64,000 nt of DNA from Bosea sp. OAE506 (lineage in GTDB: Bacteria; Pseudomonadota; Alphaproteobacteria; Rhizobiales; Beijerinckiaceae): assembly GCF_040546595.1 (NCBI RefSeq), contig NZ_JBEPOB010000001.1, forward strand, positions 131,501 to 195,500, written 5' to 3'. Positions 1 through 64,000 of this stretch are shown piece after piece. Numbering within the stretch: the first letter of the stretch is position 1; each line of letters begins with the position of its first letter. The position numbers and the translations under genes were made by a program. Below the pieces are notes generated by a model. It did no database searches, had not been told where the DNA came from, and saw only the letters and a list, made by a program, of their open reading frames with translations.

Positions 1-986
1 CCGCCCTGCAGAAACGAGCCGAGGAGCTGCTAGTGGACAAGCTCACCGGGCGCGGCGAACTGAGTGCCAATCTGCTAGCACGCCGCCTCCACCAGCTCTG
101 GCTGCAAGTCGACGCTTTTTCTCGGTCGGCCGATCTGGCGCAACTCGATAAGGTGCGTGGGCAGATCAACTTCATTGGTGATCTGGACCAGCGTTACTCC
201 TGGATCGGTGTCACCAATGTCGACGGCAGGGTCCTGGCGTCAACGCGCGGCATGCTGGAAGGCGCGAGTGTAGCCCAGCGGCCTTGGTTCCGGCGAGGCC
301 TGACCGGGCCGACGGCGGTTGATGTTCACGAGGCTCAGCTGCTGGCGCAACTCCTGCCTCAGCAATCTGAGCCCCCCCGGTTCATCGATCTCGCCGCCCC
401 CATTCGACAGGCAGACGGTGCCACTCTTGGCGTACTAGGAGCCCACCTCGATTGGCGCTGGGTGGTGGCCAACCTCGCCAGCATGCAGGCCCCGGGGATC
501 GACGTTTTGCTCTTGTCACGCGAGCGCACCGTGCTCTATGGCCCAGCGGACCTGATCAACAAGCCTCTGGCGGTGGGCTCGGCTCTCTCTGCGAACCGGG
601 CCACATCGATCGTGCTCGACGAGCGCTGGCCGGACGGCAAAGACTACATCACCGTGGTCATTCCTGCGGTGGGTCACGACAATCTGCCAAGCTTCGGGTG
701 GTCTCTGCTCATCCGGCAAGAGACGGGTAGTGCGCTCGGGCCGACGCGCGAGCTGGTGCGGACCTTCTGGAGTATGTTGGGGGCAGGCGCGTTGGTCGCC
801 CTGGCATTGCTCATCCTGGGCGCGCAATGGGTCACCACTCCGCTACGCCGATTAGCTTCCTCGGCGGAGTTAATCGTCATTGACGCCGACGCCCCCGCTC
901 CTCACGTCGAGACCCGCTACGATGAGGCGGCGCGCTTATCCGACGCCTTGGTCAAGCTTCAGAACGTCGGCCGAAGACCCTCGTGA
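1..986 (+). CDS. Cache-domain membrane sensor, 5' end outside window, no output domain
   Basis: The frame is already open at base 3, so the start lies upstream; a GTG at 33 is probably internal. About 240 residues form an extracytoplasmic Cache-like sensor (a segment around YSWIGVTNVDGRVLAST resembles dCache proteins). One membrane helix follows (FWSMLGAGALVALALLILGA) and then a short HAMP-like linker starting TTPLRRLASS. The protein stops after the linker, where a kinase or GGDEF domain would be expected. It may be a stand-alone sensor for the hybrid kinase 300 bases downstream, or a gene that lost its output module; no GGDEF or kinase coding is visible in the other frames before the kinase gene. 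The N-terminal helix is presumably off the edge. Confidence 0.7.
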   Translation, partial: ALQKRAEELLVDKLTGRGELSANLLARRLHQLWLQVDAFSRSADLAQLDKVRGQINFIGDLDQRYSWIGVTNVDGRVLASTRGMLEGASVAQRPWFRRGLTGPTAVDVHEAQLLAQLLPQQSEPPRFIDLAAPIRQADGATLGVLGAHLDWRWVVANLASMQAPGIDVLLLSRERTVLYGPADLINKPLAVGSALSANRATSIVLDERWPDGKDYITVVIPAVGHDNLPSFGWSLLIRQETGSALGPTRELVRTFWSMLGAGALVALALLILGAQWVTTPLRRLASSAELIVIDADAPAPHVETRYDEAARLSDALVKLQNVGRRPS

Positions 987-1282
987 CCCCGGCAAAGACC
1001 TATTGTCGGCGCATTGTGATCTTGCGCCAACCGCTGCCGCACGCCTGATGTGTGAAAGCAGACAGTGCAAACGTCGTTACCTTTGTCCGCGACGGCTCTC
1101 CTACAGACTTGGCCTTCCGGGCCCGCAAAATCAGCTCAGGCCCAGCGGCAGCGCCCGTCAGTGCGGGCTGTAGGTCAAATGCCATAGCTCGCGTTGGTTG
1201 GGGTCACTATGATGCGACTCAGGATCAAACAAGGCTCTCGTTTTCGCGCCGCGCACCATCGCTTGCAGAAGGCTCGACGAAG

Positions 1283-3922
1283 ATGGCTAGGGAAAATAGT
1301 CGAATGACAATGTTCGGGCGGGAAGCGAAAACAGGAAACTCAGAACCGCTTGATCCTCTTCCTCTTGGCCGCTCGTTCCTCGGCGTCACTGAATTTGCTC
1401 CGTCTGCAACCATCGTCGTCCGAGGTCCTGATCAAGTCGTGGAGTGCGTCAATTCCCGACACAGACAGCTCTTCAACAGCACCGATTGGCTCGGAAGTCC
1501 GCTGCGTGACGTTTCCCCTTCGTCGCAATCCACCGTGACGGACACGATCAACGCTGTGATGACTTCCGGCGTGGTCACCGAATCTACAGATGTCGAAACG
1601 GTTATTGAAGCGGACGACACCCAGGCGGTGCGCTACCTACGCTTCGTATGCGGGCCGATGAATGACGATCCCGATCGCCCTCCCGCCGTCATCTGCCAGG
1701 GGTTCGATGTCACTGCATCTCATCACGCGGAGCTGCGACGCGCAGTCCTGGCCGCGCTGGGAGAAAAGATGCGCGAGGTTGAAGACGCGGATGAGCTGGC
1801 TTTCGCAGCGGCAGAGATTTTGGGCAAGGCGCTCCATGTTGGCCGCGCCGGCTATGGCACCATCGACGTGGCGCGGGAGACGATCCACATCGAAAGAGAC
1901 TGGACGATGCCGGGAGTCGTTAGTTTAGCAGGGACGCTCCGTTTCCGGGACTATGGCAGTTACATCGACGACCTGAAGATGGGCCGGACCGTCGTGTTCG
2001 ATGATGCGCAGTGTGACCCCAGAACGGTCGACAATGCAGACGCTCTCGAGGCAATCCAAGCGCGGTCCGTCGTCAATATGCCGGTCACGGAACTGGGTGG
2101 TTTCGTCGCGCTATTATACTTGAATCATTTTGAAGCGCGGCACTGGACGAAAAACGAACTAGCACTGATCGGTGAAGTCGCGGCCCTGACCCGGAACGCG
2201 GTCGCGCGACGGCGTGCGGAGGAGGCCGTGCGCTGCAACGAAGCAAGACTTCGATTTCTCGACGCGCTTGGCAAGGCAACTGCGGCGAGCACGCAGGCCG
2301 AGGAAATCATGGCCGAGACGACACGCGCCCTTGGTGAGCACCTCAATGTCTCTGTCTGCGCCTATGCGGACATGGACGAAGATCAAAACGGTTTTACCAT
2401 TCGCGGGGATTGGAGTGCAGCAGTCTCGCCCAGCATCGTGGGCCATTACAAGCTCGCAGACTTTGGCAAACTTGCCGTCGCCAACCTTGGCGCCGGGCAG
2501 CCTTTGGTCCTGCACGACATTCGGGCAGAGTTAGAGCCGGCCGAAGCGGCGACATTCCTGAACATTGGCCTTGCCGCCACCATTTGCATGCCGCTGGTCA
2601 AGCGCGGCCTGCTAACCGCCTTGATGGCCATTCACAATGCGAGGCCACGGCGGTGGACCGACGACGATCTTGCCTTGTTGACCGAAGTCACGGAACGTTG
2701 CTGGGCTCACATCGAGCGCGTCCGTTCCGAGGCGTCCGTTCGTGAGGGAGAGAAGCGTTTCAGGGAAGAGCTGGAGGCGAAGGTCGCTGAGCGGACGCAG
2801 GCACTGCAGCAAGTCCAGAAAATGGAGGCGGTTGGGAACCTCACGGGGGGCATCGCCCACGATTTCAACAATCTTCTGATGGCGGTGATCGGTAGCCTGG
2901 AGCTGCTCCGCAAACGGATGCCTGCGGATCAGGCTCTCCTGAGACTTCTGGATAATGCGATGGAAGGGGCTAAGCGAGGCAGCTCATTAACTCAGAGAAT
3001 GCTCGCCTTCGCGCGTCGGCAAGAGCTGAGGACCGAGCGAACGGATGCGGTCAAACTGGTTCAGGGCATGCAGGACTTAATCCAGCGTTCTCTCGGGCCA
3101 ATGGTCAATCTTCGGGTCCGCCTCCCAAAGAGCCTCCCGGCTATCGAGGTGGACGGCAACCAACTAGAGGCAGCTCTTCTGAATCTGGCGGTGAATGCTC
3201 GCGATGCGATGCCGGACGGCGGGACAATCATTATCGAAGCGAAGCAAGTCCAAGATCGAGAAAGCGGTCAACAACGCGTCTGCCTGTCGGTCAGCGACGA
3301 TGGCGAAGGGATGGACGAAGGAACGCTTGCACGCGCGACCGAACCATTCTTCACGACCAAAGGCGTCGGCAAAGGCACCGGTCTTGGACTGTCTATGGTC
3401 TACGGATTCGCGGAGCAATCCGGTGGTCGCTTCTCGTTGACAAGCGAGGTAGGCCGGGGAACGACCGCGGAGATCATTCTGCCCATCTCAGAAAGCGGCA
3501 GCGATGTTGTCCCGGTTTTGCCGACGGACGAGCATAAGCAAGTCGGACTTGAAGGTCGTCGGCTTACGATCTTGGCCGTGGATGATGATGCGCTGGTCTT
3601 GATGAACACAGGCGACCTCCTGGAAGACCTCGGTCATGACGTGGTTCTCGCTCACTCGGGAAGGGAAGCGCTTGATCAGCTCTCGCAGCGGCGGTTCGAC
3701 CTCGTCATCACCGACCATGCGATGCCGCAGATGACCGGTGCCCAATTGATTTCGGAGATCGAGGCTCGCTCACCGGAGCTGCCAGTCATCCTGGCAACCG
3801 GCTACGCCGAATTGCCGTCAGGGTTAGAGATGCGCGACGTATTCCGGCTGTCTAAACCGTTCGCACAGCAGGACTTGGTCCGGGCGATCGCGGCGGTGGT
3901 CACCAACGCCGCGATCAATTAG
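1283..3922 (+). CDS. Hybrid histidine kinase (PAS-GAF-GAF-HisKA-HATPase-REC)
   Basis: Cytoplasmic sensor kinase of about 879 residues with no membrane helix. From the chosen start: a PAS-like segment (about 25-140), two GAF domains (about 155-315 and 320-480), a dimerisation/phosphoacceptor helix with GGIAHDFNNLL (phospho-His at about 526), an ATPase with N-box NLAVNARDAMPDGG and G-boxes DDGEGMDEG and GKGTGLGLSMVYG, and a receiver domain with acidic triad start VDDD, phospho-Asp in TDHAMP (about 811) and conserved Lys in SKPF. The ATG at 1283 was chosen because AGAAGG lies 10 bases upstream; the frame stays open to 1052 but that part does not look like a domain. Signal and partner are unknown. 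The Cache protein just upstream could feed it. Confidence 0.9.
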   Translation: MARENSRMTMFGREAKTGNSEPLDPLPLGRSFLGVTEFAPSATIVVRGPDQVVECVNSRHRQLFNSTDWLGSPLRDVSPSSQSTVTDTINAVMTSGVVTESTDVETVIEADDTQAVRYLRFVCGPMNDDPDRPPAVICQGFDVTASHHAELRRAVLAALGEKMREVEDADELAFAAAEILGKALHVGRAGYGTIDVARETIHIERDWTMPGVVSLAGTLRFRDYGSYIDDLKMGRTVVFDDAQCDPRTVDNADALEAIQARSVVNMPVTELGGFVALLYLNHFEARHWTKNELALIGEVAALTRNAVARRRAEEAVRCNEARLRFLDALGKATAASTQAEEIMAETTRALGEHLNVSVCAYADMDEDQNGFTIRGDWSAAVSPSIVGHYKLADFGKLAVANLGAGQPLVLHDIRAELEPAEAATFLNIGLAATICMPLVKRGLLTALMAIHNARPRRWTDDDLALLTEVTERCWAHIERVRSEASVREGEKRFREELEAKVAERTQALQQVQKMEAVGNLTGGIAHDFNNLLMAVIGSLELLRKRMPADQALLRLLDNAMEGAKRGSSLTQRMLAFARRQELRTERTDAVKLVQGMQDLIQRSLGPMVNLRVRLPKSLPAIEVDGNQLEAALLNLAVNARDAMPDGGTIIIEAKQVQDRESGQQRVCLSVSDDGEGMDEGTLARATEPFFTTKGVGKGTGLGLSMVYGFAEQSGGRFSLTSEVGRGTTAEIILPISESGSDVVPVLPTDEHKQVGLEGRRLTILAVDDDALVLMNTGDLLEDLGHDVVLAHSGREALDQLSQRRFDLVITDHAMPQMTGAQLISEIEARSPELPVILATGYAELPSGLEMRDVFRLSKPFAQQDLVRAIAAVVTNAAIN

Positions 3923-4150
3923 TACAAATGCTGACACGTGAAGGAGGCGCTCCTCAGTGAGCTTTCTCTGGGGATAGAGCCAGGCTGGCGGCGAGACGCC
4001 TCCTTGTCGAGGTCATTAAGCAACGAGCCAAGCTTTGCATCGCTTGCACTGCAGGGCTGCCGGAGACCAGACACTGCCTGACGGATCTCGTTTTGATAGT
4101 TTCTGATCCCGAGCTGAACGGCAACACCGATGTTGAGCCACAGGACGACA

Positions 4151-4608
4151 TCAAGCGGGTGACTGAATGCGACCGAGAGCTGCGACCGAATGAGTACGAT
4201 CAGAACGCGCCGCGATCAGTTGATCGACATTCTCCAGAAACATCTTCAGGACCGGCGACGGGTTGTCGGCCTGGTAGCCAGCGGCGATCTCGATGACGGG
4301 AGCGTTGCCAATGAGAGGTCGGCTGATAAGCGAAGCGGGCAGCAGCCGCTCGACATAGGCCGGCAGCAGCGTGACGCCGCCAGTTGAGGCGACCAGCGAG
4401 ATGCCGGTTGCGAAGCTGTCGAGGAAGCGGGTGGGTGAGACCGCGATGTTGCGCTCGCTTAGATAGCGCCCGACAATGCCGCGCAGGACATGCGGAGTGT
4501 CCGTGTAGCCGATGAACTGCTGTGGGTCGATCTCGCGCGGATCGATCTCGCTACGCCCTGCCAGAGGATGGTCGACCGGCAGGATCACCACAATGGGCTC
4601 GTAGCCGA
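4151..4608 (-). pseudogene. LysR-type regulator, C-terminal effector domain only (IS-interrupted)
   Basis: Reading the minus strand from 4608 gives the second half of a LysR substrate-binding domain (IGYEPIVVILPVDHPLAG, then FATGISLVASTGGVTLLPAY, the usual G-x-G-[VI]-x-[LF]-LP block). The N-terminal part is absent because an IS3-family element ends at 4608. On the far side of the element, the minus strand at 5925-5876 reads CFTDEGLQFR, which joins sensibly to IGYEP, so the IS inserted inside this gene. No winged-helix DNA-binding domain was found beyond that, so the gene had either decayed or was truncated further. Non-functional. Confidence 0.75.
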
Positions 4609-4671
4609 TGACCTGCCACTGAGTTTTTCCTCCACGCGGAGTTAGAGTCCGGCCCTGATGAGGACGGACTG

Positions 4672-4938
4672 ATGAAGCGAGCAAGATTCACGGAAGAGCA
4701 GATCATTGCGGTGCTGAAGGAGCACGAGGCCGGGGCGAAGACCGCCGACCTCGCCCGCAAGCACGGCGTCTCGGAGGCGACCATTTACAATTGGAAGGCC
4801 AAGTTCGGCGGCATGGATGTCTCCGAGGCCAAGCGGCTGAAGCAACTCGAAGACGAGAACGCCAAGCTGAAGAAGCTCCTGGCCGAGCAGATGCTGGATG
4901 CGGCAGCGATGCGGGAGCTCCTTTCAAAAAAATGGTAG
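4672..4938 (+). CDS. IS3-family transposase OrfA
   Basis: 88 residues: a helix-turn-helix (FTEEQIIAVLKEHEAGAKTADLARKHGVSEATIYNWK) followed by a leucine-zipper coiled coil (KRLKQLEDENAKLKKLLAEQ), the standard IS3 OrfA layout. The reading frame ends in LLSKKW just past an A7 run (4926-4932), where ribosomes would slip -1 to make the OrfAB transposase. Confidence 0.9.
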   Translation: MKRARFTEEQIIAVLKEHEAGAKTADLARKHGVSEATIYNWKAKFGGMDVSEAKRLKQLEDENAKLKKLLAEQMLDAAAMRELLSKKW

Positions 4939-5857
4939 GGCCCGCCGTGCAGCGCGACGCCGTCGCGCATCTGCAGGCCGTAATGGGCCTGTCGGAACGT
5001 CGGGCCTGCAGTATCGTCGGAGCGGACCGGAAGATGGTCCGCTACCAATCCCGCCGCCCGCCGGATGCGGAGCTTCGCACCCGGTTGCGGGAGCTTGCCA
5101 ATGAGCGACGCCGGTTTGGCTATCGACGGCTATTCATCCTGCTCAGGCGGGAGGGCGAACCGTCGGGCATCAACCGCATCCATCGGCTCTATCGCGAAGA
5201 GGGCCTATCCGTGCGCAAGCGGAGAGCCCGCCGCAAGGCCGTAGGAGCACGGGCGCCGATCCTGGTAGAGGTGAAGCCGAATGCGCGCTGGTCGACCGAC
5301 TTCGTCCACGACCAATTCGCCAACGGCCGACGCTTCCGGATAATAACATCGTCGACGACGTCACCAAGCAGTTCCTGGGCGCGATCCCGGACACCTCGAT
5401 CTCGGGCCGGCGCGTGGCGCGTGAGCTGACGGCGATCATCGAACGGCACGGCAAGCCGGGCATGATCGTCAGCGATCACGGCACGGAGTTCACCTGCAAC
5501 GCAATGCTCGCCTGGTGCCGCGACAACGGCGTGGACTGGCACTTCATCGCGCCGGGCAAGCCCATGCAGAACGGCTTCGTGGAGAGCTTCAACGGCCGCA
5601 TGCGCGACGAGCTTCTCAACGAGACACTGTTTTTCGATCTTGATGACGCCCGCGCCAAGATCGCGGCATGGATCGCTGACTTCAACACCGCGCGCCCACA
5701 CTCGGCGCTCGGATACCTCACGCCAGCGGCCTATGCCGCCAACTTCACCGCAACGGACGATCGGCTGCGCAACCCCGACCAGCTCCGCCGATCGCCCGTT
5801 GCTAGCCCGACGCCACACGGCGTAAAACCGGCTGAGGCTCTAATCGCCGCTGGATGA
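4932..5857 (+). pseudogene. IS3-family transposase OrfB, frameshifted
   Basis: Integrase-type catalytic subunit. First part (from ATG 4932) reads AVMGLSERRACSIVGADRK and ARWSTDFVHDQF, containing the first catalytic Asp. At about 5340-5350 the frame is lost; the other half continues as NIVDDVTKQFLGAIPDTSIS, then IVSDHGTEF (second Asp) and FVESFNGRMRDELLNE (Glu) up to 5857. The DDE triad is thus present but split between two frames by an indel next to CGGATAATAAC. This is additional to the normal programmed frameshift between orfA and orfB. Confidence 0.85.
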
Positions 5858-5969
5858 CAAACCAGTGGCAGGTCAGCCTGAATTGCAGCCCCTCATCCGT
5901 AAAGCATGCCCGCGGCCTTCCCATAGGGAGGTGATGCGCTCGCGAGTGACGGTCCTGACAACGACGGTA

Positions 5970-5991
5970 CGCAACCGTTTGTTTAACTTTT
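5970..5991 (+). promoter_or_regulatory. Conserved element upstream of the exported CRCL-family gene
   Basis: CGCAACCGTTTGTTTAACTTTT lies 75 bases before the start at 6045. A near copy (CGCAACCATTTGTTCAAGTTTT) sits 77 bases before the paralogous gene at 21161. Same spacing and AT-rich core suggest a shared promoter or operator; the factor is unknown. Confidence 0.5.
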
Positions 5992-6044
5992 GAGGTCTGG
6001 TCTGGTAAATCATCCCACCCTACCTATCGGACTCAGGCTTTGCC

Positions 6045-6464
6045 ATGATGCGTGCGCCAATAGTCCTTGCTGTTATGACAACCGCCTCACTCGTGACGGC
6101 ATCGACGTTCGTGTATGCTGGCGATCCGTTGGCATCATGCGTCTCCGCGCATGATGAGCTACCCCATCGCATCAGGGTCAGCATGTGTCGGTGCCTAACC
6201 GAAAAGGCTGAATCACTCCGTGGCTGGATAGAATGGATGTTTGTTGCGCGGGTTATTCGTCAAGCGAGCGACCTCAATATCTGCACGTCAGCCGCGCTCA
6301 GCAATTCAGCGACGTTGCCGCCGGTTCAGGAGCGCAAGGATGATATCGAAATCAGTCGAGCGGCTGGGGATGTTAAAGAGTCGCTAAGGCTTTCGCCGTC
6401 TTGGCTGATCCCCAGGCCGCGCGACCCGCTGCGCCGTCTACCAGCCGACATTGCCAGCCCATAA
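6045..6464 (+). CDS. Exported hypothetical protein, CRCL family member 1
   Basis: 139 residues with a Sec signal peptide (about 1-26, ending VYA-GD). The mature part has Cys at SCVSAHDELPHRIR and then MCRCL, followed by a WIEW segment, LNICTSAAL and a proline/arginine-rich tail PRPRDPLRRLPADIASP. A protein at 21161-21583 matches it across its whole length (HDELPYRVRTSTCRCLS..LRGWVEWVF.., PHPRDPVRPWPSNVASP), and a third, more distant one is at 25681-26022. Four conserved cysteines and periplasmic location suggest disulfides or metal/thiol chemistry. I do not recognise a characterised family. Confidence 0.75.
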   Translation: MMRAPIVLAVMTTASLVTASTFVYAGDPLASCVSAHDELPHRIRVSMCRCLTEKAESLRGWIEWMFVARVIRQASDLNICTSAALSNSATLPPVQERKDDIEISRAAGDVKESLRLSPSWLIPRPRDPLRRLPADIASP

Positions 6465-6568
6465 AGCTTCTATCTGGCGGCATTCGATGATATCGCACAC
6501 CCGTGCTGCGCGACAATAATTGGCCAGTTAAGTAGCGAAGCGGTTTTATAGGCGGCAGGAGGTATGTT

Positions 6569-7021
6569 TTGGTTCAGCCCATCGATAACCTGATCAAGAT
6601 ATCCGCCGAGGTTGTGGCGGCCTATGTCGGCAACAATAGCGTTACGCCTGCAGACGTCCCGGACATCATCAACAGCGTCTATGCGGCGCTGAAAAAGCTG
6701 GTCTCAGGTCCGGAGATGCTGCCCGCGACAACCCTCGTACCGGCGGTCCCAATCCGTAAATCAGTGACGCCCGAGGCAATTATCTGCCTTGAGAACGGAA
6801 AACGGTACAAGTCGCTGAAGCGACATCTACGCACCGCCTACGGCCTTACGCCCGATCAGTATCGCGCGAAATGGAATCTGCCTCCCGACTATCCCATGGT
6901 AGCGCCTGCACATGCGAAAGTGCGATCCGACGTGGCGATGTCAGTGTGGCAGGAGCGAAAGTCGAGCAAGCTTACAAGCAAGGCAAGCGGTTCGCTAAAT
7001 CGCAGGCCTAGCCAGCCTTAG
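6569..7021 (+). CDS. MucR/Ros-family transcriptional regulator
   Basis: 150 residues. The C-terminal half shows the MucR zinc-finger fold: AIICLENGKRYKSLKRHLRTAYGLTPDQYRAKW followed by NLPPDYPMVAPAHAKVRSD, the family hallmark. Such proteins bind AT-rich DNA and control exopolysaccharide, motility and symbiosis or virulence genes in rhizobia and Brucella. Start is TTG 6569 with CAGGAGGT 6 bases upstream; the ATG at 6564 is out of frame. The second zinc-ligand His usually found four residues after the first (RHLxTH) is Ala here, so metal binding may be altered. The tail ESKLTSKASG-type stretch differs from the usual short C-terminus. Confidence 0.85.
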   Translation: MVQPIDNLIKISAEVVAAYVGNNSVTPADVPDIINSVYAALKKLVSGPEMLPATTLVPAVPIRKSVTPEAIICLENGKRYKSLKRHLRTAYGLTPDQYRAKWNLPPDYPMVAPAHAKVRSDVAMSVWQERKSSKLTSKASGSLNRRPSQP

Positions 7022-7208
7022 CGTCGCCAACCCGCTGTGGCATCGCCCACTGGGTCAGTCGTCGCGAAGGCGTAGGCTCAGTTGACTTGGGGCACACGAC
7101 GCGCCGGCATGGGAGCGAGCTATCGTTACCTTTCAATCACGTGCCACCTCAGCCGGTGGAACGGGACGCTCGTGTATGGCGTTGGCTTCCATCATGAGGA
7201 GCCGTTCA

Positions 7209-7385
7209 ATGACGCAGGTTTTCGCTTCACTGATGTTTGCGGGTTGTGTGGCGACGCTTGCCGTCGTTGGACTGCCAAAGGGGCATGAAGAGCGAGATTG
7301 TCACGGCGCTCGTCGCGGCTCGATAGTCGAAATTACCACCTGCCCGACCATGCCGGAGCAAGTTCGAGTAGAGCCTCTGGGCTAG
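7209..7385 (+). CDS. Small exported hypothetical protein
   Basis: 58 residues from ATG 7209: a hydrophobic signal-like start (MTQVFASLMFAGCVATLAVVGL) and a short mature part with two cysteines (DCHGARRGSIVEITTCP). Other ATGs lie at 7176 and 7194. No homologue recognised; the support is only the signal-like N-terminus. Confidence 0.35.
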   Translation: MTQVFASLMFAGCVATLAVVGLPKGHEERDCHGARRGSIVEITTCPTMPEQVRVEPLG

Positions 7386-7731
7386 AATGCTCGCATGCCG
7401 GCAGGCTGAGATGTACGTGCCTGGTAGTAGTCCGCAATTTGCGATGCTGGGAAACAGCGAAATCAGATCGAGAAACCGCTCGCAGGGTCAACATGCCTTT
7501 TTTGTTATGCAGGCATTCGTTCACCACCGTTGCTGCCGGCCTATTGAAAAGTTAGTGCCGTGCAGATGTTCAACGAAGGTCCAGATTTAATCCGAATATT
7601 GAGAGCGGCTCTAGCAATCCTGGGGCTCGCTATTCTTGCTAGCACACTTTTGCGCGGCGAGCCGCAGTGGTGGGAGTGGCGATGATCCAAACAAATGTTG
7701 TTGGTTGTCGAGATTATGAGGTACGGGAGCA
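7386..7731. other. Intergenic stretch, nothing recognised
   Basis: Several short open frames occur on both strands, but none has a convincing start, signal or domain. GC is lower than in the flanks. Confidence 0.4.
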
Positions 7732-7959
7732 ATGGCTGACGACGAAGTTCAATGGGATTACGCGTTGTCAGGATTTCAGGTGGGTCTTGCCTCTGGGGTC
7801 GTTGCGGTCAGGCTAAATCTGCGGTGTCCAGAGGCAGAGGAAGGAGCACAAGTCATAGTCGCACTTTCGGCCGCAATGGCGGAGACGCTTTCCACTCACT
7901 TGCGGGAAGCAAGCGTGGCTGCCGCTTTGGGGCCGGTGCCAACGCCCGTCCGACAGTAG
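7732..7959 (+). CDS. Small hypothetical protein
   Basis: 75 residues, MADDEVQWDYALSGFQVGL..., followed by an Ala-rich amphipathic stretch (VIVALSAAMAETLSTHLREA). GGGAG precedes the ATG. It ends just before the disrupted Crp/Fnr gene on the other strand. No family recognised. Confidence 0.5.
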   Translation: MADDEVQWDYALSGFQVGLASGVVAVRLNLRCPEAEEGAQVIVALSAAMAETLSTHLREASVAAALGPVPTPVRQ

Positions 7960-7980
7960 CGGGCACCACGCGGCCCCCCC

Positions 7981-8088
7981 TTATCGGGGGCATTTCATCA
8001 AACTGAGATAGGTGCCTTCAAATTCCGCTTCTGCAAGCAACCCTTCCCAATTCAGGATAACGACCGTTTTTCTCTCGTGTCTGACTAG
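7981..8088 (-). pseudogene. Crp/Fnr regulator, C-terminal fragment (piece 3 of 3)
   Basis: Minus strand from the IS481 edge reads LVRHERKTVVILNWEGLLAE and on to YLSLMKCPR and stop at 7981. This is the end of the winged helix; it joins in frame to GLRAKEL at 9115-9118 after removing one CTAG copy. See the fragment at 12641-12917 for the whole gene. Confidence 0.85.
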
Positions 8089-9051
8089 GTGTGTGGTCCC
8101 GGAATGAGGTGGTGCGGGTCGATCTTGAAGATTGATCGGTCTTTGGTCCAGGCCTCACAGATGACCTGGTAGGGTGTTCGCCAGCGCAGAGCCTTCAGGT
8201 GCTTGGCGAAGTTGTAGGTGGCGACGAATGGTCAGAACATGGGCCTTCAGGCTTTGCAGGTCGTCGTAGTGGTAGACCTTGACCGTGGCGTCCTTGATCG
8301 TGCGGTTCATTCGCTCGGCCTGGCCGTTGGTCCAAGGATGGTAAGGCTTGGTAAGCCGGTGCTCGATGTCGTTGTCGGCGCAGACGCGGTCGAAGATATG
8401 ACCGCCGGGAGAGCCGCCAGTTGGGCCATCTCGATACTTGGGTAGGTCGGCGAAGGCCATGCCATTGTCGGTGAGCACGGTGTGGATCTTGTAGGGGAAG
8501 ACCTCGACTACGGTCCGAAGGAAGGCTGAGCCCGCCATCTTACCGGCTTTGTCGTGGAACTCGACATGGGTGAACTTCGAGACTCGATCGATGGCCAGGA
8601 ACATGATCAGCTTGCCATCAGCGTGGCGTAACTCGCAGCTGTCGATGTGGACGTAGCCGATCACGTAGGTCTTGAACCGTTTGCGGTTCGCCTTGGTCTC
8701 GTCGATCGGCAGCCGGGAGATGCCATGGCGCTGGAGGCAGCGATGCAGCGCGCTACGGCTGAGGTTCGGGATGGTGTCCCTCAGGCAGCCGAGCACATCG
8801 TCCAGCGGCAGTAGCGTCTTCTGCCGGAACGCCACGATGACGGCCTCCTCCGCTGGCGTCAGCACCGTGCTCTTCGGCGACTTCGGCCCCATCGGTGCGT
8901 CGGACGTCGTGGTCCGTTTGCGCCACTTGCCCACCGTCTTGGGGTTCAAGCCGTAGCGAGCGGCAAGGGACCGGGTGCTTTCTTTCGACGCTTGGAACTC
9001 GGCTCGAAGACACGGCGTCGTGCGGGCGCTGCCGTGAAGAACGCTTGCCAT
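8085..9051 (-). pseudogene. IS481-family transposase, frameshifted near the 3' end
   Basis: N-terminal helix-turn-helix (LAARYGLNPKTVGKWRKR) and an integrase core with YVHIDSCELRH, VLTDNGMAF and NGQAERMNRTIK as the DDE residues. Near 8225-8235 an extra base shifts the frame; the expected ending (TYNFAKHLKALRWRTPYQ, then VICEAW) continues in another frame to a stop codon formed with the CTAG flank at 8085. The core triad is intact, so the altered tail may or may not abolish activity. Confidence 0.85.
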
Positions 9052-9114
9052 AGGGCATCCTCCTCCTGACGATTCAGGATCGATGATGCACCATCACTCC
9101 TCGGGACTGCACAC
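8089..9114 (-). mobile_element. IS481-family insertion sequence (1026 bp, CTAG target duplication)
   Basis: Terminal inverted repeats GTGTGTGGTCCCGG (8089-8102) and, reversed, GTGTGCAGTCCCGA (ending 9114). The element is flanked by direct repeats CTAG at 8085-8088 and 9115-9118. It carries one transposase gene on the minus strand and inserted into a Crp/Fnr gene read in the same direction. Confidence 0.9.
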
Positions 9115-9464
9115 CTAGCTCTTTTGCACGGAGCCCCTTGATCGAGCGATTTACATGCACCAGCGAGAGACCCAAGACGTCAGACAGTTCCTCTTGTGTT
9201 AGTTCGAGATCAAAACGGTTTTCTTGAGCGACGCCTGCAAAGCGCATACGCAGGTACAGCTCGCAATAAAAATGGGCCAACCGAGCTGTTGCTGAAGTCT
9301 GGCCCATTACCGCCAGAGCAGCGCGCTGGGTAGCGTTGTCGACTGCGAGCGATAGCCATATCAACCTTGCCAGGTGTGGGGACGCTTCCAGAATGGTCTG
9401 AAGTTCGGAATGAGGAATGACCCCGATCTCAACGTCGGTAAGCGCTACAATATCGGTTCCGATC
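9115..9464 (-). pseudogene. Crp/Fnr regulator, middle fragment (piece 2 of 3)
   Basis: Minus strand from 9464 reads IGTDIVALTDVEIGVIPHSE (end of the cyclic-nucleotide-binding barrel), then the long dimer helix and the HTH: FDLELTQEELSDVLGLSLVH, VNRSIKGLRAKEL. It is bounded by the IS66 element (TTCCGATC copy at 9457-9464) and the IS481 element (CTAG copy at 9115-9118). Confidence 0.9.
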
Positions 9465-9543
9465 GTAACCGTCCGGTCTCGGCCGCCTTGCGCGGTGGGC
9501 GGTGTTTCCCGGACGGTGTGACCTTAAGTCTAGCTTTAAGGTC

Positions 9544-9963
9544 ATGGCGATGGTTCGGGCGGAGGTTCTGGGCGCGATCGAGCGGCGGCGGCGCTGGCAT
9601 TATGAGGACAAGGTCCGGATCGTCGAGGAGAGTTTCGCGGCTGGCATGACGGTGACGGATGTCGCGCGGCGCAACGGCGTCGCGGCAAGCCTGGTTTTCA
9701 CATGGCGTCGACAGGCGAAGCTGGGTCAGTTGGGAGGGGGCAGCCCGGCGCCGCTTCTGCTGCCTGTCGAACTGGCTCCTGTCGTGACCGACGTCACGCC
9801 CACGCCGGTTGCCGAGGTCGCCGTCGCGGAGCCCGCGCGCCGGAGCCGTCGTTCGTCCGGCATGATCGAGATCGCGCTCGGCTCGGGCCGCAGGCTGCGG
9901 GTCGATCGCGATGTCGACGCGGACGCGCTTCGGCGGGTGCTCGACGTACTGGACCGGCGATGA
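9544..9963 (+). CDS. tnpA: IS66 accessory protein TnpA (HTH)
   Basis: About 139 residues. The helix-turn-helix reads [20 protein letters not shown] then [18 protein letters not shown]; the C-terminal half ([20 protein letters not shown]) is typical for IS66 TnpA. The ATG at 9544 is preferred over the upstream 9502 because the family begins close to the HTH. Its stop overlaps the tnpB start (ATGA). Confidence 0.85.
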
Positions 9964-10307
9964 TCGCGATCCCCGCCGGGATGCGGGTCTATCTCGCCAT
10001 GGGCCCCACCGATATGCGCAAGGGCTTCGACGGCCTGGCTGCGCTGGCGCAGGGGGCACTGGAGCAGGATCCGTTCTCCGGTCACCTGTTCGTCTTTCGT
10101 GGTCGCCGGGGCGATCTTCTGAAGGTGCTGTACTGGGATGGACAGGGCTTCTGCCTGTTCGCCAAGCGGCTGGAACGGGGTCGCTTCATCTGGCCAGCCA
10201 CAACCGAAGGCGTGGTGCGGTTGACGCCGGCGCAGCTCTCAATGCTGCTGGAGGGGATCGACTGGCGCGCACCGATCCGAACCGATCGCCCCAGCCTCGC
10301 GCTGTGA
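9960..10307 (+). CDS. tnpB: IS66 accessory protein TnpB
   Basis: 115 residues with the invariant TnpB opening [20 protein letters not shown] and the core [20 protein letters not shown]. Required with TnpA and TnpC for IS66 transposition. Coupled to tnpA by a 4-bp ATGA overlap. Confidence 0.95.
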
Positions 10308-10407
10308 AGCGAAGGGCTTCGAGCCGATTCAGGACTGTGATCCGCGGTCAAGATCGACCATGATTCAATGGCTTGGCAGCCGGCCTCGCGATAATCTCGA
10401 AAAGACC

Positions 10408-11988
10408 ATGGCAAGCGCTTCCGCAGACCTTCCCGACGACGTCGCGACGCTTCAGGCGCTGCTGATCGCGGCGCGGGCTCAGAGCGCCGCCCATCTGCTC
10501 ATGATCGAGAAGCTGAAGGCGCAACTGGCGAAGCTGCGCCGGATGCAGTTCGGGCAGTCGTCGGAGAAGCTCGACGCCGCCATCCTCCAGCTAGAGCTGG
10601 CGCTCGAGGATGTCGAGGAGGGCACGGCGGCGCGTACGGTTCTGGAGCGCGCGGTCATGCCGGCAGCTCCCGACGCCCGTCAGCATCCGGTTCGTCGTCC
10701 CTTGCCCGACCACCTGCCGCGCGAGGAGGTCATCCACTGGCCAGTGGGTATCGCCAGTGACGATCTCGGCTGTGGCTGCCTTGCTTGCGGCGGACAGTTG
10801 CGCCGGCTCGGCCAGGACGAGACCGAGGTGCTGGAGCGCGTCACCCTGTTCAAGGTAATCCGCCATATCCGCCCCAAGATCGTGTGCCGCCAGTGCGAAG
10901 CGATCGTGCAGGCGCCGATGCCCTCCCTTCCGATCGAGCGCGGGCGGCCGGGCCCTGGATTGCTCGCTCATGTGCTGGTGGCCAAGTATGCCGACCACCT
11001 GCCGCTCTACCGCCAGTCCGAGATCTATGCCCGCGAAGGCGTCGAGCTCGACCGCTCGACCCTGGCCGATTGGGTCGGATCGGCGGCGGCGCTGCTGACG
11101 CCCCTGGCCGAGGCGATCGGCAAGCATGCCATGGCCGGGCCCGCGCTCTACGCCGACGATACCCCCGTGCCGGTGCTCGCTCCCGGGTTCGGCAAGACCG
11201 CGACTGGGCGGCTTTGGGTGTATGTCCGCGACGAGCGCCCTCATGCCGGTGATGCAGCGCCCGCCGTCCTCTATCGCTATACCCCGGATCGCAAGGGCAT
11301 CCGCCCGCAAGGCCATCTCCAGGGCTTTGCGGGATATCTCCACGCCGACGGATATGCGGGCTTCGACAAGCTATATGCCGACAGCCCCGGTAAGCGCACC
11401 GCGATCACCGAGGTCGCCTGCTGGGCCCATGTCTGGCGCAAGTTTTTCGATATCCACCAGTCCAACGCCTCGCCGGTCGCTGCCGAGGCCCTGCGCCGGA
11501 TCGGAGAGCTCTACCAGGTCGAGGACGCCGTCCGCGGTCGCCCGCCCGACGAACGAAGACGATCGCGTCAGGAGCACGCCCTTCCACGGCTCGCCGATCT
11601 GCGAAGCTGGCTCGACGCGACGCTGTCCAAGCTGTCGGGCAAGAGCGAACTCGCCAAGGCGATCCGCTACGGCCTGTCGCGCTGGCCGGCTCTGACCCGC
11701 TATGCCGATCACGGCGGTCTGGAGATCGACAACAACGCCGCCGAACGCGCGATCCGGCCGCTCGCCATCGGCCGCAAGAACTGGCTCTTCGCCGGCTCCG
11801 ACAGCGGCGGCGAACGCGCCGCCGTCATCTACACCCTGATCGAGACGGCCAAGCTCAACGGCCTTGATCCGCAGGCCTATCTCCGGGACGTCCTGGCTCG
11901 CATCGGCGAACATCCCATCAACCGGATCGGCGAACTCGTGCCTTGGAACTGGCAGACGCCACGAGAGGCCGTTATGCTGGCGGCATGA
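10408..11988 (+). CDS. tnpC: IS66 transposase TnpC
   Basis: About 526 residues. Coiled-coil N-terminus (LLMIEKLKAQLAKLRRMQFG), a zinc-binding part (CGCLACGGQL and IVCRQCEAI), then the DDE catalytic domain with YADDTPVP, YLHADGYAGF and IDNNAAERAIRPLAIGRKNW. Length and motifs are those of an intact family member. An ATG at 10360 would add 16 residues; 10408 fits homologues better. Confidence 0.95.
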   Translation: MASASADLPDDVATLQALLIAARAQSAAHLLMIEKLKAQLAKLRRMQFGQSSEKLDAAILQLELALEDVEEGTAARTVLERAVMPAAPDARQHPVRRPLPDHLPREEVIHWPVGIASDDLGCGCLACGGQLRRLGQDETEVLERVTLFKVIRHIRPKIVCRQCEAIVQAPMPSLPIERGRPGPGLLAHVLVAKYADHLPLYRQSEIYAREGVELDRSTLADWVGSAAALLTPLAEAIGKHAMAGPALYADDTPVPVLAPGFGKTATGRLWVYVRDERPHAGDAAPAVLYRYTPDRKGIRPQGHLQGFAGYLHADGYAGFDKLYADSPGKRTAITEVACWAHVWRKFFDIHQSNASPVAAEALRRIGELYQVEDAVRGRPPDERRRSRQEHALPRLADLRSWLDATLSKLSGKSELAKAIRYGLSRWPALTRYADHGGLEIDNNAAERAIRPLAIGRKNWLFAGSDSGGERAAVIYTLIETAKLNGLDPQAYLRDVLARIGEHPINRIGELVPWNWQTPREAVMLAA

Positions 11989-12617
11989 TCTCGGCCGCTT
12001 CCCATGTCGATCGCATCGCCTGCATCAAAATCGTGCTCGATCATGTCGAGCCGGCCATCTGGCGGCGCGTCGAGGTTCCCTTGACGACGAGCCTGAGAGG
12101 CCTCCACGAGGTCATCCAGGCCGTCATGCTGTTCGAGAACTATCACCTCTTCGACTTCACGATCGAGATCGACGGCCAAAGCAGGCGCTACGGCATCCCC
12201 GACCCGGATGGGTGGATCAAGCTCAGCGACGCCAAGAACACCAAGCTCGGGCCGCTGACCAATCGCGGTCTGAAGCGCTTCGCCTACACCTACGACTTCG
12301 GCGACAACTGGGAGCACACGCTCACGATCGAGGCCACCGGTGACGCCGATCCCGGCCTCGACTACCCGCGCTTTGTCGACGGCGCCCGCCGCGCTCCGCC
12401 GGAAGACGTCGGCGGAATCCCCGGCTTCGAAGAGTTCGTCGAGGCCATGGCCAAGCCCAGACATCCCGAACGCAAACGCCTGATCGAATGGTACGGACGC
12501 GTCTTCGACCCAGAGGACATCGACCTTCCCACCATCAAGGCCAACATCGCAAAGCTGACCAGGCGTCGCGCCATCGGAAAAGCCGCCTTCGCCAAAAGCC
12601 GCCTATCAGAACGCTGA
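11985..12617 (+). CDS. IS66 passenger: plasmid pRiA4b ORF-3-like protein
   Basis: About 210 residues: IKIVLDHVEPAIWRRVEVPL at the start and YDFGDNWEHTLTIE in the middle, hallmarks of the pRiA4b ORF-3 family, whose biochemical role is unknown. The start overlaps the tnpC stop (ATGA) and the gene lies inside the IS66 inverted repeats, so it moves with the element. Passenger copies like this occur in some IS66 relatives. Confidence 0.85.
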   Translation: MISAASHVDRIACIKIVLDHVEPAIWRRVEVPLTTSLRGLHEVIQAVMLFENYHLFDFTIEIDGQSRRYGIPDPDGWIKLSDAKNTKLGPLTNRGLKRFAYTYDFGDNWEHTLTIEATGDADPGLDYPRFVDGARRAPPEDVGGIPGFEEFVEAMAKPRHPERKRLIEWYGRVFDPEDIDLPTIKANIAKLTRRRAIGKAAFAKSRLSER

Positions 12618-12640
12618 AAGGGCCGACACCGGACGGTTAC

Positions 12641-12917
12641 TTCCGATCTGCTTAGAGAGATATGCGCCAATAGCGACTAGATCTCCGGGAAGACGCAGAC
12701 CTGTCAGCTGACGCCTGCCGTTTTCCAGTTTGCGCTCATGGCAAGCGATGCCTGACAGCATGAGAAAGCACGCCTGCGGCCAACTACCGGCTTCGACGAA
12801 CGTCTTACCTCGACTGACGGATTTTTGTGTGAATGAAAGGGACCGCAGCAATTGCAGGTTTTCCTCTGACAGCTCGTCTCGTAGCGACAGCGCTCGTATC
12901 AGGCGCTCCATGACCAT
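12641..12917 (-). pseudogene. Crp/Fnr-family regulator, N-terminal fragment (piece 1 of 3)
   Basis: Begins at ATG 12917 (MVMERLIRALSLRDELSEEN) and encodes the first strands of a cyclic-nucleotide-binding barrel (FVEAGSWPQACFLMLSGIAC, then TGLRLPGDLVAIGAYLSKQIG). IS66 cuts it after KQIG. Removing IS66 with one TTCCGATC copy and IS481 with one CTAG copy joins this piece to 9456-9115 and 8084-7981: 277+342+104 = 723 bases, exactly 241 codons and open throughout, which confirms that the three pieces are one gene. The HTH reads ELTQEELSDVLGLSLVHVNR. FNR-type iron-sulfur cysteines are not evident. Non-functional here. Confidence 0.9.
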
Positions 12918-13100
12918 ATCCTCGTCACAAGCCCGTGGCGGAAAATGTTAAAGTGCCCCTTTCTGGCACCTGCACGGAGTAGGTTCTGGCTGACGCTATC
13001 GGGGTCAGCGGCGACCTAACAATGGCCGTATTGCGATCCGGTTCCAGCAGCGTATCGCTTATCAACGTCCATCGGCGTCTTGCGGACGACGTGAAACCCG

Positions 13101-13364
13101 CTAATCCGGCGGCCAAAGTGCGTCGATCAATCGTTCTGGGCCTGCGATTAACGTGAGAGACGCGACAAAGACAACAGCGCAGCCCGCGCGACGAACACGG
13201 ATGTGAAACTTGTTCTTAGGCCCCGACGCGTTCGAAAAATAGGCCATCTCGCGTAGGCCCAGGAGTGCGTGCCGTTCGGCAGTCTGGTCGTTCGGGAGCT
13301 CGATGCCGACATCATCCAGGACCTGGAGAAGCTCATCATCAGAATCAAAAAAGTAGATCGGCAT
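13101..13364 (-). CDS. DUF6894-family protein
   Basis: 87 residues opening MPIYFFDSDDELLQVLDDVG and then ELPNDQTAERHALLGLREMA, the pattern of the small DUF6894 proteins common in Hyphomicrobiales (YFF-x-DG..D..G.ELPD...A..EA...L.EMA). Function unknown; often stress-associated. A relative is at 31652. The C-terminal strand (FHIRVRRAGCAVVFVASLTL) fits the small beta-sheet domain. Confidence 0.75.
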   Translation of the reverse strand: MPIYFFDSDDELLQVLDDVGIELPNDQTAERHALLGLREMAYFSNASGPKNKFHIRVRRAGCAVVFVASLTLIAGPERLIDALWPPD

Positions 13365-13668
13365 GCAGCCAGCTCCGCAGTTGCTGCCCCCGCTCTCGTC
13401 TTTAACTCGCGGACTGGCGCGAAGTTCTGGATGTCGCTCGCTCTGATACCTGAGCTCGACCGACGTTCAATTCCCTCAGAGTTGGTCGCTATGATGTCAA
13501 GCTTACTCCGGCCTCGGCGACGCCATGAAAAGGGGCCGCTTGAGCGGAAGGCTTCCGATAGGGCGCCCAGGTCAGCGTCTCCATCTTTGGGCCTCATAGT
13601 GAACCGCGCGCCGCTGGCGTCGTACAAACCTTTCGAACTGGATGCTTCCCGCGACCCGAGAGTCTTAT
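13365..13668. other. Intergenic stretch, nothing recognised
   Basis: The plus strand stays open for a long frame from 13269, but this is opposite the DUF6894 gene and has no family-like content. No GGAAC-type promoter is seen upstream of 13364. Confidence 0.4.
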
Positions 13669-13803
13669 ATGCGTCCCTCGATAGATGTTTGGCTGTGGCT
13701 AGGAGTTTCGGGCATTGTTGCCCTCACGGCCGTTATCGTCTGGATGTATTTCCCAGAGCCGGGCTTGGCCATTCCCGCGCCGGCTGCCGTTCGGCCCTCG
13801 TAG
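13669..13803 (+). CDS. Small single-pass membrane protein
   Basis: 44 residues: MRPSIDVWLWLGVSGIVALT followed by AVIVWMYF and a Pro/Ala tail (PEPGLAIPAPAAVRPS). The central 22 residues would span a membrane. Start choice rests only on the ATG; no strong ribosome-binding site. Unrecognised, plausible rather than certain. Confidence 0.35.
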   Translation: MRPSIDVWLWLGVSGIVALTAVIVWMYFPEPGLAIPAPAAVRPS

Positions 13804-14056
13804 GTCGCTTCCGTCATCCACTCCAGACCTCGGGTGTCATTGTATCACGTTCGCGCTTAGGAGCCTGTCGAATTTGGGAAGGCGTTCATATCGTCGACGG
13901 CGGATAACAGTTGCCGAGACACCAAAATCGGTGTCCATTAATGAGCGGCCTCGGCCGACGTGACGGGCGATGTGCGGGGGGCTCATCGAGCGGCTGATCC
14001 CCCCGGTACGAGCCGCGGGAGCCGAAAGGTTCCCCTGTCACGCTTCCCCCCGGTAT

Positions 14057-16123
14057 TCAGAACCCAATGTTGAGTCCCATACGTACGGTATCGCCGCTCG
14101 TCTTCGCCCGCATGGTTGCATATTCATCGGTGAAGAACCCGGCGGTCTCGCCAATAACAAGCCGCTGCCTTCCCAGATCGTAGTGCAGATAATCGAGCCT
14201 TATCGAGACCATCGGGCCCACAGCATACTCAAGGCCGCCGCCGAGCGCCCAACCAGAGGCCATCTGCGGATTGGACCCAGCATATGTTGGGTTATTCGTT
14301 GGCACGGGAGTTATTGCGCCGCGCTGGCCGAAATAGCCATAGGCGTAACCGCCGGTGGCGAACACGAGCAGGTCGCCGAAGGCAACGCCGGCCCGTGCCC
14401 TCACTGTTCCTAGCGTAAATAACTCGGTCTGTGCCTGAGTTGTGACCTGTACGCCGAACGGATTGACCGTCGAGGCTTTGCGGCCCCCAGTATGCATGGC
14501 TGAAAAATCCGTCTCGGCGCCCAGCACCATCGGTCCCAATTGGTAGTTGAAGCCTATTTGCCCAGTGAAGACGGCGTTGTTGCCGGAAGGCGAAAGCCGC
14601 GACGCGACATTGCCGGCGTCGATTGAGGTTTGCACCTCATTTCCGGGCCCGACGCCTTGGATGCGCGTAGGCGAGCGCTGACTGGCCCCTCCAACCGCCC
14701 CGCCGACATAGAAACCCGTCCAGCGCGGCTTTCCCGGAACCAAGGCCGGTGGCAGTGGCTCGATGCCCTCGGGTGCCGCAGGAGCTGGGACTTGCACCTG
14801 CAGACGCGGCGGTGCGGCCTGAACAGGCACTATGCGAGCCGGATCCACTGAGCGCGGTGTGTAGTCCGCGCGGCGGGGGCGTGGTGCCGCAGCTGGGCAG
14901 ACAGGACATATCGCAGCGGTTTGAACGCGACTGCGACTTGGGGCCGCCTGCGCAAGACGCAGTGCCTCAGCAACATGGGTAGAGCCAGGATAAAGCCGCG
15001 CGAACAGCCGAAAGGACTCTGCGTCCCCAGCCCGCACAGTTTCGGCCCACGCAGTTTCCTCTGTGCGCAGCGCGAGACCTCGGTGCAGTCGCAGCGCCCT
15101 CTCGTCGTCGGGATGCGCATCAAGCGTTGCCCGGTAGATGTCTCGACGGTCCCAAGCGATAGCCACGCGATAGGCGTCGGCGGGAGCCATCGAGCGAAGC
15201 GAAGCCGCTGTGGGGCGCACGGTGAGGGAGGGCATTTGCACGGTCGGCTGAGGAGTTTGGGGCCCCGGTACGCTGGAAGCTGCCGCCCGCTGGAAGAATG
15301 CGAAGTCAGAGATCAGCGAGGACGTCTCCCATGGGATCTGCTGCCCACCGGTGACGTCGTGAACGGATAGCCTTATGCGCCGGAAAAGTTGCTCGACTGG
15401 CAAACCGGGTTCTCGGATCTCGTGCAGGAACGCCGTGGTGAAGGGGCTGTTAGGGCCGGTGCCATCGGCCGCGGTAGCGCCCGGTGAGGTTGAAAAAGCA
15501 ACGAAGGTGCCGCTGCCGGAATCGATACGTGCCAATCCTGCCTCGGATCGCACGCCTTCCTGCGCTCCGTCGACGAGCTGCAGTGCCAGTCCACGTGACA
15601 ATTCCGCGGTGGCAAACGGGTTGTTGCGGCAGGCATCGAGCACGACAATCTTGGAGGCGGCATCCGTGCTGTCAAGGCGCCGAAGGATTTCGCTGAGCGA
15701 GAGCGCTTGGTTTGGAATGTCAGCGGAGCGCTGCGGTCGGACATCGATCGGAAGCAGGTAGTTCGTCCCGTCCAGCTGGACCGCATGGCCGGCGTAATAG
15801 ACTAGAGCGGTGGTGCCGCGGCCTGCTTCGCTCACCCGATCAATAAAGCGATCGAGCGCGTTACGAAGGTCCGTCAAAGTCGCATCGCTGGCAGGCACCA
15901 CTTCGAAGCCAGCTTCCTGCAGCACGGTGCGCGTCGCTGTTGCATCATTCAATGCATTCTGCAGTCGAGGGATGGTGCTGTAGGTGCCGTTGCCGATGAC
16001 GAAGGCAAGGCGCTTGGGTGAGACGGCGGCCTGGGCCAGAGCCGCACCGCCCCCATACGCCATCAAGCTGCTGATTGCCGCCACCATAGTGAAGGCCGCG
16101 AGGCACCAAAACCGCATCCGCAT
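14057..16123 (-). CDS. Secreted caspase-domain protein fused to an outer-membrane beta-barrel
   Basis: 688 residues in one frame. Residues 1-31: signal peptide ending AALAQA. Residues 36-275: peptidase C14 (caspase/metacaspase) domain with RLAFVIGNGTY at its start, catalytic His113 in YYAGHAVQ and Cys165 in VLDACRNNPF. Residues 290-465: helical part (possible short repeat region, 310-395) and a Pro/Ala-rich linker with ICPVCP. Residues 466-688: Omp25/RopB-like barrel starting WTGFYVGGAVGGA, with GQIGFNYQLGPMVLGAETDF and a terminal GLNIGF whose last Phe is the usual outer-membrane assembly signal. Caspase domains with signal peptides are common in rhizobia; joining one to a porin-like barrel is unusual. 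Substrate and role are unknown. The domain call is firm, the surface location is inferred. Confidence 0.85.
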   Translation of the reverse strand: MRMRFWCLAAFTMVAAISSLMAYGGGAALAQAAVSPKRLAFVIGNGTYSTIPRLQNALNDATATRTVLQEAGFEVVPASDATLTDLRNALDRFIDRVSEAGRGTTALVYYAGHAVQLDGTNYLLPIDVRPQRSADIPNQALSLSEILRRLDSTDAASKIVVLDACRNNPFATAELSRGLALQLVDGAQEGVRSEAGLARIDSGSGTFVAFSTSPGATAADGTGPNSPFTTAFLHEIREPGLPVEQLFRRIRLSVHDVTGGQQIPWETSSLISDFAFFQRAAASSVPGPQTPQPTVQMPSLTVRPTAASLRSMAPADAYRVAIAWDRRDIYRATLDAHPDDERALRLHRGLALRTEETAWAETVRAGDAESFRLFARLYPGSTHVAEALRLAQAAPSRSRVQTAAICPVCPAAAPRPRRADYTPRSVDPARIVPVQAAPPRLQVQVPAPAAPEGIEPLPPALVPGKPRWTGFYVGGAVGGASQRSPTRIQGVGPGNEVQTSIDAGNVASRLSPSGNNAVFTGQIGFNYQLGPMVLGAETDFSAMHTGGRKASTVNPFGVQVTTQAQTELFTLGTVRARAGVAFGDLLVFATGGYAYGYFGQRGAITPVPTNNPTYAGSNPQMASGWALGGGLEYAVGPMVSIRLDYLHYDLGRQRLVIGETAGFFTDEYATMRAKTSGDTVRMGLNIGF

Positions 16124-16522
16124 ACTGCCTCCGCCACATTCGTGATTTGCCCTGCAGTATCGATGGCTGGTCCTATGCCAGCGTCATCCAATTGACGGAG
16201 AGCGCAGACCGTTATCCTGGAGCGGTTGAATTGCAAGGCGCCTCGACCGCATATTTGATCGATTGAGCAATGCTGGCCTTTTCGTCCTCTTCACAGACAT
16301 GGCTGCTGCTTCGCTTGTCCGATTGCGGCAATGGCTAAATTTCCCTCGATCATGGGGATCAGCTCGTACGTCACTCAACGATAATAGCCCGCGACCGTTA
16401 TGAGAGGCCTTTCCATTTAGAGATGGTCGTGCGCTCGGCCGAGCTTGGCATGACGGCCGCCGTGCTGCCTGCGCTTTACGACACGAGTTGGACAGCTGGA
16501 ATCACTTGCCCTTCCGTTTGGA
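16124..16522. other. Divergent intergenic region, nothing recognised
   Basis: Lies between the caspase/barrel gene (minus) and the LuxR-type gene (plus), so promoters for both should be here. I see no GGAAC-type element, palindrome or small gene I can support. Confidence 0.4.
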
Positions 16523-17314
16523 GTGCTTTTGGACTTCTTCTTGCTGACAGTGGGTGCTAGCGTGTGGCTCTATCGCGGGTCAGCGAGAAGCAGATATGTC
16601 ATACGCCTACCAGTATGCTTCATCGGTTTTGGCCGAACTGCGTCAGAGCGAAGGGTGACCAACCCTTCCCACCTGGTGTCGGAGCTCATTCAAGAGAATT
16701 TCGACCTCAAGATGCAGCGAGATTACGCATTGGGGGCTCTCGATGCGGTGGCAGTCGCCATGGCCTTGGTCGAGCGAAGCGGTCGCTTCGTCTACATCAA
16801 TCGAACGGGCTGTAGGTTGTTATCAGCACCAGGCCTCCTCCATCTCAGCAAAGGGCGAATCACCGCTTCACAGCCCCACACCCAAAAGACTTTCCGGCGA
16901 TTTCTGGAGGGGGCGTGTGGAGCAGCCCGCCACGGCACAGTTCATCGGCGCAGCTTGCTTTTGAGGAGCGAGATCAAGACGTTGGCGGCCCTATCAGTCA
17001 GCATCGTTCCGTGTCCGCCCTCGCCCGCAGCTCACCATCCAAATGAACTGTATCTCTTAGCGATAAAGCCACTGGGCACGATGGAGGACATTACTGTCAC
17101 CAGCCGTGAACTCTTCAATCTGACCAGCTCTGAGGCTCAAATCGCCTCTTCACTAGCCGCCGGGCTATCACTTTCAGAGGCCGCTGAGTTGCATAGCATC
17201 AGAGTTTCGACGGCGCGCACTCATCTTTCACGAATTTTCCAGAAGACAGATACACAACAACAGAGCCAACTTGTTTCGTTATTGCGAGATGCCGTACTAC
17301 CGGTACAACGCTAA
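16523..17314 (+). CDS. LuxR-type HTH regulator with PAS-like domain, 5' end uncertain
   Basis: C-terminal LuxR/GerE helix-turn-helix at about residues 192-255 (LTSSEAQIASSLAAGLSLSE, then IRVSTARTHLSRIFQKTDTQ). Before it is a PAS-like stretch (ALGALDAVAVAMALVERSGR, then FVYINRTGCRLLSAPG). These one-piece regulators usually have 100 or more further N-terminal residues; here the first 50 residues look unrelated, so the gene may be truncated or frameshifted upstream. Start is GTG 16523; an alternative ATG is 16712. Signal unknown. Confidence 0.65.
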   Translation: MLLDFFLLTVGASVWLYRGSARSRYVIRLPVCFIGFGRTASERRVTNPSHLVSELIQENFDLKMQRDYALGALDAVAVAMALVERSGRFVYINRTGCRLLSAPGLLHLSKGRITASQPHTQKTFRRFLEGACGAARHGTVHRRSLLLRSEIKTLAALSVSIVPCPPSPAAHHPNELYLLAIKPLGTMEDITVTSRELFNLTSSEAQIASSLAAGLSLSEAAELHSIRVSTARTHLSRIFQKTDTQQQSQLVSLLRDAVLPVQR

Positions 17315-17473
17315 GGGAATTCGCCGTCTTCAAATCCGGCCGCTGCTCAAGCCAGCAAAAAATAGAGGGCGAGAAGCATGGCGCCAGCGCCGCCTACGAC
17401 TGACGTGCGCCCCGAAAACCCGGCCAGTCTGAACTGAACCGCCCCGGCTTCACCGGAGGCCATTTGGTTTAAG

Positions 17474-18379
17474 TCACGCCGCCATTTGCTGCTCACCGAG
17501 CATGACGTAGTAGCGCTCCTCGGCTTCGGCCGGCGGGATGTTGCCGATAGGCTCCAGCAGCCGGCGATGGTTGAACCAGTCGACCCAGGTCAGCGTGGCA
17601 AACTCGACGGCCTCGAAGGATCGCCAAGGCCCCCGACGATGGATGACCTCGGCCTTGTAGAGGCCATTGATCGTCTCGGCGAGTGCGTTGTCATAGCTGT
17701 CACCGACGCTGCCGACGGAGGGCTCGATGCCGGCCTCAGCCAGCCGCTCGGTGTAGCGAATGCTGACGTATTGCGATCCCCTGTCGGAATGATGGACGAG
17801 GCCGCCGCGATGGATAGGCCGTCGCTCATGCAGGGCCTGCTCCAGCGCGTCGAGCACGAAGCCGGCGTGCGCAGTTCGCGACACGCGCCAGCCGACGATA
17901 CGGCGGGCGTAGGCGTCGATGACGAAGGCGACGTAGACGAAGCCCGACCAGGTGCTGACATAGGTGAAGTCGGAGAACCAAAGCCTGTTCGGCGCAGGAG
18001 CATGGAAGACCCGATTCACATGATCGAGCGGGCACGGCGCCGTCCTATCCGGCACCGTGGTGCGCACGGGCTTGCCACGGATGACGCCTTGCAGGCCCAT
18101 GCCGCGCATCAGTCGCGCCACGGTGCAGCGCGCCACGTCGAAGCGTTCGCGCACCATCTGGCGCCAGACCTTCCTCACGCCGTAAACTTCGAAGTTCTCG
18201 GCGAAGACGCGGGCGATCTCAGGCTGCAGGGCGATATCCCGCTTCGCCCTCACTGACAGCTTCTCGGGATCGGCGCGCCTGGCGAGATGGGCATGATAGG
18301 TCGAGGGGGCGATCGGCAGCACTCTGCAGATCGGCTCGACCCCATGGACCTGACGGTGATCGTCGATGAAAGCCATCAT
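17474..18379 (-). CDS. IS3-family transposase OrfB
   Basis: About 301 residues from ATG 18379 ([20 protein letters not shown]). Contains the HTH_21 region ([20 protein letters not shown]) and the rve integrase core: [25 protein letters not shown] and [18 protein letters not shown] as DDE. Its start overlaps the orfA stop, so it is made by coupling or -1 frameshift. No internal lesion seen. Confidence 0.92.
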
Positions 18380-18705
18380 CGCTTGAATGGGCGGTCGAGC
18401 TCCGCCTGGGCAAAATACGCCGATGCTTTGCGCAGGATCTCGTTCGCCTGTCGAAGCTCCCGGTTCTCGCGCTCCAGAGCTTTGAGCTTCACCGCTATCT
18501 CCGTCGTCAGACCGGGCTTCCGGCCGCTGTCGACCTCGGCCTTCTTCACCCACTCGTTCAGCGTCTGCGCCGTGCAGCCGATCTTCCCCGCAATCGACAT
18601 GATCGCCGCCCAGCGGGACGGATGCTCGCCCTCGTGTTCCAGCAACATCCGAACCGCGCGGGCACGCACCTCAGGCGAGAACTTGTTCGTTGTCTTGCTC
18701 GTCAT
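18376..18705 (-). CDS. IS3-family transposase OrfA
   Basis: About 109 residues from ATG 18705 ([20 protein letters not shown]). Helix-turn-helix [19 protein letters not shown] and a terminal coiled coil ([20 protein letters not shown]). The ATG at 18705 is preferred to 18756, which lies at the inverted repeat. Confidence 0.92.
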
Positions 18706-18899
18706 GGCTCCACCTTCTGAGGAGTTGGAGCCTTCGACAAACCCGGAGCGGTTCACTCACAAAATTGCGCACCCAGTTGGCATAACGAATGGGAGATCAG
18801 TTGCCGCGACCCGAACGGGTGGCCCCTGTCTGGCCTTAGAACCTCAGTTAGGCGCCCTTAATCCTTTCGCACCATCATGCCACGAAAAGGGAATCATCA

Positions 18900-20603
18900 G
18901 TGTCCCTGTCGGAAAATTGCGAGATGATGGGCCCGCGCAAAATCTCGACACAAATCTTCGGTGCTTTCGCCTCGTTTGCGCTTGCTGCCACGCTTGCGGT
19001 GGGGCTTGGCGTCCAGACGCTGTCGCGCTATGCGGCGATGACAAGCGAGATGGAGGCAGAGACGCGCCGTATCCTAATGGCTGAACGCATGGACAGCCTG
19101 GTCAACGGTGTGGTGATGGAGTCGCGCGGGATCTATCTGGCGACGGATATCGCCGATGCCGAGCGCTTCGTGGCACCGCTTCTCACTAATCTCGCTGAGA
19201 TCGAGCGCCTCGTCCGGGACTGGCGGGCGCTGCCTGGGAGCAACGCCGAGGCCGCATTCGATGAGGTGGCCGAGCAGCTCGACAGTTTCGTGCGGTTCAG
19301 GACTGAGCTGGTCGAGCGTACGCGGGCGGAGGGGCCCGCGGCTGCACGTTTATTTGGCAACAACGAGAGCAACCGCGACAACAGAAAGGCGCTGAATGCG
19401 GCGCTGAGGAACGTCGCCATGCTTAATGAAAGCCGCGCCGCGGTAACGGATGCCGAGCGGGACGTCCTGCAACGCCACAGTCTTTGGCGGCAGCTGGGGT
19501 GTGGACTACTGGTGGTGGCCGGGTTCGCGGGGGCGCTGACTCTGGTTCATCTGAGGGTTTCACGGCCTTTGCACCAGCTTGCGGCAACAATGCAGCGTCT
19601 CGCCGATGCTGAGCCGATCGCGGAGATTCCGTCAATCTTGCAGCGCGACGAGATAGGCGACATGGCGCGCTCGGTGGCGGTGTTCCACCGGACTGCCGCT
19701 GAACGCGCAGGGCTTGAGGCAGAGGCAAAGGCGGGCGATGTTGCGCGGCTGCGCCGCCAGGCCAAGCGCGACGAACTCACCGCCGAGTTCAACATCCGCA
19801 TCGACCAGGTTCTCAACACGGTTCGGGTCAGCGTCGACGAGATGGAGGAGACGGCCCGCAGCCTCAACGCCGTCGCCACCAGCGCCACATCCCAGGCCAA
19901 CGAGGCAAGGGGCGCAGCCCTCGACGCGTCCGACAACGTCCGCTCGATCGCGGCCGCCTCCGAGCAGCTGTCGGAGTCGATTACCGAGATCGCCGAACGC
20001 ATCGGCCATACGGATGGCGTGGTCCGGTCGGCGGCCGAGGATGCGGCGCGGGCACGCGTCAATGTCGGCAACCTGCTGGGTGCCTCGGAAAGCATCGCCC
20101 GGGTCGTCGACCTGATCCGCGAGATCGCGGCGCAGACCAATCTGCTGGCGCTCAACGCGACGATCGAGGCGGCTCGCGCCGGCGAGGCGGGGCGCGGCTT
20201 TGCGGTCGTCGCCGGCGAGGTCAAGCTGCTGGCCGAGCGCACCGCTCAGGCCACCGACGAGATCGCCGAGCGCATCATCGCCTTCGAGAGCGAAACGAAG
20301 GGTGCTGTCGCAGCGATCGAGACGATCGCGCGCGTCATGGGCGAGGTTGCGCAGCACACGGTCGCCATCGCGGGCGCCACCTCCCAGCAGATGGGCGCGA
20401 CCTCGGAGATCGCCAGCAGCGCGCAGGCCACCGCCAATGGCACGGCGGGTGTGGCCCATCAGATGGAGCAGGTGACCGCGACCTCCCAGTCGGCCATGCT
20501 GTCGGCGAACCGGGCGCTGAGCACCGCCGAAAATCTGGCGCGGGAGGCCCATGCGCTGCGTAGCGCGGTCGGGACCTTCTTCGCCGACATGAAGGCGGCT
20601 TGA
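18900..20603 (+). CDS. Methyl-accepting chemotaxis protein
   Basis: 567 residues. First membrane helix about 20-40 ([19 protein letters not shown]), a roughly 150-residue all-helical periplasmic sensor, second helix about 198-220 ([19 protein letters not shown]), HAMP about 221-275 and a long cytoplasmic coiled coil. The signalling tip is [20 protein letters not shown] followed by [14 protein letters not shown], the CheA/CheW contact. Start GTG 18900 has AAGGGA 6 bases upstream; ATG 18924 is an alternative. No C-terminal NWETF pentapeptide. No other che genes are in the window, so it probably feeds arrays encoded elsewhere. Confidence 0.92.
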
Positions 20604-20673
20604 GCCGGACCGTCAAGGGTCAAATTTGGCCTTTAATCAGCAATATTATCGGGCTGCGGACCGAGCATAAGAT

Positions 20674-20997
20674 CTATTGCTTGGACCGGAGCCTCTCTTT
20701 GATCATAAGCACAGCCTGCTCAAGTTCTCTAATCGTATCCCTGCAATATTTGAGTTGAGTCTGATACTGTTCGTCGGTGATCGTGTGTTCGGCAATTTCA
20801 GAGAGCGTGAAGCCCATCTTTGTCAAATTCACAATTTCGGCGATCCGGGCGCGGTCTTCCTTGTCGTAAACGCGCTGAGAGCGTTGGTCTGGCGAAATCC
20901 GGGACGGCTTGATGAGCCCGCGCTGCTCGTAGAACCGTAGGGCGCGCAGGGTCAGCCCAAACTCGTCTGCCATTTGGCGGATGGTATAGATCGTCAT
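20674..20997 (-). CDS. MerR-family transcriptional regulator
   Basis: About 107 residues from ATG 20997 (MTIYTIRQMADEFGLTLRAL). N-terminal winged helix with RALRFYEQRGLIKPSR, second helix QRVYDKEDRARIAEIVNLTK and a C-terminal coiled coil (YCRDTIRELEQAVLMIKERL). No cysteine pattern of the metal-sensing MerR group. An upstream start at 21060 would add 21 unlikely residues. Target unknown; the nearest gene is the exported CRCL protein starting divergently at 21161. Confidence 0.85.
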   Translation of the reverse strand: MTIYTIRQMADEFGLTLRALRFYEQRGLIKPSRISPDQRSQRVYDKEDRARIAEIVNLTKMGFTLSEIAEHTITDEQYQTQLKYCRDTIRELEQAVLMIKERLRSKQ

Positions 20998-21083
20998 CGA
21001 GCAGGGATATTTCGGGTCTTTGACGGGCGCAAGTCCAGACATCGGCCCCATCCGAGCCAAAAGCGTGATGCAAGCGAGCAGCG

Positions 21084-21106
21084 CGCAACCATTTGTTCAA
21101 GTTTTT
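21084..21106 (+). promoter_or_regulatory. Conserved element upstream of second CRCL-family gene
   Basis: CGCAACCATTTGTTCAAG, then a T run, 77 bases before the start at 21161; matches the element at 5970-5991 in sequence and spacing. It also lies in the promoter region of the divergent MerR gene. Confidence 0.5.
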
Positions 21107-21160
21107 ACCCTTCGATAGGGCTTCCGGCCTCCGCGTGCCCTGTGCCCCTCGGTTGTAGCC

Positions 21161-21583
21161 ATGAGATCTCCCCTGTCGCTCGTGATGGCCCTGGCGGTTA
21201 CGGCCGGTTCACTGGCCGAAGCCATTCCATCGGAGACCAACCGCTTTGCCTCTGCCTGTATCAGGGAACACGATGAACTCCCGTATCGGGTGAGAACCAG
21301 CACATGCCGATGTCTTTCGGCCAAAGATGCGTCGCTCCGTGGCTGGGTCGAATGGGTGTTTGTGTCGCAACAGGTCCGTGCCGCCGCTGATCTCAATGTA
21401 TGTCTCTCAAAAGCCTTGGCCGACTTTGCGGATTTGCCGCCGGTGCATGGAAAGCAGGAGGACCTGGACCGGGCCATATTGGCGGTAACCACCACCGGGT
21501 CGTTGAGGGCTCAACGCTCCTGGTTTTTTCCACACCCGCGGGACCCGGTGCGCCCGTGGCCCTCGAACGTTGCCAGCCCTTAG
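21161..21583 (+). CDS. Exported hypothetical protein, CRCL family member 2
   Basis: 140 residues: signal peptide (about 1-20, LVMALAVTAGSLAEA), then ACIREHDELPYRVRTSTCRC, SLRGWVEWVFVSQQV, LNVCLSKALADF and the tail FFPHPRDPVRPWPSNVASP. All four cysteines and both tryptophans of the WxEW segment align with the protein at 6045. Likely periplasmic. Function unknown. Confidence 0.75.
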   Translation: MRSPLSLVMALAVTAGSLAEAIPSETNRFASACIREHDELPYRVRTSTCRCLSAKDASLRGWVEWVFVSQQVRAAADLNVCLSKALADFADLPPVHGKQEDLDRAILAVTTTGSLRAQRSWFFPHPRDPVRPWPSNVASP

Positions 21584-21612
21584 GCGGGCTGACTTCCGCT
21601 CCCGTCCTTGGG

Positions 21613-21753
21613 CTATGTTGGAAAGCGGAGCCGCGCCTGCTCGCGCAGGTCGGAGGGGCGCGGCGTCATGATCCGCCCGATCTGCCACCCCAACGCACTG
21701 CACATCAGCATGCCCCCGATAACGGCGGAAAAGGTTAAAACGAACTCAAGCAT
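21613..21753 (-). CDS. Small single-pass membrane protein
   Basis: 46 residues from ATG 21753: MLEFVLTFSAVIGGMLMCSA, then LGWQIGRIMTPRPSDLREQA. GGAG lies 8 bases before the ATG. One membrane helix with a basic tail; unrecognised. Confidence 0.42.
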   Translation of the reverse strand: MLEFVLTFSAVIGGMLMCSALGWQIGRIMTPRPSDLREQARLRFPT

Positions 21754-21953
21754 CGGCCACTCCGGCAGCTCACCCCGCCACCAACACCTTAGGCGAGGTT
21801 TCGTTCGCAATGAATCGTACGAAAGGCCGGCAGCGGGCCTTCGCGATCCAATGGGCATTACAAATCTTTCGCTGGACTGAACCTTCTAAACCGCTGCGCC
21901 GTAGAAAGAGAAAATGCGGCGTGGCAGCCGAATGTGACGGGTGTGCTGGGGTT

Positions 21954-22094
21954 ATGCGGTCATTTCCCAATGTATGGCTTTGGACAATCATCATTGCGAT
22001 TCTGGCCAGTCTCGCCACACTCACCGCCATCCATGACCCGTTTCGGGAGTTCTATCGCCGGACGGAAGCAGAGGCTGCCCAACCGCGCCCATAA
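21954..22094 (+). CDS. Small single-pass membrane protein
   Basis: 46 residues from ATG 21954 (MRSFPNVWLWTIIIAILASL), one helix then a charged tail (FREFYRRTEAEAAQ). The preceding GGGG could serve as ribosome-binding site. Unrecognised. Confidence 0.4.
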   Translation: MRSFPNVWLWTIIIAILASLATLTAIHDPFREFYRRTEAEAAQPRP

Positions 22095-22170
22095 CCTGCC
22101 GGCCCATGCCTTGCAGTGTGCTGCAAGGCGCCGCCTGGAGGTTCGAAATGGCACAAGCTCTGACCTGAGC

Positions 22171-22371
22171 ATGAAGCCTCACCGGCGCGAGCGGCTCTCA
22201 GCCGATGTCGTTGCCTACCTCCTGACCGTTTCGCTCATTGTCCTGGAGTGCGGGTGGATTGCCCTGCTGGGATATGGGCTGTGGCGTTTGACGATGGGTA
22301 ACCGGTCAAAAGACATTGACGTCAAAGGGTCTGCGGCTAGCGTCCGGCACTTTATGGCGCGGAACCGGTAA
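22171..22371 (+). CDS. Small membrane protein
   Basis: 66 residues from ATG 22171 (MKPHRRERLSADVVAYLLTV), one strong helix (SLIVLECGWIALLGYGLW) and a polar tail. Its stop overlaps the next start in TAATG, suggesting coupled translation with 22371-22598. Unrecognised. Confidence 0.42.
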   Translation: MKPHRRERLSADVVAYLLTVSLIVLECGWIALLGYGLWRLTMGNRSKDIDVKGSAASVRHFMARNR

Positions 22372-22598
22372 TGCCTCTATCGACCTTGAAAGAGCCTCTC
22401 GATCTGGCCCGAGCGGAAGGGGCTCTGGACCTGGCCTGGCGGCGCCTGAAGGCAGACAATCTTCTGGTGGCCCCTGAAAGCGATCGCATTCGGCTTGCAT
22501 CCATGATCGTCGAGCTCCTCATCATGGCAGAGGACGAGGATGATCTGGCCAAACGCGCGATCGACAAGTTCAAAAAGAGCGGCGTGCATCGTGGTTGA
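22371..22598 (+). CDS. Small hypothetical protein (ALDLAWRRLK family)
   Basis: 75 residues, all helical: ALDLAWRRLKADNLL, then ESDRIRLASMIVELLIMAED and DDLAKRAIDKFKK. The same layout (AFDAAWIAV, then ERERLSHIIMSVWQ, then LAETAVQAFND) is in the minus-strand gene at 26038-26295. From memory this resembles a small family repeated many times in rhizobial genomes, function unknown. Confidence 0.6.
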   Translation: MPLSTLKEPLDLARAEGALDLAWRRLKADNLLVAPESDRIRLASMIVELLIMAEDEDDLAKRAIDKFKKSGVHRG

Positions 22599-23398
22599 GG
22601 AGTGAGTTGTGCGGATCAGGCCGATTGAACAATTTGCCTGACCCTGGCGTTGTGAACGCAGCAATTTCCGGGGGCTCGTGCGTGCCGCACGCCAGTCTCG
22701 TCACGGCTGCTATCAGCCAGCTATATATCCGGACGCTTCAGTAGAACCGCCGGCCTCGATTGATCTTCCTGTTGTATTGACCGGCTTCACTGCCGGCGCC
22801 GTACCAGTCCGGCCGGCGCGGCCATTCTGATTTGAGTTGGGGGCAGCGGCAAGGCACCAGGAACTCCTCAAGGCGGCCGGGCGCTTTCTGACCTGCTACT
22901 CCCTCTCGGCTCGTGCTGCCGGGTTCGCCCGGATCGCCATTGGTAGGTGAGATCTCAGTGTCCGAGGAAGTCTTCACACCTGCACATCGTTCGGAGGTTA
23001 ACTCAACAAGGGAGCCGATCGTAAAATCTGCGAGCGATCAGGTTTAAGGCGAGCGCACTGCCGGCATGTCACATAGCTTAAAAATGCAGATTTCCGGCAG
23101 GCGGACTATCGGGGCGTTGGCTTTGGGCAAAAATCGTTTAACCATCGCCGCAGCAGAATGCGCCAAAAGGTGCCGTGCAGGCCCGGCCCGGAACCGGACG
23201 TTCGCGGGCAAAGGCGGCTCGGGCTTTTGGCCCATTGCGGGCAGCAGCCCTGATGCCGATCAGCAGCTCACGCAGATCCGGCTCAGGGTTTGAGCTTCAT
23301 GATATAGGCTCCGAAGGTCTGAGGCAGCGCGGGTGTCGCCGGAGAGCCAGCTATTGTGGCGATCTGATTTATTGCTGCTTGAGGAAGGGCGCCAAACG
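22599..23398. other. Long stretch without a supported gene
   Basis: Weak open frames exist (minus 22738-22977, rich in Gly/Arg/Tyr at its end; plus 23066-23293), but none has a family pattern, signal peptide or good ribosome-binding site. Confidence 0.4.
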
Positions 23399-23426
23399 AA
23401 AAGGCCCCCGGAACCCTCCGGAGGCC
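23399..23426 (-). terminator. Rho-independent terminator (minus strand)
   Basis: Minus strand GGCCTCCGG, 6-base loop, CCGGGGGCC with one mismatch, then TTTT. It would end transcription coming from the stress-gene operon starting at 24272. Confidence 0.6.
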
Positions 23427-23465
23427 TCGGCACGGCGGGGAGCAAAGGCCAGATGACCGGCGGGG

Positions 23466-23601
23466 TCATGCGGCTGGAGGCGGTTGCACTGCGATCATAA
23501 GGATCGGCATTCTCGTCGAAGCGCGACCAGCCCTCCTGACGATGCTCAGCCGTGCGCGCGGTCCGATCGAGCGGCGTTGCGCCGTCAAGGATTTCCTCCA
23601 C
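23466..23601 (-). pseudogene. General stress protein, detached C-terminal tail
   Basis: The minus strand from GTG 23601 reads VEEILDGATPLDRTARTAEH, then RQEGWSRFDENADPY, which is the usual last part of YflT-type general stress proteins (ILD..P.D...R...R.EGW..FD..A.PY). It is in a different frame from the body at 23585-23941 and the linking segment (normally AEGVRRGGTLV-like) is missing. The frame stays open to 23260 through the terminator. Confidence 0.55.
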
Positions 23602-23941
23602 GATTAACTCCTTGTCGGGCTCGGCGCGAACTGATGAACGAGCCCACTAGGCCGCCCGCGGCGGCACCCGCAACCGCGCCAGCTGCGGTGGCTGCGAGCC
23701 AACCGGCGGCGACGACGGGGCCGATGCCAGGAATGGCCAGCATGCCCAAGCCGGCGAGGAGGCCAGCCGCGCCGCCGACGCTTGCGCCAATCCCTGCGCC
23801 TTCCTCGGCGTTGGTCTCGCCGCCGCCGTTGCGACCGACGATGCTGACGTTACTGCTGGAAATGCCGGCTTCTTCAAGCCGCTCGACTGCTGAACGGGCT
23901 GTCTCGTAGTCGCCATAGGAACGGGTGATCGTCCGGGTCAT
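23585..23941 (-). pseudogene. General stress protein (YflT-type, glycine-zipper), 3' damaged
   Basis: From ATG 23941: N-terminal YflT-like domain (TRSYGDYETARSAVERLEEA, then GISSSNVSIVGRN) and a glycine-rich transmembrane stretch (GIGASVGGAAGLLAGLGMLA, then IPGIGPVVAAGWLAATAAGA). After GGLVGSF the expected AEGVRRGGT segment is lost and the frame runs to an unrelated end (RQGVNRGGNP). The gene follows the PepSY-like gene by 37 bases and shares its EcfG-type promoter. The body could still fold as a membrane-associated protein. A second broken copy is at 46911-47351. Confidence 0.75.
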
Positions 23942-23978
23942 GTCGGTCTCCATAGGTCTCGGTGAGAGGGGCATTTCG

Positions 23979-24272
23979 TCAGTTCTTGACGATGTTGCCG
24001 CGGTAATCGACTGAGACGCCGACTTTGGCGCCGGCATTCATGGCCGAGCCCTTCCAGACGCCATTCTCGTCCTTCTTAAGGTCGGTTACATCGGTGTAGC
24101 CGTTGGCTTCCAGCCGGCTCTTGGCCTGGCCTTCGGTGAAGCTATTGGCGCCCGGCAACGGGGCGTTGGCATCGACCGGAGAGGTCGGCGTCGGTGCGGT
24201 TGTCGACGTCTGTGCCATGGCGACAAAGGAGGTCGCCGTGGCGATCAGCGAAGCGATGATCAGCTTTTTCAT
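23979..24272 (-). CDS. Small exported PepSY-like protein
   Basis: 97 residues: signal peptide MKKLIIASLIATATSFVAMA-QT, a Pro/Thr spacer, then a PepSY-like fold (NSFTEGQAKSRLEANGYTDV, then LKKDENGVWKGSAMNAGAKV and SVDYRGNIV). PepSY-like proteins of this size are periplasmic; their ligand is not known. A paralogue with the same core is at 48547-48870. First gene of an operon with the general stress protein; expressed from the EcfG-type promoter at 24317-24342. Confidence 0.85.
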   Translation of the reverse strand: MKKLIIASLIATATSFVAMAQTSTTAPTPTSPVDANAPLPGANSFTEGQAKSRLEANGYTDVTDLKKDENGVWKGSAMNAGAKVGVSVDYRGNIVKN

Positions 24273-24316
24273 GGTGGGCTCCCGAGAATTTGCGGTCGTG
24301 CCGCGCTGCTCGGAAA

Positions 24317-24342
24317 AACGGCGACTTGCCTCTTCTGGTTCC
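24317..24342 (-). promoter_or_regulatory. EcfG-type general stress promoter
   Basis: Minus strand GGAAC (24342-24338), 17-base spacer, CGTT (24320-24317), 45 bases before the start at 24272. Exact match to the alphaproteobacterial EcfG consensus. Confidence 0.8.
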
Positions 24343-24364
24343 GTTCCAAATCACGGATGCGTGA

Positions 24365-24389
24365 GGAACAGGAATGGTTCCAGTTCGTT
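24365..24389 (+). promoter_or_regulatory. EcfG-type general stress promoter
   Basis: GGAAC (24365-24369), 16-base spacer, CGTT (24386-24389), 37 bases before the DUF892 start at 24426. Forms a divergent pair with the promoter at 24317-24342. Confidence 0.82.
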
Positions 24390-24425
24390 TACCGGGCATT
24401 CCAATCAACCACCGGGAGACGCACC

Positions 24426-24938
24426 ATGGCGACCGCACCCAAAGGCCTCGACGACCTGTTTCATGACATGCTCAAGGACGTCTATTACGCCGAGAAGCAG
24501 GTCCTGAAGGCTTTGCCCAAGATGGCAAAGGCTACTAAGTCGCCTGAGCTCAAGAAGGCCTTCGAAACCCATAAGGCCGAGACGGCCGAACAGATCGAGC
24601 GCCTGAGCCAGGTGTTCGAGCTCATCGGCAAGTCGCCGCGCGCCAAGACTTGCGACGCCATCCTCGGCATCCTGAAGGAAGGTGAGGCCGTCATGGAAGA
24701 TTATGAAGATAGCCCGGCCCTCGACGCTGGCCTCGTCGCCTCTGCACAGGCAGTTGAGCACTACGAGATGACGCGGTACGGCACGCTGAAGGCCTGGGCG
24801 CAGCAGCTGGGGCATAAGGAGGCGGTCAAACTTCTCGAAGCGACGCTCGCCGAGGAGACCAAGACGGACGAACTGCTGACCAAGATCAGCTCGTCGACCA
24901 ACGCGGCCGCAGTGCCGAAGGGCGCCAAGGCAGCCTAA
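24426..24938 (+). CDS. DUF892 (YciE-type) ferritin-like protein
   Basis: 170 residues of four-helix ferritin-like fold: LDDLFHDMLKDVYYAEKQVL, ELKKAFETHKAETAEQIERL, TCDAILGILKEGEAVMEDYE, AVEHYEMTRYGTLKAWAQQL and TLAEETKTDELLTKI. Glu/His residues placed for a di-metal site are present (E in YYAEKQ, ETHKAE, EHYE). Related YciE proteins are stress-induced; metal content here is inferred. Start ATG 24426 with GGGAGA upstream. Driven by an exact EcfG-type promoter and closed by a terminator at 24956. A decayed copy is at 27483 and a distant intact one at 29628. Confidence 0.9.
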   Translation: MATAPKGLDDLFHDMLKDVYYAEKQVLKALPKMAKATKSPELKKAFETHKAETAEQIERLSQVFELIGKSPRAKTCDAILGILKEGEAVMEDYEDSPALDAGLVASAQAVEHYEMTRYGTLKAWAQQLGHKEAVKLLEATLAEETKTDELLTKISSSTNAAAVPKGAKAA

Positions 24939-24955
24939 TCAAACAGGTAATCAAG

Positions 24956-24990
24956 AAAGGCCCGCCAGCTCAAACGTGGCGGGCCTTTCC
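24956..24990 (+). terminator. Rho-independent terminator
   Basis: Stem AAAGGCCCGCCA / TGGCGGGCCTTT (12 pairs) with a 9-base loop, just after the DUF892 stop. The A-flank also makes it plausible for the opposite strand. Confidence 0.8.
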
Positions 24991-25035
24991 TATGCGCGCT
25001 ATCCCTCCAGGCAAAGGGCGGTCCAGCGCGAATCC

Positions 25036-25428
25036 ATGAAAGCATTCGAGACCATCAAGAGATGGGCCCGCTCGATCAAGCGAGACGTCGTCGCGCTCTG
25101 GATCGCGGCCAGGGACGGCAGGACGCCGGTGCTGGCGAAGGTCATTGCAGCGGCGGTGGCGGCGTACGCGCTGTCACCGATCGACCTGATCCCGGATTTC
25201 ATCCCCGTGCTGGGATACCTCGACGATCTGCTGATCGTGCCGGTCGGCATCATGCTTGCCGTCAAGCTGATCCCCGCATCGCTTATGATCGAGTTCCGGG
25301 CGGCCGCCTCGGAAAGAACTGAGCGACCGGTCAGCCGGGGCGGATTGGCCTTCGTCGTGATCGTCTGGATCGCGGCCGCCGCGATGACGGTCAACTGGCT
25401 GATCGGCTGGGCGGCTAATAACCACTAG
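25036..25428 (+). CDS. YkvA-type DUF1232 membrane protein
   Basis: 130 residues from ATG 25036. The DUF1232 core is AVAAYALSPIDLIPDFIPVL then GYLDDLLIVPVGIMLAVKLI; a second hydrophobic helix ends the protein (LAFVVIVWIAAAAMTVNWLI). Small inner-membrane protein of unknown function, common in proteobacteria. It starts after the DUF892 terminator, so it has its own promoter or relies on read-through. Confidence 0.88.
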   Translation: MKAFETIKRWARSIKRDVVALWIAARDGRTPVLAKVIAAAVAAYALSPIDLIPDFIPVLGYLDDLLIVPVGIMLAVKLIPASLMIEFRAAASERTERPVSRGGLAFVVIVWIAAAAMTVNWLIGWAANNH

Positions 25429-25489
25429 TCCGATCGACTGACTATGCGTCATCGCCCGCTTGCATTAAGTCGCGCGAGAGGGAGAACCA

Positions 25490-25684
25490 ATGGAAAAGCC
25501 AGTCAAGAGCTTTACGGTCCAGATGGATATCGAGCGATCCGTAACGGTCGTCGTGGAAGCAGGGGACGAGGCCGAGGCACGCCCGAAGGCCAACGACCTC
25601 GATTTCAATTTCGAGGCGGCGGGTGAGATCAAGCGCTGGGTCGTGCACGATGTTGCCGAACTGCCGCAAAGGGCCGCGCCGTGA
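25490..25684 (+). CDS. Small hypothetical protein
   Basis: 64 residues (KSFTVQMDIERSVTVVVEAG, then DEAEARPKANDLDFNFEAAG), probably one beta-alpha unit. Ribosome-binding site GAGGGAGAA before ATG 25490. The stop overlaps the next start (GTGA), implying translational coupling with the exported protein that follows. Confidence 0.6.
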   Translation: MEKPVKSFTVQMDIERSVTVVVEAGDEAEARPKANDLDFNFEAAGEIKRWVVHDVAELPQRAAP

Positions 25685-26022
25685 TCCGGACCGTCGCGGT
25701 CGCCTGCGCGGTGCTGCTGGCGAGTGGCTCCGGAGCCGCGTATCTCGTCGCATCCCGGGTGCCGACCTTCAATGATGTCGTTCATCCCTGCGTGGAGGCC
25801 GAATGCGAACAAGCGCCCCTTCTACGGATGCAGACCTGCCTCTGCCTGGCTGAAGAGATTGCCACTCCGTTCTGGACGGCGCGGAACTTGGTCCTGCCGA
25901 ACGCCTACGCGACCTCGTTCCGTGATGCGATGCTGAGGACCTGTCGAGCCAGCGCGATCGAGAAGCGAGGGAGCGATCGCGGCCCGACGCGTATGTCACC
26001 GATGCCGCGGCTGACCAACTGA
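25681..26022 (+). CDS. Exported hypothetical protein, distant CRCL family member 3
   Basis: 113 residues from GTG 25681. Signal-anchor or signal peptide (VAVACAVLLASGSGAAYLVA), then HPCVEAEC, RMQTCLCLAEEI and RTCRASA. The C-x-C-L motif and the later single Cys correspond to those of the proteins at 6045 and 21161, but overall similarity is lower. Likely periplasmic; function unknown. Confidence 0.6.
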   Translation: MIRTVAVACAVLLASGSGAAYLVASRVPTFNDVVHPCVEAECEQAPLLRMQTCLCLAEEIATPFWTARNLVLPNAYATSFRDAMLRTCRASAIEKRGSDRGPTRMSPMPRLTN

Positions 26023-26037
26023 CGGCCAACCCGAATC

Positions 26038-26295
26038 CTATCCGGCTGATTGCCGCCTCGGAAGAACGATGGGGGCCGAACCGTCGTTGAAGGCCTGTAC
26101 GGCAGTCTCCGCCAGGTCCGCTTGGGGATCGCGCTGCCAAACGCTCATGATGATGTGGCTAAGTCGCTCACGCTCGGCAGGCCTTGCGGATGCCTCGATC
26201 GGCGTCGGCTGGTTCACGGCGATCCAAGCGGCGTCGAAGGCATCGGCCAGCTTCTGGAGATCGGCGGGATCGGCGGTTATCGATCGGAATGGCAT
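26038..26295 (-). CDS. Small hypothetical protein (AFDAAW family)
   Basis: 85 residues: LQKLADAFDAAWIAVNQPTP, then RPAERERLSHIIMSVWQRDP and DLAETAVQAFND. Shares layout with 22371-22598. Converges with the exported protein at 25681. Confidence 0.6.
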   Translation of the reverse strand: MPFRSITADPADLQKLADAFDAAWIAVNQPTPIEASARPAERERLSHIIMSVWQRDPQADLAETAVQAFNDGSAPIVLPRRQSAG

Positions 26296-26399
26296 GCTCG
26301 CCCCCTACATGACTGCGACGCCAATTAGAGCTGGCTCGGTTTGTCTGAACAGTTGCTGTCTGTTGTTAAGTGGATTTCGGCCCTGGTTATGCCGCAACC

Positions 26400-26690
26400 G
26401 GGATTGGCTGCGGCGGGTTAAAGATCTCCGGCTTGCCGAAGCGCGCCATCGCCTCCTCGACGGCCTCGATGCAGAAGGCGACGTCCATCGTGATCGAGAG
26501 CCCGCCAGGCCAGGACCTTGCAGCTGAACCAGTCGACGACGGCAGTCAGATAGACGAAGCCCCGCGCCATCGGGATGTAGGTGATGTCCATCGCTCAGAC
26601 CTGATTAGGTCGCGTCACCGGCAGCTTGCGCAAGAGATAGGGGAAGATCTTGTGCCCCGGCGCCGGCTTTGACGTGTTCGGCCAGCGAGG
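26400..26690 (-). mobile_element. Remnant of an IS3-family transposase OrfB
   Basis: Minus strand gives HKIFPYLLRKLPVTRPNQV, a stop where Trp is expected, then AMDITYIPMARGFVYLTAVV and DWFSCKVLAWR; after a frame change SITMDVAFCIEAVEEAMARF. These are consecutive pieces of an IS3 integrase core (first catalytic Asp in MDITY). Both ends are missing; dead. Confidence 0.8.
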
Positions 26691-26699
26691 GCTGGATTT

Positions 26700-26785
26700 G
26701 AGCAGCATGCCAAGCTCTACCCGACGGATTTGACGGATGAGGAATGGCGCTTCATCGCACCGTTTTTGAACCGCCCCGGCCTCCT
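26700..26785 (+). mobile_element. Remnant of an IS5-family transposase, N-terminus
   Basis: Plus strand reads LYPTDLTDEEWRFIAPFLNR, the typical opening of IS5/IS4-group transposases, then loses similarity. Fragment only. Confidence 0.65.
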
Positions 26786-26859
26786 CGGATGCCAACGCGC
26801 CGAGACTTCGTGGCCAAGGTGCTGGGACCTCTCCTGCCCGCGAAATGGCGGATCAGCCA

Positions 26860-26985
26860 GGACACCCGCATCGCCGCCGCGTGGCCCGTTCCAGGCGTCG
26901 GCGCGTTCACGTTGCTCTGTGCGTAAGCGCTCGTCGACAATATCGTCGCCGCCAGCGAGCCTTGAATGAGTGTCCGACGATCCAT
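26860..26985 (-). pseudogene. Exported protein, 5' fragment
   Basis: From ATG 26985: MDRRTLIQGSLAATILSTSA then YAQSNVNAPTPG, a good signal peptide with signal-peptidase site (AYA-QS). After about 38 residues the sequence becomes Arg-rich and meets the IS5 remnant, so the mature part is lost. The family cannot be named from what is left. Confidence 0.5.
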
Positions 26986-27068
26986 TGTGCATCCCCCGGT
27001 CGGTGCCTGCCGTTCGCCCGCGACGTCAGCCTCGGCGAAAAGGTCATGGTTCCGTCCTGGCCTCTTCC

Positions 27069-27284
27069 TCACTCGAAAAAATCGCTTCCCCAACCGCCGC
27101 TGTCGCGCGCATGCCGATTATTGTTGACGGGGGCGCACCACCGAGGAAATCGAACCGATGCGTTCCAGTCCTCGACAACCTGCCAAAGCAGTCGCTTTTC
27201 TTCTTCCGAGATTTGCTCCGTACGCAGTCGTCGGATCGCCTCGTCCCGCTGTCCTTCGGTGACCAGAGCCCGAACCGTCATCAT
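27069..27284 (-). CDS. Hypothetical protein
   Basis: About 71 residues from ATG 27284: MMTVRALVTEGQRDEAIRRL, then RTEQISEEEKRLLWQVVEDW, helical and charged, followed by a less regular tail. Codon use looks coding for the first 50 residues. Unrecognised. Confidence 0.35.
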   Translation of the reverse strand: MMTVRALVTEGQRDEAIRRLRTEQISEEEKRLLWQVVEDWNASVRFPRWCAPVNNNRHARDSGGWGSDFFE

Positions 27285-27482
27285 GAGAGCTTCACCACGA
27301 CTGGCCCGCTGGTGCGGCCACTTGTTTTCCAGCTGCAACGGGAAATCTGAAGCGGGTTCGTCGCCTGAACATTAACCTGCGATGTCCTCGCTCCTTTTTA
27401 GAATCCTCGTACCGGGGCACCTGGAAAAAGGCCCGACCGGCTCCAGTTATCCAGGCAATCCATTCCAACCCGGAGATGACGA

Positions 27483-27984
27483 TGGCAACCCCGCCCAAAG
27501 CCCTCGACGACATGTTCCACGACATGCTCAGGACGTCTATTACGCCGAGAAGCAGATCCTGAAGGCCCTGCCGAGGATGGCCAAGATGGCGAAGTCGCCG
27601 GAACTGAAGAAGGCTTTCGAGACGCATCGAACGGAGACCGAGGGCCATGTCGACCGCTTAAGCGACGTCTTCGAGACGATCGGCAAGGCACCCCGTGGCA
27701 AGACCTGCGACGCGATCCTCGGCATCCTGGAGGAGGGCAAGGCAGTCATGGAGGACTATGCCGACAGCCCGGCCCTCGATGCCGGGCTGGTCGCGTCCGC
27801 ACAGGCGGTCGAGCACTATGAGATAACTCGCTATGGCACGCTAAAGGCTTGGGCCTAGCAGCTCGGCCAGAAGGAAGCGGTCACCCTACTTGAAGCCACG
27901 CTAACCGAGGAGACCAAGGCGGACGAGTTGCTGACGCAGATCAGCGCTTCGACTAACGAGGCGGCCGTTGCAAGGGCGGCCTGA
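27483..27984 (+). pseudogene. DUF892 ferritin-like protein, decayed copy
   Basis: Close relative of the gene at 24426 (DVYYAEKQILKALPRMAKMA, TCDAILGILEEGKAVMEDYA). Two lesions: one A is missing after FHDMLR (CTCAGGACG instead of CTCAAGGACG, about 27531) and a TAG replaces a Gln codon after LKAWA (27856). Reading past them continues to the normal end, ISASTNEAAVARAA. No GGAAC-type promoter remains upstream. Confidence 0.9.
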
Positions 27985-28174
27985 TTTCGGGCCCCAATCG
28001 GAAGGCTGCCGAGCGGCACTCGGCGGGCCCTTACCATGGGCAGCGACGCTAAATCCGCGGCGCACGCACCGACGGTGCTAGCATCCGCACGAGGCAGCGC
28101 TTCTCAAATTGCTATGCTCCCAGTCGAGTTGGCCTTCAAGGAGGCGGTCGATAGCCTTCGTCGACACGTCTCCG

Positions 28175-28258
28175 CGTTCGATCATTCCAGACAACGAGGC
28201 AGCCCGGATGATGGCGGTGCGCCGCTACGACATCCTGGACACCCCCGTGATGCGCGTG
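28175..28258 (+). pseudogene. Fragment of a GAF-domain signalling protein (N-terminus)
   Basis: Plus strand reads IIPDNEAARMMAVRRYDILD then TP, a signature found at the start of many GAF-containing kinases and diguanylate cyclases (DNEAARL.AL..YDILDTP). Similarity stops after it. A GGDEF remnant lies 800 bases downstream and may have belonged to the same gene. Confidence 0.5.
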
Positions 28259-28343
28259 AGCGATGAGGGCGCGACGCGACCAGAAACGTTCGACCCGTTG
28301 GCACGGTCCGGCCTTGCATGAAAGTCGTCGGCAGCCGGACGAC

Positions 28344-28576
28344 TCAGCTCGGCAGTACATTCGCGGTAAAGCTATCCGAAGATGGCGCACGCTGGCGGTC
28401 GAGTTCCCGCCCTCTTCGTAGATCACCTCCAGCAGCGTGCGGTGAACTAGCTTGCGGTCCTCGTCGAAAGCCGACAGCCACAGCGTCTTGGCCTTGATGC
28501 TGAGCGCGATCTCGTGCAGCGCCCGCTCGCCACATCGTCGCGCGCTATGATGTGGCATGTTGCCGGCAGTGGGCAA
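28344..28576 (-). pseudogene. Unrecognised coding fragment
   Basis: Minus strand encodes ALHEIALSIKAKTLWLSAFD then EDRKLVHRTLLEVIYEEGG with codon use typical of the neighbourhood, flanked by sequence that looks non-coding. Probably the remains of a gene; family not recognised. Confidence 0.35.
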
Positions 28577-28730
28577 ACCGGCAATTGGGAGATGAGTTTC
28601 CCAGCCCGGCAGGAGGCGGAACGGACGCCGCCCTTAGTCTGCCGCTCACTTGGGATGATTCTACTGTCCTGACACGTAGCGGAAACAGCGGGCCCCTCGT
28701 CGAGTTGTGAGGCCAATAGGTGAGGCCCAC

Positions 28731-29045
28731 ATGACTACGATAATCAGGATCAACACCGCCGCCGATCTGACGCGAGCTGAGGAACGTATTGCCGAGCTGG
28801 CCGGCGCCCTAGAGGGAACACAAGACGAGGCTGAGCTAGCCGCAACCATCTTTGCGGTTGAGATATGGCTAGCCCGTCAGCTACCAATGGATGTTCCATT
28901 CGTGATCGGCGCTGAACCTATGACGCCGAGCGGTGCAGCACTCAGGCGGACTCAAGCGGCATCAAAACTTGCCAGAGCTATCGGCTGGCTGAGGTCTGGT
29001 GCGAACCGTGTTGCCGGCATGTTGAGATCGCTAGTGACGGCCTAA
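28731..29045 (+). CDS. Hypothetical protein
   Basis: About 104 residues from ATG 28731: MTTIIRINTAADLTRAEERI, then AELAGALEGTQDEAELAATI. The N-terminal helix pattern (D...AE.RI.EL......T.DEAEL) resembles the leader of HigA-type antitoxins, but no helix-turn-helix follows and no toxin gene is adjacent, so I do not call it one. Lies between GAF and GGDEF remnants. Confidence 0.5.
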   Translation: MTTIIRINTAADLTRAEERIAELAGALEGTQDEAELAATIFAVEIWLARQLPMDVPFVIGAEPMTPSGAALRRTQAASKLARAIGWLRSGANRVAGMLRSLVTA

Positions 29046-29055
29046 CGACCTTCGC

Positions 29056-29350
29056 TCGACCTGCTAGACCTCGACAGGTCAAGGCGGTGAATGACCGGCT
29101 GGGCCACGCCGCAGGCGATGACCTCCTTCTCCAGGTCGCCATGGAATGGCGACGGTAACTCGCGAGGGCGACCCGATCGCCAGCGTTGTAGGCGACGAGT
29201 TCGCCATCATCGCCCCTGGCGCCGACCACGGACAGGCACGGGTGCTCGCCGGAGCGTGTCGTGGCGCGGGTCGGGCAACCTTACATCCTGCTGGGTTCTC
29301 CGGCCAAAGCTGGCACCTCCATTGGCATCAAGACCCTGGCGGACGCTGAC
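29056..29350 (+). pseudogene. Decayed GGDEF (diguanylate cyclase) domain
   Basis: In pieces over shifting frames: LLDLDR, then KAVNDRLGHAAGDDLLLQVA, then ASVVGDEFAIIAPGADHGQA (GGDEF motif now VGDEF), then YILLGSPAKAGTSIGIKTLA. Order matches a GGDEF domain. Dead. Confidence 0.7.
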
Positions 29351-29562
29351 AGGCACCTTCCCGCTCGCGCAGCTCGGACTTAGCTCATCGCCGAACTCAT
29401 CCATCTCGAAGACGGTTACAGCTCGATCTCCGTGCGGCGGTCGAAAGGAGTGCGCTTGTGCCGCTCGACCCGCCTCTCGATCGGCTCGATCTGAAAGAGT
29501 GAGAGCAGGTGAGCATTCCTTGGTCTCCGCGAAAAGGGCCGTCCGTAACCGTCACCTCGGAC

Positions 29563-29587
29563 GGAACTGCTACTTCCTCGCGTCGTT
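29563..29587 (+). promoter_or_regulatory. EcfG-type general stress promoter
   Basis: GGAAC (29563-29567), 16-base spacer, CGTT (29584-29587), 41 bases before the DUF892 start at 29628. Confidence 0.8.
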
Positions 29588-29627
29588 AGAGCTTGAGATC
29601 ATCATTTAATCAGCGCTGGAGGCGAAC

Positions 29628-30146
29628 ATGGCCATCAACGACACCGAATCCGGGTCCCTCTATCTCACCGGCTTGAGGAACGCTCACGCGCTGGAGGGCG
29701 AAGCCCTGCAGATTATGGGGCGACAGGTTGAGAGGCTGACGAGCTATCCCGAATTGGAAGCTCGCCTGCGGCAGCACATCGACGAAACGAAAGGCCAGCA
29801 ACAGCGCCTTGTCAAAATCCTAGAGTCGCACGGCACTGACAGCTCGGCGATCAAGGATGCTGTCCAAGCCGTCATGGGCAATATGGCGGCTATTGGACAC
29901 TCGATGGCCGGCGATGAGATCCTTAAGAACTCGTTCGCTAATTACGCCTTCGAAAGCTTCGAGATCGCCGCATACAAGTCGCTAATCACCATGGCCGAAC
30001 GCGTAGGCGATCATGCCGCGATCGATGCCCTCCGCCAGAACCTGGATGAGGAAGTTGCGATGCAGGAGTGGCTGGAGACCCAGATCGAACCGACAACGCT
30101 GCGGTTTCTCTCGCTCGCGGACCAAGGGCAGCAGGCGAAAATCTAA
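29628..30146 (+). CDS. DUF892 ferritin-like protein (second type)
   Basis: 172 residues: LYLTGLRNAHALEGEALQIM, LEARLRQHIDETKGQQQRLV, then DAVQAVMGNMAAIGHSMAGD, YAFESFEIAAYKSLITMAER and EEVAMQEWLETQIEPTTLRF. The helical bundle and spaced acidic/His residues follow the DUF892 pattern, but it differs from the YciE-type copy at 24426. Exact EcfG-type promoter upstream, so stress-induced expression is expected. Ribosome-binding site GGAGG before the ATG. Confidence 0.88.
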   Translation: MAINDTESGSLYLTGLRNAHALEGEALQIMGRQVERLTSYPELEARLRQHIDETKGQQQRLVKILESHGTDSSAIKDAVQAVMGNMAAIGHSMAGDEILKNSFANYAFESFEIAAYKSLITMAERVGDHAAIDALRQNLDEEVAMQEWLETQIEPTTLRFLSLADQGQQAKI

Positions 30147-30177
30147 TAGGTCTCACTTGCTGGAATAGGTATCTGCT

Positions 30178-30553
30178 TAGATTTTGTTGCCATCGGGATC
30201 GAAGACGAAAGCGCCATAATCATGGGCGTCGTACTGGGGGCGCAGGCCGGGCGGGCCAGCGTCCCGCCCTCCATGGGCCAAGGCCGCCTGATTGAATTTT
30301 GTTCGACCATCGCCCGTCGACCAGCGGCAAGGGCGACGTGGACGCCGTTGCCAGGCGTCGTGGACCTGCCGTCTACGGGCGTCTCGACACTGATGAGGAA
30401 TGAGGTAGCGCCGTAGTCGGTCGACCCTGCAGAGCCGTTGAGCAAACGCATGCCGAGAACCGGCATAACGGCGTCATAGAACCTTCGCGCGCTAACGATG
30501 TCGTTCGTACCGACGGACAGATGATGGATTATTGAAGGGTCTCCGAGTGTCAT
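30178..30553 (-). pseudogene. VOC-family (glyoxalase-like) protein, frameshifted
   Basis: From ATG 30553: MTLGDPSIIHHLSVGTNDIV, then SARRFYDAVMPVLGMRLL, the first VOC module with metal-ligand His in IHHLSVG. Near 30295 an extra A in CAAAATTC shifts the frame; the expected ending (FNQAALAHGGRDAGPPGLRP, then YDAHDYGAFVFDPDGNKI) continues in the other frame to a stop at 30178. Either a pseudogene or a homopolymer error. Confidence 0.8.
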
Positions 30554-30769
30554 CCCTGTGCTTCTCCCAGCCTCCAACGCCCTTAAGTCATTTCCGTTCG
30601 AGAGATTCTTAAATTCGCGCTCGCACTCGTCCATCGGTCCGATCCGGGATTCTCAAACAACCTAAAGACACTGCCGAAAAAATGCCTCCAAAACGGGAAC
30701 TCGGGCCTCTTTTGGCGATTTTGTGCCCGAGGCGCTCGCTGAGCCTTCTGTTCAGAGAGGAGATGCGGC

Positions 30770-31555
30770 ATGGGGAGCCCCTTCAGCCGAAAGATGCAGA
30801 CACTGTGTGCCTTGTCTACCTGCGCAGCAGCCCAGCTGGACCGCGCTCTGCGGCTGCTGCCTCCCGTTCGGGCAGGGGGCTCGATCGTGGACGACATGGA
30901 TATGTCCGAGTTTATCCACGTTATCCTGAGCGGCCTCGCCTATCGTTGCCGGATGACACGCGCCGGCGGACGTCAGATTCTGGCGTTTCACCTCGCGGGT
31001 GACGCCTGCGATATCGACTCGCTCTTCGTCCGCGCCGCTGGGCAGCAGATCATTGCGGCGTCGAACTGCGAGGTCGCGATGTGTTCCAGAGGCGCCCTGC
31101 TCCGGCTTGTCGACGAGCATCCGCCCATCGCTCAAGCATTCTGGACACTCGGTCTTCTCGAACAGGCCATTCGGCAAGAGTGGCTGTGCGGCATGGGCCG
31201 CATGGACGCCCTTCAACGGACTGGGCGCCTCCTTTGCGAACTGCATGCCAGGGCGGACGCGGTCGGGCTGGTTGTCGAACGCGCGTTCCCGTTCCCGCTG
31301 TCGCAGATGCTATTCGGGGACGCGCTAGGCCTATCGCCTGTCCACATGAACCGAACATTGAGTGCGCTGCGCAAGATGGGGATGGCCAGCTTTCACGATG
31401 GCTCCGTCCATGTGCCCGATATCGAGCGCTTGCGCCGGTTCGCCGAATTCGATCCCGCTTACCTCGTCCTTAAACAGGTTCCATTGCGGGATGGTGGCCG
31501 TGCCCAGTTCGCGACGGCAGGCAGCGGCGCGTTGCGGCGGCGCATGTTGAATTGA
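30770..31555 (+). CDS. Crp/Fnr-family transcriptional regulator
   Basis: 261 residues. Cyclic-nucleotide-binding-like barrel (HVILSGLAYRCRMTRAGGRQ, then ILAFHLAGDACDIDSLFV) and winged helix with FPLSQMLFGDALGLSPVHMN, then RTLSALRKMGMASFHDG. No FNR iron-sulfur cysteine pattern. It resembles the disrupted regulator at 7981-12917 in architecture and could cover part of its role. GAGG precedes ATG 30770. Ligand unknown. Confidence 0.88.
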   Translation: MGSPFSRKMQTLCALSTCAAAQLDRALRLLPPVRAGGSIVDDMDMSEFIHVILSGLAYRCRMTRAGGRQILAFHLAGDACDIDSLFVRAAGQQIIAASNCEVAMCSRGALLRLVDEHPPIAQAFWTLGLLEQAIRQEWLCGMGRMDALQRTGRLLCELHARADAVGLVVERAFPFPLSQMLFGDALGLSPVHMNRTLSALRKMGMASFHDGSVHVPDIERLRRFAEFDPAYLVLKQVPLRDGGRAQFATAGSGALRRRMLN

Positions 31556-31617
31556 ACAGCGTCTCGACAGCCGGGGACCCGGCGGCGGCTCTGGACAAAC
31601 GAAGGCCGTCGAGCCCG

Positions 31618-31643
31618 GGAACCCATTTGCGTCAATTCGCGTT
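31618..31643 (+). promoter_or_regulatory. EcfG-type general stress promoter, very close to the start codon
   Basis: GGAAC (31618-31622), 17-base spacer, CGTT (31640-31643). The ATG of the DUF6894-like gene is at 31652, so the mRNA would have little or no 5' leader. Confidence 0.75.
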
Positions 31644-31651
31644 TGTGAGGC

Positions 31652-31897
31652 ATGCCACGCTATCTCTTCCAGACGCAGGATCTCGCGGGCCGTGAGCCCG
31701 ACGCGGATGATTGGCTCGAATACCCTAAACTCGAAGCAGCATGCGAGGCGGCTGAAATTGCAGTCCGCGAGATGGCCGCAGATGGACAAAGCGGCCCTCT
31801 GACGATCGTGCTGACGGTAGTCGATGAGCACCGGCGGACGGTCCATCAGGCCAAGCTTGAGGTACGTGCGGAACCGTGCGTCGACCCATCGGCGTGA
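31652..31897 (+). CDS. DUF6894-like protein
   Basis: 81 residues opening MPRYLFQTQDLAGREPDADD, then WLEYPKLEAACEAAEIAVRE and MAADGQ, with a terminal beta segment (LTIVLTVVDEHRRTVHQAKL). Matches the DUF6894 layout of the protein at 13101-13364. Expected to be EcfG-controlled. Confidence 0.7.
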   Translation: MPRYLFQTQDLAGREPDADDWLEYPKLEAACEAAEIAVREMAADGQSGPLTIVLTVVDEHRRTVHQAKLEVRAEPCVDPSA

Positions 31898-31924
31898 CCG
31901 AACATACCGTCGCCCGGCGGCACA

Positions 31925-32254
31925 TCCGAGCGCAGCTGTGACCCAGATAGCCGCTGCTGTCGTTAGACCGCGCGGCGTGCGCTCGCCCCGCGACAGCGTG
32001 ATCACGCCGGCGCCGAGAAAGCCGATCCCCGTCAGGACGCCCTGGATGACGCGGCTCGCGGCATCCACCTGACCGACCTCAGTGAAGATGGCCGCAGCGG
32101 TTGCCGTGCCAAGTCCGACGAGGCCGAACGTCCGGATGCCGGCGCTCTTCTGCTTGAGCGCACGTTCCCATCCGACGACGACGCCAGCCGCCATTCCCGC
32201 GAACAGACGCAGGACGAGATCGAGTTCGTCCCAGACCGCTATGTCCATGTCCAC
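31925..32254 (-). pseudogene. MgtC/SapB-family membrane protein, 3' truncated
   Basis: From ATG 32254: LDLVLRLFAGMAAGVVVGWE, RALKQKSAGIRTFGLVGLGT, VIQGVLTGIGFLGAGVITLS and RTPRGLTTAAAIWVTAALGC, the first three or four helices of MgtC. After ALGCAAG the sequence turns Arg-rich (RRYVRSRRWVDARF) and no last helix or C-terminal domain follows; that DNA is shared with the gene ending at 31897. Probably a truncated gene, though short MgtC variants exist. Confidence 0.75.
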
Positions 32255-32297
32255 TTTCAGCTCTCGCCATCATTGATGCCGCATGCGGCTCCGCCAT

Positions 32298-32323
32298 GGA
32301 ACTCGCAGACGGGGCTCTTCGTT
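32298..32323 (+). promoter_or_regulatory. EcfG-type general stress promoter
   Basis: GGAAC (32298-32302), 17-base spacer, CGTT (32320-32323), 38 bases before the DUF3008 start. Confidence 0.8.
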
Positions 32324-32360
32324 GCCGCATTGATCAGCACGATGACCAGGGAGAGGTGCA

Positions 32361-32549
32361 ATGCCTGCAAAATCGGGTGCGCAGCAAAAGGCGGCCGGCG
32401 CAGCGCTCGCGGCCAAGCGCGGCGACATTCCTGACACCGACCTCAGGGGCGCGTCCAAATCGATGGAAAAATCGATGACCGAGAAGCAGCTCGACGAACT
32501 GGCCTCGACCAAACGCAAAGGCAAACCCGAGCACGCATCCAAACGCTGA
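32361..32549 (+). CDS. DUF3008-family small protein
   Basis: 62 residues: MPAKSGAQQKAAGAALAAKR, then GASKSMEKSMTEKQLDELAS and TKRKGKPEHASKR, essentially the family consensus. Basic, probably disordered, cytoplasmic, function unknown; frequent among EcfG-controlled genes. GGGAGAGG precedes the ATG. Confidence 0.9.
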   Translation: MPAKSGAQQKAAGAALAAKRGDIPDTDLRGASKSMEKSMTEKQLDELASTKRKGKPEHASKR

Positions 32550-32786
32550 CTCGTTGGGAGCTGGGACGCCGAACGACAGCATTAGACGGCGCGACGTTGC
32601 CATCGCTCTGGTCATGGAGGCCCGGCAATATGGCGATCAGCCTGGCCATCGGTTTGCGCGGCGTCCTGCCAAAGCTCATAGGCGATCCCTCAGATCTGGT
32701 CTTCCCGGGTCCGTCCTCTTCGGGGCGCATCCCCGACCTCGCCGACATCTGCTAATTCATCGCAGCCTCCTGCACTTGATGGGACA

Positions 32787-33184
32787 TCAGACGGCGCCCC
32801 GCCTTCGAAGGGCACGCACTGCGGCGATCAAGTCGACGACGCCGATGCCTGCGGCCATCGCCAGTGCCAGGCCGACATTAGTGCGCTTGGGATTGCGCTC
32901 GTAGAAGCCGGGCGCGAGCGTTGCGAGGTCGAGCGCGTCGCCGCAAGGCGGCTGGCCACGCCGGTGGGGCCGAGGGCCAGGCACAATAATCCGCTGCCGA
33001 TCTCCCGCCACCCGTAGAGCCGTACCAGACCGCCGCCGTCGCGCTGACCCAGCTCTCGCGTGATCCGGCCGCTGGCTGAGATCTCAGCAAGGCCCAACGC
33101 AATGCTGACGGTACCCAGACCGCGGATGAGGGTTTTGCCGCTCTCGGAGCCGGCCCGGTGGCCGGCCGCTTTCGTCGCAATCAT
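32787..33184 (-). pseudogene. Membrane protein related to cyclase/dehydrase N-terminal segments, frameshifted
   Basis: From ATG 33184: LIRGLGTVSIALGLAEISAS, GRITRELGQRDGGGLVRLYG and WREIGSGLLCLALGPTGVAS, then a one-base deletion near 32940 after SRLA; the continuation GDALDLATLAPGFYERNPKR, then LALAMAAGIGVVDLIAAVRA is in another frame. Together they form the four-helix membrane unit often linked to SRPBCC cyclase-type proteins. Probably inactive. Confidence 0.7.
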
Positions 33185-33427
33185 CACGCGAAGACCCGTG
33201 TTGGAGACTCTCCGGACAAGCCGCATCAGCGTCCGGTTCGCGCGCAGAGCTGTCGACCACCAGTCCAAATCGTCCGCGCAATCCCACATCCTTGGCGTGC
33301 TCCTCGCGGAGCCTGTTTTGCAGCGGCGACTTCACGACTGCCCGCCGGCCGACTATTGCCTTCAGCCTTTCACGCCCGCATCGGAGGTGCGCAGGTCAGT
33401 TAAGGCCTTCAATCCTGCTGCGAGGTC

Positions 33428-33745
33428 TCAGCTAGAGGTCGCCTCGACCTCCGTCTCGTCGGGGTCGGGCAAGGTGCCCGCGCCCGGGGTTGCGTCCTCG
33501 TTTGTGAGCTCCGGACGGGCGTGGGGCCCGCTGGCGGGACGCTTGGCAGCTTCCCGCGAGAGCGAAGACGGTTCATCGCGCTGACCCTCGATGTCGTCGC
33601 GCGCCTTGTCGAAGACATCACCGTCCTCGGCTCGCTTAGCGGAGGTACCGGAGGGAGGCGTGGGGCCGCTCTCCTTCAGTTCGTGCTCTACGACCTCCCG
33701 CGAACCCTCCGCAGGCTCCCTGTCGAAGCGGTGGCTGTCTAGCAT
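33428..33745 (-). CDS. Acidic, probably disordered hypothetical protein
   Basis: 105 residues from ATG 33745: MLDSHRFDREPAEGSREVVE, then DGDVFDKARDDIEGQRDEPS and DATPGAGTLPDPDETEVEAT. Rich in Glu, Asp, Pro and Ser with no hydrophobic core. A near-consensus EcfG element lies upstream (33771-33795). Unrecognised; perhaps a stress protectant, but that is a guess. Confidence 0.55.
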   Translation of the reverse strand: MLDSHRFDREPAEGSREVVEHELKESGPTPPSGTSAKRAEDGDVFDKARDDIEGQRDEPSSLSREAAKRPASGPHARPELTNEDATPGAGTLPDPDETEVEATSS

Positions 33746-34079
33746 GTTCGTGCTCCTCTTGAGCAGCATGAACAGCAGCACTGCGGCACTGTTCCCGCTG
33801 CTGATTGTGTGCTGAGGGGAGCCGTCGAGGGGCAAATCCTTAGGGCCTCAACCGGTTGACCGAGGTTCCAAAGCAAGACAGCCCGTGAAATTCACAGAAC
33901 CGACCTTACCAATCACAGTCGTGGCGGCGGCCTCGGTCCAGGACTGCCAAAGATGTAAGGCGAACTGGCGGTCCGACGTGACGCGGGGCTACACTCCCGC
34001 GGCAACCCCTGCGGCTCGCACAATCAAAACCGAATGCGCGGAACTGCATACCACTCCGCGTCGCTAGGGTTGACAATCG
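33746..34079. other. Intergenic stretch
   Basis: Apart from the promoter at 33771-33795 nothing is recognised; the short plus-strand open frame at 33885-34067 has no supporting features. Confidence 0.4.
33771..33795 (-). promoter_or_regulatory. Near-consensus EcfG promoter
   Basis: Minus strand GGAAC (33795-33791), 16-base spacer, TGTT (33774-33771), 25 bases before the start at 33745. First base of the -10 differs from CGTT. Confidence 0.5.
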
Positions 34080-35129
34080 TCACGGCCTAAAGCCGCCGAG
34101 CCCTTGCTTTGATCCGCACGTTATACCACACGTTATACCAGTTGTGCCGATGAGGCGACGCAAGGCTCGGTCGGCCACCTTCGGCGCCGCGTGGTGCGGC
34201 ATGTGTCCGACTCTCGGCAGCAGGATAAGGTCAGCCTTCGGCAGACGACTGGCCAGCCAGAATGCATGGCGCTCGCTTTGCGCAATGCGATCCTTGTTTC
34301 CGGCCAGGATCACCGTCGGCGCCTGGATCTGCCGCAAGCGCAGGCTGAGACGCATCATCGCCTGATTGTAGCCGCGCAGTTCGTATCCGATGGCAAGGAG
34401 CGCACGCGAACGCGTAACATGACGGAAGGGAAATCGCCGAAAGCGAGCCGGAACTGCGTTGGGATAGAAGACCGTCGCCAGCTTTGCCCGGGCAAACCGG
34501 CTTGGTGCGGCCCGGATCAGACGCCTCAGCGGCCCGCCGATCAGCGGCAGCATGGCAGCGCGCAGCAGCGGCACGAATGCGGGGCGGGTCGGCCGGCCGT
34601 ATGGCGCGAGCAGCAGCAAGCCGGCCACCCGTTCCGGTCGTTGGGAGGCGAAGTGCAGAGCCGTGGCGGCGCCGATGGAGTGGGCGACGATGACAGCCGT
34701 CCTGATCTCCATGGCGTCCAGAACGCGTTCGAGCCAGCCGGCCTGGGCGTCGGGCCCAGACGCCGCCGCCGGCAAGGGATCGGAAAAGCCGTAGCCAGGC
34801 CGATCGACCGCGATGTAGCGACCAGCCGGCGGCTGCGTCGTAAACGCACTCAGGATCTCCCCGCTGAAGCTTCCTAGTCCGTGTAAAAAGATCACGGGAG
34901 CCCCTGTGCCGACCTCGGCAATATGGACGTATTCAGGACCGATGAGGATGGCTTTCTCCGTTATTCGGACTCCGATTCCTGCTAAAGGTCCCGGAGTGGC
35001 CCCGCCTTCGCATGCTGGCGGATCATCACTCCAGGGACGCGCCCGCGCCTGGCCGCGTGGAAGGGCTGCAGAGGGTCGCGGCGCGGTGGGCGGCATCTTA
35101 TCGCAGTCTGCTGCGTGCTGTTCGTTCAT
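34080..35129 (-). CDS. Alpha/beta hydrolase
   Basis: About 349 residues from ATG 35129. Oxyanion/HG motif in PVIFLHGLGSFSG, nucleophile elbow IVAHSIGAATA (Ser about 151), acid in VILAGNKDRIAQ (Asp about 280) and base in RVGHMPHHAAP (His about 309). The first 50 residues are Pro/Ala-rich and unordered, and there is no clear signal peptide. Substrate unknown. The end carries a perfect 12-bp tandem duplication (34117-34140), giving GITCGITCG. The open frame extends upstream to 36101 on the minus strand, but that part overlaps the SDR gene and is rejected. Confidence 0.82.
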   Translation of the reverse strand: MNEQHAADCDKMPPTAPRPSAALPRGQARARPWSDDPPACEGGATPGPLAGIGVRITEKAILIGPEYVHIAEVGTGAPVIFLHGLGSFSGEILSAFTTQPPAGRYIAVDRPGYGFSDPLPAAASGPDAQAGWLERVLDAMEIRTAVIVAHSIGAATALHFASQRPERVAGLLLLAPYGRPTRPAFVPLLRAAMLPLIGGPLRRLIRAAPSRFARAKLATVFYPNAVPARFRRFPFRHVTRSRALLAIGYELRGYNQAMMRLSLRLRQIQAPTVILAGNKDRIAQSERHAFWLASRLPKADLILLPRVGHMPHHAAPKVADRALRRLIGTTGITCGITCGSKQGLGGFRP

Positions 35130-35290
35130 GGGGCCTGCCGCCACTGCGCAGAGAGCTGTCTCCGCGGCAACCGCTAATGCCGTCGGCCGTTCCGCCCGTG
35201 ACGTCGATGCCCTGATATTGAAAACCTGTGCCGGTAAAGGCCGCCCATGACCGGCCGGCAGCGATGTTGGCCCGGCCTCGGCAGCGTTCA

Positions 35291-35316
35291 GGAACCGGTG
35301 CGACGGCGGCGACGTT
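35291..35316 (+). promoter_or_regulatory. EcfG-type general stress promoter
   Basis: GGAAC (35291-35295), 17-base spacer, CGTT (35313-35316), 27 bases before the SDR start at 35343. Confidence 0.82.
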
Positions 35317-35342
35317 GGCCGAGGACAGGAGGAACTCCGACT

Positions 35343-36203
35343 ATGTCCGACACCCACCCCACCCCACCCTTCGCAGATCAGCAGCAGCCAATGCCCGGCC
35401 TCACCGAGCGGATGGAGCCCGTGCCCGACCATGGTGAAACCTCTTACCGTGGTTCCGGCCGTCTCGCCGGGAAGAAGGCGGTGATCACCGGCGGCGACAG
35501 CGGAATCGGCCGTGCCGTCGCGCTGGCCTATGCCCGCGAGGGCGCCGACGTGCTGGTGTCCTATCTCAACGAGGACGAGGATGCGCGCGAAACGGCGCGC
35601 CTGATCGAGGAGGCCGGCCGCAAGGCCGTGTTGGTGGCGGGCGATCTGCAGGAGGCCTCGCATTGCCGGGCTGTCATCGATCGCGCCGTCTCGGAGCTCG
35701 GCGGCATCGACATCCTCGTTAACAACGCTGCCCACCAAGCCAGCTTCGGCGACATTGGCGAGATCAGCGACGAAGAATGGGAGCTGACCTTCAAGGTCAA
35801 TATCCACGCGATGTTCTATCTGACGAAGGCCGCCGTGCCGCATATGCCCGCCGGCAGCGCCATCATCAACACGGCTTCGATCAATGCCGACACACCCAGT
35901 CCTCACCTGCTGGCCTATGCGACGACCAAGGGCGCGATCCAAAACTTCACCGCCGGGCTGGCGCAACTGCTGGCCGAAAAGGGGATCCGTGCGAATGCGG
36001 TCGCACCCGGCCCGGTCTGGACGCCGCTGATCCCCTCCACCATGCCCGCGGAGGCCGTAAAGAACTTCGGCAAGCAGGTTCCGATGCAGCGGCCCGGTCA
36101 ACCGGCAGAGCTGGCGACGGCCTACGTGATGCTGGCGGAACCACTGTCGAGCTATGTCTCGGGCGCGACCATCGCTGTCACCGGCGGCAAACCGATCCTC
36201 TAG
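35343..36203 (+). CDS. SDR-family oxidoreductase (general stress protein 39/YhdF-like)
   Basis: 286 residues. An unstructured Pro-rich leader (about 1-42), then a classical Rossmann fold: AVITGGDSGIGRAVALAYAR, DILVNNAAHQ, catalytic Ser in INTASINADTP, Tyr and Lys in LAYATTKGAI, and VAPGPVWTPLIPSTMP. The leader and DSGIGR motif match the stress-linked SDR group. NAD(P)H-dependent; substrate unknown. Start ATG 35343 has AGGAGG 9 bases upstream and an exact EcfG promoter. Confidence 0.92.
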   Translation: MSDTHPTPPFADQQQPMPGLTERMEPVPDHGETSYRGSGRLAGKKAVITGGDSGIGRAVALAYAREGADVLVSYLNEDEDARETARLIEEAGRKAVLVAGDLQEASHCRAVIDRAVSELGGIDILVNNAAHQASFGDIGEISDEEWELTFKVNIHAMFYLTKAAVPHMPAGSAIINTASINADTPSPHLLAYATTKGAIQNFTAGLAQLLAEKGIRANAVAPGPVWTPLIPSTMPAEAVKNFGKQVPMQRPGQPAELATAYVMLAEPLSSYVSGATIAVTGGKPIL

Positions 36204-36357
36204 GCCAAGGCGGTCGCCGGCCGCCCAGCCTTTGGCAGCAGCAAATGTGGCGGGGCCCCGGCGATGGCCGCCCCCCCTCGCGAACGCCAGACGAAGCAGG
36301 TGACGGCCAAAGCCCTAGACCATCTCCCATTTACCGTTAGAGGATTGCTTTACGACC

Positions 36358-36879
36358 ATGACGACGGCGACAGCCATCCATCTGGAAATGAGAGGCTTCA
36401 TCCCCAACAACCCGCGCCTGCCGCTGGTGGTGTATGACGCTGCCTTCCCGTCCGACACAGTCGACCTGGCGGCGCAGATGGAGAAGCGGTTCGCGGCAAA
36501 TGGCTGGCCGCCGCAGTGGCGCAACGGAATCTACGATTACGATCATTACCACACGCAAGGGCACGAGGTGCTGGGCATTGCTGCGGGATCGGCCACGCTT
36601 GTTCTCGGCGGAGAAGGCGGCCGCTGCATCGAGGTGAGTGCAGGCGACGTCCTGCTTTTGCCCGTCGGCACCGGCCACCGCTGCGTCCGGCACTCGGACG
36701 ACTTCCTCGTGATCGGCGCCTATCCGCCCGGCCAGGTGCCTGACATTGTCCTGAAGGCTGCCACGCCCGCCATGCTGAACCAGATCGCGGTGCTCAGTTT
36801 TCCTGCATCAGATCCCGTTCATGGCGCCGACGGGCCCCTATCAAAGCTGTGGGCGGATCAGGTCGTGCGGGGCCGATGA
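36358..36879 (+). CDS. Cupin (YjlB-type)
   Basis: 173 residues: FIPNNPRLPLVVYDAAF, then WRNGIYDYDHYHTQGHEVLG (cupin motif 1 with two His and Glu), GSATLVLGGEGGRCIEVSAG and DVLLLPVGTGHRCVRHSDDF (motif 2). Matches the YjlB cupins, whose substrate is unknown. Follows the SDR gene by 154 bases in the same direction and may be cotranscribed. Confidence 0.88.
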   Translation: MTTATAIHLEMRGFIPNNPRLPLVVYDAAFPSDTVDLAAQMEKRFAANGWPPQWRNGIYDYDHYHTQGHEVLGIAAGSATLVLGGEGGRCIEVSAGDVLLLPVGTGHRCVRHSDDFLVIGAYPPGQVPDIVLKAATPAMLNQIAVLSFPASDPVHGADGPLSKLWADQVVRGR

Positions 36880-37116
36880 CTGACAGAAGCAGCAGCCGGA
36901 TGTGAAACCGGTGACCCTCAGCAACGGGTGTCCAAGAAGGGCCCCCTCCCCAATTCCACTGACCGCCTCCATGCTTTAGGGCATGAAGTGTCAGCTTCGG
37001 TCCAAATCAGAGCCTCGCCGACGCGGGCATAGTCAGTGCCAAGCCCTTCCAACAGCTCTGCCCGCGCATGCGGCATCCAAAAATCCGCCGCGGCTACCGG
37101 CCCATCGCAACGGCGC

Positions 37117-37141
37117 GGAACAGCTGCCGGCGCGCATTGTT
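37117..37141 (+). promoter_or_regulatory. Near-consensus EcfG promoter
   Basis: GGAAC (37117-37121), 16-base spacer, TGTT (37138-37141), 36 bases before the DUF4142 lipoprotein start. Confidence 0.6.
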
Positions 37142-37177
37142 GGCCCTGGAGAAGCAACCTGCTCAAAGGGCACGGAC

Positions 37178-37702
37178 ATGATCAGATCAATTTCCTACGC
37201 AGTTGCCGTCGGCCTCGCCCTGGGGGGCTGCATGGCGCCAAGCCAGCCGATGGCTACATTGGCCGTAACCACCGCGACAACCACGGACGCGTTTGTGCCG
37301 ATGGCAGTATCTTCCAATCTTCTGGAGATCGAGAGCAGCCGACTGGCGCTGAGCCGTTCGCGCGACTCGCATGTGCGTCAGCTGGCGAACGAGATGATCC
37401 GCGACCATCGCCGCGCGTCGCAGCGGATGGCCTCGGTGGCCCGAGCCTCCGGGATCGCGACGCCCCCGGCCGTGCTGAGCACACGACATCAGACAATGCT
37501 GGATCAGCTCGCCAGCACTCCGAATAGGGAATTCGACGCGGCTTATCTGGCGCTGCAGTCGCAGGCGCATGACGAGGCCGTCACGCTGTTTCGCACCTAT
37601 GGGACGAACGGCGAGAATCCCCGCCTCGCCGCCTTTGCGCGCCAGACCCTGCCGACCCTTCAGAGGCATGCGGCGCATGTGGAGCGTGCGTCGCGCTCCT
37701 GA
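37178..37702 (+). CDS. DUF4142 lipoprotein
   Basis: 174 residues from ATG 37178. Lipoprotein signal AVAVGLALGGC (lipobox LGGC, Cys about 19), then a ferritin-like helical DUF4142 domain: LLEIESSRLALSRSRDSHVR, QLANEMIRDHRRASQRMASV, TMLDQLASTPNREFDAAYLA and QAHDEAVTLFRTYG. DUF4142 proteins are periplasmic helical bundles of unknown role, often stress-linked. A second, non-lipidated one is at 47946. Confidence 0.88.
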   Translation: MIRSISYAVAVGLALGGCMAPSQPMATLAVTTATTTDAFVPMAVSSNLLEIESSRLALSRSRDSHVRQLANEMIRDHRRASQRMASVARASGIATPPAVLSTRHQTMLDQLASTPNREFDAAYLALQSQAHDEAVTLFRTYGTNGENPRLAAFARQTLPTLQRHAAHVERASRS

Positions 37703-37813
37703 GCAAAGCCCGCGATGAGGCCTCCGCTGACGAGGTTGGCGGCCTCATCGCATCGCGCGCTGTGAGAGGAGTGGAAGCGCCCGCCAGCGCTCGACTCCGG
37801 CTGATACCATTGA

Positions 37814-38008
37814 GTGAAGGAGCACAACCATACCACCAAGACACCGCCCGTTCCGCCCGCGAACCGCAGCTTCAAGGGGACAGGTGGCGGTTCCCGGACG
37901 GACGTCACTGCGGCCGGCGACCGTAAAACACAGCCCAGTGATCGCACCGGGCGGCAAGCCGACATCAAACAGAACATCACGCATCAGGGGTATCAGCAGG
38001 ACAGGTGA
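37814..38008 (+). CDS. Small polar hypothetical protein
   Basis: 64 residues from GTG 37814: TTKTPPVPPANRSFKGTGGG, ending QADIKQNITHQGYQQDR. The ending is one I remember from many short rhizobial proteins, none characterised. Probably disordered. The stop overlaps the next start (GTGA). The start is uncertain as no clear ribosome-binding site is present. Confidence 0.6.
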   Translation: MKEHNHTTKTPPVPPANRSFKGTGGGSRTDVTAAGDRKTQPSDRTGRQADIKQNITHQGYQQDR

Positions 38009-38217
38009 GCGCCATGTTGACCGCGCGGAAGACGCACGACAGCATCCGCCAGGGCGGGCCGGGTGCATCCTTCGAAAACGCGCAGGAGGCACCCGATCCC
38101 AGAAAGCCGGGACCGCGCGACCCGGCCAAGTCGCGCAGCGACGTGTCGGGCGGTGGCGGGGAGCGCGATCGGCACCATAGCCATGTTGCCGACGGTAAGG
38201 GCAAGGGAACGGTCTAG
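38005..38217 (+). CDS. Small polar hypothetical protein
   Basis: 70 residues from GTG 38005 (ATG 38014 is an alternative): MSAMLTARKTHDSIRQGGPG, then PRKPGPRDPAKSRSDVSGGG. Translationally coupled to the gene before and ends 4 bases into the convergent beta-lactamase-like gene. Disordered; unknown. Confidence 0.55.
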   Translation: MSAMLTARKTHDSIRQGGPGASFENAQEAPDPRKPGPRDPAKSRSDVSGGGGERDRHHSHVADGKGKGTV

Positions 38218-39533
38218 GAGCCTTTTGCTGGCTCGTACTCGGCCAATACTCCGTCCAGCGCCTGCCGGATACGGGCGTCGCGCCGGTCGTCGAAGGGCAG
38301 GATTCCCAGGCGGTTCGGTACATAGGCATAGGCGAGCCTGCGCTGCGGGTCGGCGAAGCCAAAGGAGCCGCCGAGTCCGGGCATACCGAACGCTTGACGG
38401 GACGGGCTGAAGGGGAAGTCGATGCTGGGTCGCACGAACCCCAACCCCCACCGGTTGGCGACGCCCATCACCTCGTCGCGGCAGCCCAGCGGCGGCTCGC
38501 AAACCGGACCCGCCAGTCCCGCGGTCATAACTGGGTCCAGTCCCAAACCGATTCCTGACTGCAGAGCGGCGTAAAGACGAGCTACCGCACGGGCGCTCCC
38601 GACCGCATTTCCTGACGGCAGGGCGTGCCGCAGCCAGGAGCGGTCCTCAAGCCGAAGGCCGACCTCGCGCAGCGTCCGGTGCAGTAGCGACAAAGGATTG
38701 AGCATTTGGGCCTGCAGGCCGAAGCGGCCGCGCATCATCAGATCGGTCATCTGCCGCATCCCCGGCAGCGCAGGAGCGGCGCAGTCGTCACCCTCAGCTA
38801 AGCCGAAGGTGATGTCGAGGCTAAGCGGAGCGGCGATTTCCTCGGCGAAGAAGCTCTCGACGCTACGGCCGGTCGGATCGGCCTGCCTGAAGGCCTGAGA
38901 CAGCACGGTGCCGAAGGTCGCGAGATGATAGCCCCAGCGCTCGCCGGGCGCCCATACCGGCTCCATCTGCTCGATGATCCGCGCCGTCGCCTCTGGATCG
39001 TCAAGCGTGGCGGCATCCATGTGTTGGCCGAACAGCGCGAGCCCTGCGCTGTGGTCGAGGATCTGCCGGAATGTAATCCGCTCCTTCCCGAGACAGCCGA
39101 AAGCCGGCCAACTATGCGAGAGAGGATCGTCATAGGCGAAGAGACCGCGCGACACGGCCATCACGCAGGCGGCGGCGATCGCGCCCTTGCCCGTAGAGAA
39201 CAGCGGTGCCCGCGTTTCGCGCCGCCAGGGCGTGCCAGCCTGCGGGTCGGCAATGCCACCCCAGACATCGACCACGGTGACGCCGCCGCAGATCACACAG
39301 AGAGCGGCACCCACCTCCCCTTCCCGCTCGAAGTTGTCGATGAAGGCCTGTGCGACCGGCTCGAAAGTGCGAGTTACTTCGCCTTCAATGCCGAAGCGGT
39401 CCGCGCCTGGTAACGGGACGATAGAGCCGGCATCAGCCCGGACTTGCTTTGGCCTAGAACGCGGACACGTCGGGCGGCTTGGCGCTGCGGCACTGATAAT
39501 GCCTGGCGAATCGAACGAAGCATTCATGAGCAT
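38214..39533 (-). CDS. Serine hydrolase of the beta-lactamase/esterase (class C-like) family
   Basis: About 439 residues from ATG 39533 (or 39527). S-x-x-K motif in APLFSTGKGAIAAACVM (Ser acylation site), then ITFRQILDHSAGLALFGQH and WGYHLATFGTVLSQAFRQ (Tyr of the YxN-like motif), and the ending GMPGLGGSFGFADPQRRLAY (HTG-like position is GLGG). This fits EstB-type esterases and beta-lactamase-related proteins rather than a true resistance enzyme. No clear signal peptide. A near-EcfG element (GGAAC-N17-GGTT) lies upstream on the minus strand. Confidence 0.85.
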   Translation of the reverse strand: MLMNASFDSPGIISAAAPSRPTCPRSRPKQVRADAGSIVPLPGADRFGIEGEVTRTFEPVAQAFIDNFEREGEVGAALCVICGGVTVVDVWGGIADPQAGTPWRRETRAPLFSTGKGAIAAACVMAVSRGLFAYDDPLSHSWPAFGCLGKERITFRQILDHSAGLALFGQHMDAATLDDPEATARIIEQMEPVWAPGERWGYHLATFGTVLSQAFRQADPTGRSVESFFAEEIAAPLSLDITFGLAEGDDCAAPALPGMRQMTDLMMRGRFGLQAQMLNPLSLLHRTLREVGLRLEDRSWLRHALPSGNAVGSARAVARLYAALQSGIGLGLDPVMTAGLAGPVCEPPLGCRDEVMGVANRWGLGFVRPSIDFPFSPSRQAFGMPGLGGSFGFADPQRRLAYAYVPNRLGILPFDDRRDARIRQALDGVLAEYEPAKGS

Positions 39534-39637
39534 AGCCCGAGTTAATCGCGATCCGGCAGCAACCGGCCTGCGGCCATGTCTGTTCCCGCCGGTCGCCCTA
39601 TTGCGACAAAGCTGTGGCGAGAGGGACCATGTCCCAC

Positions 39638-39662
39638 GGAACTGCCTCAGCGAGCTCGTGTT
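39638..39662 (+). promoter_or_regulatory. Near-consensus EcfG promoter for treZ
   Basis: GGAAC (39638-39642), 16-base spacer, TGTT (39659-39662), 49 bases before the treZ start. One mismatch in the -10. Confidence 0.5.
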
Positions 39663-39711
39663 GCTGTTGGCGGGAGCAAGCCATCCCCGCCATCCCGACA
39701 GGATCTCTTGC

Positions 39712-41505
39712 ATGCGCCGCGTCCACTCCATGCCATTCGGTGCCGAGGTCGCCGACGGGGCCGTCCGATTCTCGATATGGGCACCCTCCGTGCGCGAGGT
39801 CACCCTAATGATTGACGGGACCGAGCGGCCCATGACGCGTGATGCCGAGGGATGGCACCAGCTCCACGACCCGCAGGCGCGCCCGGGATCGCTCTATCGC
39901 TTCCGCATCGAGGGCGGGCTTTCGATTCCCGATCCCGCCTCGCGCTTCCCACCTGAAGACATCGAGGGGCCGAGCCAGGTGATCGATCCCGGCGCCTTCG
40001 CCTGGAGCGACGGCGACTGGCGCGGGCGCCCCTGGGAGGAGACGGTCCTCTACGAGGCCCATGTCGGCACGGCGACGCCGGAAGGGACCTTCGCGGCGCT
40101 GACGGCGAAACTCGACCATCTGCACGATCTCGGCATCACCGCGCTCGAGCTGCTGCCGGTGGCGGATTTTCCGGGCGACCGCGGCTGGGGCTATGACGGG
40201 GTGCTGCATTACGCCCCCGACCATGCCTATGGCACGCCCGAGGAGCTGAAGCGTCTGGTCGACGAGGCGCATCGCCGTGGGATGATGGTCTTCCTCGACG
40301 TGGTCTACAATCACTTCGGCCCGTCCGGAAACTATCTGCCCAACTACGCCGCCTCCTTCTTCACCGAACGGCACGAGACGGCCTGGGGCGCCGGCATCAA
40401 TTTCGACGGCGAGGCCGCCGCCGTGGTGCGCGACTACTTCGTCCACAATGCGCTCTACTGGCTGGAGGAATATCATTTCGACGGCCTGCGCTTCGACGCG
40501 GTGCATGCCATCGCAGACGACAGCAGCCGGCACGTCATCGGCGAACTGGCCGAGCGCGTCCGCGAAGGGCTGCCCGGGCGCGAGATTCACCTCGTTCTGG
40601 AAAACGCCGCCAACGAGGCGCGCTGGCTTGAACGCGACGAAGCCGGCCGCCCGAGCCTGCACAATGCGCAATGGACCGACGACACGCATCACGCCTGGCA
40701 CCGGCTGCTCACCGGCGAGAGCGACGGCTACTATGCCGATTACGACGATCCGGCCCGGCATCTCGGCCGCTGCCTCGCCGAGGGATTCGCCTATCAGGGC
40801 GAGTTCTCGGCGCATGAGGGCGCCGTCCGGGGCGAGCCTTCCGCCCATCTGCCGCCCTCGGCTTTCGTCAACTTCCTGCAGAACCACGACCAGGTCGGCA
40901 ACCGGGCTCAGGGCGAGCGGATCGGCGCGCTGACCGAGCCGGCGAAACTCGCGCTGGCACGCGCCGGCCTGCTGCTCTCCCCGCAGATTCCGATGCTGTT
41001 CATGGGTGAGGAGTGGCAGGCTTCGGCGCCGTTCCAGTATTTCGTCGATTTCGCCGATCCGGAGCTGTCGCGTGCCGTCAGGGACGGGCGGCGGCGGGAA
41101 TTCGGCGGTTTCGGCGGCTTCGCGGCGGAAGAAGTGCCCGACCCGACGGACCCGCAGACCTTCGCCCGCTCGCGCCTGGACTGGGCGGAGATCGAGCGCC
41201 CTCCACATGCCGCGGTGCTCGCGGAAACCCAGGCCCTGCTGCGGCTCAGGCAGGAGCAGGTTGTGCCGGTGACGAAGACACGGTTTCGCGGTGCGACGTG
41301 CCAACGCCCCGCGCCGGACACGCTCGACATCCGCTGGGATTTCGAACGCGGGACGCTGCGCTTCGTGGCTCATTTCGGCGACAGCGAAGCGGTCGTGGAG
41401 GGTCCTGGCTCGTCGAGCCTGATCTGGGCCAGCCCCGGCGTCGAACTCGGAGCCGAAATCCGCCTTCAGCCCTGGACGGGCGCCTTTCTGGTGAACCGCT
41501 CATGA
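39712..41505 (+). CDS. treZ: Malto-oligosyltrehalose trehalohydrolase
   Basis: 597 residues. Releases trehalose from maltooligosyl-trehalose, the second step of the TreY-TreZ route from glycogen or maltodextrin. N-terminal beta-sandwich (MPFGAEVADGAVRFSIWAPS), then a GH13 barrel with GWGYDGVLHYAPDHAYG, nucleophile Asp about 262 (FDGLRFDAVHAI), acid/base Glu about 297 (LVLENAANEA) and the transition-state Asp in FLQNHDQVGNRAQG. Start ATG 39712 fits the family N-terminus. The stop overlaps the next start (ATGA at 41502), so treZ and the malQ-treY fusion are coupled. Cytoplasmic; osmotic and desiccation protection. Confidence 0.95.
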   Translation: MRRVHSMPFGAEVADGAVRFSIWAPSVREVTLMIDGTERPMTRDAEGWHQLHDPQARPGSLYRFRIEGGLSIPDPASRFPPEDIEGPSQVIDPGAFAWSDGDWRGRPWEETVLYEAHVGTATPEGTFAALTAKLDHLHDLGITALELLPVADFPGDRGWGYDGVLHYAPDHAYGTPEELKRLVDEAHRRGMMVFLDVVYNHFGPSGNYLPNYAASFFTERHETAWGAGINFDGEAAAVVRDYFVHNALYWLEEYHFDGLRFDAVHAIADDSSRHVIGELAERVREGLPGREIHLVLENAANEARWLERDEAGRPSLHNAQWTDDTHHAWHRLLTGESDGYYADYDDPARHLGRCLAEGFAYQGEFSAHEGAVRGEPSAHLPPSAFVNFLQNHDQVGNRAQGERIGALTEPAKLALARAGLLLSPQIPMLFMGEEWQASAPFQYFVDFADPELSRAVRDGRRREFGGFGGFAAEEVPDPTDPQTFARSRLDWAEIERPPHAAVLAETQALLRLRQEQVVPVTKTRFRGATCQRPAPDTLDIRWDFERGTLRFVAHFGDSEAVVEGPGSSSLIWASPGVELGAEIRLQPWTGAFLVNRS

Positions 41506-44500
41506 GCGCCCCTGATGCGCTGGTCGCCCGCCTGGCCGACCTTGCCGGTGTCGCCGCCGATTATCGCGATGCCACCGGCGCCCTCGTCGAAACCAGTCTG
41601 GATGCACGCCGCGCCGTGCTCGCCGGCCTGGGCTTGCCAACCGACACGCCCGCCGAAGCGCAGGAGAGCCTCAAGCGGCTCATGCGGCGGCACAACAGCT
41701 TGGTCGCGCCTCTCGTAGTCGCCCGCACGCAGCATCAAGCGAAATTGCGACTGGGCCCCGGCGCGAGGGCCGGACGCACCGTCTTCACCCTCACCGACGA
41801 GGCCGGCGTCATTCGCGAAGGAACAACGTTAGCTGTAGCGGATGGTGCCAGCCTGCAGATCGAGCTACCCGCGCTGTCGCAGGGCTATTGGCGGTTGCGC
41901 GTCGGTCAGGGCGACCGGAAGGCGGAGGGCCTCGTCATCAGCGCGCCCGAGCGCTGCTACGAGCCGGCCTCTCTCGGGCAGGGCGGACGCTCCTGGGGCG
42001 TGACGGCGCAGGTCTATTCGCTTCGCTCCGCTGAAAATTTCGGCATCGGGGATTATGGCGACCTCGCCATGTTGGCCGGACGGGCCGCCGGCCTCGGCGC
42101 CGACTTCCTAGGCCTAAGCCCGGTCCACGCTCTGTTCGCCTCCGATTTCACCAAGGTCTCGCCCTACTCGCCGTCCTCTCGGCTGTTTCTCGACGTGCAG
42201 TTCATCAACCCATCGCTTGTCCCCGGCTTCGCAGGAAGCGCGGCGCAGCGGCTGCTGGAGACGGCGGACGCGCAGGAACGCCTGGCGGCGCTGCGCGCCG
42301 CTCCGCTGGTCGACCGGCAGGCCTCATGGGCGCTGAAGCTCCCGCTGCTAGAAGCACTTTGGCGCGACGGCCCGGGCGGCGATGCGGGATTCGCGGCATT
42401 CCGAGCTGCGGGAGGCGCGGATCTTCAGTCCCATGCGCTGTTTGAGACATTGGCCGCGCACTTCAAGGCACAGGGCGCGCATTGGGTCGGCGAATGGCCG
42501 CAGTCCTTCCGCGATCCCGGCAGTGAGAGCGTGAGTCGGTTCGCAGCGGAGCATGAGCAGCGCGTCGCCTTCCATGCCTGGCTCCAATATGAGGCCGACC
42601 GACAGCTGGGGGCTGCGCAGACGACGGCGTGCGGGGCCGGCATGGATGTCGGGCTGTTTTGCGACCTCGCGGTGGGCGTCGACCGGGCGGGCTCGGAACT
42701 ATGGGCCTCACCCGGTCGTTTTGCGCCGACGCTGTCGATCGGCGCGCCGCCAGACCCGCTGGGACCGGAGGGCCAGAATTGGGGGCTTCCCCCATTCGAC
42801 CCCTTCGCCATGGAAGAGGACGGGCTTTCCGCCTTCCGCCGGATGGTGGCAGCGGCGATGCGCCACGCTGGCGCCGTCCGCATCGACCACGCATTCCAGC
42901 TCGAGCGGCTCTTCCTGATCCCGGAAGGCGCGCCGGCGAGCGAGGGCGCCTATGTGGCGATGCCCTTCGAGGCGCTGCTGGGCGTCCTGCGGATCGAGAG
43001 CCACCGCGCCCGCTGTATGGTGATCGCCGAGGATCTCGGGACCGGGCCGGACGGCTTCTCCGATTCCATCATGGCCGCCGGCCTCTACAGCTATCGGGTG
43101 CTGCCTTTCGAAAGGGAGGCGGACAGCGCCTTTAAGCCGCCAGTCGCCTATCCGCGGCGCGCGCTCGCCGTGCTCACGACGCACGACCTGCCGACCTTCC
43201 GGGGCTGGTGGCGCGGTCTTGATATCGACATGCGCCAGACCGCAGGACGCATAGCTTCCACCGAGGCCTCGGACGAGCAGGAGGAACGCGCGCGCGATCG
43301 CAACCGGCTGACCGCGGCATTGACGGCCGAGGATCTACTGCCGCCCGATTCAGCGTCGGCCGAGCCGCCGGTAGAGGCCGCCTGCGTCTATCTAGGGCGC
43401 TCGACAGCGGCACTTGCGGCCATCCAGCTCGAGGATGCGGCCGGCGAACTCAACCAGCCAAACCTGCCCGGCCCCGGCACCGATCATCCCAATTGGCAGC
43501 GCAAGCTTTCGCTCGATCTGGCGGAGCTGACGGCGCCGGGGCGGAGCCTAGCGCGGCTCGGCGCGCTGTTCGCCAATGAGGGGCGTGGCGGCGAGGCGCA
43601 TGTGGCGACGGCCCTGGCGGCTCCTCCGCCGCGGGCGACCTACCGGCTGCAGTTCCATGCCGGCTTCACCTTCGACGACGCGGTTGCGATCCTGCCCTAT
43701 CTGGCCCGGCTCGGCATCAGCCATGTCTATGCCTCGCCGATCCAGACCGCGCGGCCGGGCTCGACCCATGGCTACGACATCGTCGACCACATGCGGATCA
43801 ATCCGGAGCTCGGCGGGGAGGAAGGCTTCCTGCGGCTCTCGGAGGCGCTGAAGCAGGAAGGCCTCGGCCTGATCCTCGACATCGTGCCCAACCATATGGG
43901 CATCGGCGGCGCCGACAATGCGTGGTGGCTCTCGGTGATCGAATGGGGGCAGCTCTCGCCCCATGCCGTCACCTTCGACATCGACTGGGAACGCCTCGGC
44001 GCCAACGGCAAGCTGGTGCTGCCCTTCCTCGGCAGGCGCTATGGCGATGCGCTCGAGGAAGGCGAGCTGAAGCTGACACGCGACGACAGCGGCGGCGGCT
44101 TCAGCCTATGGCATTTCGAGCACCGTTTCCCGATCAGCCCGCTGAGCTATCCGATCCTACTCGACCGGGTCCTGATCCTCGCCGCCGACCAGGCGCGGCC
44201 GGAATACCGGGAGTTGCTCGCGATCTCGTCGCGGCTGCGGGCACTGTCGGAGAACACCGCCACCGCCGGCCCCGATGGCCTCGTCGCCGAGTGCGAGGCG
44301 CTCAAGCGCCGGCTCGAGCGGGTCTTTGCCGAATCGCCGGGATTGACCGAAGCGGCGGACCGGGCGCTCGACCTCGTCAACGGCGCCAAGGGCATCCCGG
44401 AAAGCTTCGACACGCTCCACCGCATCCTCGAGATGCAGAGCTACCGGCTGGCGAACTGGCGCGTCGCGGCGAGCGACATCAACTACCGTCGCTTCTTCGA

Positions 44501-46382
44501 CATCAACACGCTGGCGGGAGTGCGCGTCGAGGAGCCGGCCGTGTTCGAACGGACCCATGCGCTCATCCTCGAACTGGTGCGAGCCGACCGCATCCAGGGG
44601 CTGCGGATCGACCATATCGACGGCCTCGCAGACCCGGAAGATTATGTCCGGACGCTGCAGGCCCAGGTCGGCCCGGGTTTCTACATCCTCGTCGAGAAGA
44701 TCCTCGGCCATGGCGAGACGCTGCGGCCCTGGCCGATGTCGGGGACCACGGGCTACGAAGTCCTCAACCTGATCGACGGGATCCTGCTCGACCGCGCCGG
44801 AGCGGCGGCGATCGAAGAGAGCTATCGCGAGATCACCGGCCAGCACGACGACTTCGAGGAGTTGCTGCGACGGGCGAAGCGCGAGACGCTGCATGCCAGC
44901 TTCGCCAGTGAGCTGGAAGTGCTGGTGTCGGATCTCGCCCGGCTCGCCCATGGCGACCGGCGCAGCCGCGACTACACGATCCACGCCATGCGCCAGGTGC
45001 TGACGGAGATCATCGAGCGCCTGCCGGTCTATCGCAGCTACATCGCGAGCGAACCGTCGCCCGAGGACCGGACGCTGATCGAGGAGACGGTGGCAGCCGC
45101 CATCGCCGGCACGCCGATGCCGGATACGTCCCTGCACCGGTTCGTCGCCGCACTCCTGCTCGGCGAGGCCGGCGAGGCGATGAGCGCCCCGCCCCCGGCC
45201 GAGCATCTGGAGCGTTTCCGCCGCCGTTTCCAGCAGCTTAGCGGCCCGGTTACCGCCAAGAGCCTGGAGGATACGCTGTTCTACCGCTTCGGCCCGCTGC
45301 TCGCTCTCAACGAGGTCGGCGGCGAACCGAGCCATCACGGCGTCTCGGCGGAGGATTTCCACGCGGCCAACGTGGCGCGTCGCCGCTCCTGGCCGCATGC
45401 GATGATCGCCACCGCCACTCACGACACCAAGCGCGGCGAAGACGGGCGTGCCCGCCTCCTGTCCCTGACGGAGATGCCGCAGCGCTGGGCGGAGGCGAGC
45501 CGGCGCTGGCGCGCGCTCAGCCTGGAACTGGCGCCCGACCGGGCCAGGCCGGATGCGAACGACCGGCAGTTCATTCTCCAGCAATTGCTGGCGTCATGGC
45601 CTGTCGAGCTGCTGGAAGCCGACGATGAGGCGGCGCTCGACGCCTTTCGCGAGCGGATGCAGGCCTGGGTCGAGAAGGCATTGCGCGAAGCCAAGCGCCG
45701 GACGAGCTGGGTCAACCCTCAAGAGGCCTATGAACGGGCAGCCAAGGATCTGATCGCCTCGGCTTTGGCGCAGGGCAGCCCCTTCCTCGCGACCTACCGG
45801 CCGCTGGCGCGCGAGATCGCGCAGCGCGGCATGGTGCGCGGTTTGAGCCGAACGGTTCTGAAGCTGACACTGCCGGGCGTGCCGGACTTCTACCAGGGCA
45901 CCGAGTTCTGGGATCTCTCGCTGGTCGATCCCGACAACCGCCGCCCGGTCGATTACAGCGCGAGGGCGCGTGCGCTGGCGGACGACGCTCATGCGGCTGC
46001 CCTGCTCGCCGCCTGGCCGGACGGGCGGATCAAGCAGCGCATCGTCGCGGCGCTGCTCGCGGACCGTGCGGAATCCCCGCGCCTCTATGCAGAGGGAGAC
46101 TACCAGCCGCTCGCGCTCAACGGCGATCGTGCGGCGGACCTCGTCGGCTTTACGCGCAGCGACCGCTCTGGAACGCTGCTGGTGCTGGCCACCCGGATCG
46201 TGGGCAGCGAAGCGGCCGCCGACGCGCTGCCGCTCGGGCCGCATTGGGCGGGCGTTACGGCTGATGTGGCTGGTGAATGGGAGGATGTCCTGACCGGCGG
46301 GAGGATCGTGACGGGTGACGGTGGGTTACTGGTGGCGGCGGCCTTGGCGCAGTTACCGGTCGCGGTCTTGAGAAAGAGATAA
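41502..46382 (+). CDS. treY: Fused 4-alpha-glucanotransferase and malto-oligosyltrehalose synthase (MalQ-TreY)
   Basis: 1626 residues in one open frame. Residues 1 to about 690: MalQ (GH77) with WGVTAQVYSLRSAENFGIGD, YSPSSRLFLDVQFINPS, nucleophile Asp462 (AVRIDHAFQLERLF), acid/base Glu510 (MVIAEDLGTGP) and VLTTHDLPTFRGWWRG. From about 705 to the end: TreY (GH13) with TYRLQFHAGFTFDDAVAILP, HVYASPIQTARPGSTHGYD, nucleophile Asp1037 (LRIDHIDGLADPED), Glu1065 (YILVEKILGHGE), ATATHDTKRGEDGRAR and LPGVPDFYQGTEFWDL. MalQ would remodel maltodextrins while TreY turns the reducing end into a trehalose unit for TreZ. Joining the two lets one protein lengthen and convert the substrate. No debranching enzyme or treS in the window. 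Confidence 0.95.
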   Translation: MSAPDALVARLADLAGVAADYRDATGALVETSLDARRAVLAGLGLPTDTPAEAQESLKRLMRRHNSLVAPLVVARTQHQAKLRLGPGARAGRTVFTLTDEAGVIREGTTLAVADGASLQIELPALSQGYWRLRVGQGDRKAEGLVISAPERCYEPASLGQGGRSWGVTAQVYSLRSAENFGIGDYGDLAMLAGRAAGLGADFLGLSPVHALFASDFTKVSPYSPSSRLFLDVQFINPSLVPGFAGSAAQRLLETADAQERLAALRAAPLVDRQASWALKLPLLEALWRDGPGGDAGFAAFRAAGGADLQSHALFETLAAHFKAQGAHWVGEWPQSFRDPGSESVSRFAAEHEQRVAFHAWLQYEADRQLGAAQTTACGAGMDVGLFCDLAVGVDRAGSELWASPGRFAPTLSIGAPPDPLGPEGQNWGLPPFDPFAMEEDGLSAFRRMVAAAMRHAGAVRIDHAFQLERLFLIPEGAPASEGAYVAMPFEALLGVLRIESHRARCMVIAEDLGTGPDGFSDSIMAAGLYSYRVLPFEREADSAFKPPVAYPRRALAVLTTHDLPTFRGWWRGLDIDMRQTAGRIASTEASDEQEERARDRNRLTAALTAEDLLPPDSASAEPPVEAACVYLGRSTAALAAIQLEDAAGELNQPNLPGPGTDHPNWQRKLSLDLAELTAPGRSLARLGALFANEGRGGEAHVATALAAPPPRATYRLQFHAGFTFDDAVAILPYLARLGISHVYASPIQTARPGSTHGYDIVDHMRINPELGGEEGFLRLSEALKQEGLGLILDIVPNHMGIGGADNAWWLSVIEWGQLSPHAVTFDIDWERLGANGKLVLPFLGRRYGDALEEGELKLTRDDSGGGFSLWHFEHRFPISPLSYPILLDRVLILAADQARPEYRELLAISSRLRALSENTATAGPDGLVAECEALKRRLERVFAESPGLTEAADRALDLVNGAKGIPESFDTLHRILEMQSYRLANWRVAASDINYRRFFDINTLAGVRVEEPAVFERTHALILELVRADRIQGLRIDHIDGLADPEDYVRTLQAQVGPGFYILVEKILGHGETLRPWPMSGTTGYEVLNLIDGILLDRAGAAAIEESYREITGQHDDFEELLRRAKRETLHASFASELEVLVSDLARLAHGDRRSRDYTIHAMRQVLTEIIERLPVYRSYIASEPSPEDRTLIEETVAAAIAGTPMPDTSLHRFVAALLLGEAGEAMSAPPPAEHLERFRRRFQQLSGPVTAKSLEDTLFYRFGPLLALNEVGGEPSHHGVSAEDFHAANVARRRSWPHAMIATATHDTKRGEDGRARLLSLTEMPQRWAEASRRWRALSLELAPDRARPDANDRQFILQQLLASWPVELLEADDEAALDAFRERMQAWVEKALREAKRRTSWVNPQEAYERAAKDLIASALAQGSPFLATYRPLAREIAQRGMVRGLSRTVLKLTLPGVPDFYQGTEFWDLSLVDPDNRRPVDYSARARALADDAHAAALLAAWPDGRIKQRIVAALLADRAESPRLYAEGDYQPLALNGDRAADLVGFTRSDRSGTLLVLATRIVGSEAAADALPLGPHWAGVTADVAGEWEDVLTGGRIVTGDGGLLVAAALAQLPVAVLRKR

Positions 46383-46910
46383 GCAGCAGCGGCTGTACCG
46401 CATGGGAGAACCGGCGCGGCCAGTTCGCAGCCCCGACAAGATCGACAACGGGATCAGCGGGCGGAAGGGATCCGCCAGGTGTCAGCCTCGGAAGAAAGGG
46501 TTGCGCGTCCAGGCCAGGTGTTTCCCCGCGCGACAGGTACGCGCCATCAGGCGCGGCAGGTCCTCAGCGAGACACCGCGCCAGGTGCACCTCTTCCCGGG
46601 AATGCGCGCGCCCAACCAATCCTCAGAGCGTCGCCTTGTCGCTGATGCACGCCTCGATCATCGAGGCCCGTGTTCGGTTTGATGAAGATGCAGTTCGATC
46701 CTCTCCCGCAGTTCGGGAGTGCGCGATGCGGCCAGCCATCGCCGTATCGTCGCCGCTGTTGTCCCATCTCATCGCGTCGCGCACCTACTCCATCAGTCAT
46801 CTCTGCGACGGCGGTGGATGGACGCCCTTCCTAGGTTGCGATTGCGGCGCGCAGAACGGCGGGCACTTCCCGGCGGCGGCCTTCGGCCGACGTTCAGGAC
46901 AGCGAACGTG
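46383..46910. other. Stretch without a supported gene
   Basis: No frame carries a recognisable domain. It may hold the 3' untranslated end of the trehalose operon; no clear terminator hairpin found. Confidence 0.4.
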
Positions 46911-47351
46911 ACAGGTCGCTTGCCCGCTCGGGGCTCGAGCCTTGATCTCGCTCATCGGGCGCTTCGATTGGCATGCCCTCGTCGAGGATGGACGTTACGC
47001 TCGGCAGCATGGCTGCGTTGGTGTTGCAGCCTGAGGGCCGGATCCAGTCACTGCACCGATGGCGCCTCCAACCGCGGCCGCCGTCCCGGCGCCGATGATG
47101 GTCGAAGCGAGCCAACCGATGGCAACGACGGGACCGAGACCGGGAATCGTCACCATGCCGAGACCAGCCAGGAGCCCGGAGGCACCCCCTGCGACACCGC
47201 CAATGGCCGCTCCCCGTGCGGCTTGATCGTCACCAGTCTGCTGACGGCCGATCAGCTGATATGGTCGGCGGGTATACCGGCCGCCTCGAGCCGCAGGGCG
47301 ACATTGCGGGCGTCCTCGAAATTCGCATAGGTCCGGTTCACGACGTCCATG
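46911..47351 (-). pseudogene. General stress protein (YflT-type), frameshifted copy
   Basis: From ATG 47351: MDVVNRTYANFEDARNVALR, then LEAAGIPADHIS. One base is missing at about 47255 (CAGCTGATCGG for CAGCCTGATCGG); the continuation is LIGRQQTGDDQAARGAAIGG, GASGLLAGLGMVTIPGLGPV and VAIGWLASTIIGAGTA. The expected RRGGT segment is again absent or scrambled and the tail (MPIEAPDERDQGSSPERASD) is in a third frame. Last member of the minus-strand group starting at 48870. Confidence 0.78.
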
Positions 47352-47395
47352 GCAGTCTCCAGATGCGAGCAGGGCGTTGACGGGCCGGAAATCGA

Positions 47396-47935
47396 TCAGC
47401 CTTCGCGCGCGACATCGACGCGGCCACCAGGTGTGAGGTCGGGATTCTGATCGGGCGCCATTGAGCCGACGCGCCCAGAGACCCCGATACCGTGCTTGTA
47501 GGAGAGGCTGCCGCCGAGCCAGCCGCCGATCAGGAGCAGCACGACGACGACGCCCGAGAGATAGGGTCCGGCTCCGACCCAGAGGCCTTCTGCCTCCCAG
47601 CGGAGCTTGAGATTGGCGAGCGATGCGATCATCGCCAGCACATTGGCGCCTGCATGAGCCCAGAGCGCCCCCGCCGACCGGGCCCGCTGCAGCGAGGCGG
47701 CCTCCAGAGCCCCGAGCAGGGCCGCGAGCAGCCCGGTCAAAAGCCCAACCGCGAGGAGCGTGAAGGATAAGCGCGACCAGAACGTGTCGAGGGTCGAAAG
47801 ATAAGCCAGGTCTCCCGCCAGCACGCCGATGAAGCAGACCATCGGAAAGGGCACGATCATCGGATGCAGCGGATGACCCATAATGGCGACAACGGAGCCG
47901 CTGCCATTGGGATAATGCCTGTCATTACGGTCCAT
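47396..47935 (-). CDS. DUF2231 membrane protein
   Basis: 179 residues: GHPLHPMIVPFPMVCFIGVL (family hallmark GHP-x-HP-x-x-x-x-FP), four membrane helices (LSFTLLAVGLLTGLLAALLG, AGANVLAMIASLANLKLRW, YLSGVVVVLLLIGGWLGGSL) and a polar tail. Inner-membrane protein; some relatives bind haem, which the two His in the first motif would allow. 10 bases after the DUF4142 gene, same operon. Confidence 0.9.
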   Translation of the reverse strand: MDRNDRHYPNGSGSVVAIMGHPLHPMIVPFPMVCFIGVLAGDLAYLSTLDTFWSRLSFTLLAVGLLTGLLAALLGALEAASLQRARSAGALWAHAGANVLAMIASLANLKLRWEAEGLWVGAGPYLSGVVVVLLLIGGWLGGSLSYKHGIGVSGRVGSMAPDQNPDLTPGGRVDVAREG

Positions 47936-47945
47936 GTTGTCGCTC

Positions 47946-48491
47946 CTACTGAACGTCCTGTTTCAGAACCTCGAGCGTGGCGAGATGCTCCTTGATGTGA
48001 CCACGCGCCAGCATCGCGACCGCCTTGAAGACCGGCTCCTGCGCCTTGGCGAGGTAGCGCTCCTGAAGGGTTAGAAGCTCGCGGTGGGTGCCGATCTGGT
48101 GGTTGACATAGGCCTGGTCGAAGCCCGCGCTGAGCTGGCGCATGCGGTCAAGTTCCTGGCGCTGCTCCAACTTCGGCTGGATCTGAGGCGCGACGCTGTT
48201 GCGCCCTTCGCTCAGGCTGGCCAGTACGGTGGCAAGCGTTTCCTGCTCGGCAACCTCGGCGTCGGCGAAGCGCTTCACCGCGGGGTTCTGCGCCTTCTCC
48301 AAAGCCAGACGGCTCATGTCGAGGGAGGCAGCGCCGTAAGAAAGTGTCGCTGCCGCATGCTGCAGTTCGTCGTCCCGGCCCCCCGTAGCCTGGGCGCGCG
48401 CGTCGACAGGGGCCGTGGCTGCTGCGGCCATCGCAAGAGCCAGAAGGGCGCGACGCGGCAGAAGCGGAAGAGGATCATTAATGAACGTCAT
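47946..48491 (-). CDS. DUF4142 exported protein
   Basis: 181 residues from ATG 48491 (GAGG upstream). Signal peptide LPRRALLALAMAAAATAPVD then ARAQA, then the helical DUF4142 domain: GAASLDMSRLALEKAQNPAV, KRFADAEVAEQETLATVLAS, YVNHQIGTHRELLTLQERYL. Periplasmic. In the minus-strand operon PepSY-like, DUF4142, DUF2231. Confidence 0.88.
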   Translation of the reverse strand: MTFINDPLPLLPRRALLALAMAAAATAPVDARAQATGGRDDELQHAAATLSYGAASLDMSRLALEKAQNPAVKRFADAEVAEQETLATVLASLSEGRNSVAPQIQPKLEQRQELDRMRQLSAGFDQAYVNHQIGTHRELLTLQERYLAKAQEPVFKAVAMLARGHIKEHLATLEVLKQDVQ

Positions 48492-48546
48492 GCGGCACCT
48501 CACAGGTGGTTCGATAGCGGGGCCTCGGCGGCCGGCCATCGCGCGC

Positions 48547-48870
48547 TCAGGGCTGGGTTCGCAGGATCGCCCCGCGATAATCGAGACCGACGGTGACAAG
48601 GGCCTCGCCATAGCGGGCTTTGCCGCGCCAGATGCCGCTCTCGTCCTTGGTGAGGCCGGTGACCTCTGAATAACCAGAGCGCTCGAGGCGATCGCGCGCC
48701 TGTTCCTGCGTGAAACTGTTGGAGCCGGCGCGAAGCTCGCTGGTTGCCGGGCCCCCGTCCGGCGGCGGGCCGGACGGCACGACCTGCGCATCCACCGACG
48801 CCACGAAGCCCAGCAGCGCCGCGAGCACCAAGCTCGTCGTCGCCACATATGCTGTACTGCGACCGTTCAT
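48547..48870 (-). CDS. Small exported PepSY-like protein
   Basis: 107 residues: signal peptide (ATTSLVLAALLGFVASVDAQ), Pro-rich spacer, then NSFTQEQARDRLERSGYSEV, TGLTKDESGIWRGKARYGEA and LVTVGLDYRGAI, the same core as 23979-24272. First gene of an operon of exported or membrane stress proteins. Confidence 0.85.
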   Translation of the reverse strand: MNGRSTAYVATTSLVLAALLGFVASVDAQVVPSGPPPDGGPATSELRAGSNSFTQEQARDRLERSGYSEVTGLTKDESGIWRGKARYGEALVTVGLDYRGAILRTQP

Positions 48871-48928
48871 GTCGGTCCCTTTCCTCAGAAGGGCGCCTCA
48901 AACGGCCGGCCCTGACCTGTCCCTCACC

Positions 48929-48953
48929 TACGCCCCATTCGCAGCGCAGTTCC
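48929..48953 (-). promoter_or_regulatory. Near-consensus EcfG promoter
   Basis: Minus strand GGAAC (48953-48949), 16-base spacer, CGTA (48932-48929), 58 bases before the PepSY-like start. Last base of the -10 differs. Confidence 0.5.
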
Positions 48954-48972
48954 CGCTCGGCCACGTCCTGCC

Positions 48973-49878
48973 TCAGGCAGGTTGCGCGGGTAAATCGTTA
49001 TGGATCGCCGTCGCGGCGACGGCGGCGTGGCCGAGAGCGACGGAAATCTGATGGAGGTCCGAGACGACATCGCCCGCCGCGTAGAGCCCCTGCACGGTCG
49101 CCCTGTTATGGGCATCGACCACGAGGCAGCCTTCCGGGTCGATCGCGGCGCCCAGCGGTTTAGCGAGCGCTGAACCTTTCGAAGCGCCCATGGCGGGGTA
49201 GATCGTGTCGAAGACGCCCCGGCCGCCGTCGGCGAAGGTCACCGCCAGGCCATTGCGCTCCCGCTGCAGAGCAGCTCCCGATGCGGCCGCGCGGACCGCC
49301 ACGCCGAGATTCGCAAGGTCGCTTTCTAGCGCTTGGGTCCCCGGCGCCAGCCATTCGTCGGTCGTCGCCACGGTCACCCGCTCAGAGAACGTTCGCAGGA
49401 AGCGTGCCTTGGGGCCGGCATGCTGCAGCGGACCGATGACGCACAGCGACTGCCCCTGAACGTCGTACCCGTCGCAGATCGGGCAATAGCGCAGCAGTCC
49501 CGCCCGGACCGCTTCGTCATGATCGTCGATCGGAGGGTGCAGATCGCGGATACCGGTCGCGATGAGCACGCTGGCGGCGGATACCTCGGCCCTCGCTGTA
49601 ACCAGACGCCATCCCGCATCCTCGCGCACGAGCCTCAGCACCTCTTCGTGCCGAGGGACAAGATGGTAGCGAGACAGCTGCCGGGCCAGCGAGGTCAACA
49701 GATCATGCCCAGAAACGCCTTCCGCGAAGCCGGCACAATTATAGGAGCGGGGAATGAGTTTCGATCGGCTGGCGCCGGTGTCGAAGATCGCGACGCGCCG
49801 GCGGAAGCGGGCGAGATAGAGCGCCGCCGTGAGGCCCGCAGGTCCCCCGCCGATGATGACACAATCGAGCTGCGGCAT
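48973..49878 (-). CDS. Thioredoxin-reductase-like FAD-dependent oxidoreductase
   Basis: 301 residues. FAD-binding CVIIGGGPAGLTAALYLARF at the N-terminus, redox Cys pair in LLRYCPICDGYDVQG (C-x-x-C), a modified NAD(P) site (SLCVIGPLQHAGPKARFLRT, in which the GxGxxA pattern is not intact) and the second FAD motif GLYAAGDVVSDLHQISVALG. Length and CxxC position are those of TrxB-like proteins, but the changed pyridine-nucleotide site suggests a different electron donor, as in ferredoxin-dependent relatives. Partner unknown. Confidence 0.88.
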   Translation of the reverse strand: MPQLDCVIIGGGPAGLTAALYLARFRRRVAIFDTGASRSKLIPRSYNCAGFAEGVSGHDLLTSLARQLSRYHLVPRHEEVLRLVREDAGWRLVTARAEVSAASVLIATGIRDLHPPIDDHDEAVRAGLLRYCPICDGYDVQGQSLCVIGPLQHAGPKARFLRTFSERVTVATTDEWLAPGTQALESDLANLGVAVRAAASGAALQRERNGLAVTFADGGRGVFDTIYPAMGASKGSALAKPLGAAIDPEGCLVVDAHNRATVQGLYAAGDVVSDLHQISVALGHAAVAATAIHNDLPAQPA

Positions 49879-50370
49879 AATGGCCCTTCCGACACGGACG
49901 ATGAACGCTCAACTTGGCCGGGCACCTGCCGGTCCGACATCGCCCGCTGGCTTCTCGACCCTCTGACCAAAGCTTTGGCCTTGGGCATAGAGCGCCGGGA
50001 CCGGCTCAGAATGCCGCCTGATCGGCCCTCCAAGGGACGCTGGATCCGGGATCGGGACCACGCGATTCCCCCCACGCGAACCCGACCGTAGACCCGCAGT
50101 TCCAGCAGGGCCTTGTCACGAGCATGATAGACATCTCGAACGCGCAGGCGCGATCTGTCTGCCGCGGCGGCAGAGCACCGACTCGTCGCGTGCGCAAGGA
50201 CCACATCCGGCGGGTGGGACGGCTTGAAACCGTGATCGCCGCCCGCCGTTGCTCCAACAGGCGGTGTACCTTGCCGAGGCGCACAGCTTTCGAGGATTGG
50301 AGGCCATGAGCAATAGCGACACGCTAACTGACCACAAGGCGATCAGGAACTTCATCCGGCGAGCTGGGGC
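49879..50370. other. Stretch without a supported gene
   Basis: Short Arg-rich frames exist on both strands, none with domain or signal. It should hold promoters for the flanking divergent genes; no GGAAC-N16/17-CGTT is present. Confidence 0.4.
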
Positions 50371-50607
50371 ATGAGCGATCTCGCGGCTCTGCGCCGTCTC
50401 ACCATCATCGGAGAGCGGGTCATGAAGCGCGCTGAGAGCGAAGGCGTCTCCGTGATCGACGCGCAGGATGATCCACTGCTGCGGTGCTATGCTGCGACTG
50501 GCCTTCTGGGCGCCGCACTCGGCGAGTTGCAGGGCAGCGTGGCCCGACAGGTCGCGATCGAGACGATACAGGCGGCGCTCACCTCGGTAGAAGGGCTGGA
50601 TTCATGA
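50371..50607 (+). CDS. Small hypothetical protein
   Basis: 78 residues: MSDLAALRRLTIIGERVMKR, then GLLGAALGELQGSVARQVAI, helical. First of three genes linked by ATGA overlaps (50604 and 50744), ending in the cinA-type gene. Unrecognised. Confidence 0.6.
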   Translation: MSDLAALRRLTIIGERVMKRAESEGVSVIDAQDDPLLRCYAATGLLGAALGELQGSVARQVAIETIQAALTSVEGLDS

Positions 50608-50747
50608 ACACAGGGCGGTGCAAGCCCCTGGCCGAGCCTGCCGATCCGCTCATAGGTCCTTGGTTGCGCCGCCCGCAGAAAGGTGACGGCGAGGGTGGCG
50701 GCCGAGGCAGTGCCATCCACTGCACAAGCTGGGACAGCGCGGCATGA
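50604..50747 (+). CDS. 47-residue hypothetical protein between two ATGA overlaps
   Basis: MNTGRCKPLAEPADPLIGPW, then LRRPQKGDGEGGGRGSAIHC. It starts inside the stop of the gene before and its stop overlaps the start of the next, which is unlikely by chance. Pro/Gly-rich with two cysteines; could be a coupling leader rather than a functional protein. Confidence 0.45.
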   Translation: MNTGRCKPLAEPADPLIGPWLRRPQKGDGEGGGRGSAIHCTSWDSAA

Positions 50748-51262
50748 CGAGTGACCCGTCTCAAGATACGAGCGACAAGGCCGTCGAAGCCGCCTCCCAA
50801 CGCGTGCTCGATGCGCTTCGTGTAAGGAATTGGCGGCTGGCCACCGCGGAGTCCTGCACGGCGGGACGATTGGCCGGAGCGCTTGCAGCCGGCAACGGCG
50901 CCGGAGCTGCGTTACAGGGCGGCTTCGTCTGCTACAGCAAGGACGCCAAGGTCCGGATGCTGGGCCTTCCTCCCGAGACGCTGCAGTCCAGCACCGGCGC
51001 CGTGACGGAAACGGTGGCACGGCTGATGGCGGAGAACGCACGTCAGCGCTCTGGCGCCGAGATCGCCGTCGCCGTGACAGGCGTGCTCGGCCCTTCCTGC
51101 GATGAGGATGGCAATCCCGTCGGGCTGGTCGAAATCGCCTGCGCCCGTGCAGGTACAACGCGGCACCGCCGCAATCACTGGCTGGAGGCCGCGCCCGACA
51201 TCCTGATCAGCGCGACGATCCTGTCCGCGCTCGAACTCGTCGCCGAAATGCTGGCCGACTGA
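50744..51262 (+). CDS. CinA-family nicotinamide-nucleotide amidohydrolase (PncC-type)
   Basis: 172 residues. CinA C-terminal domain: LATAESCTAGRLAGALAAG (catalytic Ser in ESCTGG-like motif), GGFVCYSKDAKVRMLGL, VTETVARLMAENARQRSGAE and AVAVTGVLGPSCDEDGNPVG. PncC enzymes deamidate nicotinamide mononucleotide in NAD salvage and repair. In this copy ESCTAG replaces the usual ESCTGG and TGVLGP the usual TGIAGP, so specificity may differ. Confidence 0.88.
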   Translation: MTSDPSQDTSDKAVEAASQRVLDALRVRNWRLATAESCTAGRLAGALAAGNGAGAALQGGFVCYSKDAKVRMLGLPPETLQSSTGAVTETVARLMAENARQRSGAEIAVAVTGVLGPSCDEDGNPVGLVEIACARAGTTRHRRNHWLEAAPDILISATILSALELVAEMLAD

Positions 51263-51622
51263 ACTCGCCCAGCCAAACCTATCTGCACGGACTTCCTTAC
51301 CCTGCCACTTGTCGAAACACGCGCCCGAAAGGTCGAAGGGCACCCGAAGGCCAATCTTCAAAAAATCCTGCCTGAAGCTTGGCGCTCACCGCACATGCGC
51401 GATGGATATCAGCGCTCTCGGCGCCGCCTATGCGATCACGTGCTGCGCCTTTGCCTGGACAGCTTACATGCATGGCGAAGATCAAATCACCGCTGCCGCT
51501 GATTAATCGGCATCCGCCCGGGGCTCGCTTGCTTCATCCGCTCAAGCTGATGCGTGTTGATGGCGGGAGAGGATGGCACAGACGCTCGTCCTCGCGCCAA
51601 AAGCGACTTTATAGCTGCGCGA
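51263..51622. other. Stretch without a supported gene
   Basis: A 34-residue hydrophobic frame at 51402 (MDISALGAAYAITCCAFAWT) is possible but has no ribosome-binding site. Nothing else seen. Confidence 0.35.
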
Positions 51623-52795
51623 TCAGGGCTTCATCATAACCTTGATGCAGCCGTCCTGCTTATCGCGAAACGTCTGGTAGAGGTCTGGCCCTTCTTCCAG
51701 AGAAGCCCGATGGGTGATCACGAAGGAGGGATCGATCTCGCCGGACACGACCTTCTCCAGCAGCGGCGCCAGATAGCGATGGGTGTGGGTCTGGCCGGTG
51801 CGGATGGTGATGCCCTTGTTCATCAGCGCACCGAAGGGGATCTTGTCGAGGAAGCCGATATAAACGCCCGGCACCGAAATCGTGCCCCCCTTGCGACAAC
51901 ACATGATCGCCTCGCGCAGCACATGGGGCCGATCGGTGCCGAGATAGAGCGAGGCCTTGACCTTGTCGACGACGGCGTCGATGGCGCCGCCGGCATGGGC
52001 TTCCGTCCCGACGGCATCGATGCAGCGGTCGGGGCCGCGTCCGCCAGTCATCTCCATCAGCTGGTCGTAGACTTTGACCTTGTCAAAATCGATCGTCTCG
52101 GCCCGGCCGTGCTGATGGGCCATCGCCAGCCGCTCGGGCACGTTGTCGATGGCGATGACGCGTCCGGCGCCCAACATCCAGGCGCTCTGGATGGCGAACT
52201 GGCCGACGGGGCCGCAGCCCCAGACCGCGACAGTGTCGCCGGGCTCGATCTCGGCATTCTCCGCGGCCATGTAGCCGGTCGGGAAGATGTCGGAGAGAAA
52301 CAGCGCCATCTCGTCATCGAGCCCGTCGGGCACCTTGATGTGGCCGACGTCGCCGTAGGGCACCCGCAGATACTCCGCCTGCCCGCCGGCGAACCCGCCC
52401 AGCATGTGAGAATAGCCGAACAGGCCTGACGGCGAGTGGCCCATCGCGGCGGCTGCCATCTTGGCGTTGGGGTTGGAGCGGTCGCAGAGCGAGAAGAGCT
52501 GCTTGCGACAGAAGAAGCAGTCGCCGCAGGCGATGTTGAACGGCACGACGATGCGCTCGCCCACCTTGAGATTGGTCACGGCACGCCCGACCTCGACGAC
52601 CTCGCCCATGGTCTCGTGGCCGAGGATGTCACCGCTCTCCATGGTCGGCATATAGCCGTCATAGAGATGCAGATCCGAGCCGCAGATCGCGCAGGCGGTG
52701 ACCTTGATGATGACGTCGCGGTCGTCCTGCAATTGGGGATCGGGCACCGTGTCGCAACGGATGTCGCCCTTGCCGTGCCAGCACAACGCCCTCAT
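51623..52795 (-). CDS. Zinc-dependent alcohol dehydrogenase (MDR family)
   Basis: 390 residues from ATG 52795 (GGAGGTGACC directly upstream). Catalytic zinc ligands in [14 protein letters not shown] and [13 protein letters not shown], structural zinc cysteines in [17 protein letters not shown], and a Rossmann fold ([20 protein letters not shown]). The insertion [20 protein letters not shown] places it near the formaldehyde dismutase/FdhA-like group often annotated as glutathione-independent formaldehyde dehydrogenase. Substrate uncertain. Exact EcfG-type promoter upstream. Confidence 0.9.
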
Positions 52796-52828
52796 GGTCA
52801 CCTCCCGACGAATGGTCCTTTGGAGGCC

Positions 52829-52853
52829 AACGGGCGGAGGAAGGCGGCGTTCC
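52829..52853 (-). promoter_or_regulatory. EcfG-type general stress promoter
   Basis: Minus strand GGAAC (52853-52849), 16-base spacer, CGTT (52832-52829), 34 bases before the alcohol dehydrogenase start. Confidence 0.82.
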
Positions 52854-52866
52854 GCGCAGCGCGGCC

Positions 52867-53466
52867 ATGCTGGAGCGGATACCGATGGGATGGACCGTCT
52901 TGTCCTCGCGCAGTGTGATCAGGGACCGCTGGATCGACCTGCGCGCGGATGACTGCGTGACGCCGTCGGGACAGTCGATCGCGCCCTATTATGTGCTGAC
53001 CTATCCCGATTGGGTGCATGTGGTCGCGCTGAACGCACGCGACGAAGTGCTGCTCGTCCGGCAGTACCGGCACGGTGCGGGCGAGAGCTTTCTCGAACTG
53101 CCGGGCGGCGTCATCGACGGCGACGAGGCGGTGGAGACTGCGGCCCGGCGCGAGCTGGCGGAGGAGACCGGCTACGAGGCCGGCGCCATCGCGCTGGTTT
53201 CATCCCTGCATCCCAACCCCGCCATCCAGAACAACCAAGTCCATGTCTGCATCGCGACCGAGGTGGTGGCCGTCGGCCCCCCTCGGCTCGACGTAGGCGA
53301 AGAGGGGCTGACGCTCGCGCCCCTTCCGCTGCAGACTGTCCTGGATGGGCTAGCGACCGGCATCCTCGGCCAATCGCTTCATGTGACGAGCCTGCTGCTG
53401 GGCCTTGCGGCGCTTGGGCGCATCAATCTATGCGCGGTCCCGCCTCCGGCAGCCGTCGCGCCGTGA
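52867..53466 (+). CDS. Nudix hydrolase (ADP-ribose pyrophosphatase-like)
   Basis: 199 residues. Nudix box [20 protein letters not shown] then ETGYEAG (G-x5-E-x7-REUxEExGU). Upstream [17 protein letters not shown] is typical of ADP-sugar pyrophosphatases. Metal-dependent, cytoplasmic; substrate inferred. Divergent from the alcohol dehydrogenase gene and overlapping the NADH dehydrogenase gene tail-to-tail by 44 bases. Confidence 0.9.
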
Positions 53467-54766
53467 TCAGGCGGGCCCCGCGCTGGCGCGTGACGTAGCG
53501 CACGAGCCACTGCGCAGCCACGAGGAAGCGGCGCTCCAGCCCGTTAAGAAGGTAGATGTGAACCAACGCCCAGAGCAGCCACGCTATCCGGCCGGTCAGG
53601 GTGCGGCCCTTGCCGAAATCGAAGATCGCCGCATTCCGACCGATGATGGCCGCATTGCCGCGATTGCGGAAGATGAAGGGCGCAGCCGCCTGTTCTGGCG
53701 CCAAAGGCTTTGACAGGACGCGCCCGAGATACTCGCCCTGCTGCTTGGCGACCTGTGCGAGGGCGGGAAGTGGCTTCCCGTCCTTCCCAAGGCACAGCGC
53801 CAGGTCGCCCAGTACATAGATATCGTCATGGCTGCGGAGCCTAAGATCCGGCTCGACCAGCAAGCGCCCGCCGGGCGCCGTCTCGATGCCGGGTAACCAG
53901 TCGGCGGCCGGCGCGGCGCGGGTGCCTGCCCCCCAGACCACCGTCGCGGCGTCGATCCGCGCGCCGTCGGCGAGATCGACCCCGCTTGCGGAAATCTCAC
54001 GGACGCTGATTCCGGTGCGGATCTCAACTCGCAGCCGCTGGAGGCCACGGGCCGCGGCCTGCGCCAGATCCTCCGGGAAAGCAGAGAGCAGGCGCGGGCC
54101 GGCCTCAACCAGCACAATACGCGCAATGCCGGGATCGATCGAGCGGAAGTCGCGCCGCAGCGCAGGACGGATCAGCTCGGCGATGGCGCCAGCCATCTCG
54201 ACGCCGGTCGGCCCGCCCCCGACGACAACGAAGCTGAGCAGAGCCGCGCGCTCGCGGGAGTTGGTGCTGGCCTCCGCCGCCTCCAGCGCGAGCAGTATAC
54301 GGGAGCGCAGCAGCGTCGCGTCGGGCAGATCGCGCGGACAGGGGGCGTATTCGGCCCAAGAGTCGTGACCGAAATAGTTGCAGACGGAGCCGGCGGCGAG
54401 GATGAGCCTCCCGTAAGCGAGGGGCGCCTGGCCAGCCAGCAGAACCCTTTTTGTGGCGGCGTCGACACCCACCACCTCGCCCAGCACGACGGAGACGGTG
54501 GGATAGCGGCTGAGGATGCGCCGGATGGGCTGGGCGATATCGGCCGGCGACAGCGCGGCGGTGGCGACCTGGTAGAGCAGCGGCACGAAGAGGTGATAGT
54601 TCTGGCGGTCGATCAGGACGGTGGGGACACCAGCGGCGCCGAGCTGGCGGGCGCAGGCGAGGCCGCCGAAGCCGCCCCCCACGATCACGATCGGTGCTGA
54701 ATCGCCAGTAGCAGAACTCGTCAGCGCCGTCATCGCGCCCGCCGCGGATCTACTCTGCGCTGCCAT
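53423..54766 (-). CDS. ndh: Type II NADH dehydrogenase (NDH-2)
   Basis: About 447 residues from ATG 54766 (AGGAAA upstream; ATG 54781 adds 5). Two dinucleotide-binding folds: IVIVGGGFGGLACARQLGAA with QNYHLFVPLLYQVATAALSP (NDH-2 hallmark), and SFVVVGGGPTGVEMAGAIAE for NADH. C-terminal FAD contact DDIYVLGDLALCLGKDGKPL and a membrane-anchor amphipathic end (WLLWALVHIYLLNGLERRFL). Non-pumping NADH:quinone oxidoreductase on the inner membrane. Confidence 0.93.
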   Translation of the reverse strand: MAAQSRSAAGAMTALTSSATGDSAPIVIVGGGFGGLACARQLGAAGVPTVLIDRQNYHLFVPLLYQVATAALSPADIAQPIRRILSRYPTVSVVLGEVVGVDAATKRVLLAGQAPLAYGRLILAAGSVCNYFGHDSWAEYAPCPRDLPDATLLRSRILLALEAAEASTNSRERAALLSFVVVGGGPTGVEMAGAIAELIRPALRRDFRSIDPGIARIVLVEAGPRLLSAFPEDLAQAAARGLQRLRVEIRTGISVREISASGVDLADGARIDAATVVWGAGTRAAPAADWLPGIETAPGGRLLVEPDLRLRSHDDIYVLGDLALCLGKDGKPLPALAQVAKQQGEYLGRVLSKPLAPEQAAAPFIFRNRGNAAIIGRNAAIFDFGKGRTLTGRIAWLLWALVHIYLLNGLERRFLVAAQWLVRYVTRQRGARLITARRLPEAGPRID

Positions 54767-54930
54767 GTCGTTTCCTGTCATCGTTCCGAATGATCGTCCC
54801 GCTCGCCGCTCCCGGCCTCAACGGATGGATTACCCCCTAGTTCGAGGCCTGTAGCAGAGCCCCACGGCGGCGCGGTGCCGCGTTGCTGGCCATTCCGGCT
54901 CAAAGCTTTGGCGCGGCCCCTGTGCCCCAT

Positions 54931-54955
54931 GGAACGTGGGACAATGACGCTCGTT
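54931..54955 (+). promoter_or_regulatory. EcfG-type general stress promoter
   Basis: GGAAC (54931-54935), 16-base spacer, CGTT (54952-54955), about 150 bases before the hypothetical gene at 55105. Confidence 0.75.
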
Positions 54956-55104
54956 GAGGGGGAAACAGTCTGCGACGGCCGAAGGCTATCGAAGTGCTAA
55001 AGCGGTCGCAGACATGGGATCCCGCCGCACCTGCAGATGCCGCGGGGATCTAGGCAGCGCCGTCGGCCCCGCCCCCGCACCCGCCGACGAAGAGGACGGA
55101 GAGC

Positions 55105-55554
55105 ATGACCGAAGCCGCGCAGGATCTGCCGACGACCGGGCCAGCGCTCGCCCTCGCGCTGCAGCGCCGCCATCCAGGCCGAGACTGGATGGCGGCGCTT
55201 GCCATGGCGGCGCGACGGCCTCGGGGGGATGTCGAGCGGTATCTCCAAGAGGACGGCGAATTGCCGCCGTTCCTGCGCGAGGCTTCCGGAGAGGTGGAGG
55301 CGCTGCTGCGCCCACAGAACGGTGACAGGCGGGACGACATTTTCGCCGCGCGAACCAACGACGTCGACGCTCCGATGGAAATCGACAGCGAGGCTGGCAC
55401 GATCGTCCAGCCTTCCAATAAGGGGATGCCATCGCAATCCGGCTCGGAGCCCGAGATGCGCACGAAGCCGCCGAAGGCCGAGAAGAACGAGGAGTTCCTC
55501 CCCATGAGTGGTGTGCCCTCCTTCATCAGCGCTCTACGCAAGGATGACGACTGA
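55105..55554 (+). CDS. Hypothetical protein, disordered C-terminus
   Basis: 149 residues. The first 70 are helical (ALALALQRRHPGRDWMAALA, REASGEVEALLRPQNG); the rest is polar (IDSEAGTIVQPSNKGMPSQS), ending MSGVPSFISALRKDDD. Start ATG 55105 has GGAGAG upstream. EcfG-type promoter 150 bases before. No family recognised. Confidence 0.65.
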   Translation: MTEAAQDLPTTGPALALALQRRHPGRDWMAALAMAARRPRGDVERYLQEDGELPPFLREASGEVEALLRPQNGDRRDDIFAARTNDVDAPMEIDSEAGTIVQPSNKGMPSQSGSEPEMRTKPPKAEKNEEFLPMSGVPSFISALRKDDD

Positions 55555-55852
55555 GCCTCGCCATCCCCTCGCGCACCAAAGCTTTGGGGCCGGTTCCGGT
55601 AGCTCGGCACAGGCAGCACGCGCATGTATCACGCAGCCAGATTTGCCCGCACCGCGGATGCGGATACGGACGGGATCTGCGCCAGACTGACGGGGTCACT
55701 CGACCGGCGTCATCAAGATGCTGTGCATGACGGCATTCGCGGCCCGCTCAGAAGACCATCTTCTTCATCTACTTCTTTGACTTCTTCATCTTCAGGAACC
55801 GCCTCCTGCTGCTGCTGTTGATCCTGCAACTGAGCGACAGCCGGAGGCCGGA
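55555..55852. other. Leader region of the glycan operon
   Basis: No EcfG element or terminator. The last 100 bases encode, without an ATG, GTG or TTG, a very hydrophobic frame (TIFFIYFFDFFIFRNRLLLL) whose TGA overlaps the epimerase ATG. Confidence 0.4.
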
Positions 55853-56956
55853 ATGACAGCGCGATATCTGATCACGGGCGGAGCCGGATTTATCGGGCGC
55901 CATCTCTGTGCCGAACTGCTCGGTGCCGGGCACGATGTCCGGATCCTCGACAGCTTCGTGCCACAGGTTCACGGCGATAGCAGGCAGGCTCCAGCCGATG
56001 TCGAGGTTCTGACAGGCGATCTGCGCGACGCGGACCTCGTCCAACGCGCGCTGGAAGGCATCGACGGCGTCTTTCACCTCGCCGCCGAGGTCGGCGTCGG
56101 CCAGAGCATGTACGAGATCGAGCGTTATGTCGGCGGCAACGACCTGGCCACCGCCGTCCTGCTCGACCAGATTGCGCGCAGTCCGATCCAGCGGCTGGTC
56201 GTCGCTTCCTCGATGAGCGTCTACGGCGAGGGCCTCTATGAGGGCTCTGATGGCACCCGCTTCAACGCCGTGCGTCGGGTCTTGAAGGGGGGCCAGCGCG
56301 ACTGGGATCCGCACGGCCCCGATGGCGAGACGCTCCTGCCAGTCGCGACGGCCGAGGACAAGCCCGTTGACCTCGCCTCCATTTATGCCCTGACCAAATA
56401 TGCCCAGGAACGGGCCTGCCTCATCGTTGGCGGCGCCTATGGCGTCCAGACGGTCGCGCTGCGGCTGTTCAACGTTTTTGGACCAGGTCAGGCGCTCTCC
56501 AATCCCTACACCGGCGTGCTCGCCAATTTCGGCTCCCGCCTGCTGAACAACCAGCCCCCCATGATCTTCGAGGACGGCAAGCAGAAGCGCGACTTCGTGC
56601 ATGTGCGCGACGTCTCTACCGCCTTCGCGCTGGCGATGCACGCTCCCCATGTCGATGGGCAGATCATCAATATCGGTAGTGGTCAGGACTACACGATCGA
56701 GACCGTCGCCCGGCTGCTGGCCGATGCGCTGGGGCGGACAGGGTTCGCACCGCAGATCCTGAGTAAGGCGCGCGCGGGCGATATCCGGCACTGCTTTGCC
56801 GACATCAGCCGCGCGAAGGAGGTGCTCGGCTACTGGCCGGCTCATCGCCTCGAGGATTCGATGGAGGAGGTCGTCGAGTGGCTCTCAGCCTCGCGGGCCG
56901 AGGATGGCGGCGAACGCGCCCGTCGGCAGCTCGAGGAACGGGGGCTGGTGGCATGA
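55853..56956 (+). CDS. NAD-dependent nucleotide-sugar epimerase/dehydratase
   Basis: 367 residues, extended SDR. Nucleotide site YLITGGAGFIGRHLCAELLG, VFHLAAEVGVGQSMYEI, catalytic Ser in VVASSMSVYGEGLY and Tyr/Lys in SIYALTKYAQERA; C-terminal substrate part FEDGKQKRDFVHVRDVSTAF. Probably a UDP- or other NDP-hexose 4-epimerase or dehydratase. First gene of an operon in which every following gene overlaps or nearly touches the last. Substrate not deducible. Confidence 0.9.
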   Translation: MTARYLITGGAGFIGRHLCAELLGAGHDVRILDSFVPQVHGDSRQAPADVEVLTGDLRDADLVQRALEGIDGVFHLAAEVGVGQSMYEIERYVGGNDLATAVLLDQIARSPIQRLVVASSMSVYGEGLYEGSDGTRFNAVRRVLKGGQRDWDPHGPDGETLLPVATAEDKPVDLASIYALTKYAQERACLIVGGAYGVQTVALRLFNVFGPGQALSNPYTGVLANFGSRLLNNQPPMIFEDGKQKRDFVHVRDVSTAFALAMHAPHVDGQIINIGSGQDYTIETVARLLADALGRTGFAPQILSKARAGDIRHCFADISRAKEVLGYWPAHRLEDSMEEVVEWLSASRAEDGGERARRQLEERGLVA

Positions 56957-59010
56957 GCGGCATCGCGTCCGCCACCGCAGGACAGCCGGCCGTCGGCTTC
57001 GTCGAATGGTTTCGCCCCGGCGAACACCGGCGCGTAGAAGCGGCGATCGCCGGGCTTCAGGCGGCAGGCGTCAACCGGCTGCGCAGCCATCTCTCATGGG
57101 CTGAGTATCACGGCGACGGCGGCCGGGACTGGTATGACTGGCTGATCCCGCGGCTCGGGCAGAGCTTCGATTTTCTGCCCTGCATCCACTACACGCCGCC
57201 GTCGCTGTCTCGGACGGGCGCCTCCTCCGGAGCGCCGCGGGTCCTCAAGGACTATGCCGACTTCATCGATGGCGTGCTGACCCGCTACGGCGAGCATTTC
57301 CGCGACGTGGAAGTCTGGAACGAGCCCAACAACCTGCTCGACTGGGATTGGCGCGTCGACCCCGACTGGAGCCTGTTCTGCGAAATGATCGGTAATGCTG
57401 CCTATTGGGTGCAGCATCGCGGCTGGCGCGCCGTGCTCGGCGGCCCGTCCCCCTTCGATCCACACTGGCTGGAGCTGATGGGCGAGCGCGGCGTTCTCGG
57501 CGTCGTCTCGGCAGTGGGGTTGCACGGGTTCCCCGGCACATGGGACAGCGAAGTCGGGACCTGGCGCGGCTATGACGCGCATATCGCCGAGGCGCGGGCG
57601 ATTCTGGCACGACACAACCCCGACTGCGAGATCTGGATCACCGAGGCCGGCTATTCGACCTGGCGCGAGGACGAGGCCGAGCAGGTGCGGCGCTTCACCG
57701 AGGCGCGCGAAGCCCCGGCAGACCGCCTCTATTGGTATGGCTGGCAGGACGTGCCGCGCGACGTGCCCGTGCAGGAGGGGCTCTATTTCGACCCGCGCCA
57801 CTATCATCTCGGCGTCACCCGCGAGGATGGGCGGCCCAAGCTGCTGCGGCGCCTGCTGGAGACGGAGGGGTCGGCGGGCTTCGATACCATAATGCCCGAC
57901 GCTCCCCCGGCGCGGCCCTTGCGCGCGGTACGCCCGGCGCCCGTCGTCGTCTTCGGCGGCGCCGGCTTCATCGGCACCAATCTCTGCGAGCGGTTGCTCG
58001 GCGAGGGCCAGCGCGTGATGCTGTTCGACAGCCTCGGCCGGCCGGGGGTTGAGCGGAACCTGCGCTGGCTTCAGGAACGGCACGGGGCTGCGCTCGAAAC
58101 GCGGCTCTCGGACATCCGGGACGAGGCGGCGGTCCGGTCCGCCGTCACCGGCGCCAAGGCCTGCTTCCATCTCGCCGCCCAGGTCGCGGTCACCGACAGT
58201 CTCGTCGACCCGCGTCATGACTTCGCCGTCAACGCCCAGGGGACGCTCACCATTCTCGAGGCTTTGCGTCTCCAAGCGCCCGAGACCCCGCTCGTCTTCG
58301 CCAGTACCAACAAGGTCTATGGCTCGCTGGCGAGCCTCGACATGGAGCAGACCGAGAACGGTTGGGCGCCTGCAAACGGGCTGTTTCGACGCCACGGCGT
58401 GAACGAGACGCGCCCGCTCGACTTCTGCACGCCCTATGGCTGCTCGAAGGGCACCGCGGACCAGTATGTGCTGGACTATGCCCACAGCTTCGGGCTGCGC
58501 ACCGCCGTGTTGCGAATGAGCTGCATCTTTGGGCCGCGCCAGTTCGGCACAGAAGACCAAGGCTGGGTTGCGCATTTTCTACTGAAGGCGCTGAGGGGCG
58601 AGCCCATCACCATCTTCGGAGACGGACAGCAGGTTCGCGACATCCTTCACGTGGCCGACGCGGTCGATGCGTATTGCCGTGTCCTCGGCGCCATCGACAG
58701 CGTCAGTGGCCGAGCCTTCAACCTCGGCGGCGGTCCCGCCAACTCCGTCAGCCTCGCGACCGTCATCGCCGAGATCGGCATGCTGATCGGCCGGCCTCCG
58801 ACCTTGCATCATCAGGACTGGCGCGCTGGCGACCAGCCTTGGTTCGTCGCCGATACCCGCGCACTCCAGAAGACTTTGGGATGGCGGGCGAGCTTCGACT
58901 GGCGCGACGGCCTGCGCGATCTCCATGGCTGGGCCACACGCGAATTCGGCCATGGCCCGGTTGCGCCCGTCGCGGCCGCGGCGAGCGCACGACGGAGGGT
59001 CTCGGCATGA
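56953..59010 (+). CDS. Fusion of clan-A glycoside hydrolase-like domain and NDP-sugar epimerase
   Basis: 685 residues from ATG 56953 (ATGA overlap with the epimerase). Residues about 10-310: beta/alpha barrel with acid/base Glu124 in VEVWNEPNNLLDWDW and nucleophile Glu231 in CEIWITEAGYSTW, the clan GH-A pattern (nearest to GH39/GH5 xylosidase or cellulase types). From about 329: extended SDR with VVVFGGAGFIGTNLCERLLG, ACFHLAAQVAVTDSLVDPRH, VFASTNKVYGSLASLD, YGCSKGTADQYVLDYAHSFG (Tyr/Lys) and FGDGQQVRDILHVADAVDAY, closest in style to CDP-tyvelose/paratose 2-epimerases. No signal peptide, so a cytoplasmic glycosidase working with sugar nucleotides, or a catalytic fold reused. Rare arrangement. 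Confidence 0.88.
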   Translation: MSGIASATAGQPAVGFVEWFRPGEHRRVEAAIAGLQAAGVNRLRSHLSWAEYHGDGGRDWYDWLIPRLGQSFDFLPCIHYTPPSLSRTGASSGAPRVLKDYADFIDGVLTRYGEHFRDVEVWNEPNNLLDWDWRVDPDWSLFCEMIGNAAYWVQHRGWRAVLGGPSPFDPHWLELMGERGVLGVVSAVGLHGFPGTWDSEVGTWRGYDAHIAEARAILARHNPDCEIWITEAGYSTWREDEAEQVRRFTEAREAPADRLYWYGWQDVPRDVPVQEGLYFDPRHYHLGVTREDGRPKLLRRLLETEGSAGFDTIMPDAPPARPLRAVRPAPVVVFGGAGFIGTNLCERLLGEGQRVMLFDSLGRPGVERNLRWLQERHGAALETRLSDIRDEAAVRSAVTGAKACFHLAAQVAVTDSLVDPRHDFAVNAQGTLTILEALRLQAPETPLVFASTNKVYGSLASLDMEQTENGWAPANGLFRRHGVNETRPLDFCTPYGCSKGTADQYVLDYAHSFGLRTAVLRMSCIFGPRQFGTEDQGWVAHFLLKALRGEPITIFGDGQQVRDILHVADAVDAYCRVLGAIDSVSGRAFNLGGGPANSVSLATVIAEIGMLIGRPPTLHHQDWRAGDQPWFVADTRALQKTLGWRASFDWRDGLRDLHGWATREFGHGPVAPVAAAASARRRVSA

Positions 59011-60302
59011 GGGTCGCACTGGTTAACCCCCGCTGGAGCTTCGAGGGCAGCATCTATTTCGGCTGCCGGGAGCCGCATCTGCCGCTGGAACTCGGCTACT
59101 GCCGCGCATTGCTGGAGCGCGCCGGGCACCAGACGCTGATGCTCGATTGCCATCTCATGGACCGCGAGCACGAGAGCCTAGCTGCGGAGATCGCCGCCTT
59201 TGGCGCGGACATGACCGTCGTCACGACGGCGCCGAGCTATCTCTTCTGGCGTTGCGCGCCGCCCGAGCTGCGGGTCCCGGCCGACTTCCTGCGCAGCCTC
59301 GCCGGCCGCGGCGGCAAGACCGTCGCCGTCGGCCCTCATGGCTCGGTCACGCCGGGCGCCACGCTGCGCAAACTCGGTTGCGACGTGATCGTGCGCGGCG
59401 AGTGCGAGGAGGTCGTGGCGCGGCTGGCCGACGGTCTGCCCCTGCACAGTATCGCCGGGATCGCCTTTCGCGAAGGCGAGGAGCTAATCGTCAATGGCGG
59501 GCCCGCCGCCAGCCCCTTCGTGGAGGCTCCGGCCCTGACCTGGCCGGCGGAGTGGATCGCCCGACACCACCATCACCACCACCGTTTCGACGACAACCGC
59601 CGCGGCTTGGGGGCCGAGGTCGAAGCCTCGAGAGGCTGTCCCTACACCTGCTCCTTTTGCGCCAAGATCGAATTTCGCGATGCCTATCGGCGCCGCCGCC
59701 TGGATCTCGTGCTGTCGGAAATCGACGCGCTGATCGCGCAGGGCGTGGGCTACATTTATTTCGTTGATGAGATCTTCCTGCCGCAGAAGCCGTTGTTGGA
59801 AGCTCTGGTCGAGCGCGACGTGCAGTTCGGCATCCAGACCCGCATCGACTTGTGGAAACCAGATCTCCTGGAACTGCTCGGCCGGGCCGGCTGCGTCTCG
59901 ATCGAGGCGGGCATCGAGAGCCTGACCGTCGAGGGCCGCGCGGCACTGGCCAAGCGCTGCCGGCTGGAGACCGAGGATCTTGCCGCGCTGCTCATCGAGG
60001 CGCGCCGCCATGTTCCCTTCGTCCAGGCGAACCTGATCGGGATGGAGGAGGACAGCGCCGAACTCGTGACCTATTGGCGCGACGTGCTGCTGAAGGCCGG
60101 GGTCTGGGCCAACGAGCCCGTGCCGCTCTATCCCTACCCTAGCTCGCCCAGCTACCGTAGCCTCTGGGGCGAGCCCGACGATGCCGCATGGGAACGCGCG
60201 CACGCCTATTATCTCCAGGCGTTTTCAGCCTTCAGCGACATCCAGGAGAAGCTGCCGGTTCCGCTCGAAAAGCTGGAGGCGTCATGCTGTCCGGCCCATT
60301 AA
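59007..60302 (+). CDS. B12-binding radical SAM protein
   Basis: 431 residues from ATG 59007 (ATGA overlap). N-terminal cobalamin-binding-like Rossmann domain (VALVNPRWSFEGSIYFGCRE, GADMTVVTTAPSYLFW, VGPHGSVTPGATLRKLGCDV, IVRGECEEVVARLADGLP). Radical SAM core with Cys211, Cys215 and Cys218 in SRGCPYTCSFCAK (C-x3-C-x2-C), then YIYFVDEIFLPQ and VSIEAGIESLTVEGRA. His187-His192 form a natural six-histidine run before the core. Enzymes of this type methylate unactivated carbons or rearrange sugars and lipids; in this context a sugar or lipid-linked glycan is likely. From memory similar proteins occur in rhizobial glycosyltransferase clusters; not verified. Confidence 0.88.
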   Translation: MRVALVNPRWSFEGSIYFGCREPHLPLELGYCRALLERAGHQTLMLDCHLMDREHESLAAEIAAFGADMTVVTTAPSYLFWRCAPPELRVPADFLRSLAGRGGKTVAVGPHGSVTPGATLRKLGCDVIVRGECEEVVARLADGLPLHSIAGIAFREGEELIVNGGPAASPFVEAPALTWPAEWIARHHHHHHRFDDNRRGLGAEVEASRGCPYTCSFCAKIEFRDAYRRRRLDLVLSEIDALIAQGVGYIYFVDEIFLPQKPLLEALVERDVQFGIQTRIDLWKPDLLELLGRAGCVSIEAGIESLTVEGRAALAKRCRLETEDLAALLIEARRHVPFVQANLIGMEEDSAELVTYWRDVLLKAGVWANEPVPLYPYPSSPSYRSLWGEPDDAAWERAHAYYLQAFSAFSDIQEKLPVPLEKLEASCCPAH

Positions 60303-61414
60303 TGCCCCGCCCGCGGCGGGTCCTGATGACGCTCGATGCGGTAGGCGGCGTCTGGCGCTACGCACTCGATCTCGCCGAAGGACTGGGCGAAGCCGGGATC
60401 GACGTCCTGCTGGTCGGGTTCGGCCCCAAACCCAGCCCCGACCGCCTGCGCGAGATCGAGCGGTTTGGGCGCGCATCACTGGTGTGGGTCGACGAGTCGC
60501 TCGATTGGATGGTGTCGGACGCGACCGCTTTGACAGGTGTCGCCCCGGCGCTTCAGCGGCTGGCGGCGGACTGGCGGCCCGACCTCATTCATCTCAACCT
60601 GCCCTCGCAGGCAGTCGGCCTCCAGGTCTCGTGCCCCGTCGTCGCGGCGACCCATTCCTGCCTTGCGACGTGGTGGCAAGCGGTATGCGGCGGGGCCCCG
60701 TTGCCGGCCGAATGGCTTTGGCAGCGGTGCCTCACGGGCGAAGGGCTGGCGCAGGCGGCCCGGGTGCTCGCTCCGAGTGCGAGCCATGCCGCCGCGACCC
60801 GGACCGCCTATGGGGACGTCGCGTCCATCGATGTCGTTCACAATGCGAGCCTGGCCGTCTGCCCGCCGACCCGCCAGCGCAAGCCAGTCGTGCTTTCGGC
60901 TGGGCGCTGGTGGGACGAGGGAAAGGGAGCGGCGACGCTGGATGCGGCGGCCGCGCTCTCTCCCTGGCCCGTTCTGATGGCGGGCGGACTGGATGGTCCC
61001 GATAGCCTCTGCCCGCAGCCGGCCCACGCCCTCGCGCTGGGCGACCTCGCACCGGCGACGCTGACCACGCTGATGGAGCGCGCGGCCGTCTTCACCTCGC
61101 CCTCGCTCTACGAACCCTTCGGTCTGGCCGTGCTTGAAGCCGCCCAGCGCGGCGCCGCGCTGGTGCTCTCTGATATCCCCACCTTCCGAGAATTGTGGAG
61201 GGGTGCGGCGCTTTTCGTCCCACCAGGAGACCCGGCGGCGCTGGCTGCAGTGATCACCCGGCTCGCGGGCGACGAAGGCGAGCGGGCCCACCTAGCCGGA
61301 GCAGCGTTGCGGCGCGCGGCTGATTTTTCCCCGGAGCGCCAAATCGAAGGCGTGCTGCGCTGCTACGGCGCCGCCCTCGGCGCGTCAGTTTCTACTCTGG
61401 CCGCGGCGGAATGA
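60302..61414 (+). CDS. Glycosyltransferase, GT4-like
   Basis: About 370 residues from ATG 60302, which overlaps the stop before (TAATG); ATG 60284 is an in-frame alternative. RRVLMTLDAVGGVWRYALDL at the start is typical of GT-B enzymes; VVLSAGRWWDEGKGAATLDA and the donor-site block SPSLYEPFGLAVLEAAQRGA (E-x7-E) with LVLSDIPTFRELW identify a retaining GT4-type transferase. Cytoplasmic. Donor unknown. Confidence 0.88.
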   Translation: MPRPRRVLMTLDAVGGVWRYALDLAEGLGEAGIDVLLVGFGPKPSPDRLREIERFGRASLVWVDESLDWMVSDATALTGVAPALQRLAADWRPDLIHLNLPSQAVGLQVSCPVVAATHSCLATWWQAVCGGAPLPAEWLWQRCLTGEGLAQAARVLAPSASHAAATRTAYGDVASIDVVHNASLAVCPPTRQRKPVVLSAGRWWDEGKGAATLDAAAALSPWPVLMAGGLDGPDSLCPQPAHALALGDLAPATLTTLMERAAVFTSPSLYEPFGLAVLEAAQRGAALVLSDIPTFRELWRGAALFVPPGDPAALAAVITRLAGDEGERAHLAGAALRRAADFSPERQIEGVLRCYGAALGASVSTLAAAE

Positions 61415-61415
61415 A

Positions 61416-62540
61416 ATGCGCATCGTCCTCTACACCCATTCGCTGATCTCCGACTGGAACCATGGCAACGCCCACTTCCTGCGGGGCGTCCTGCGCGAAC
61501 TCGAGGCCCGCGGTCACAGCACGCTGGCGCTCGAACCGCGCGACGGCTGGAGCCGCAGCCATCTTCTGGCCGAGCGTGGCGCGGCTGCGGAGGACGGGTT
61601 CCGACAGACCTTCCCCGAACTGAACGTCGACTTTCATGACGAAGCCTTCGACCACGAGGCGGCGCTGGCGGATGCCGACGTCGTGGTCGTGCATGAATGG
61701 ACTCCGCCGGAGCTGGTGGCGCGCATCGGGCGACTGCGCCATGACGGCGCGCGTTTCACCCTCTGCTTCCACGACACGCATCACCGCGCCGTCTCGGCGG
61801 AAGCCGACATCGCCTCGCTTGCGCTGGCGGATTACGATCTCGTGCTGGCTTTCGGCGAGACGTTGCGGCAGCGCTATCTGGCGCGCGGCTGGGGCGACCA
61901 TGTCCACACCTGGCACGAGGCCGCGGATCTGCGCCTGTTTGGGCCGCGGCCGGCGACGCTGCCGGAGGCCGATCTGATCTTCGTCGGCAACTGGGGCGAC
62001 GGGGAACGGGCACAGGAACTGACGGAATTCCTCATCGAGCCGGCGCAGCTCCTGACGCTGACCGGCGCCGTGCGCGGCGTGCGCTATCCCGCGGAGGCGC
62101 TGGAGCGCGTGGCGCAGGCCGGCCTGCGCTATGGTGGATCGATCGCGAATGCAGAGGTGCCCGAGGCCTTCGCCCGCCATCGCATGACTGTCCATGTGCC
62201 GCGGCGGCCCTATGTGGAAAGCCTGCCGGGCATCCCGACTATCCGTGTTTTCGAGGCGCTGGCCTGCGGCATCCCGCTGATCAGCGCGCCCTGGGACGAT
62301 GCCGAGGGCCTTTTTCGCGAGACCGATTTCGTCAGGGTCCGCGACGGCGGGGAGATGGCCCGCGCCATGCGCCTCATCCGCGACGATGCCGATTTCGCGG
62401 CAGCGGTCGCGGCCCAAGGGCTGGAGACCGTCCGCGCCCGCCATAGCTGCGCGCATCGAGTCGACGAGCTGCTCGCGATCCTCGCCCGCCACGGCACGCA
62501 GCGCGCCCGCCAAGCCCTCGTCGACCCGGAGTTCGCCTGA
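61416..62540 (+). CDS. Glycosyltransferase, CgeB/group 1-like
   Basis: 374 residues: MRIVLYTHSLISDWNHGNAH, LRGVLRELEARGHSTLALEP, VVVVHEWTPPELVARIG, LIFVGNWGDGERAQELTEFL and YVESLPGIPTIRVFEALACG then IPLISAPWDDAEGLF, the C-terminal donor-site pattern of CgeB-like transferases. One base separates it from the previous stop. First of three related GT-B genes in tandem. Confidence 0.87.
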   Translation: MRIVLYTHSLISDWNHGNAHFLRGVLRELEARGHSTLALEPRDGWSRSHLLAERGAAAEDGFRQTFPELNVDFHDEAFDHEAALADADVVVVHEWTPPELVARIGRLRHDGARFTLCFHDTHHRAVSAEADIASLALADYDLVLAFGETLRQRYLARGWGDHVHTWHEAADLRLFGPRPATLPEADLIFVGNWGDGERAQELTEFLIEPAQLLTLTGAVRGVRYPAEALERVAQAGLRYGGSIANAEVPEAFARHRMTVHVPRRPYVESLPGIPTIRVFEALACGIPLISAPWDDAEGLFRETDFVRVRDGGEMARAMRLIRDDADFAAAVAAQGLETVRARHSCAHRVDELLAILARHGTQRARQALVDPEFA

Positions 62541-63634
62541 TGCGCATCGCCTTCTATGGATCGAGCCTGCTGTCTTCCTACTGGAACGGTGCGGCGACCT
62601 ATTACCGCGGCATTCTGCAGGGGCTCGCACGACTCGGACACGACATCGTCTTCTATGAGCCTGACGCCTTCGACCGGCAGTCGCATCTCGACATGGAGCC
62701 GCCTGACTGGTGCCGTGTCGTGGTCTATCCGGCGACGCACGAGGGCCTTGCCTACGTGCTGGCCGAAGCGAGCGAGGCTGACGCGGTCGTGAAGGCGAGC
62801 GGGGTCGGCTATGGCGACGAAGCCCTGCTCGCCGGCGTGCTGGCGCAGGCGCGCCCCGCTGCGCTGACGATCTGGTGGGACGTCGATGCCCCCGCGACGC
62901 TGGCGGAGATCGGAGCTCAACCGGGACATCACCTGCGGGCGGCGCTGCCGCGGCTCGACCTCGTGCTGACCTATGGTGGCGGTGAGCCTGTCGTCTCGGC
63001 TTACCGGGCGCTGGGAGCGGCAATATGCCTGCCCGTCTACAACGCACTCGATCCACAGAGCCACCACCCGGTCGCGCCCGATCCGCGTTTCGCCGCCGAT
63101 CTCGCTTTCCTCGGCAATCGGCTGCCGGACCGCGAAGTGCGGGTCGAGCGCTTCTTCCTGAACGCTGCGCGGGCGCTGCCGGAGCGACGCTTTCTGCTCG
63201 GCGGCTCGGGCTGGGGCGACAAGCCCTGCCCAGCCAATATCCGCAAGCTCGACCATGTACCGACGGCCGCACACAACGCCTTCAACGTGACGCCGCTGGC
63301 GGTGCTCAACATTTCACGCGAGAGCATGGCGGCCACCGGCTTCTCGCCGGCGACTCGCGTTTTCGAGGCGGCGGGCGCCGGTGCTTGCCTGATCACGGAC
63401 GCCTGGGAGGGGATCGAGCTCTTCCTCACGCCGGGTACGGAAGTCCTGGTCGCCCAAGATGGCACCGACGTCGCCGAGATCCTGAGCGCGCTAACGCCGG
63501 AGAAGGCGAGGCGGATCGGCCAGGCGGCCCTCGCGCGGGTGCTGGCCGAACACACCTATGACCGCCGGGCCCACGAACTGGACGCCAAGCTGCGCGCCGC
63601 GCTCGCTATCAAGCGCCGGGAGCTCGCGGCATGA
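62540..63634 (+). CDS. Glycosyltransferase, CgeB-like
   Basis: 364 residues: MRIAFYGSSLLSSYWNGAAT, YYRGILQGLARLGHDIVFYE, ALTIWWDVDAPATLAEI, DLVLTYGGGEPVVSAYRALG and LNISRESMAATGFSPATRVF then EAAGAGACLITDAWEGIELF. The start overlaps the previous stop (TGATG). Same family as its neighbours on both sides; probably adds successive sugars. Confidence 0.88.
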   Translation: MRIAFYGSSLLSSYWNGAATYYRGILQGLARLGHDIVFYEPDAFDRQSHLDMEPPDWCRVVVYPATHEGLAYVLAEASEADAVVKASGVGYGDEALLAGVLAQARPAALTIWWDVDAPATLAEIGAQPGHHLRAALPRLDLVLTYGGGEPVVSAYRALGAAICLPVYNALDPQSHHPVAPDPRFAADLAFLGNRLPDREVRVERFFLNAARALPERRFLLGGSGWGDKPCPANIRKLDHVPTAAHNAFNVTPLAVLNISRESMAATGFSPATRVFEAAGAGACLITDAWEGIELFLTPGTEVLVAQDGTDVAEILSALTPEKARRIGQAALARVLAEHTYDRRAHELDAKLRAALAIKRRELAA

Positions 63635-64000
63635 CCAAGCCCCTCGACATCGTCTTCATCGGCCTGTCGCTGACCTCCTCCTGGGGAAACGGCCACGCCA
63701 CCACCTATCGCGCGCTGCTGCGCGGGTTGGCGCGTCTCGGCCACCGCGCCCTGTTCCTGGAGCGCGACGTCTCTTGGTATGCGGAGAACCGCGACCTGCC
63801 CCGGCCGGATTTCTGCAACCTCGCACTCTATAGCGACCGCGCCGCGCTGATCCGCGATTATGGCGAGAGGATCGCGGGCGCGGATGCCGTTATCGTCGGC
63901 TCCTTCGTTCCCGAGGGCATCGCCGTAATCGACGAGGTGCTGGCGCGGGCGCAGGGCGTGCGCGCCTTCTACGATATTGACACGCCGGTGACGCTTGCTC
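63631..64000 (+). CDS. Glycosyltransferase, CgeB-like, 3' end outside window
   Basis: 123 codons visible from ATG 63631 (ATGA overlap): DIVFIGLSLTSSWGNGHATT, YRALLRGLARLGHRALFLER, then GADAVIVGSFVPEGIAVIDE and AFYDIDTPVTLA. Matches the N-terminal half of the gene before it. The operon clearly continues past the window. Confidence 0.85.
   Translation, partial: MTKPLDIVFIGLSLTSSWGNGHATTYRALLRGLARLGHRALFLERDVSWYAENRDLPRPDFCNLALYSDRAALIRDYGERIAGADAVIVGSFVPEGIAVIDEVLARAQGVRAFYDIDTPVTLA

Follow-up and report, generated by a model that had tools for sequence, protein, structure and literature searches.

A nine-gene glycan cassette with an EcfG-type promoter in Alphaproteobacteria, probably for a small methylated sugar chain

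What does the compact glycan operon at the right end of the window (the whole stretch of DNA analysed here, 64,000 nucleotides of Bosea sp. OAE506) make, and what switches it on? Seven tightly spaced genes had been described, and their spacing was borne out: three 4-bp overlaps, two 1-bp overlaps and one 1-bp gap (Table 1). Gene start and stop codons were checked and domains were assigned by Pfam and NCBIfam; an alternative in-frame ATG at 60284 is possible for the GT4 gene. The initial annotation had recommended extending the contig rightward for methyltransferases or other partner genes, and this yielded a methyltransferase together with a UDP-glucuronate decarboxylase-like enzyme (a UDP-xylose maker). 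The operon therefore has three short-chain dehydrogenase/reductase (SDR) enzymes in place of the two sugar epimerases first counted, the third lying just right of the window. The resulting nine-gene cassette, which has a database name but no assigned function, probably directs synthesis of a small methylated sugar chain.

Table 1. Genes of the cassette and EcfG-type sites (window positions unless marked C1)
Feature	Position	Strand	Description
EcfG-type site	52829..52853	-	52 nt before Zn-alcohol dehydrogenase 51623-52801 (-)
EcfG-type promoter	55795..55819	+	GGAAC-N17-GTT, 58 nt before first start codon
SDR1	55853..56956	+	putative GalE-like NAD-dependent sugar-nucleotide enzyme, 367 aa
Glycosidase-SDR fusion	56953..59010	+	685 aa; N-terminal clan GH-A glycosidase, C-terminal CDP-tyvelose 2-epimerase-like SDR (SDR2)
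B12-binding radical SAM enzyme	59007..60302	+	TIGR04295, CxxxCxxC motif, 431 aa
GT4 glycosyltransferase	60302..61414	+	best solved relative PimA, 40 bits
CgeB-like glycosyltransferase a	61416..62540	+	PF13524
CgeB-like glycosyltransferase b	62540..63634	+	PF13524
CgeB-like glycosyltransferase c	63631..64000	+	cut by window end; gene ends at genome C1:196267
UDP-glucuronate decarboxylase-like SDR	C1:196264-197292		outside window, after CgeB-like c
TIGR04290 methyltransferase	C1:197289-198011		outside window, after UDP-glucuronate decarboxylase-like SDR

The pathway had been put forward as undescribed. It is not, because its radical SAM enzyme and its methyltransferase belong to curated families that co-occur here, TIGR04295 (700.2 bits, cut-off 400) and TIGR04290 (360.4 bits, cut-off 300), and a database name exists: several close homologues are called "B12-binding domain/radical SAM domain protein of rhizo-twelve system". 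From the co-occurrence we infer that TIGR04290 is a defining member of that system, for which we found no paper under its names and no published gene list. While the window cassette shares both families with the rhizo-twelve system, it differs in being a compact form of nine genes with the glycosidase fused to a 2-epimerase-like SDR, and in lacking the inositol-phosphate synthase, phosphatase and fourth CgeB enzyme found elsewhere. A radical-modified sugar, as first proposed, is possible, but the radical enzyme, central to the initial proposal, is missing from otherwise intact cassettes in one same-genus genome and on Rhizobium etli plasmid p42b, where the cassette runs from RHE_RS22265 to RHE_RS22300. 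The B12 radical enzyme is optional to the cassette, and natural cassettes with and without it form matched pairs for learning that enzyme's job.

Conservation was assessed in 80 named loci, the best of 454 matched stretches in a search of genome contigs. All seven core genes occur in 70 of the 80, in identical order in 68 of these 70; the two exceptions are contigs ending inside the cassette. Among 289 genomes of the class, TIGR04295 scored over its cut-off in 13 and TIGR04290 in 14, including those 13, and the glycosidase was found in 12, all within the 13 (Fisher p for co-occurrence 1e-21 and 2e-20). Co-occurrence and synteny rule out chance proximity; this is a dedicated gene set. No membrane protein was found among the nine genes by hydropathy, and the genes scanned to the right contain no standard LPS or EPS locus. 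A dedicated pathway for a defined oligosaccharide or glycoside is supported.

Sequence matches give the sugar enzymes graded assignments. The third SDR, with 347 bits to human UXS1 and 136 to the next other family, stands clearly above other SDRs as a predicted UDP-glucuronate decarboxylase-like (UXS) enzyme. SDR2, at the C terminus of the fusion, is probably a C2-epimerase acting on sugar nucleotides, scoring 260 and 244 bits to solved CDP-tyvelose 2-epimerases and 120 to the next SDR. The best solved kin of the methyltransferase is CmoB (48 bits), with which it shares a Lys and a Tyr of the aligned stretch; such residues bind ligand in CmoB. Carboxymethyl transfer by a CmoB-like enzyme was considered on these grounds as a possible activity and does not enter the reading preferred below. 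Sequence search found no solved relative for CgeB-like enzyme c.

The glycosidase is present in two forms. The "hydrolase" of the initial annotation is a PslG-like clan GH-A glycosidase in canonical order (about residues 13-310), whose TIM barrel carries both catalytic residues, Glu124 and Glu231, invariant in 33 aligned rows. Pfam gave no glycosidase match for the window protein, and sequence search with the canonical glycosidase alone gave no solved relative with a significant E-value. Its structure model (pLDDT 76.9) places PslG first in Foldseek (TM 0.64); in VIA several GH1 enzymes tie with GH39 in Z for this model. PslG, a GH39 enzyme of Pseudomonas aeruginosa, is 18-20% identical to the window glycosidase, which differs in its fusion to an epimerase and in lacking a hydrophobic N-terminus by hydropathy. 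In a longer form of the cassette the glycosidase is instead a separate, circularly permuted protein accompanied by inositol-phosphate synthase, a natural barrel permutation within one pathway. For the permuted model the Foldseek TM by query length reached at most 0.43 among the 50 matches listed, with other TIM barrels ahead; a low value is what a permuted order would be expected to give, and is no proof of it. At E 1e-20, at least 8000 proteins are related to the permuted glycosidase, some of them from genera beyond those with inspected neighbourhoods, and this counts against the explanation preferred below. No glycosidase was found within the flanks examined in 55/80 named loci.

The long form adds a synthase of INO1 type, which in two examples scores 540 and 449 bits (INO1 cut-off 638), together with a phosphatase and a fourth CgeB enzyme; the synthase lies within the flanks of 49 of the 80 named loci. 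Because synthase and phosphatase are both present, inositol is suggested as acceptor in the long form. Together with the GT4 enzyme these genes recall the start of mycothiol synthesis (INO1, MshA, phosphatase), but the synthases miss the INO1 cut-off, the window GT4 scores 28 bits to MshA, and the window genome gave no match to PF01658 or TIGR03450. The synthase is likewise missing from 8 of the 13 genomes of the class that carry the radical enzyme, a further point against the explanation preferred below. Inositol as acceptor in the window's own form is thus unsupported, its genome having no synthase.

Upstream sequence suggests when the cassette is used: its expression seems to be under the control of the general stress response (sigma-EcfG). 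The EcfG consensus was taken from PMC6599016, and the relaxed NGTT form agrees with a published consensus; the same promoter motif marks the EcfG regulons of Sphingomonas melonis Fr1 and Rhizobium etli. Loci were tested for GGAAC-N17-20-GTT near a start codon, the relaxed form having been chosen after the window site had been seen. Upstream of SDR1 the site occurs in 55/75 testable named loci (38 of the 75 being Mesorhizobium) and in 14 of 21 genus-level units. The locus count varies little with threshold (56/77 with the window included, 54/75, 55/75; five of the 80 loci fall outside the 55/75 count), and the unit count replaces an earlier one of 16 with, 16 without and 4 not testable in which Methylobacterium had been split into single loci. 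The same site was found at 1 of 538 positions upstream of seven internal genes, a control made of coding DNA, unlike the region upstream of SDR1. Relaxed NGTT matches were seen in 11/77 loci on reversed sequence and in 41/77 on the opposite strand, the latter perhaps from divergent neighbours; over both strands of the 80 loci the relaxed motif totalled 406, against 83 in the reversed control. The strict form GGAAC-N16,17-CGTT was not enriched (6/77 loci versus 8 in the reversed control), and the signal is therefore in the relaxed form only. A quick-method tree, built from the window and 48 of the 80 named loci after Mesorhizobium had been reduced to 6, places site-bearing loci in separate branches.

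The surroundings match a stress setting. The window genome encodes the NepR anti-sigma partner (PF18557, 52.5 bits), and stress genes are abundant in the window; neighbours with sites of their own include two DUF892 genes, a DUF3008 gene, an SDR, the Zn-alcohol dehydrogenase and an alpha-amylase-family gene, TreZ-like by our own reading, while a Mn catalase and an SDR with EcfG-type sites lie just outside. A Zn-alcohol dehydrogenase-like gene, its likeness judged by eye, is near the cassette in 12/80 named loci (gene cluster 13). EcfG targets of like kinds are given for S. melonis in passages of PMC6599016 (4-alpha-glucanotransferase, malto-oligosyltrehalose trehalohydrolase, Zn-alcohol dehydrogenase, catalase). 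Those passages name no cassette gene as an EcfG target, nor do passages of PMC3892343 and PMC3188799 name one; a term search of PMC4814048 gave no match.

Our preferred reading, to which we give a probability of about one half, is that the product is a small oligosaccharide or glycoside, soluble and cytoplasmic, that belongs to the alphaproteobacterial general stress response, probably an O-methylated oligosaccharide containing xylose. Sigma-EcfG would transcribe the operon from the promoter seen in the sequence. The UDP-glucuronate decarboxylase-like enzyme would supply UDP-xylose, and SDR1 and SDR2 would act on sugar nucleotides. GT4 may start the chain on a soluble acceptor, the three CgeB-like enzymes adding further residues, the intracellular PslG-like glycosidase trimming, releasing or transferring it, and the TIGR04290 methyltransferase capping or decorating it; the B12 radical SAM enzyme would make an optional modification, most simply sugar C-methylation. 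A likely role would be protection from drought, salt or starvation, beside trehalose. A bolder version is tentative and on balance doubtful: a new class of stress metabolite, a soluble oligosaccharide that starts on inositol, contains xylose, is both O- and C-methylated and comes from a mobile sigma-EcfG cassette in two interchangeable forms that share a glycosidase in normal and circularly permuted order.

The product might instead be a glycolipid, with GT4 glycosylating, like PimA, a membrane acceptor (e.g. phosphatidylinositol) that the CgeB-like enzymes would then extend. The two top solved relatives of GT4 are both PimA, the inositol-phosphate synthase flanks the 49 named loci noted above, and TIGR04295 is distantly related to HpnJ and other B12 radical enzymes of lipid pathways; yet the match to PimA is weak and of a kind general for GT4, neither the nine genes nor the identified extra genes of the long form include an enzyme of lipid synthesis, and inositol-phosphate synthase is missing from the window genome, which leaves this unlikely. 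Less likely again is a side branch or modification of an LPS O-antigen or exopolysaccharide, with PslG-like trimming of the chain. The first Foldseek match, PslG, is part of the Psl exopolysaccharide cluster, rhizobial O-antigens commonly contain O-methylated sugars, R. etli p42b carries lps genes, and some 5-8 kb beyond the operon come a TuaH-like glycosyltransferase and a UDP-galactopyranose mutase. Passages of PMC6599016 also list EcfG-dependent glycosyltransferase and exopolysaccharide genes in S. melonis. Against this, the nine genes and the neighbours scanned (flanks in part) include no polymerase, flippase or initiating sugar-phosphate transferase, and the glycosidase lacks a hydrophobic N-terminus by hydropathy. 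It is improbable that the product is a glycosylated natural product, secreted or stored (a small-molecule antibiotic or signal): clusters of that sort typically contain B12 radical SAM enzymes, 2-epimerases and methyltransferases, but the conserved genes include no aglycone-making enzyme or exporter, and the wide distribution and stress-type promoter speak against it.

The cassette itself was already named; new here are the EcfG-type promoter, the optional radical enzyme and the glycosidase in canonical and permuted forms. Soil and plant bacteria among the Alphaproteobacteria are protected by the general stress response, yet for many of its target genes no product has been assigned. With an EcfG-type promoter ahead of a conserved glycan operon, an orphan cassette can now be studied as a stress pathway, for example in laboratory strains such as Rhizobium etli CFN42.

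The site is unevenly spread over genera and genes. All five alphaproteobacterial plasmid loci fetched carry it upstream of SDR1 and the one gammaproteobacterial locus does not. The inositol-phosphate synthase has it in 38/55 loci, 31 of those 38 being Mesorhizobium, with none in Methylobacterium (0/7), Methylorubrum (0/3) or Azospirillum (0/2). Upstream of other genes it is rare or absent: phosphatase 2/44, permuted glycosidase 0/25, methyltransferase 0/36 and fourth CgeB 0/33. At SDR1 the counts are 0/3 for Azospirillum, 0/3 for Methylorubrum and 3/12 for Methylobacterium. Separately, the stretch GGAACAAAGATCCTCG, which has no GTT part and was not scored as a site, is common by eye to five Methylobacterium/Methylorubrum loci.

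The initial annotation described seven tightly packed genes from 55853 to the end of the window, and these were confirmed: neighbouring genes overlap by 4 bp at three junctions and by 1 bp at two, and a single junction has a 1-bp gap. The window lies at positions 131501-195500 of the single contig (C1) that makes up the 5.0-Mb genome (G000). In its rightward extension, which had been proposed as a check, a methyltransferase gene was present in the same operon. Because two further overlapping genes continue to the right of the window, the operon comprises nine genes. They encode a short-chain dehydrogenase (SDR1), a glycosidase-SDR2 fusion, a B12 radical SAM enzyme, a GT4 glycosyltransferase, three CgeB-like enzymes, a third SDR and the methyltransferase; we call this set the cassette.

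Coordinates of features in and to the right of the window (plain numbers, window positions; C1, contig positions)
Feature	Position	Strand	Remark
DUF892 genes (two)	24426, 29628		EcfG-type site upstream
DUF3008 gene	32361		EcfG-type site upstream
SDR	35343		EcfG-type site upstream
Alpha-amylase-family gene	39715-41502		EcfG-type site upstream
Zn-alcohol dehydrogenase	51623-52801	-	EcfG-type site upstream
Third CgeB-like gene	end at C1:196267		ends past the window
UDP-glucuronate decarboxylase-like SDR	C1:196264-197292		4-bp overlap with preceding gene
Methyltransferase	C1:197289-198011		4-bp overlap with preceding gene
Manganese catalase	C1:198754-199632		742 bp beyond methyltransferase

The radical enzyme matches TIGR04295 at 700 bits (cut-off 400) and the methyltransferase TIGR04290 at 360 bits (cut-off 300). 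The third SDR matches human UDP-glucuronate decarboxylase (UXS) at 347 bits (next other family, 136), and the SDR half of the fusion matches CDP-tyvelose 2-epimerases at 260 and 244 bits (next, 120). SDR1 is GalE-like (best match 143 bits) with no single family standing out; PimA is nearest to the GT4 enzyme (40 bits), and all three CgeB-like enzymes match PF13524. Among solved enzymes the radical enzyme has distant matches, to a B12 tryptophan C2-methyltransferase (49 bits) and an apramycin oxidoreductase (42 bits). No membrane proteins were apparent among the nine products in a 19-residue hydropathy scan, whose highest value, in one CgeB-like protein, barely reaches 1.6.

The genes form a dedicated set of families. 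TIGR04295 exceeds its cut-off in 13 of 289 genomes of the class (666-720 bits; next best there 106 bits), TIGR04290 occurs in 14, including all 13, and the glycosidase in 12, each of which also has TIGR04295; the one TIGR04295 genome without the glycosidase (G071) is fragmented, at 82% completeness. In the phylum sample TIGR04290 was found in 14 of 398 genomes, all in the window's class, and it is also on one gammaproteobacterial plasmid. We kept the best 80 of 454 stretches encoding radical-enzyme relatives in a species-genome scan (the named loci), and gene order is common to 68 of the 70 that have all seven core genes. In a sample of 101 relatives, TIGR04295 passed the cut-off in the window's genome and one of another family (best match below cut-off, 133 bits); it was in none of the other same-genus genomes there, which suggests that the cassette is mobile or often lost. 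The glycosidase query matched 50 plasmid records, 44 from Rhizobium; the radical enzyme is on nine, none from Rhizobium.

Several homologues carry the public name 'B12-binding domain/radical SAM domain protein of rhizo-twelve system', and the open-licence literature yielded no papers on rhizo-twelve, TIGR04295, TIGR04290, Rta_06860 or related gene names. The genes, first put forward as a candidate for an undescribed pathway, thus form a known cassette, though not a known pathway.

The radical enzyme is an optional member. Of 13 methyltransferase-bearing genomes, 12 drawn from the phylum sample and the other being G137, eight have TIGR04295 and five, one in the window's own genus, do not. The region around the methyltransferase was read in three of the five (G347, G658 and G513). 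It shows an otherwise intact cassette, and the 71-89 bp that separate SDR2 from GT4, measured between their aligned ends, contain no radical gene; two of the three have the UXS-like gene, and the third stretch stops short of its position. Annotated compact cassettes (canonical glycosidase fused to SDR2, as in the window) that lack the enzyme are on R. leguminosarum pR132503, R. etli CFN42 p42b, Paracoccus pAK1 and Agrobacterium fabrum pAt12D13b. As in the window, the cassette of a Geminicoccaceae plasmid includes the radical enzyme and is followed by a manganese catalase gene. In divergent orientation to their radical-less cassettes, the two Rhizobium plasmids and the Paracoccus plasmid have a Zn-dehydrogenase and Gfo/Idh/MocA pair and A. 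fabrum the Zn-dehydrogenase alone, each with an EcfG-type site ~50-130 nt before it (L238, L240, L242, L243). The Xanthomonas sacchari plasmid version (L241) has a Gfo/Idh gene between fusion and GT4, and lies near msbA, lpxK, kdsB and pgsA.

A long form has a separate, circularly permuted glycosidase and an inositol-phosphate synthase. The longest found, 14 genes (genome G461, stretch L232, 654-17165), adds the synthase, a histidine phosphatase, a fourth CgeB-like enzyme and a nucleotidyltransferase. A Myxococcales MAG contig (L138, its assignment to the MAG taken as given) has both permuted and fused canonical glycosidases, at 5748-6614 and 7905-9902. At least 8000 proteins are related to the permuted glycosidase, and some of these come from genera beyond those covered by the neighbourhood survey.

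EcfG is the general-stress sigma factor of Alphaproteobacteria. Its published motif in Sphingomonas melonis is GGAAC-N17-20-GTT (PMC6599016), and that in R. etli is GGAAC-N16-CGTT (PMC3892343). The sequence GGAACCGCCTCCTGCTGCTGCTGTT stands 58 nt upstream of the window's first gene. Of the 75 named loci that could be tested, half of them Mesorhizobium, 55 have the relaxed form GGAAC-N16,17-NGTT, picked after that site had been seen, in the ~250 nt before SDR1, mostly 55-75 nt from the start; counted by genus-level unit, the figure is 14 of 21. The relaxed form precedes seven internal genes at 1 of 538 positions, a control of coding DNA; shuffled upstream regions gave a mean of 0.66 of 77, reversed ones 11 of 77 and the opposite strand 41 of 77. 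The strict CGTT form was not above control (6 of 77 versus 8 reversed). The SDR1 site is rare or absent in Azospirillum (0/3), Methylorubrum (0/3) and Methylobacterium (3/12). All five alphaproteobacterial plasmid loci fetched have the motif; it was not found before the first gene of the sole gammaproteobacterial one, that of X. sacchari. Among long-form loci, 38 of 55 carry it ahead of the inositol-phosphate synthase gene, 31 of them in Mesorhizobium, and 2 of 44 ahead of the phosphatase gene, which in both cases is first in its operon; it was absent before the permuted glycosidase (0/25), methyltransferase (0/36) and fourth CgeB gene (0/33). Five stretches (L126, L133, L142, L147, L154) share GGAACAAAGATCCTCG ~160 nt upstream of SDR1, without the usual GTT part.

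A cluster of probable general-stress genes spans 23982-55819 and the right flank (L006/L007). Besides the genes so marked in the table, of which we read the alpha-amylase-family gene as TreZ-like, EcfG-type sites precede an alpha/beta hydrolase gene, a beta-lactamase-family gene and, to the right of the window, the manganese catalase gene and another SDR; a few further sites are not clearly followed by a gene. The whole genome, which encodes NepR, has 115 strict CGTT sites versus 46 for the reversed pattern, with at least 20 between 48 and 254 kb among the matches listed.

We infer that EcfG would induce the operon. The GT4 and three CgeB-like enzymes, supplied with UDP-xylose and epimerised sugar nucleotides, may build a short chain, which the glycosidase would edit or release inside the cell. 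Decoration of the chain would come from the methyltransferase and, in cassettes that have it, from the radical enzyme. As the candidate product we favour a soluble protectant rather than a surface polymer, because the operon has no export or polymer genes and is set among stress genes. A surface polymer, the less favoured product, would fit the surface-sugar genes some kilobases to the right in the partly scanned flanks. These include genes for a TuaH-like glycosyltransferase and a UDP-galactopyranose mutase (L006 18446-19942, L007 16-1152), and beyond the latter an ORF (L007 1227-2438, minus strand) looks by eye like another GH-A type glycosidase.
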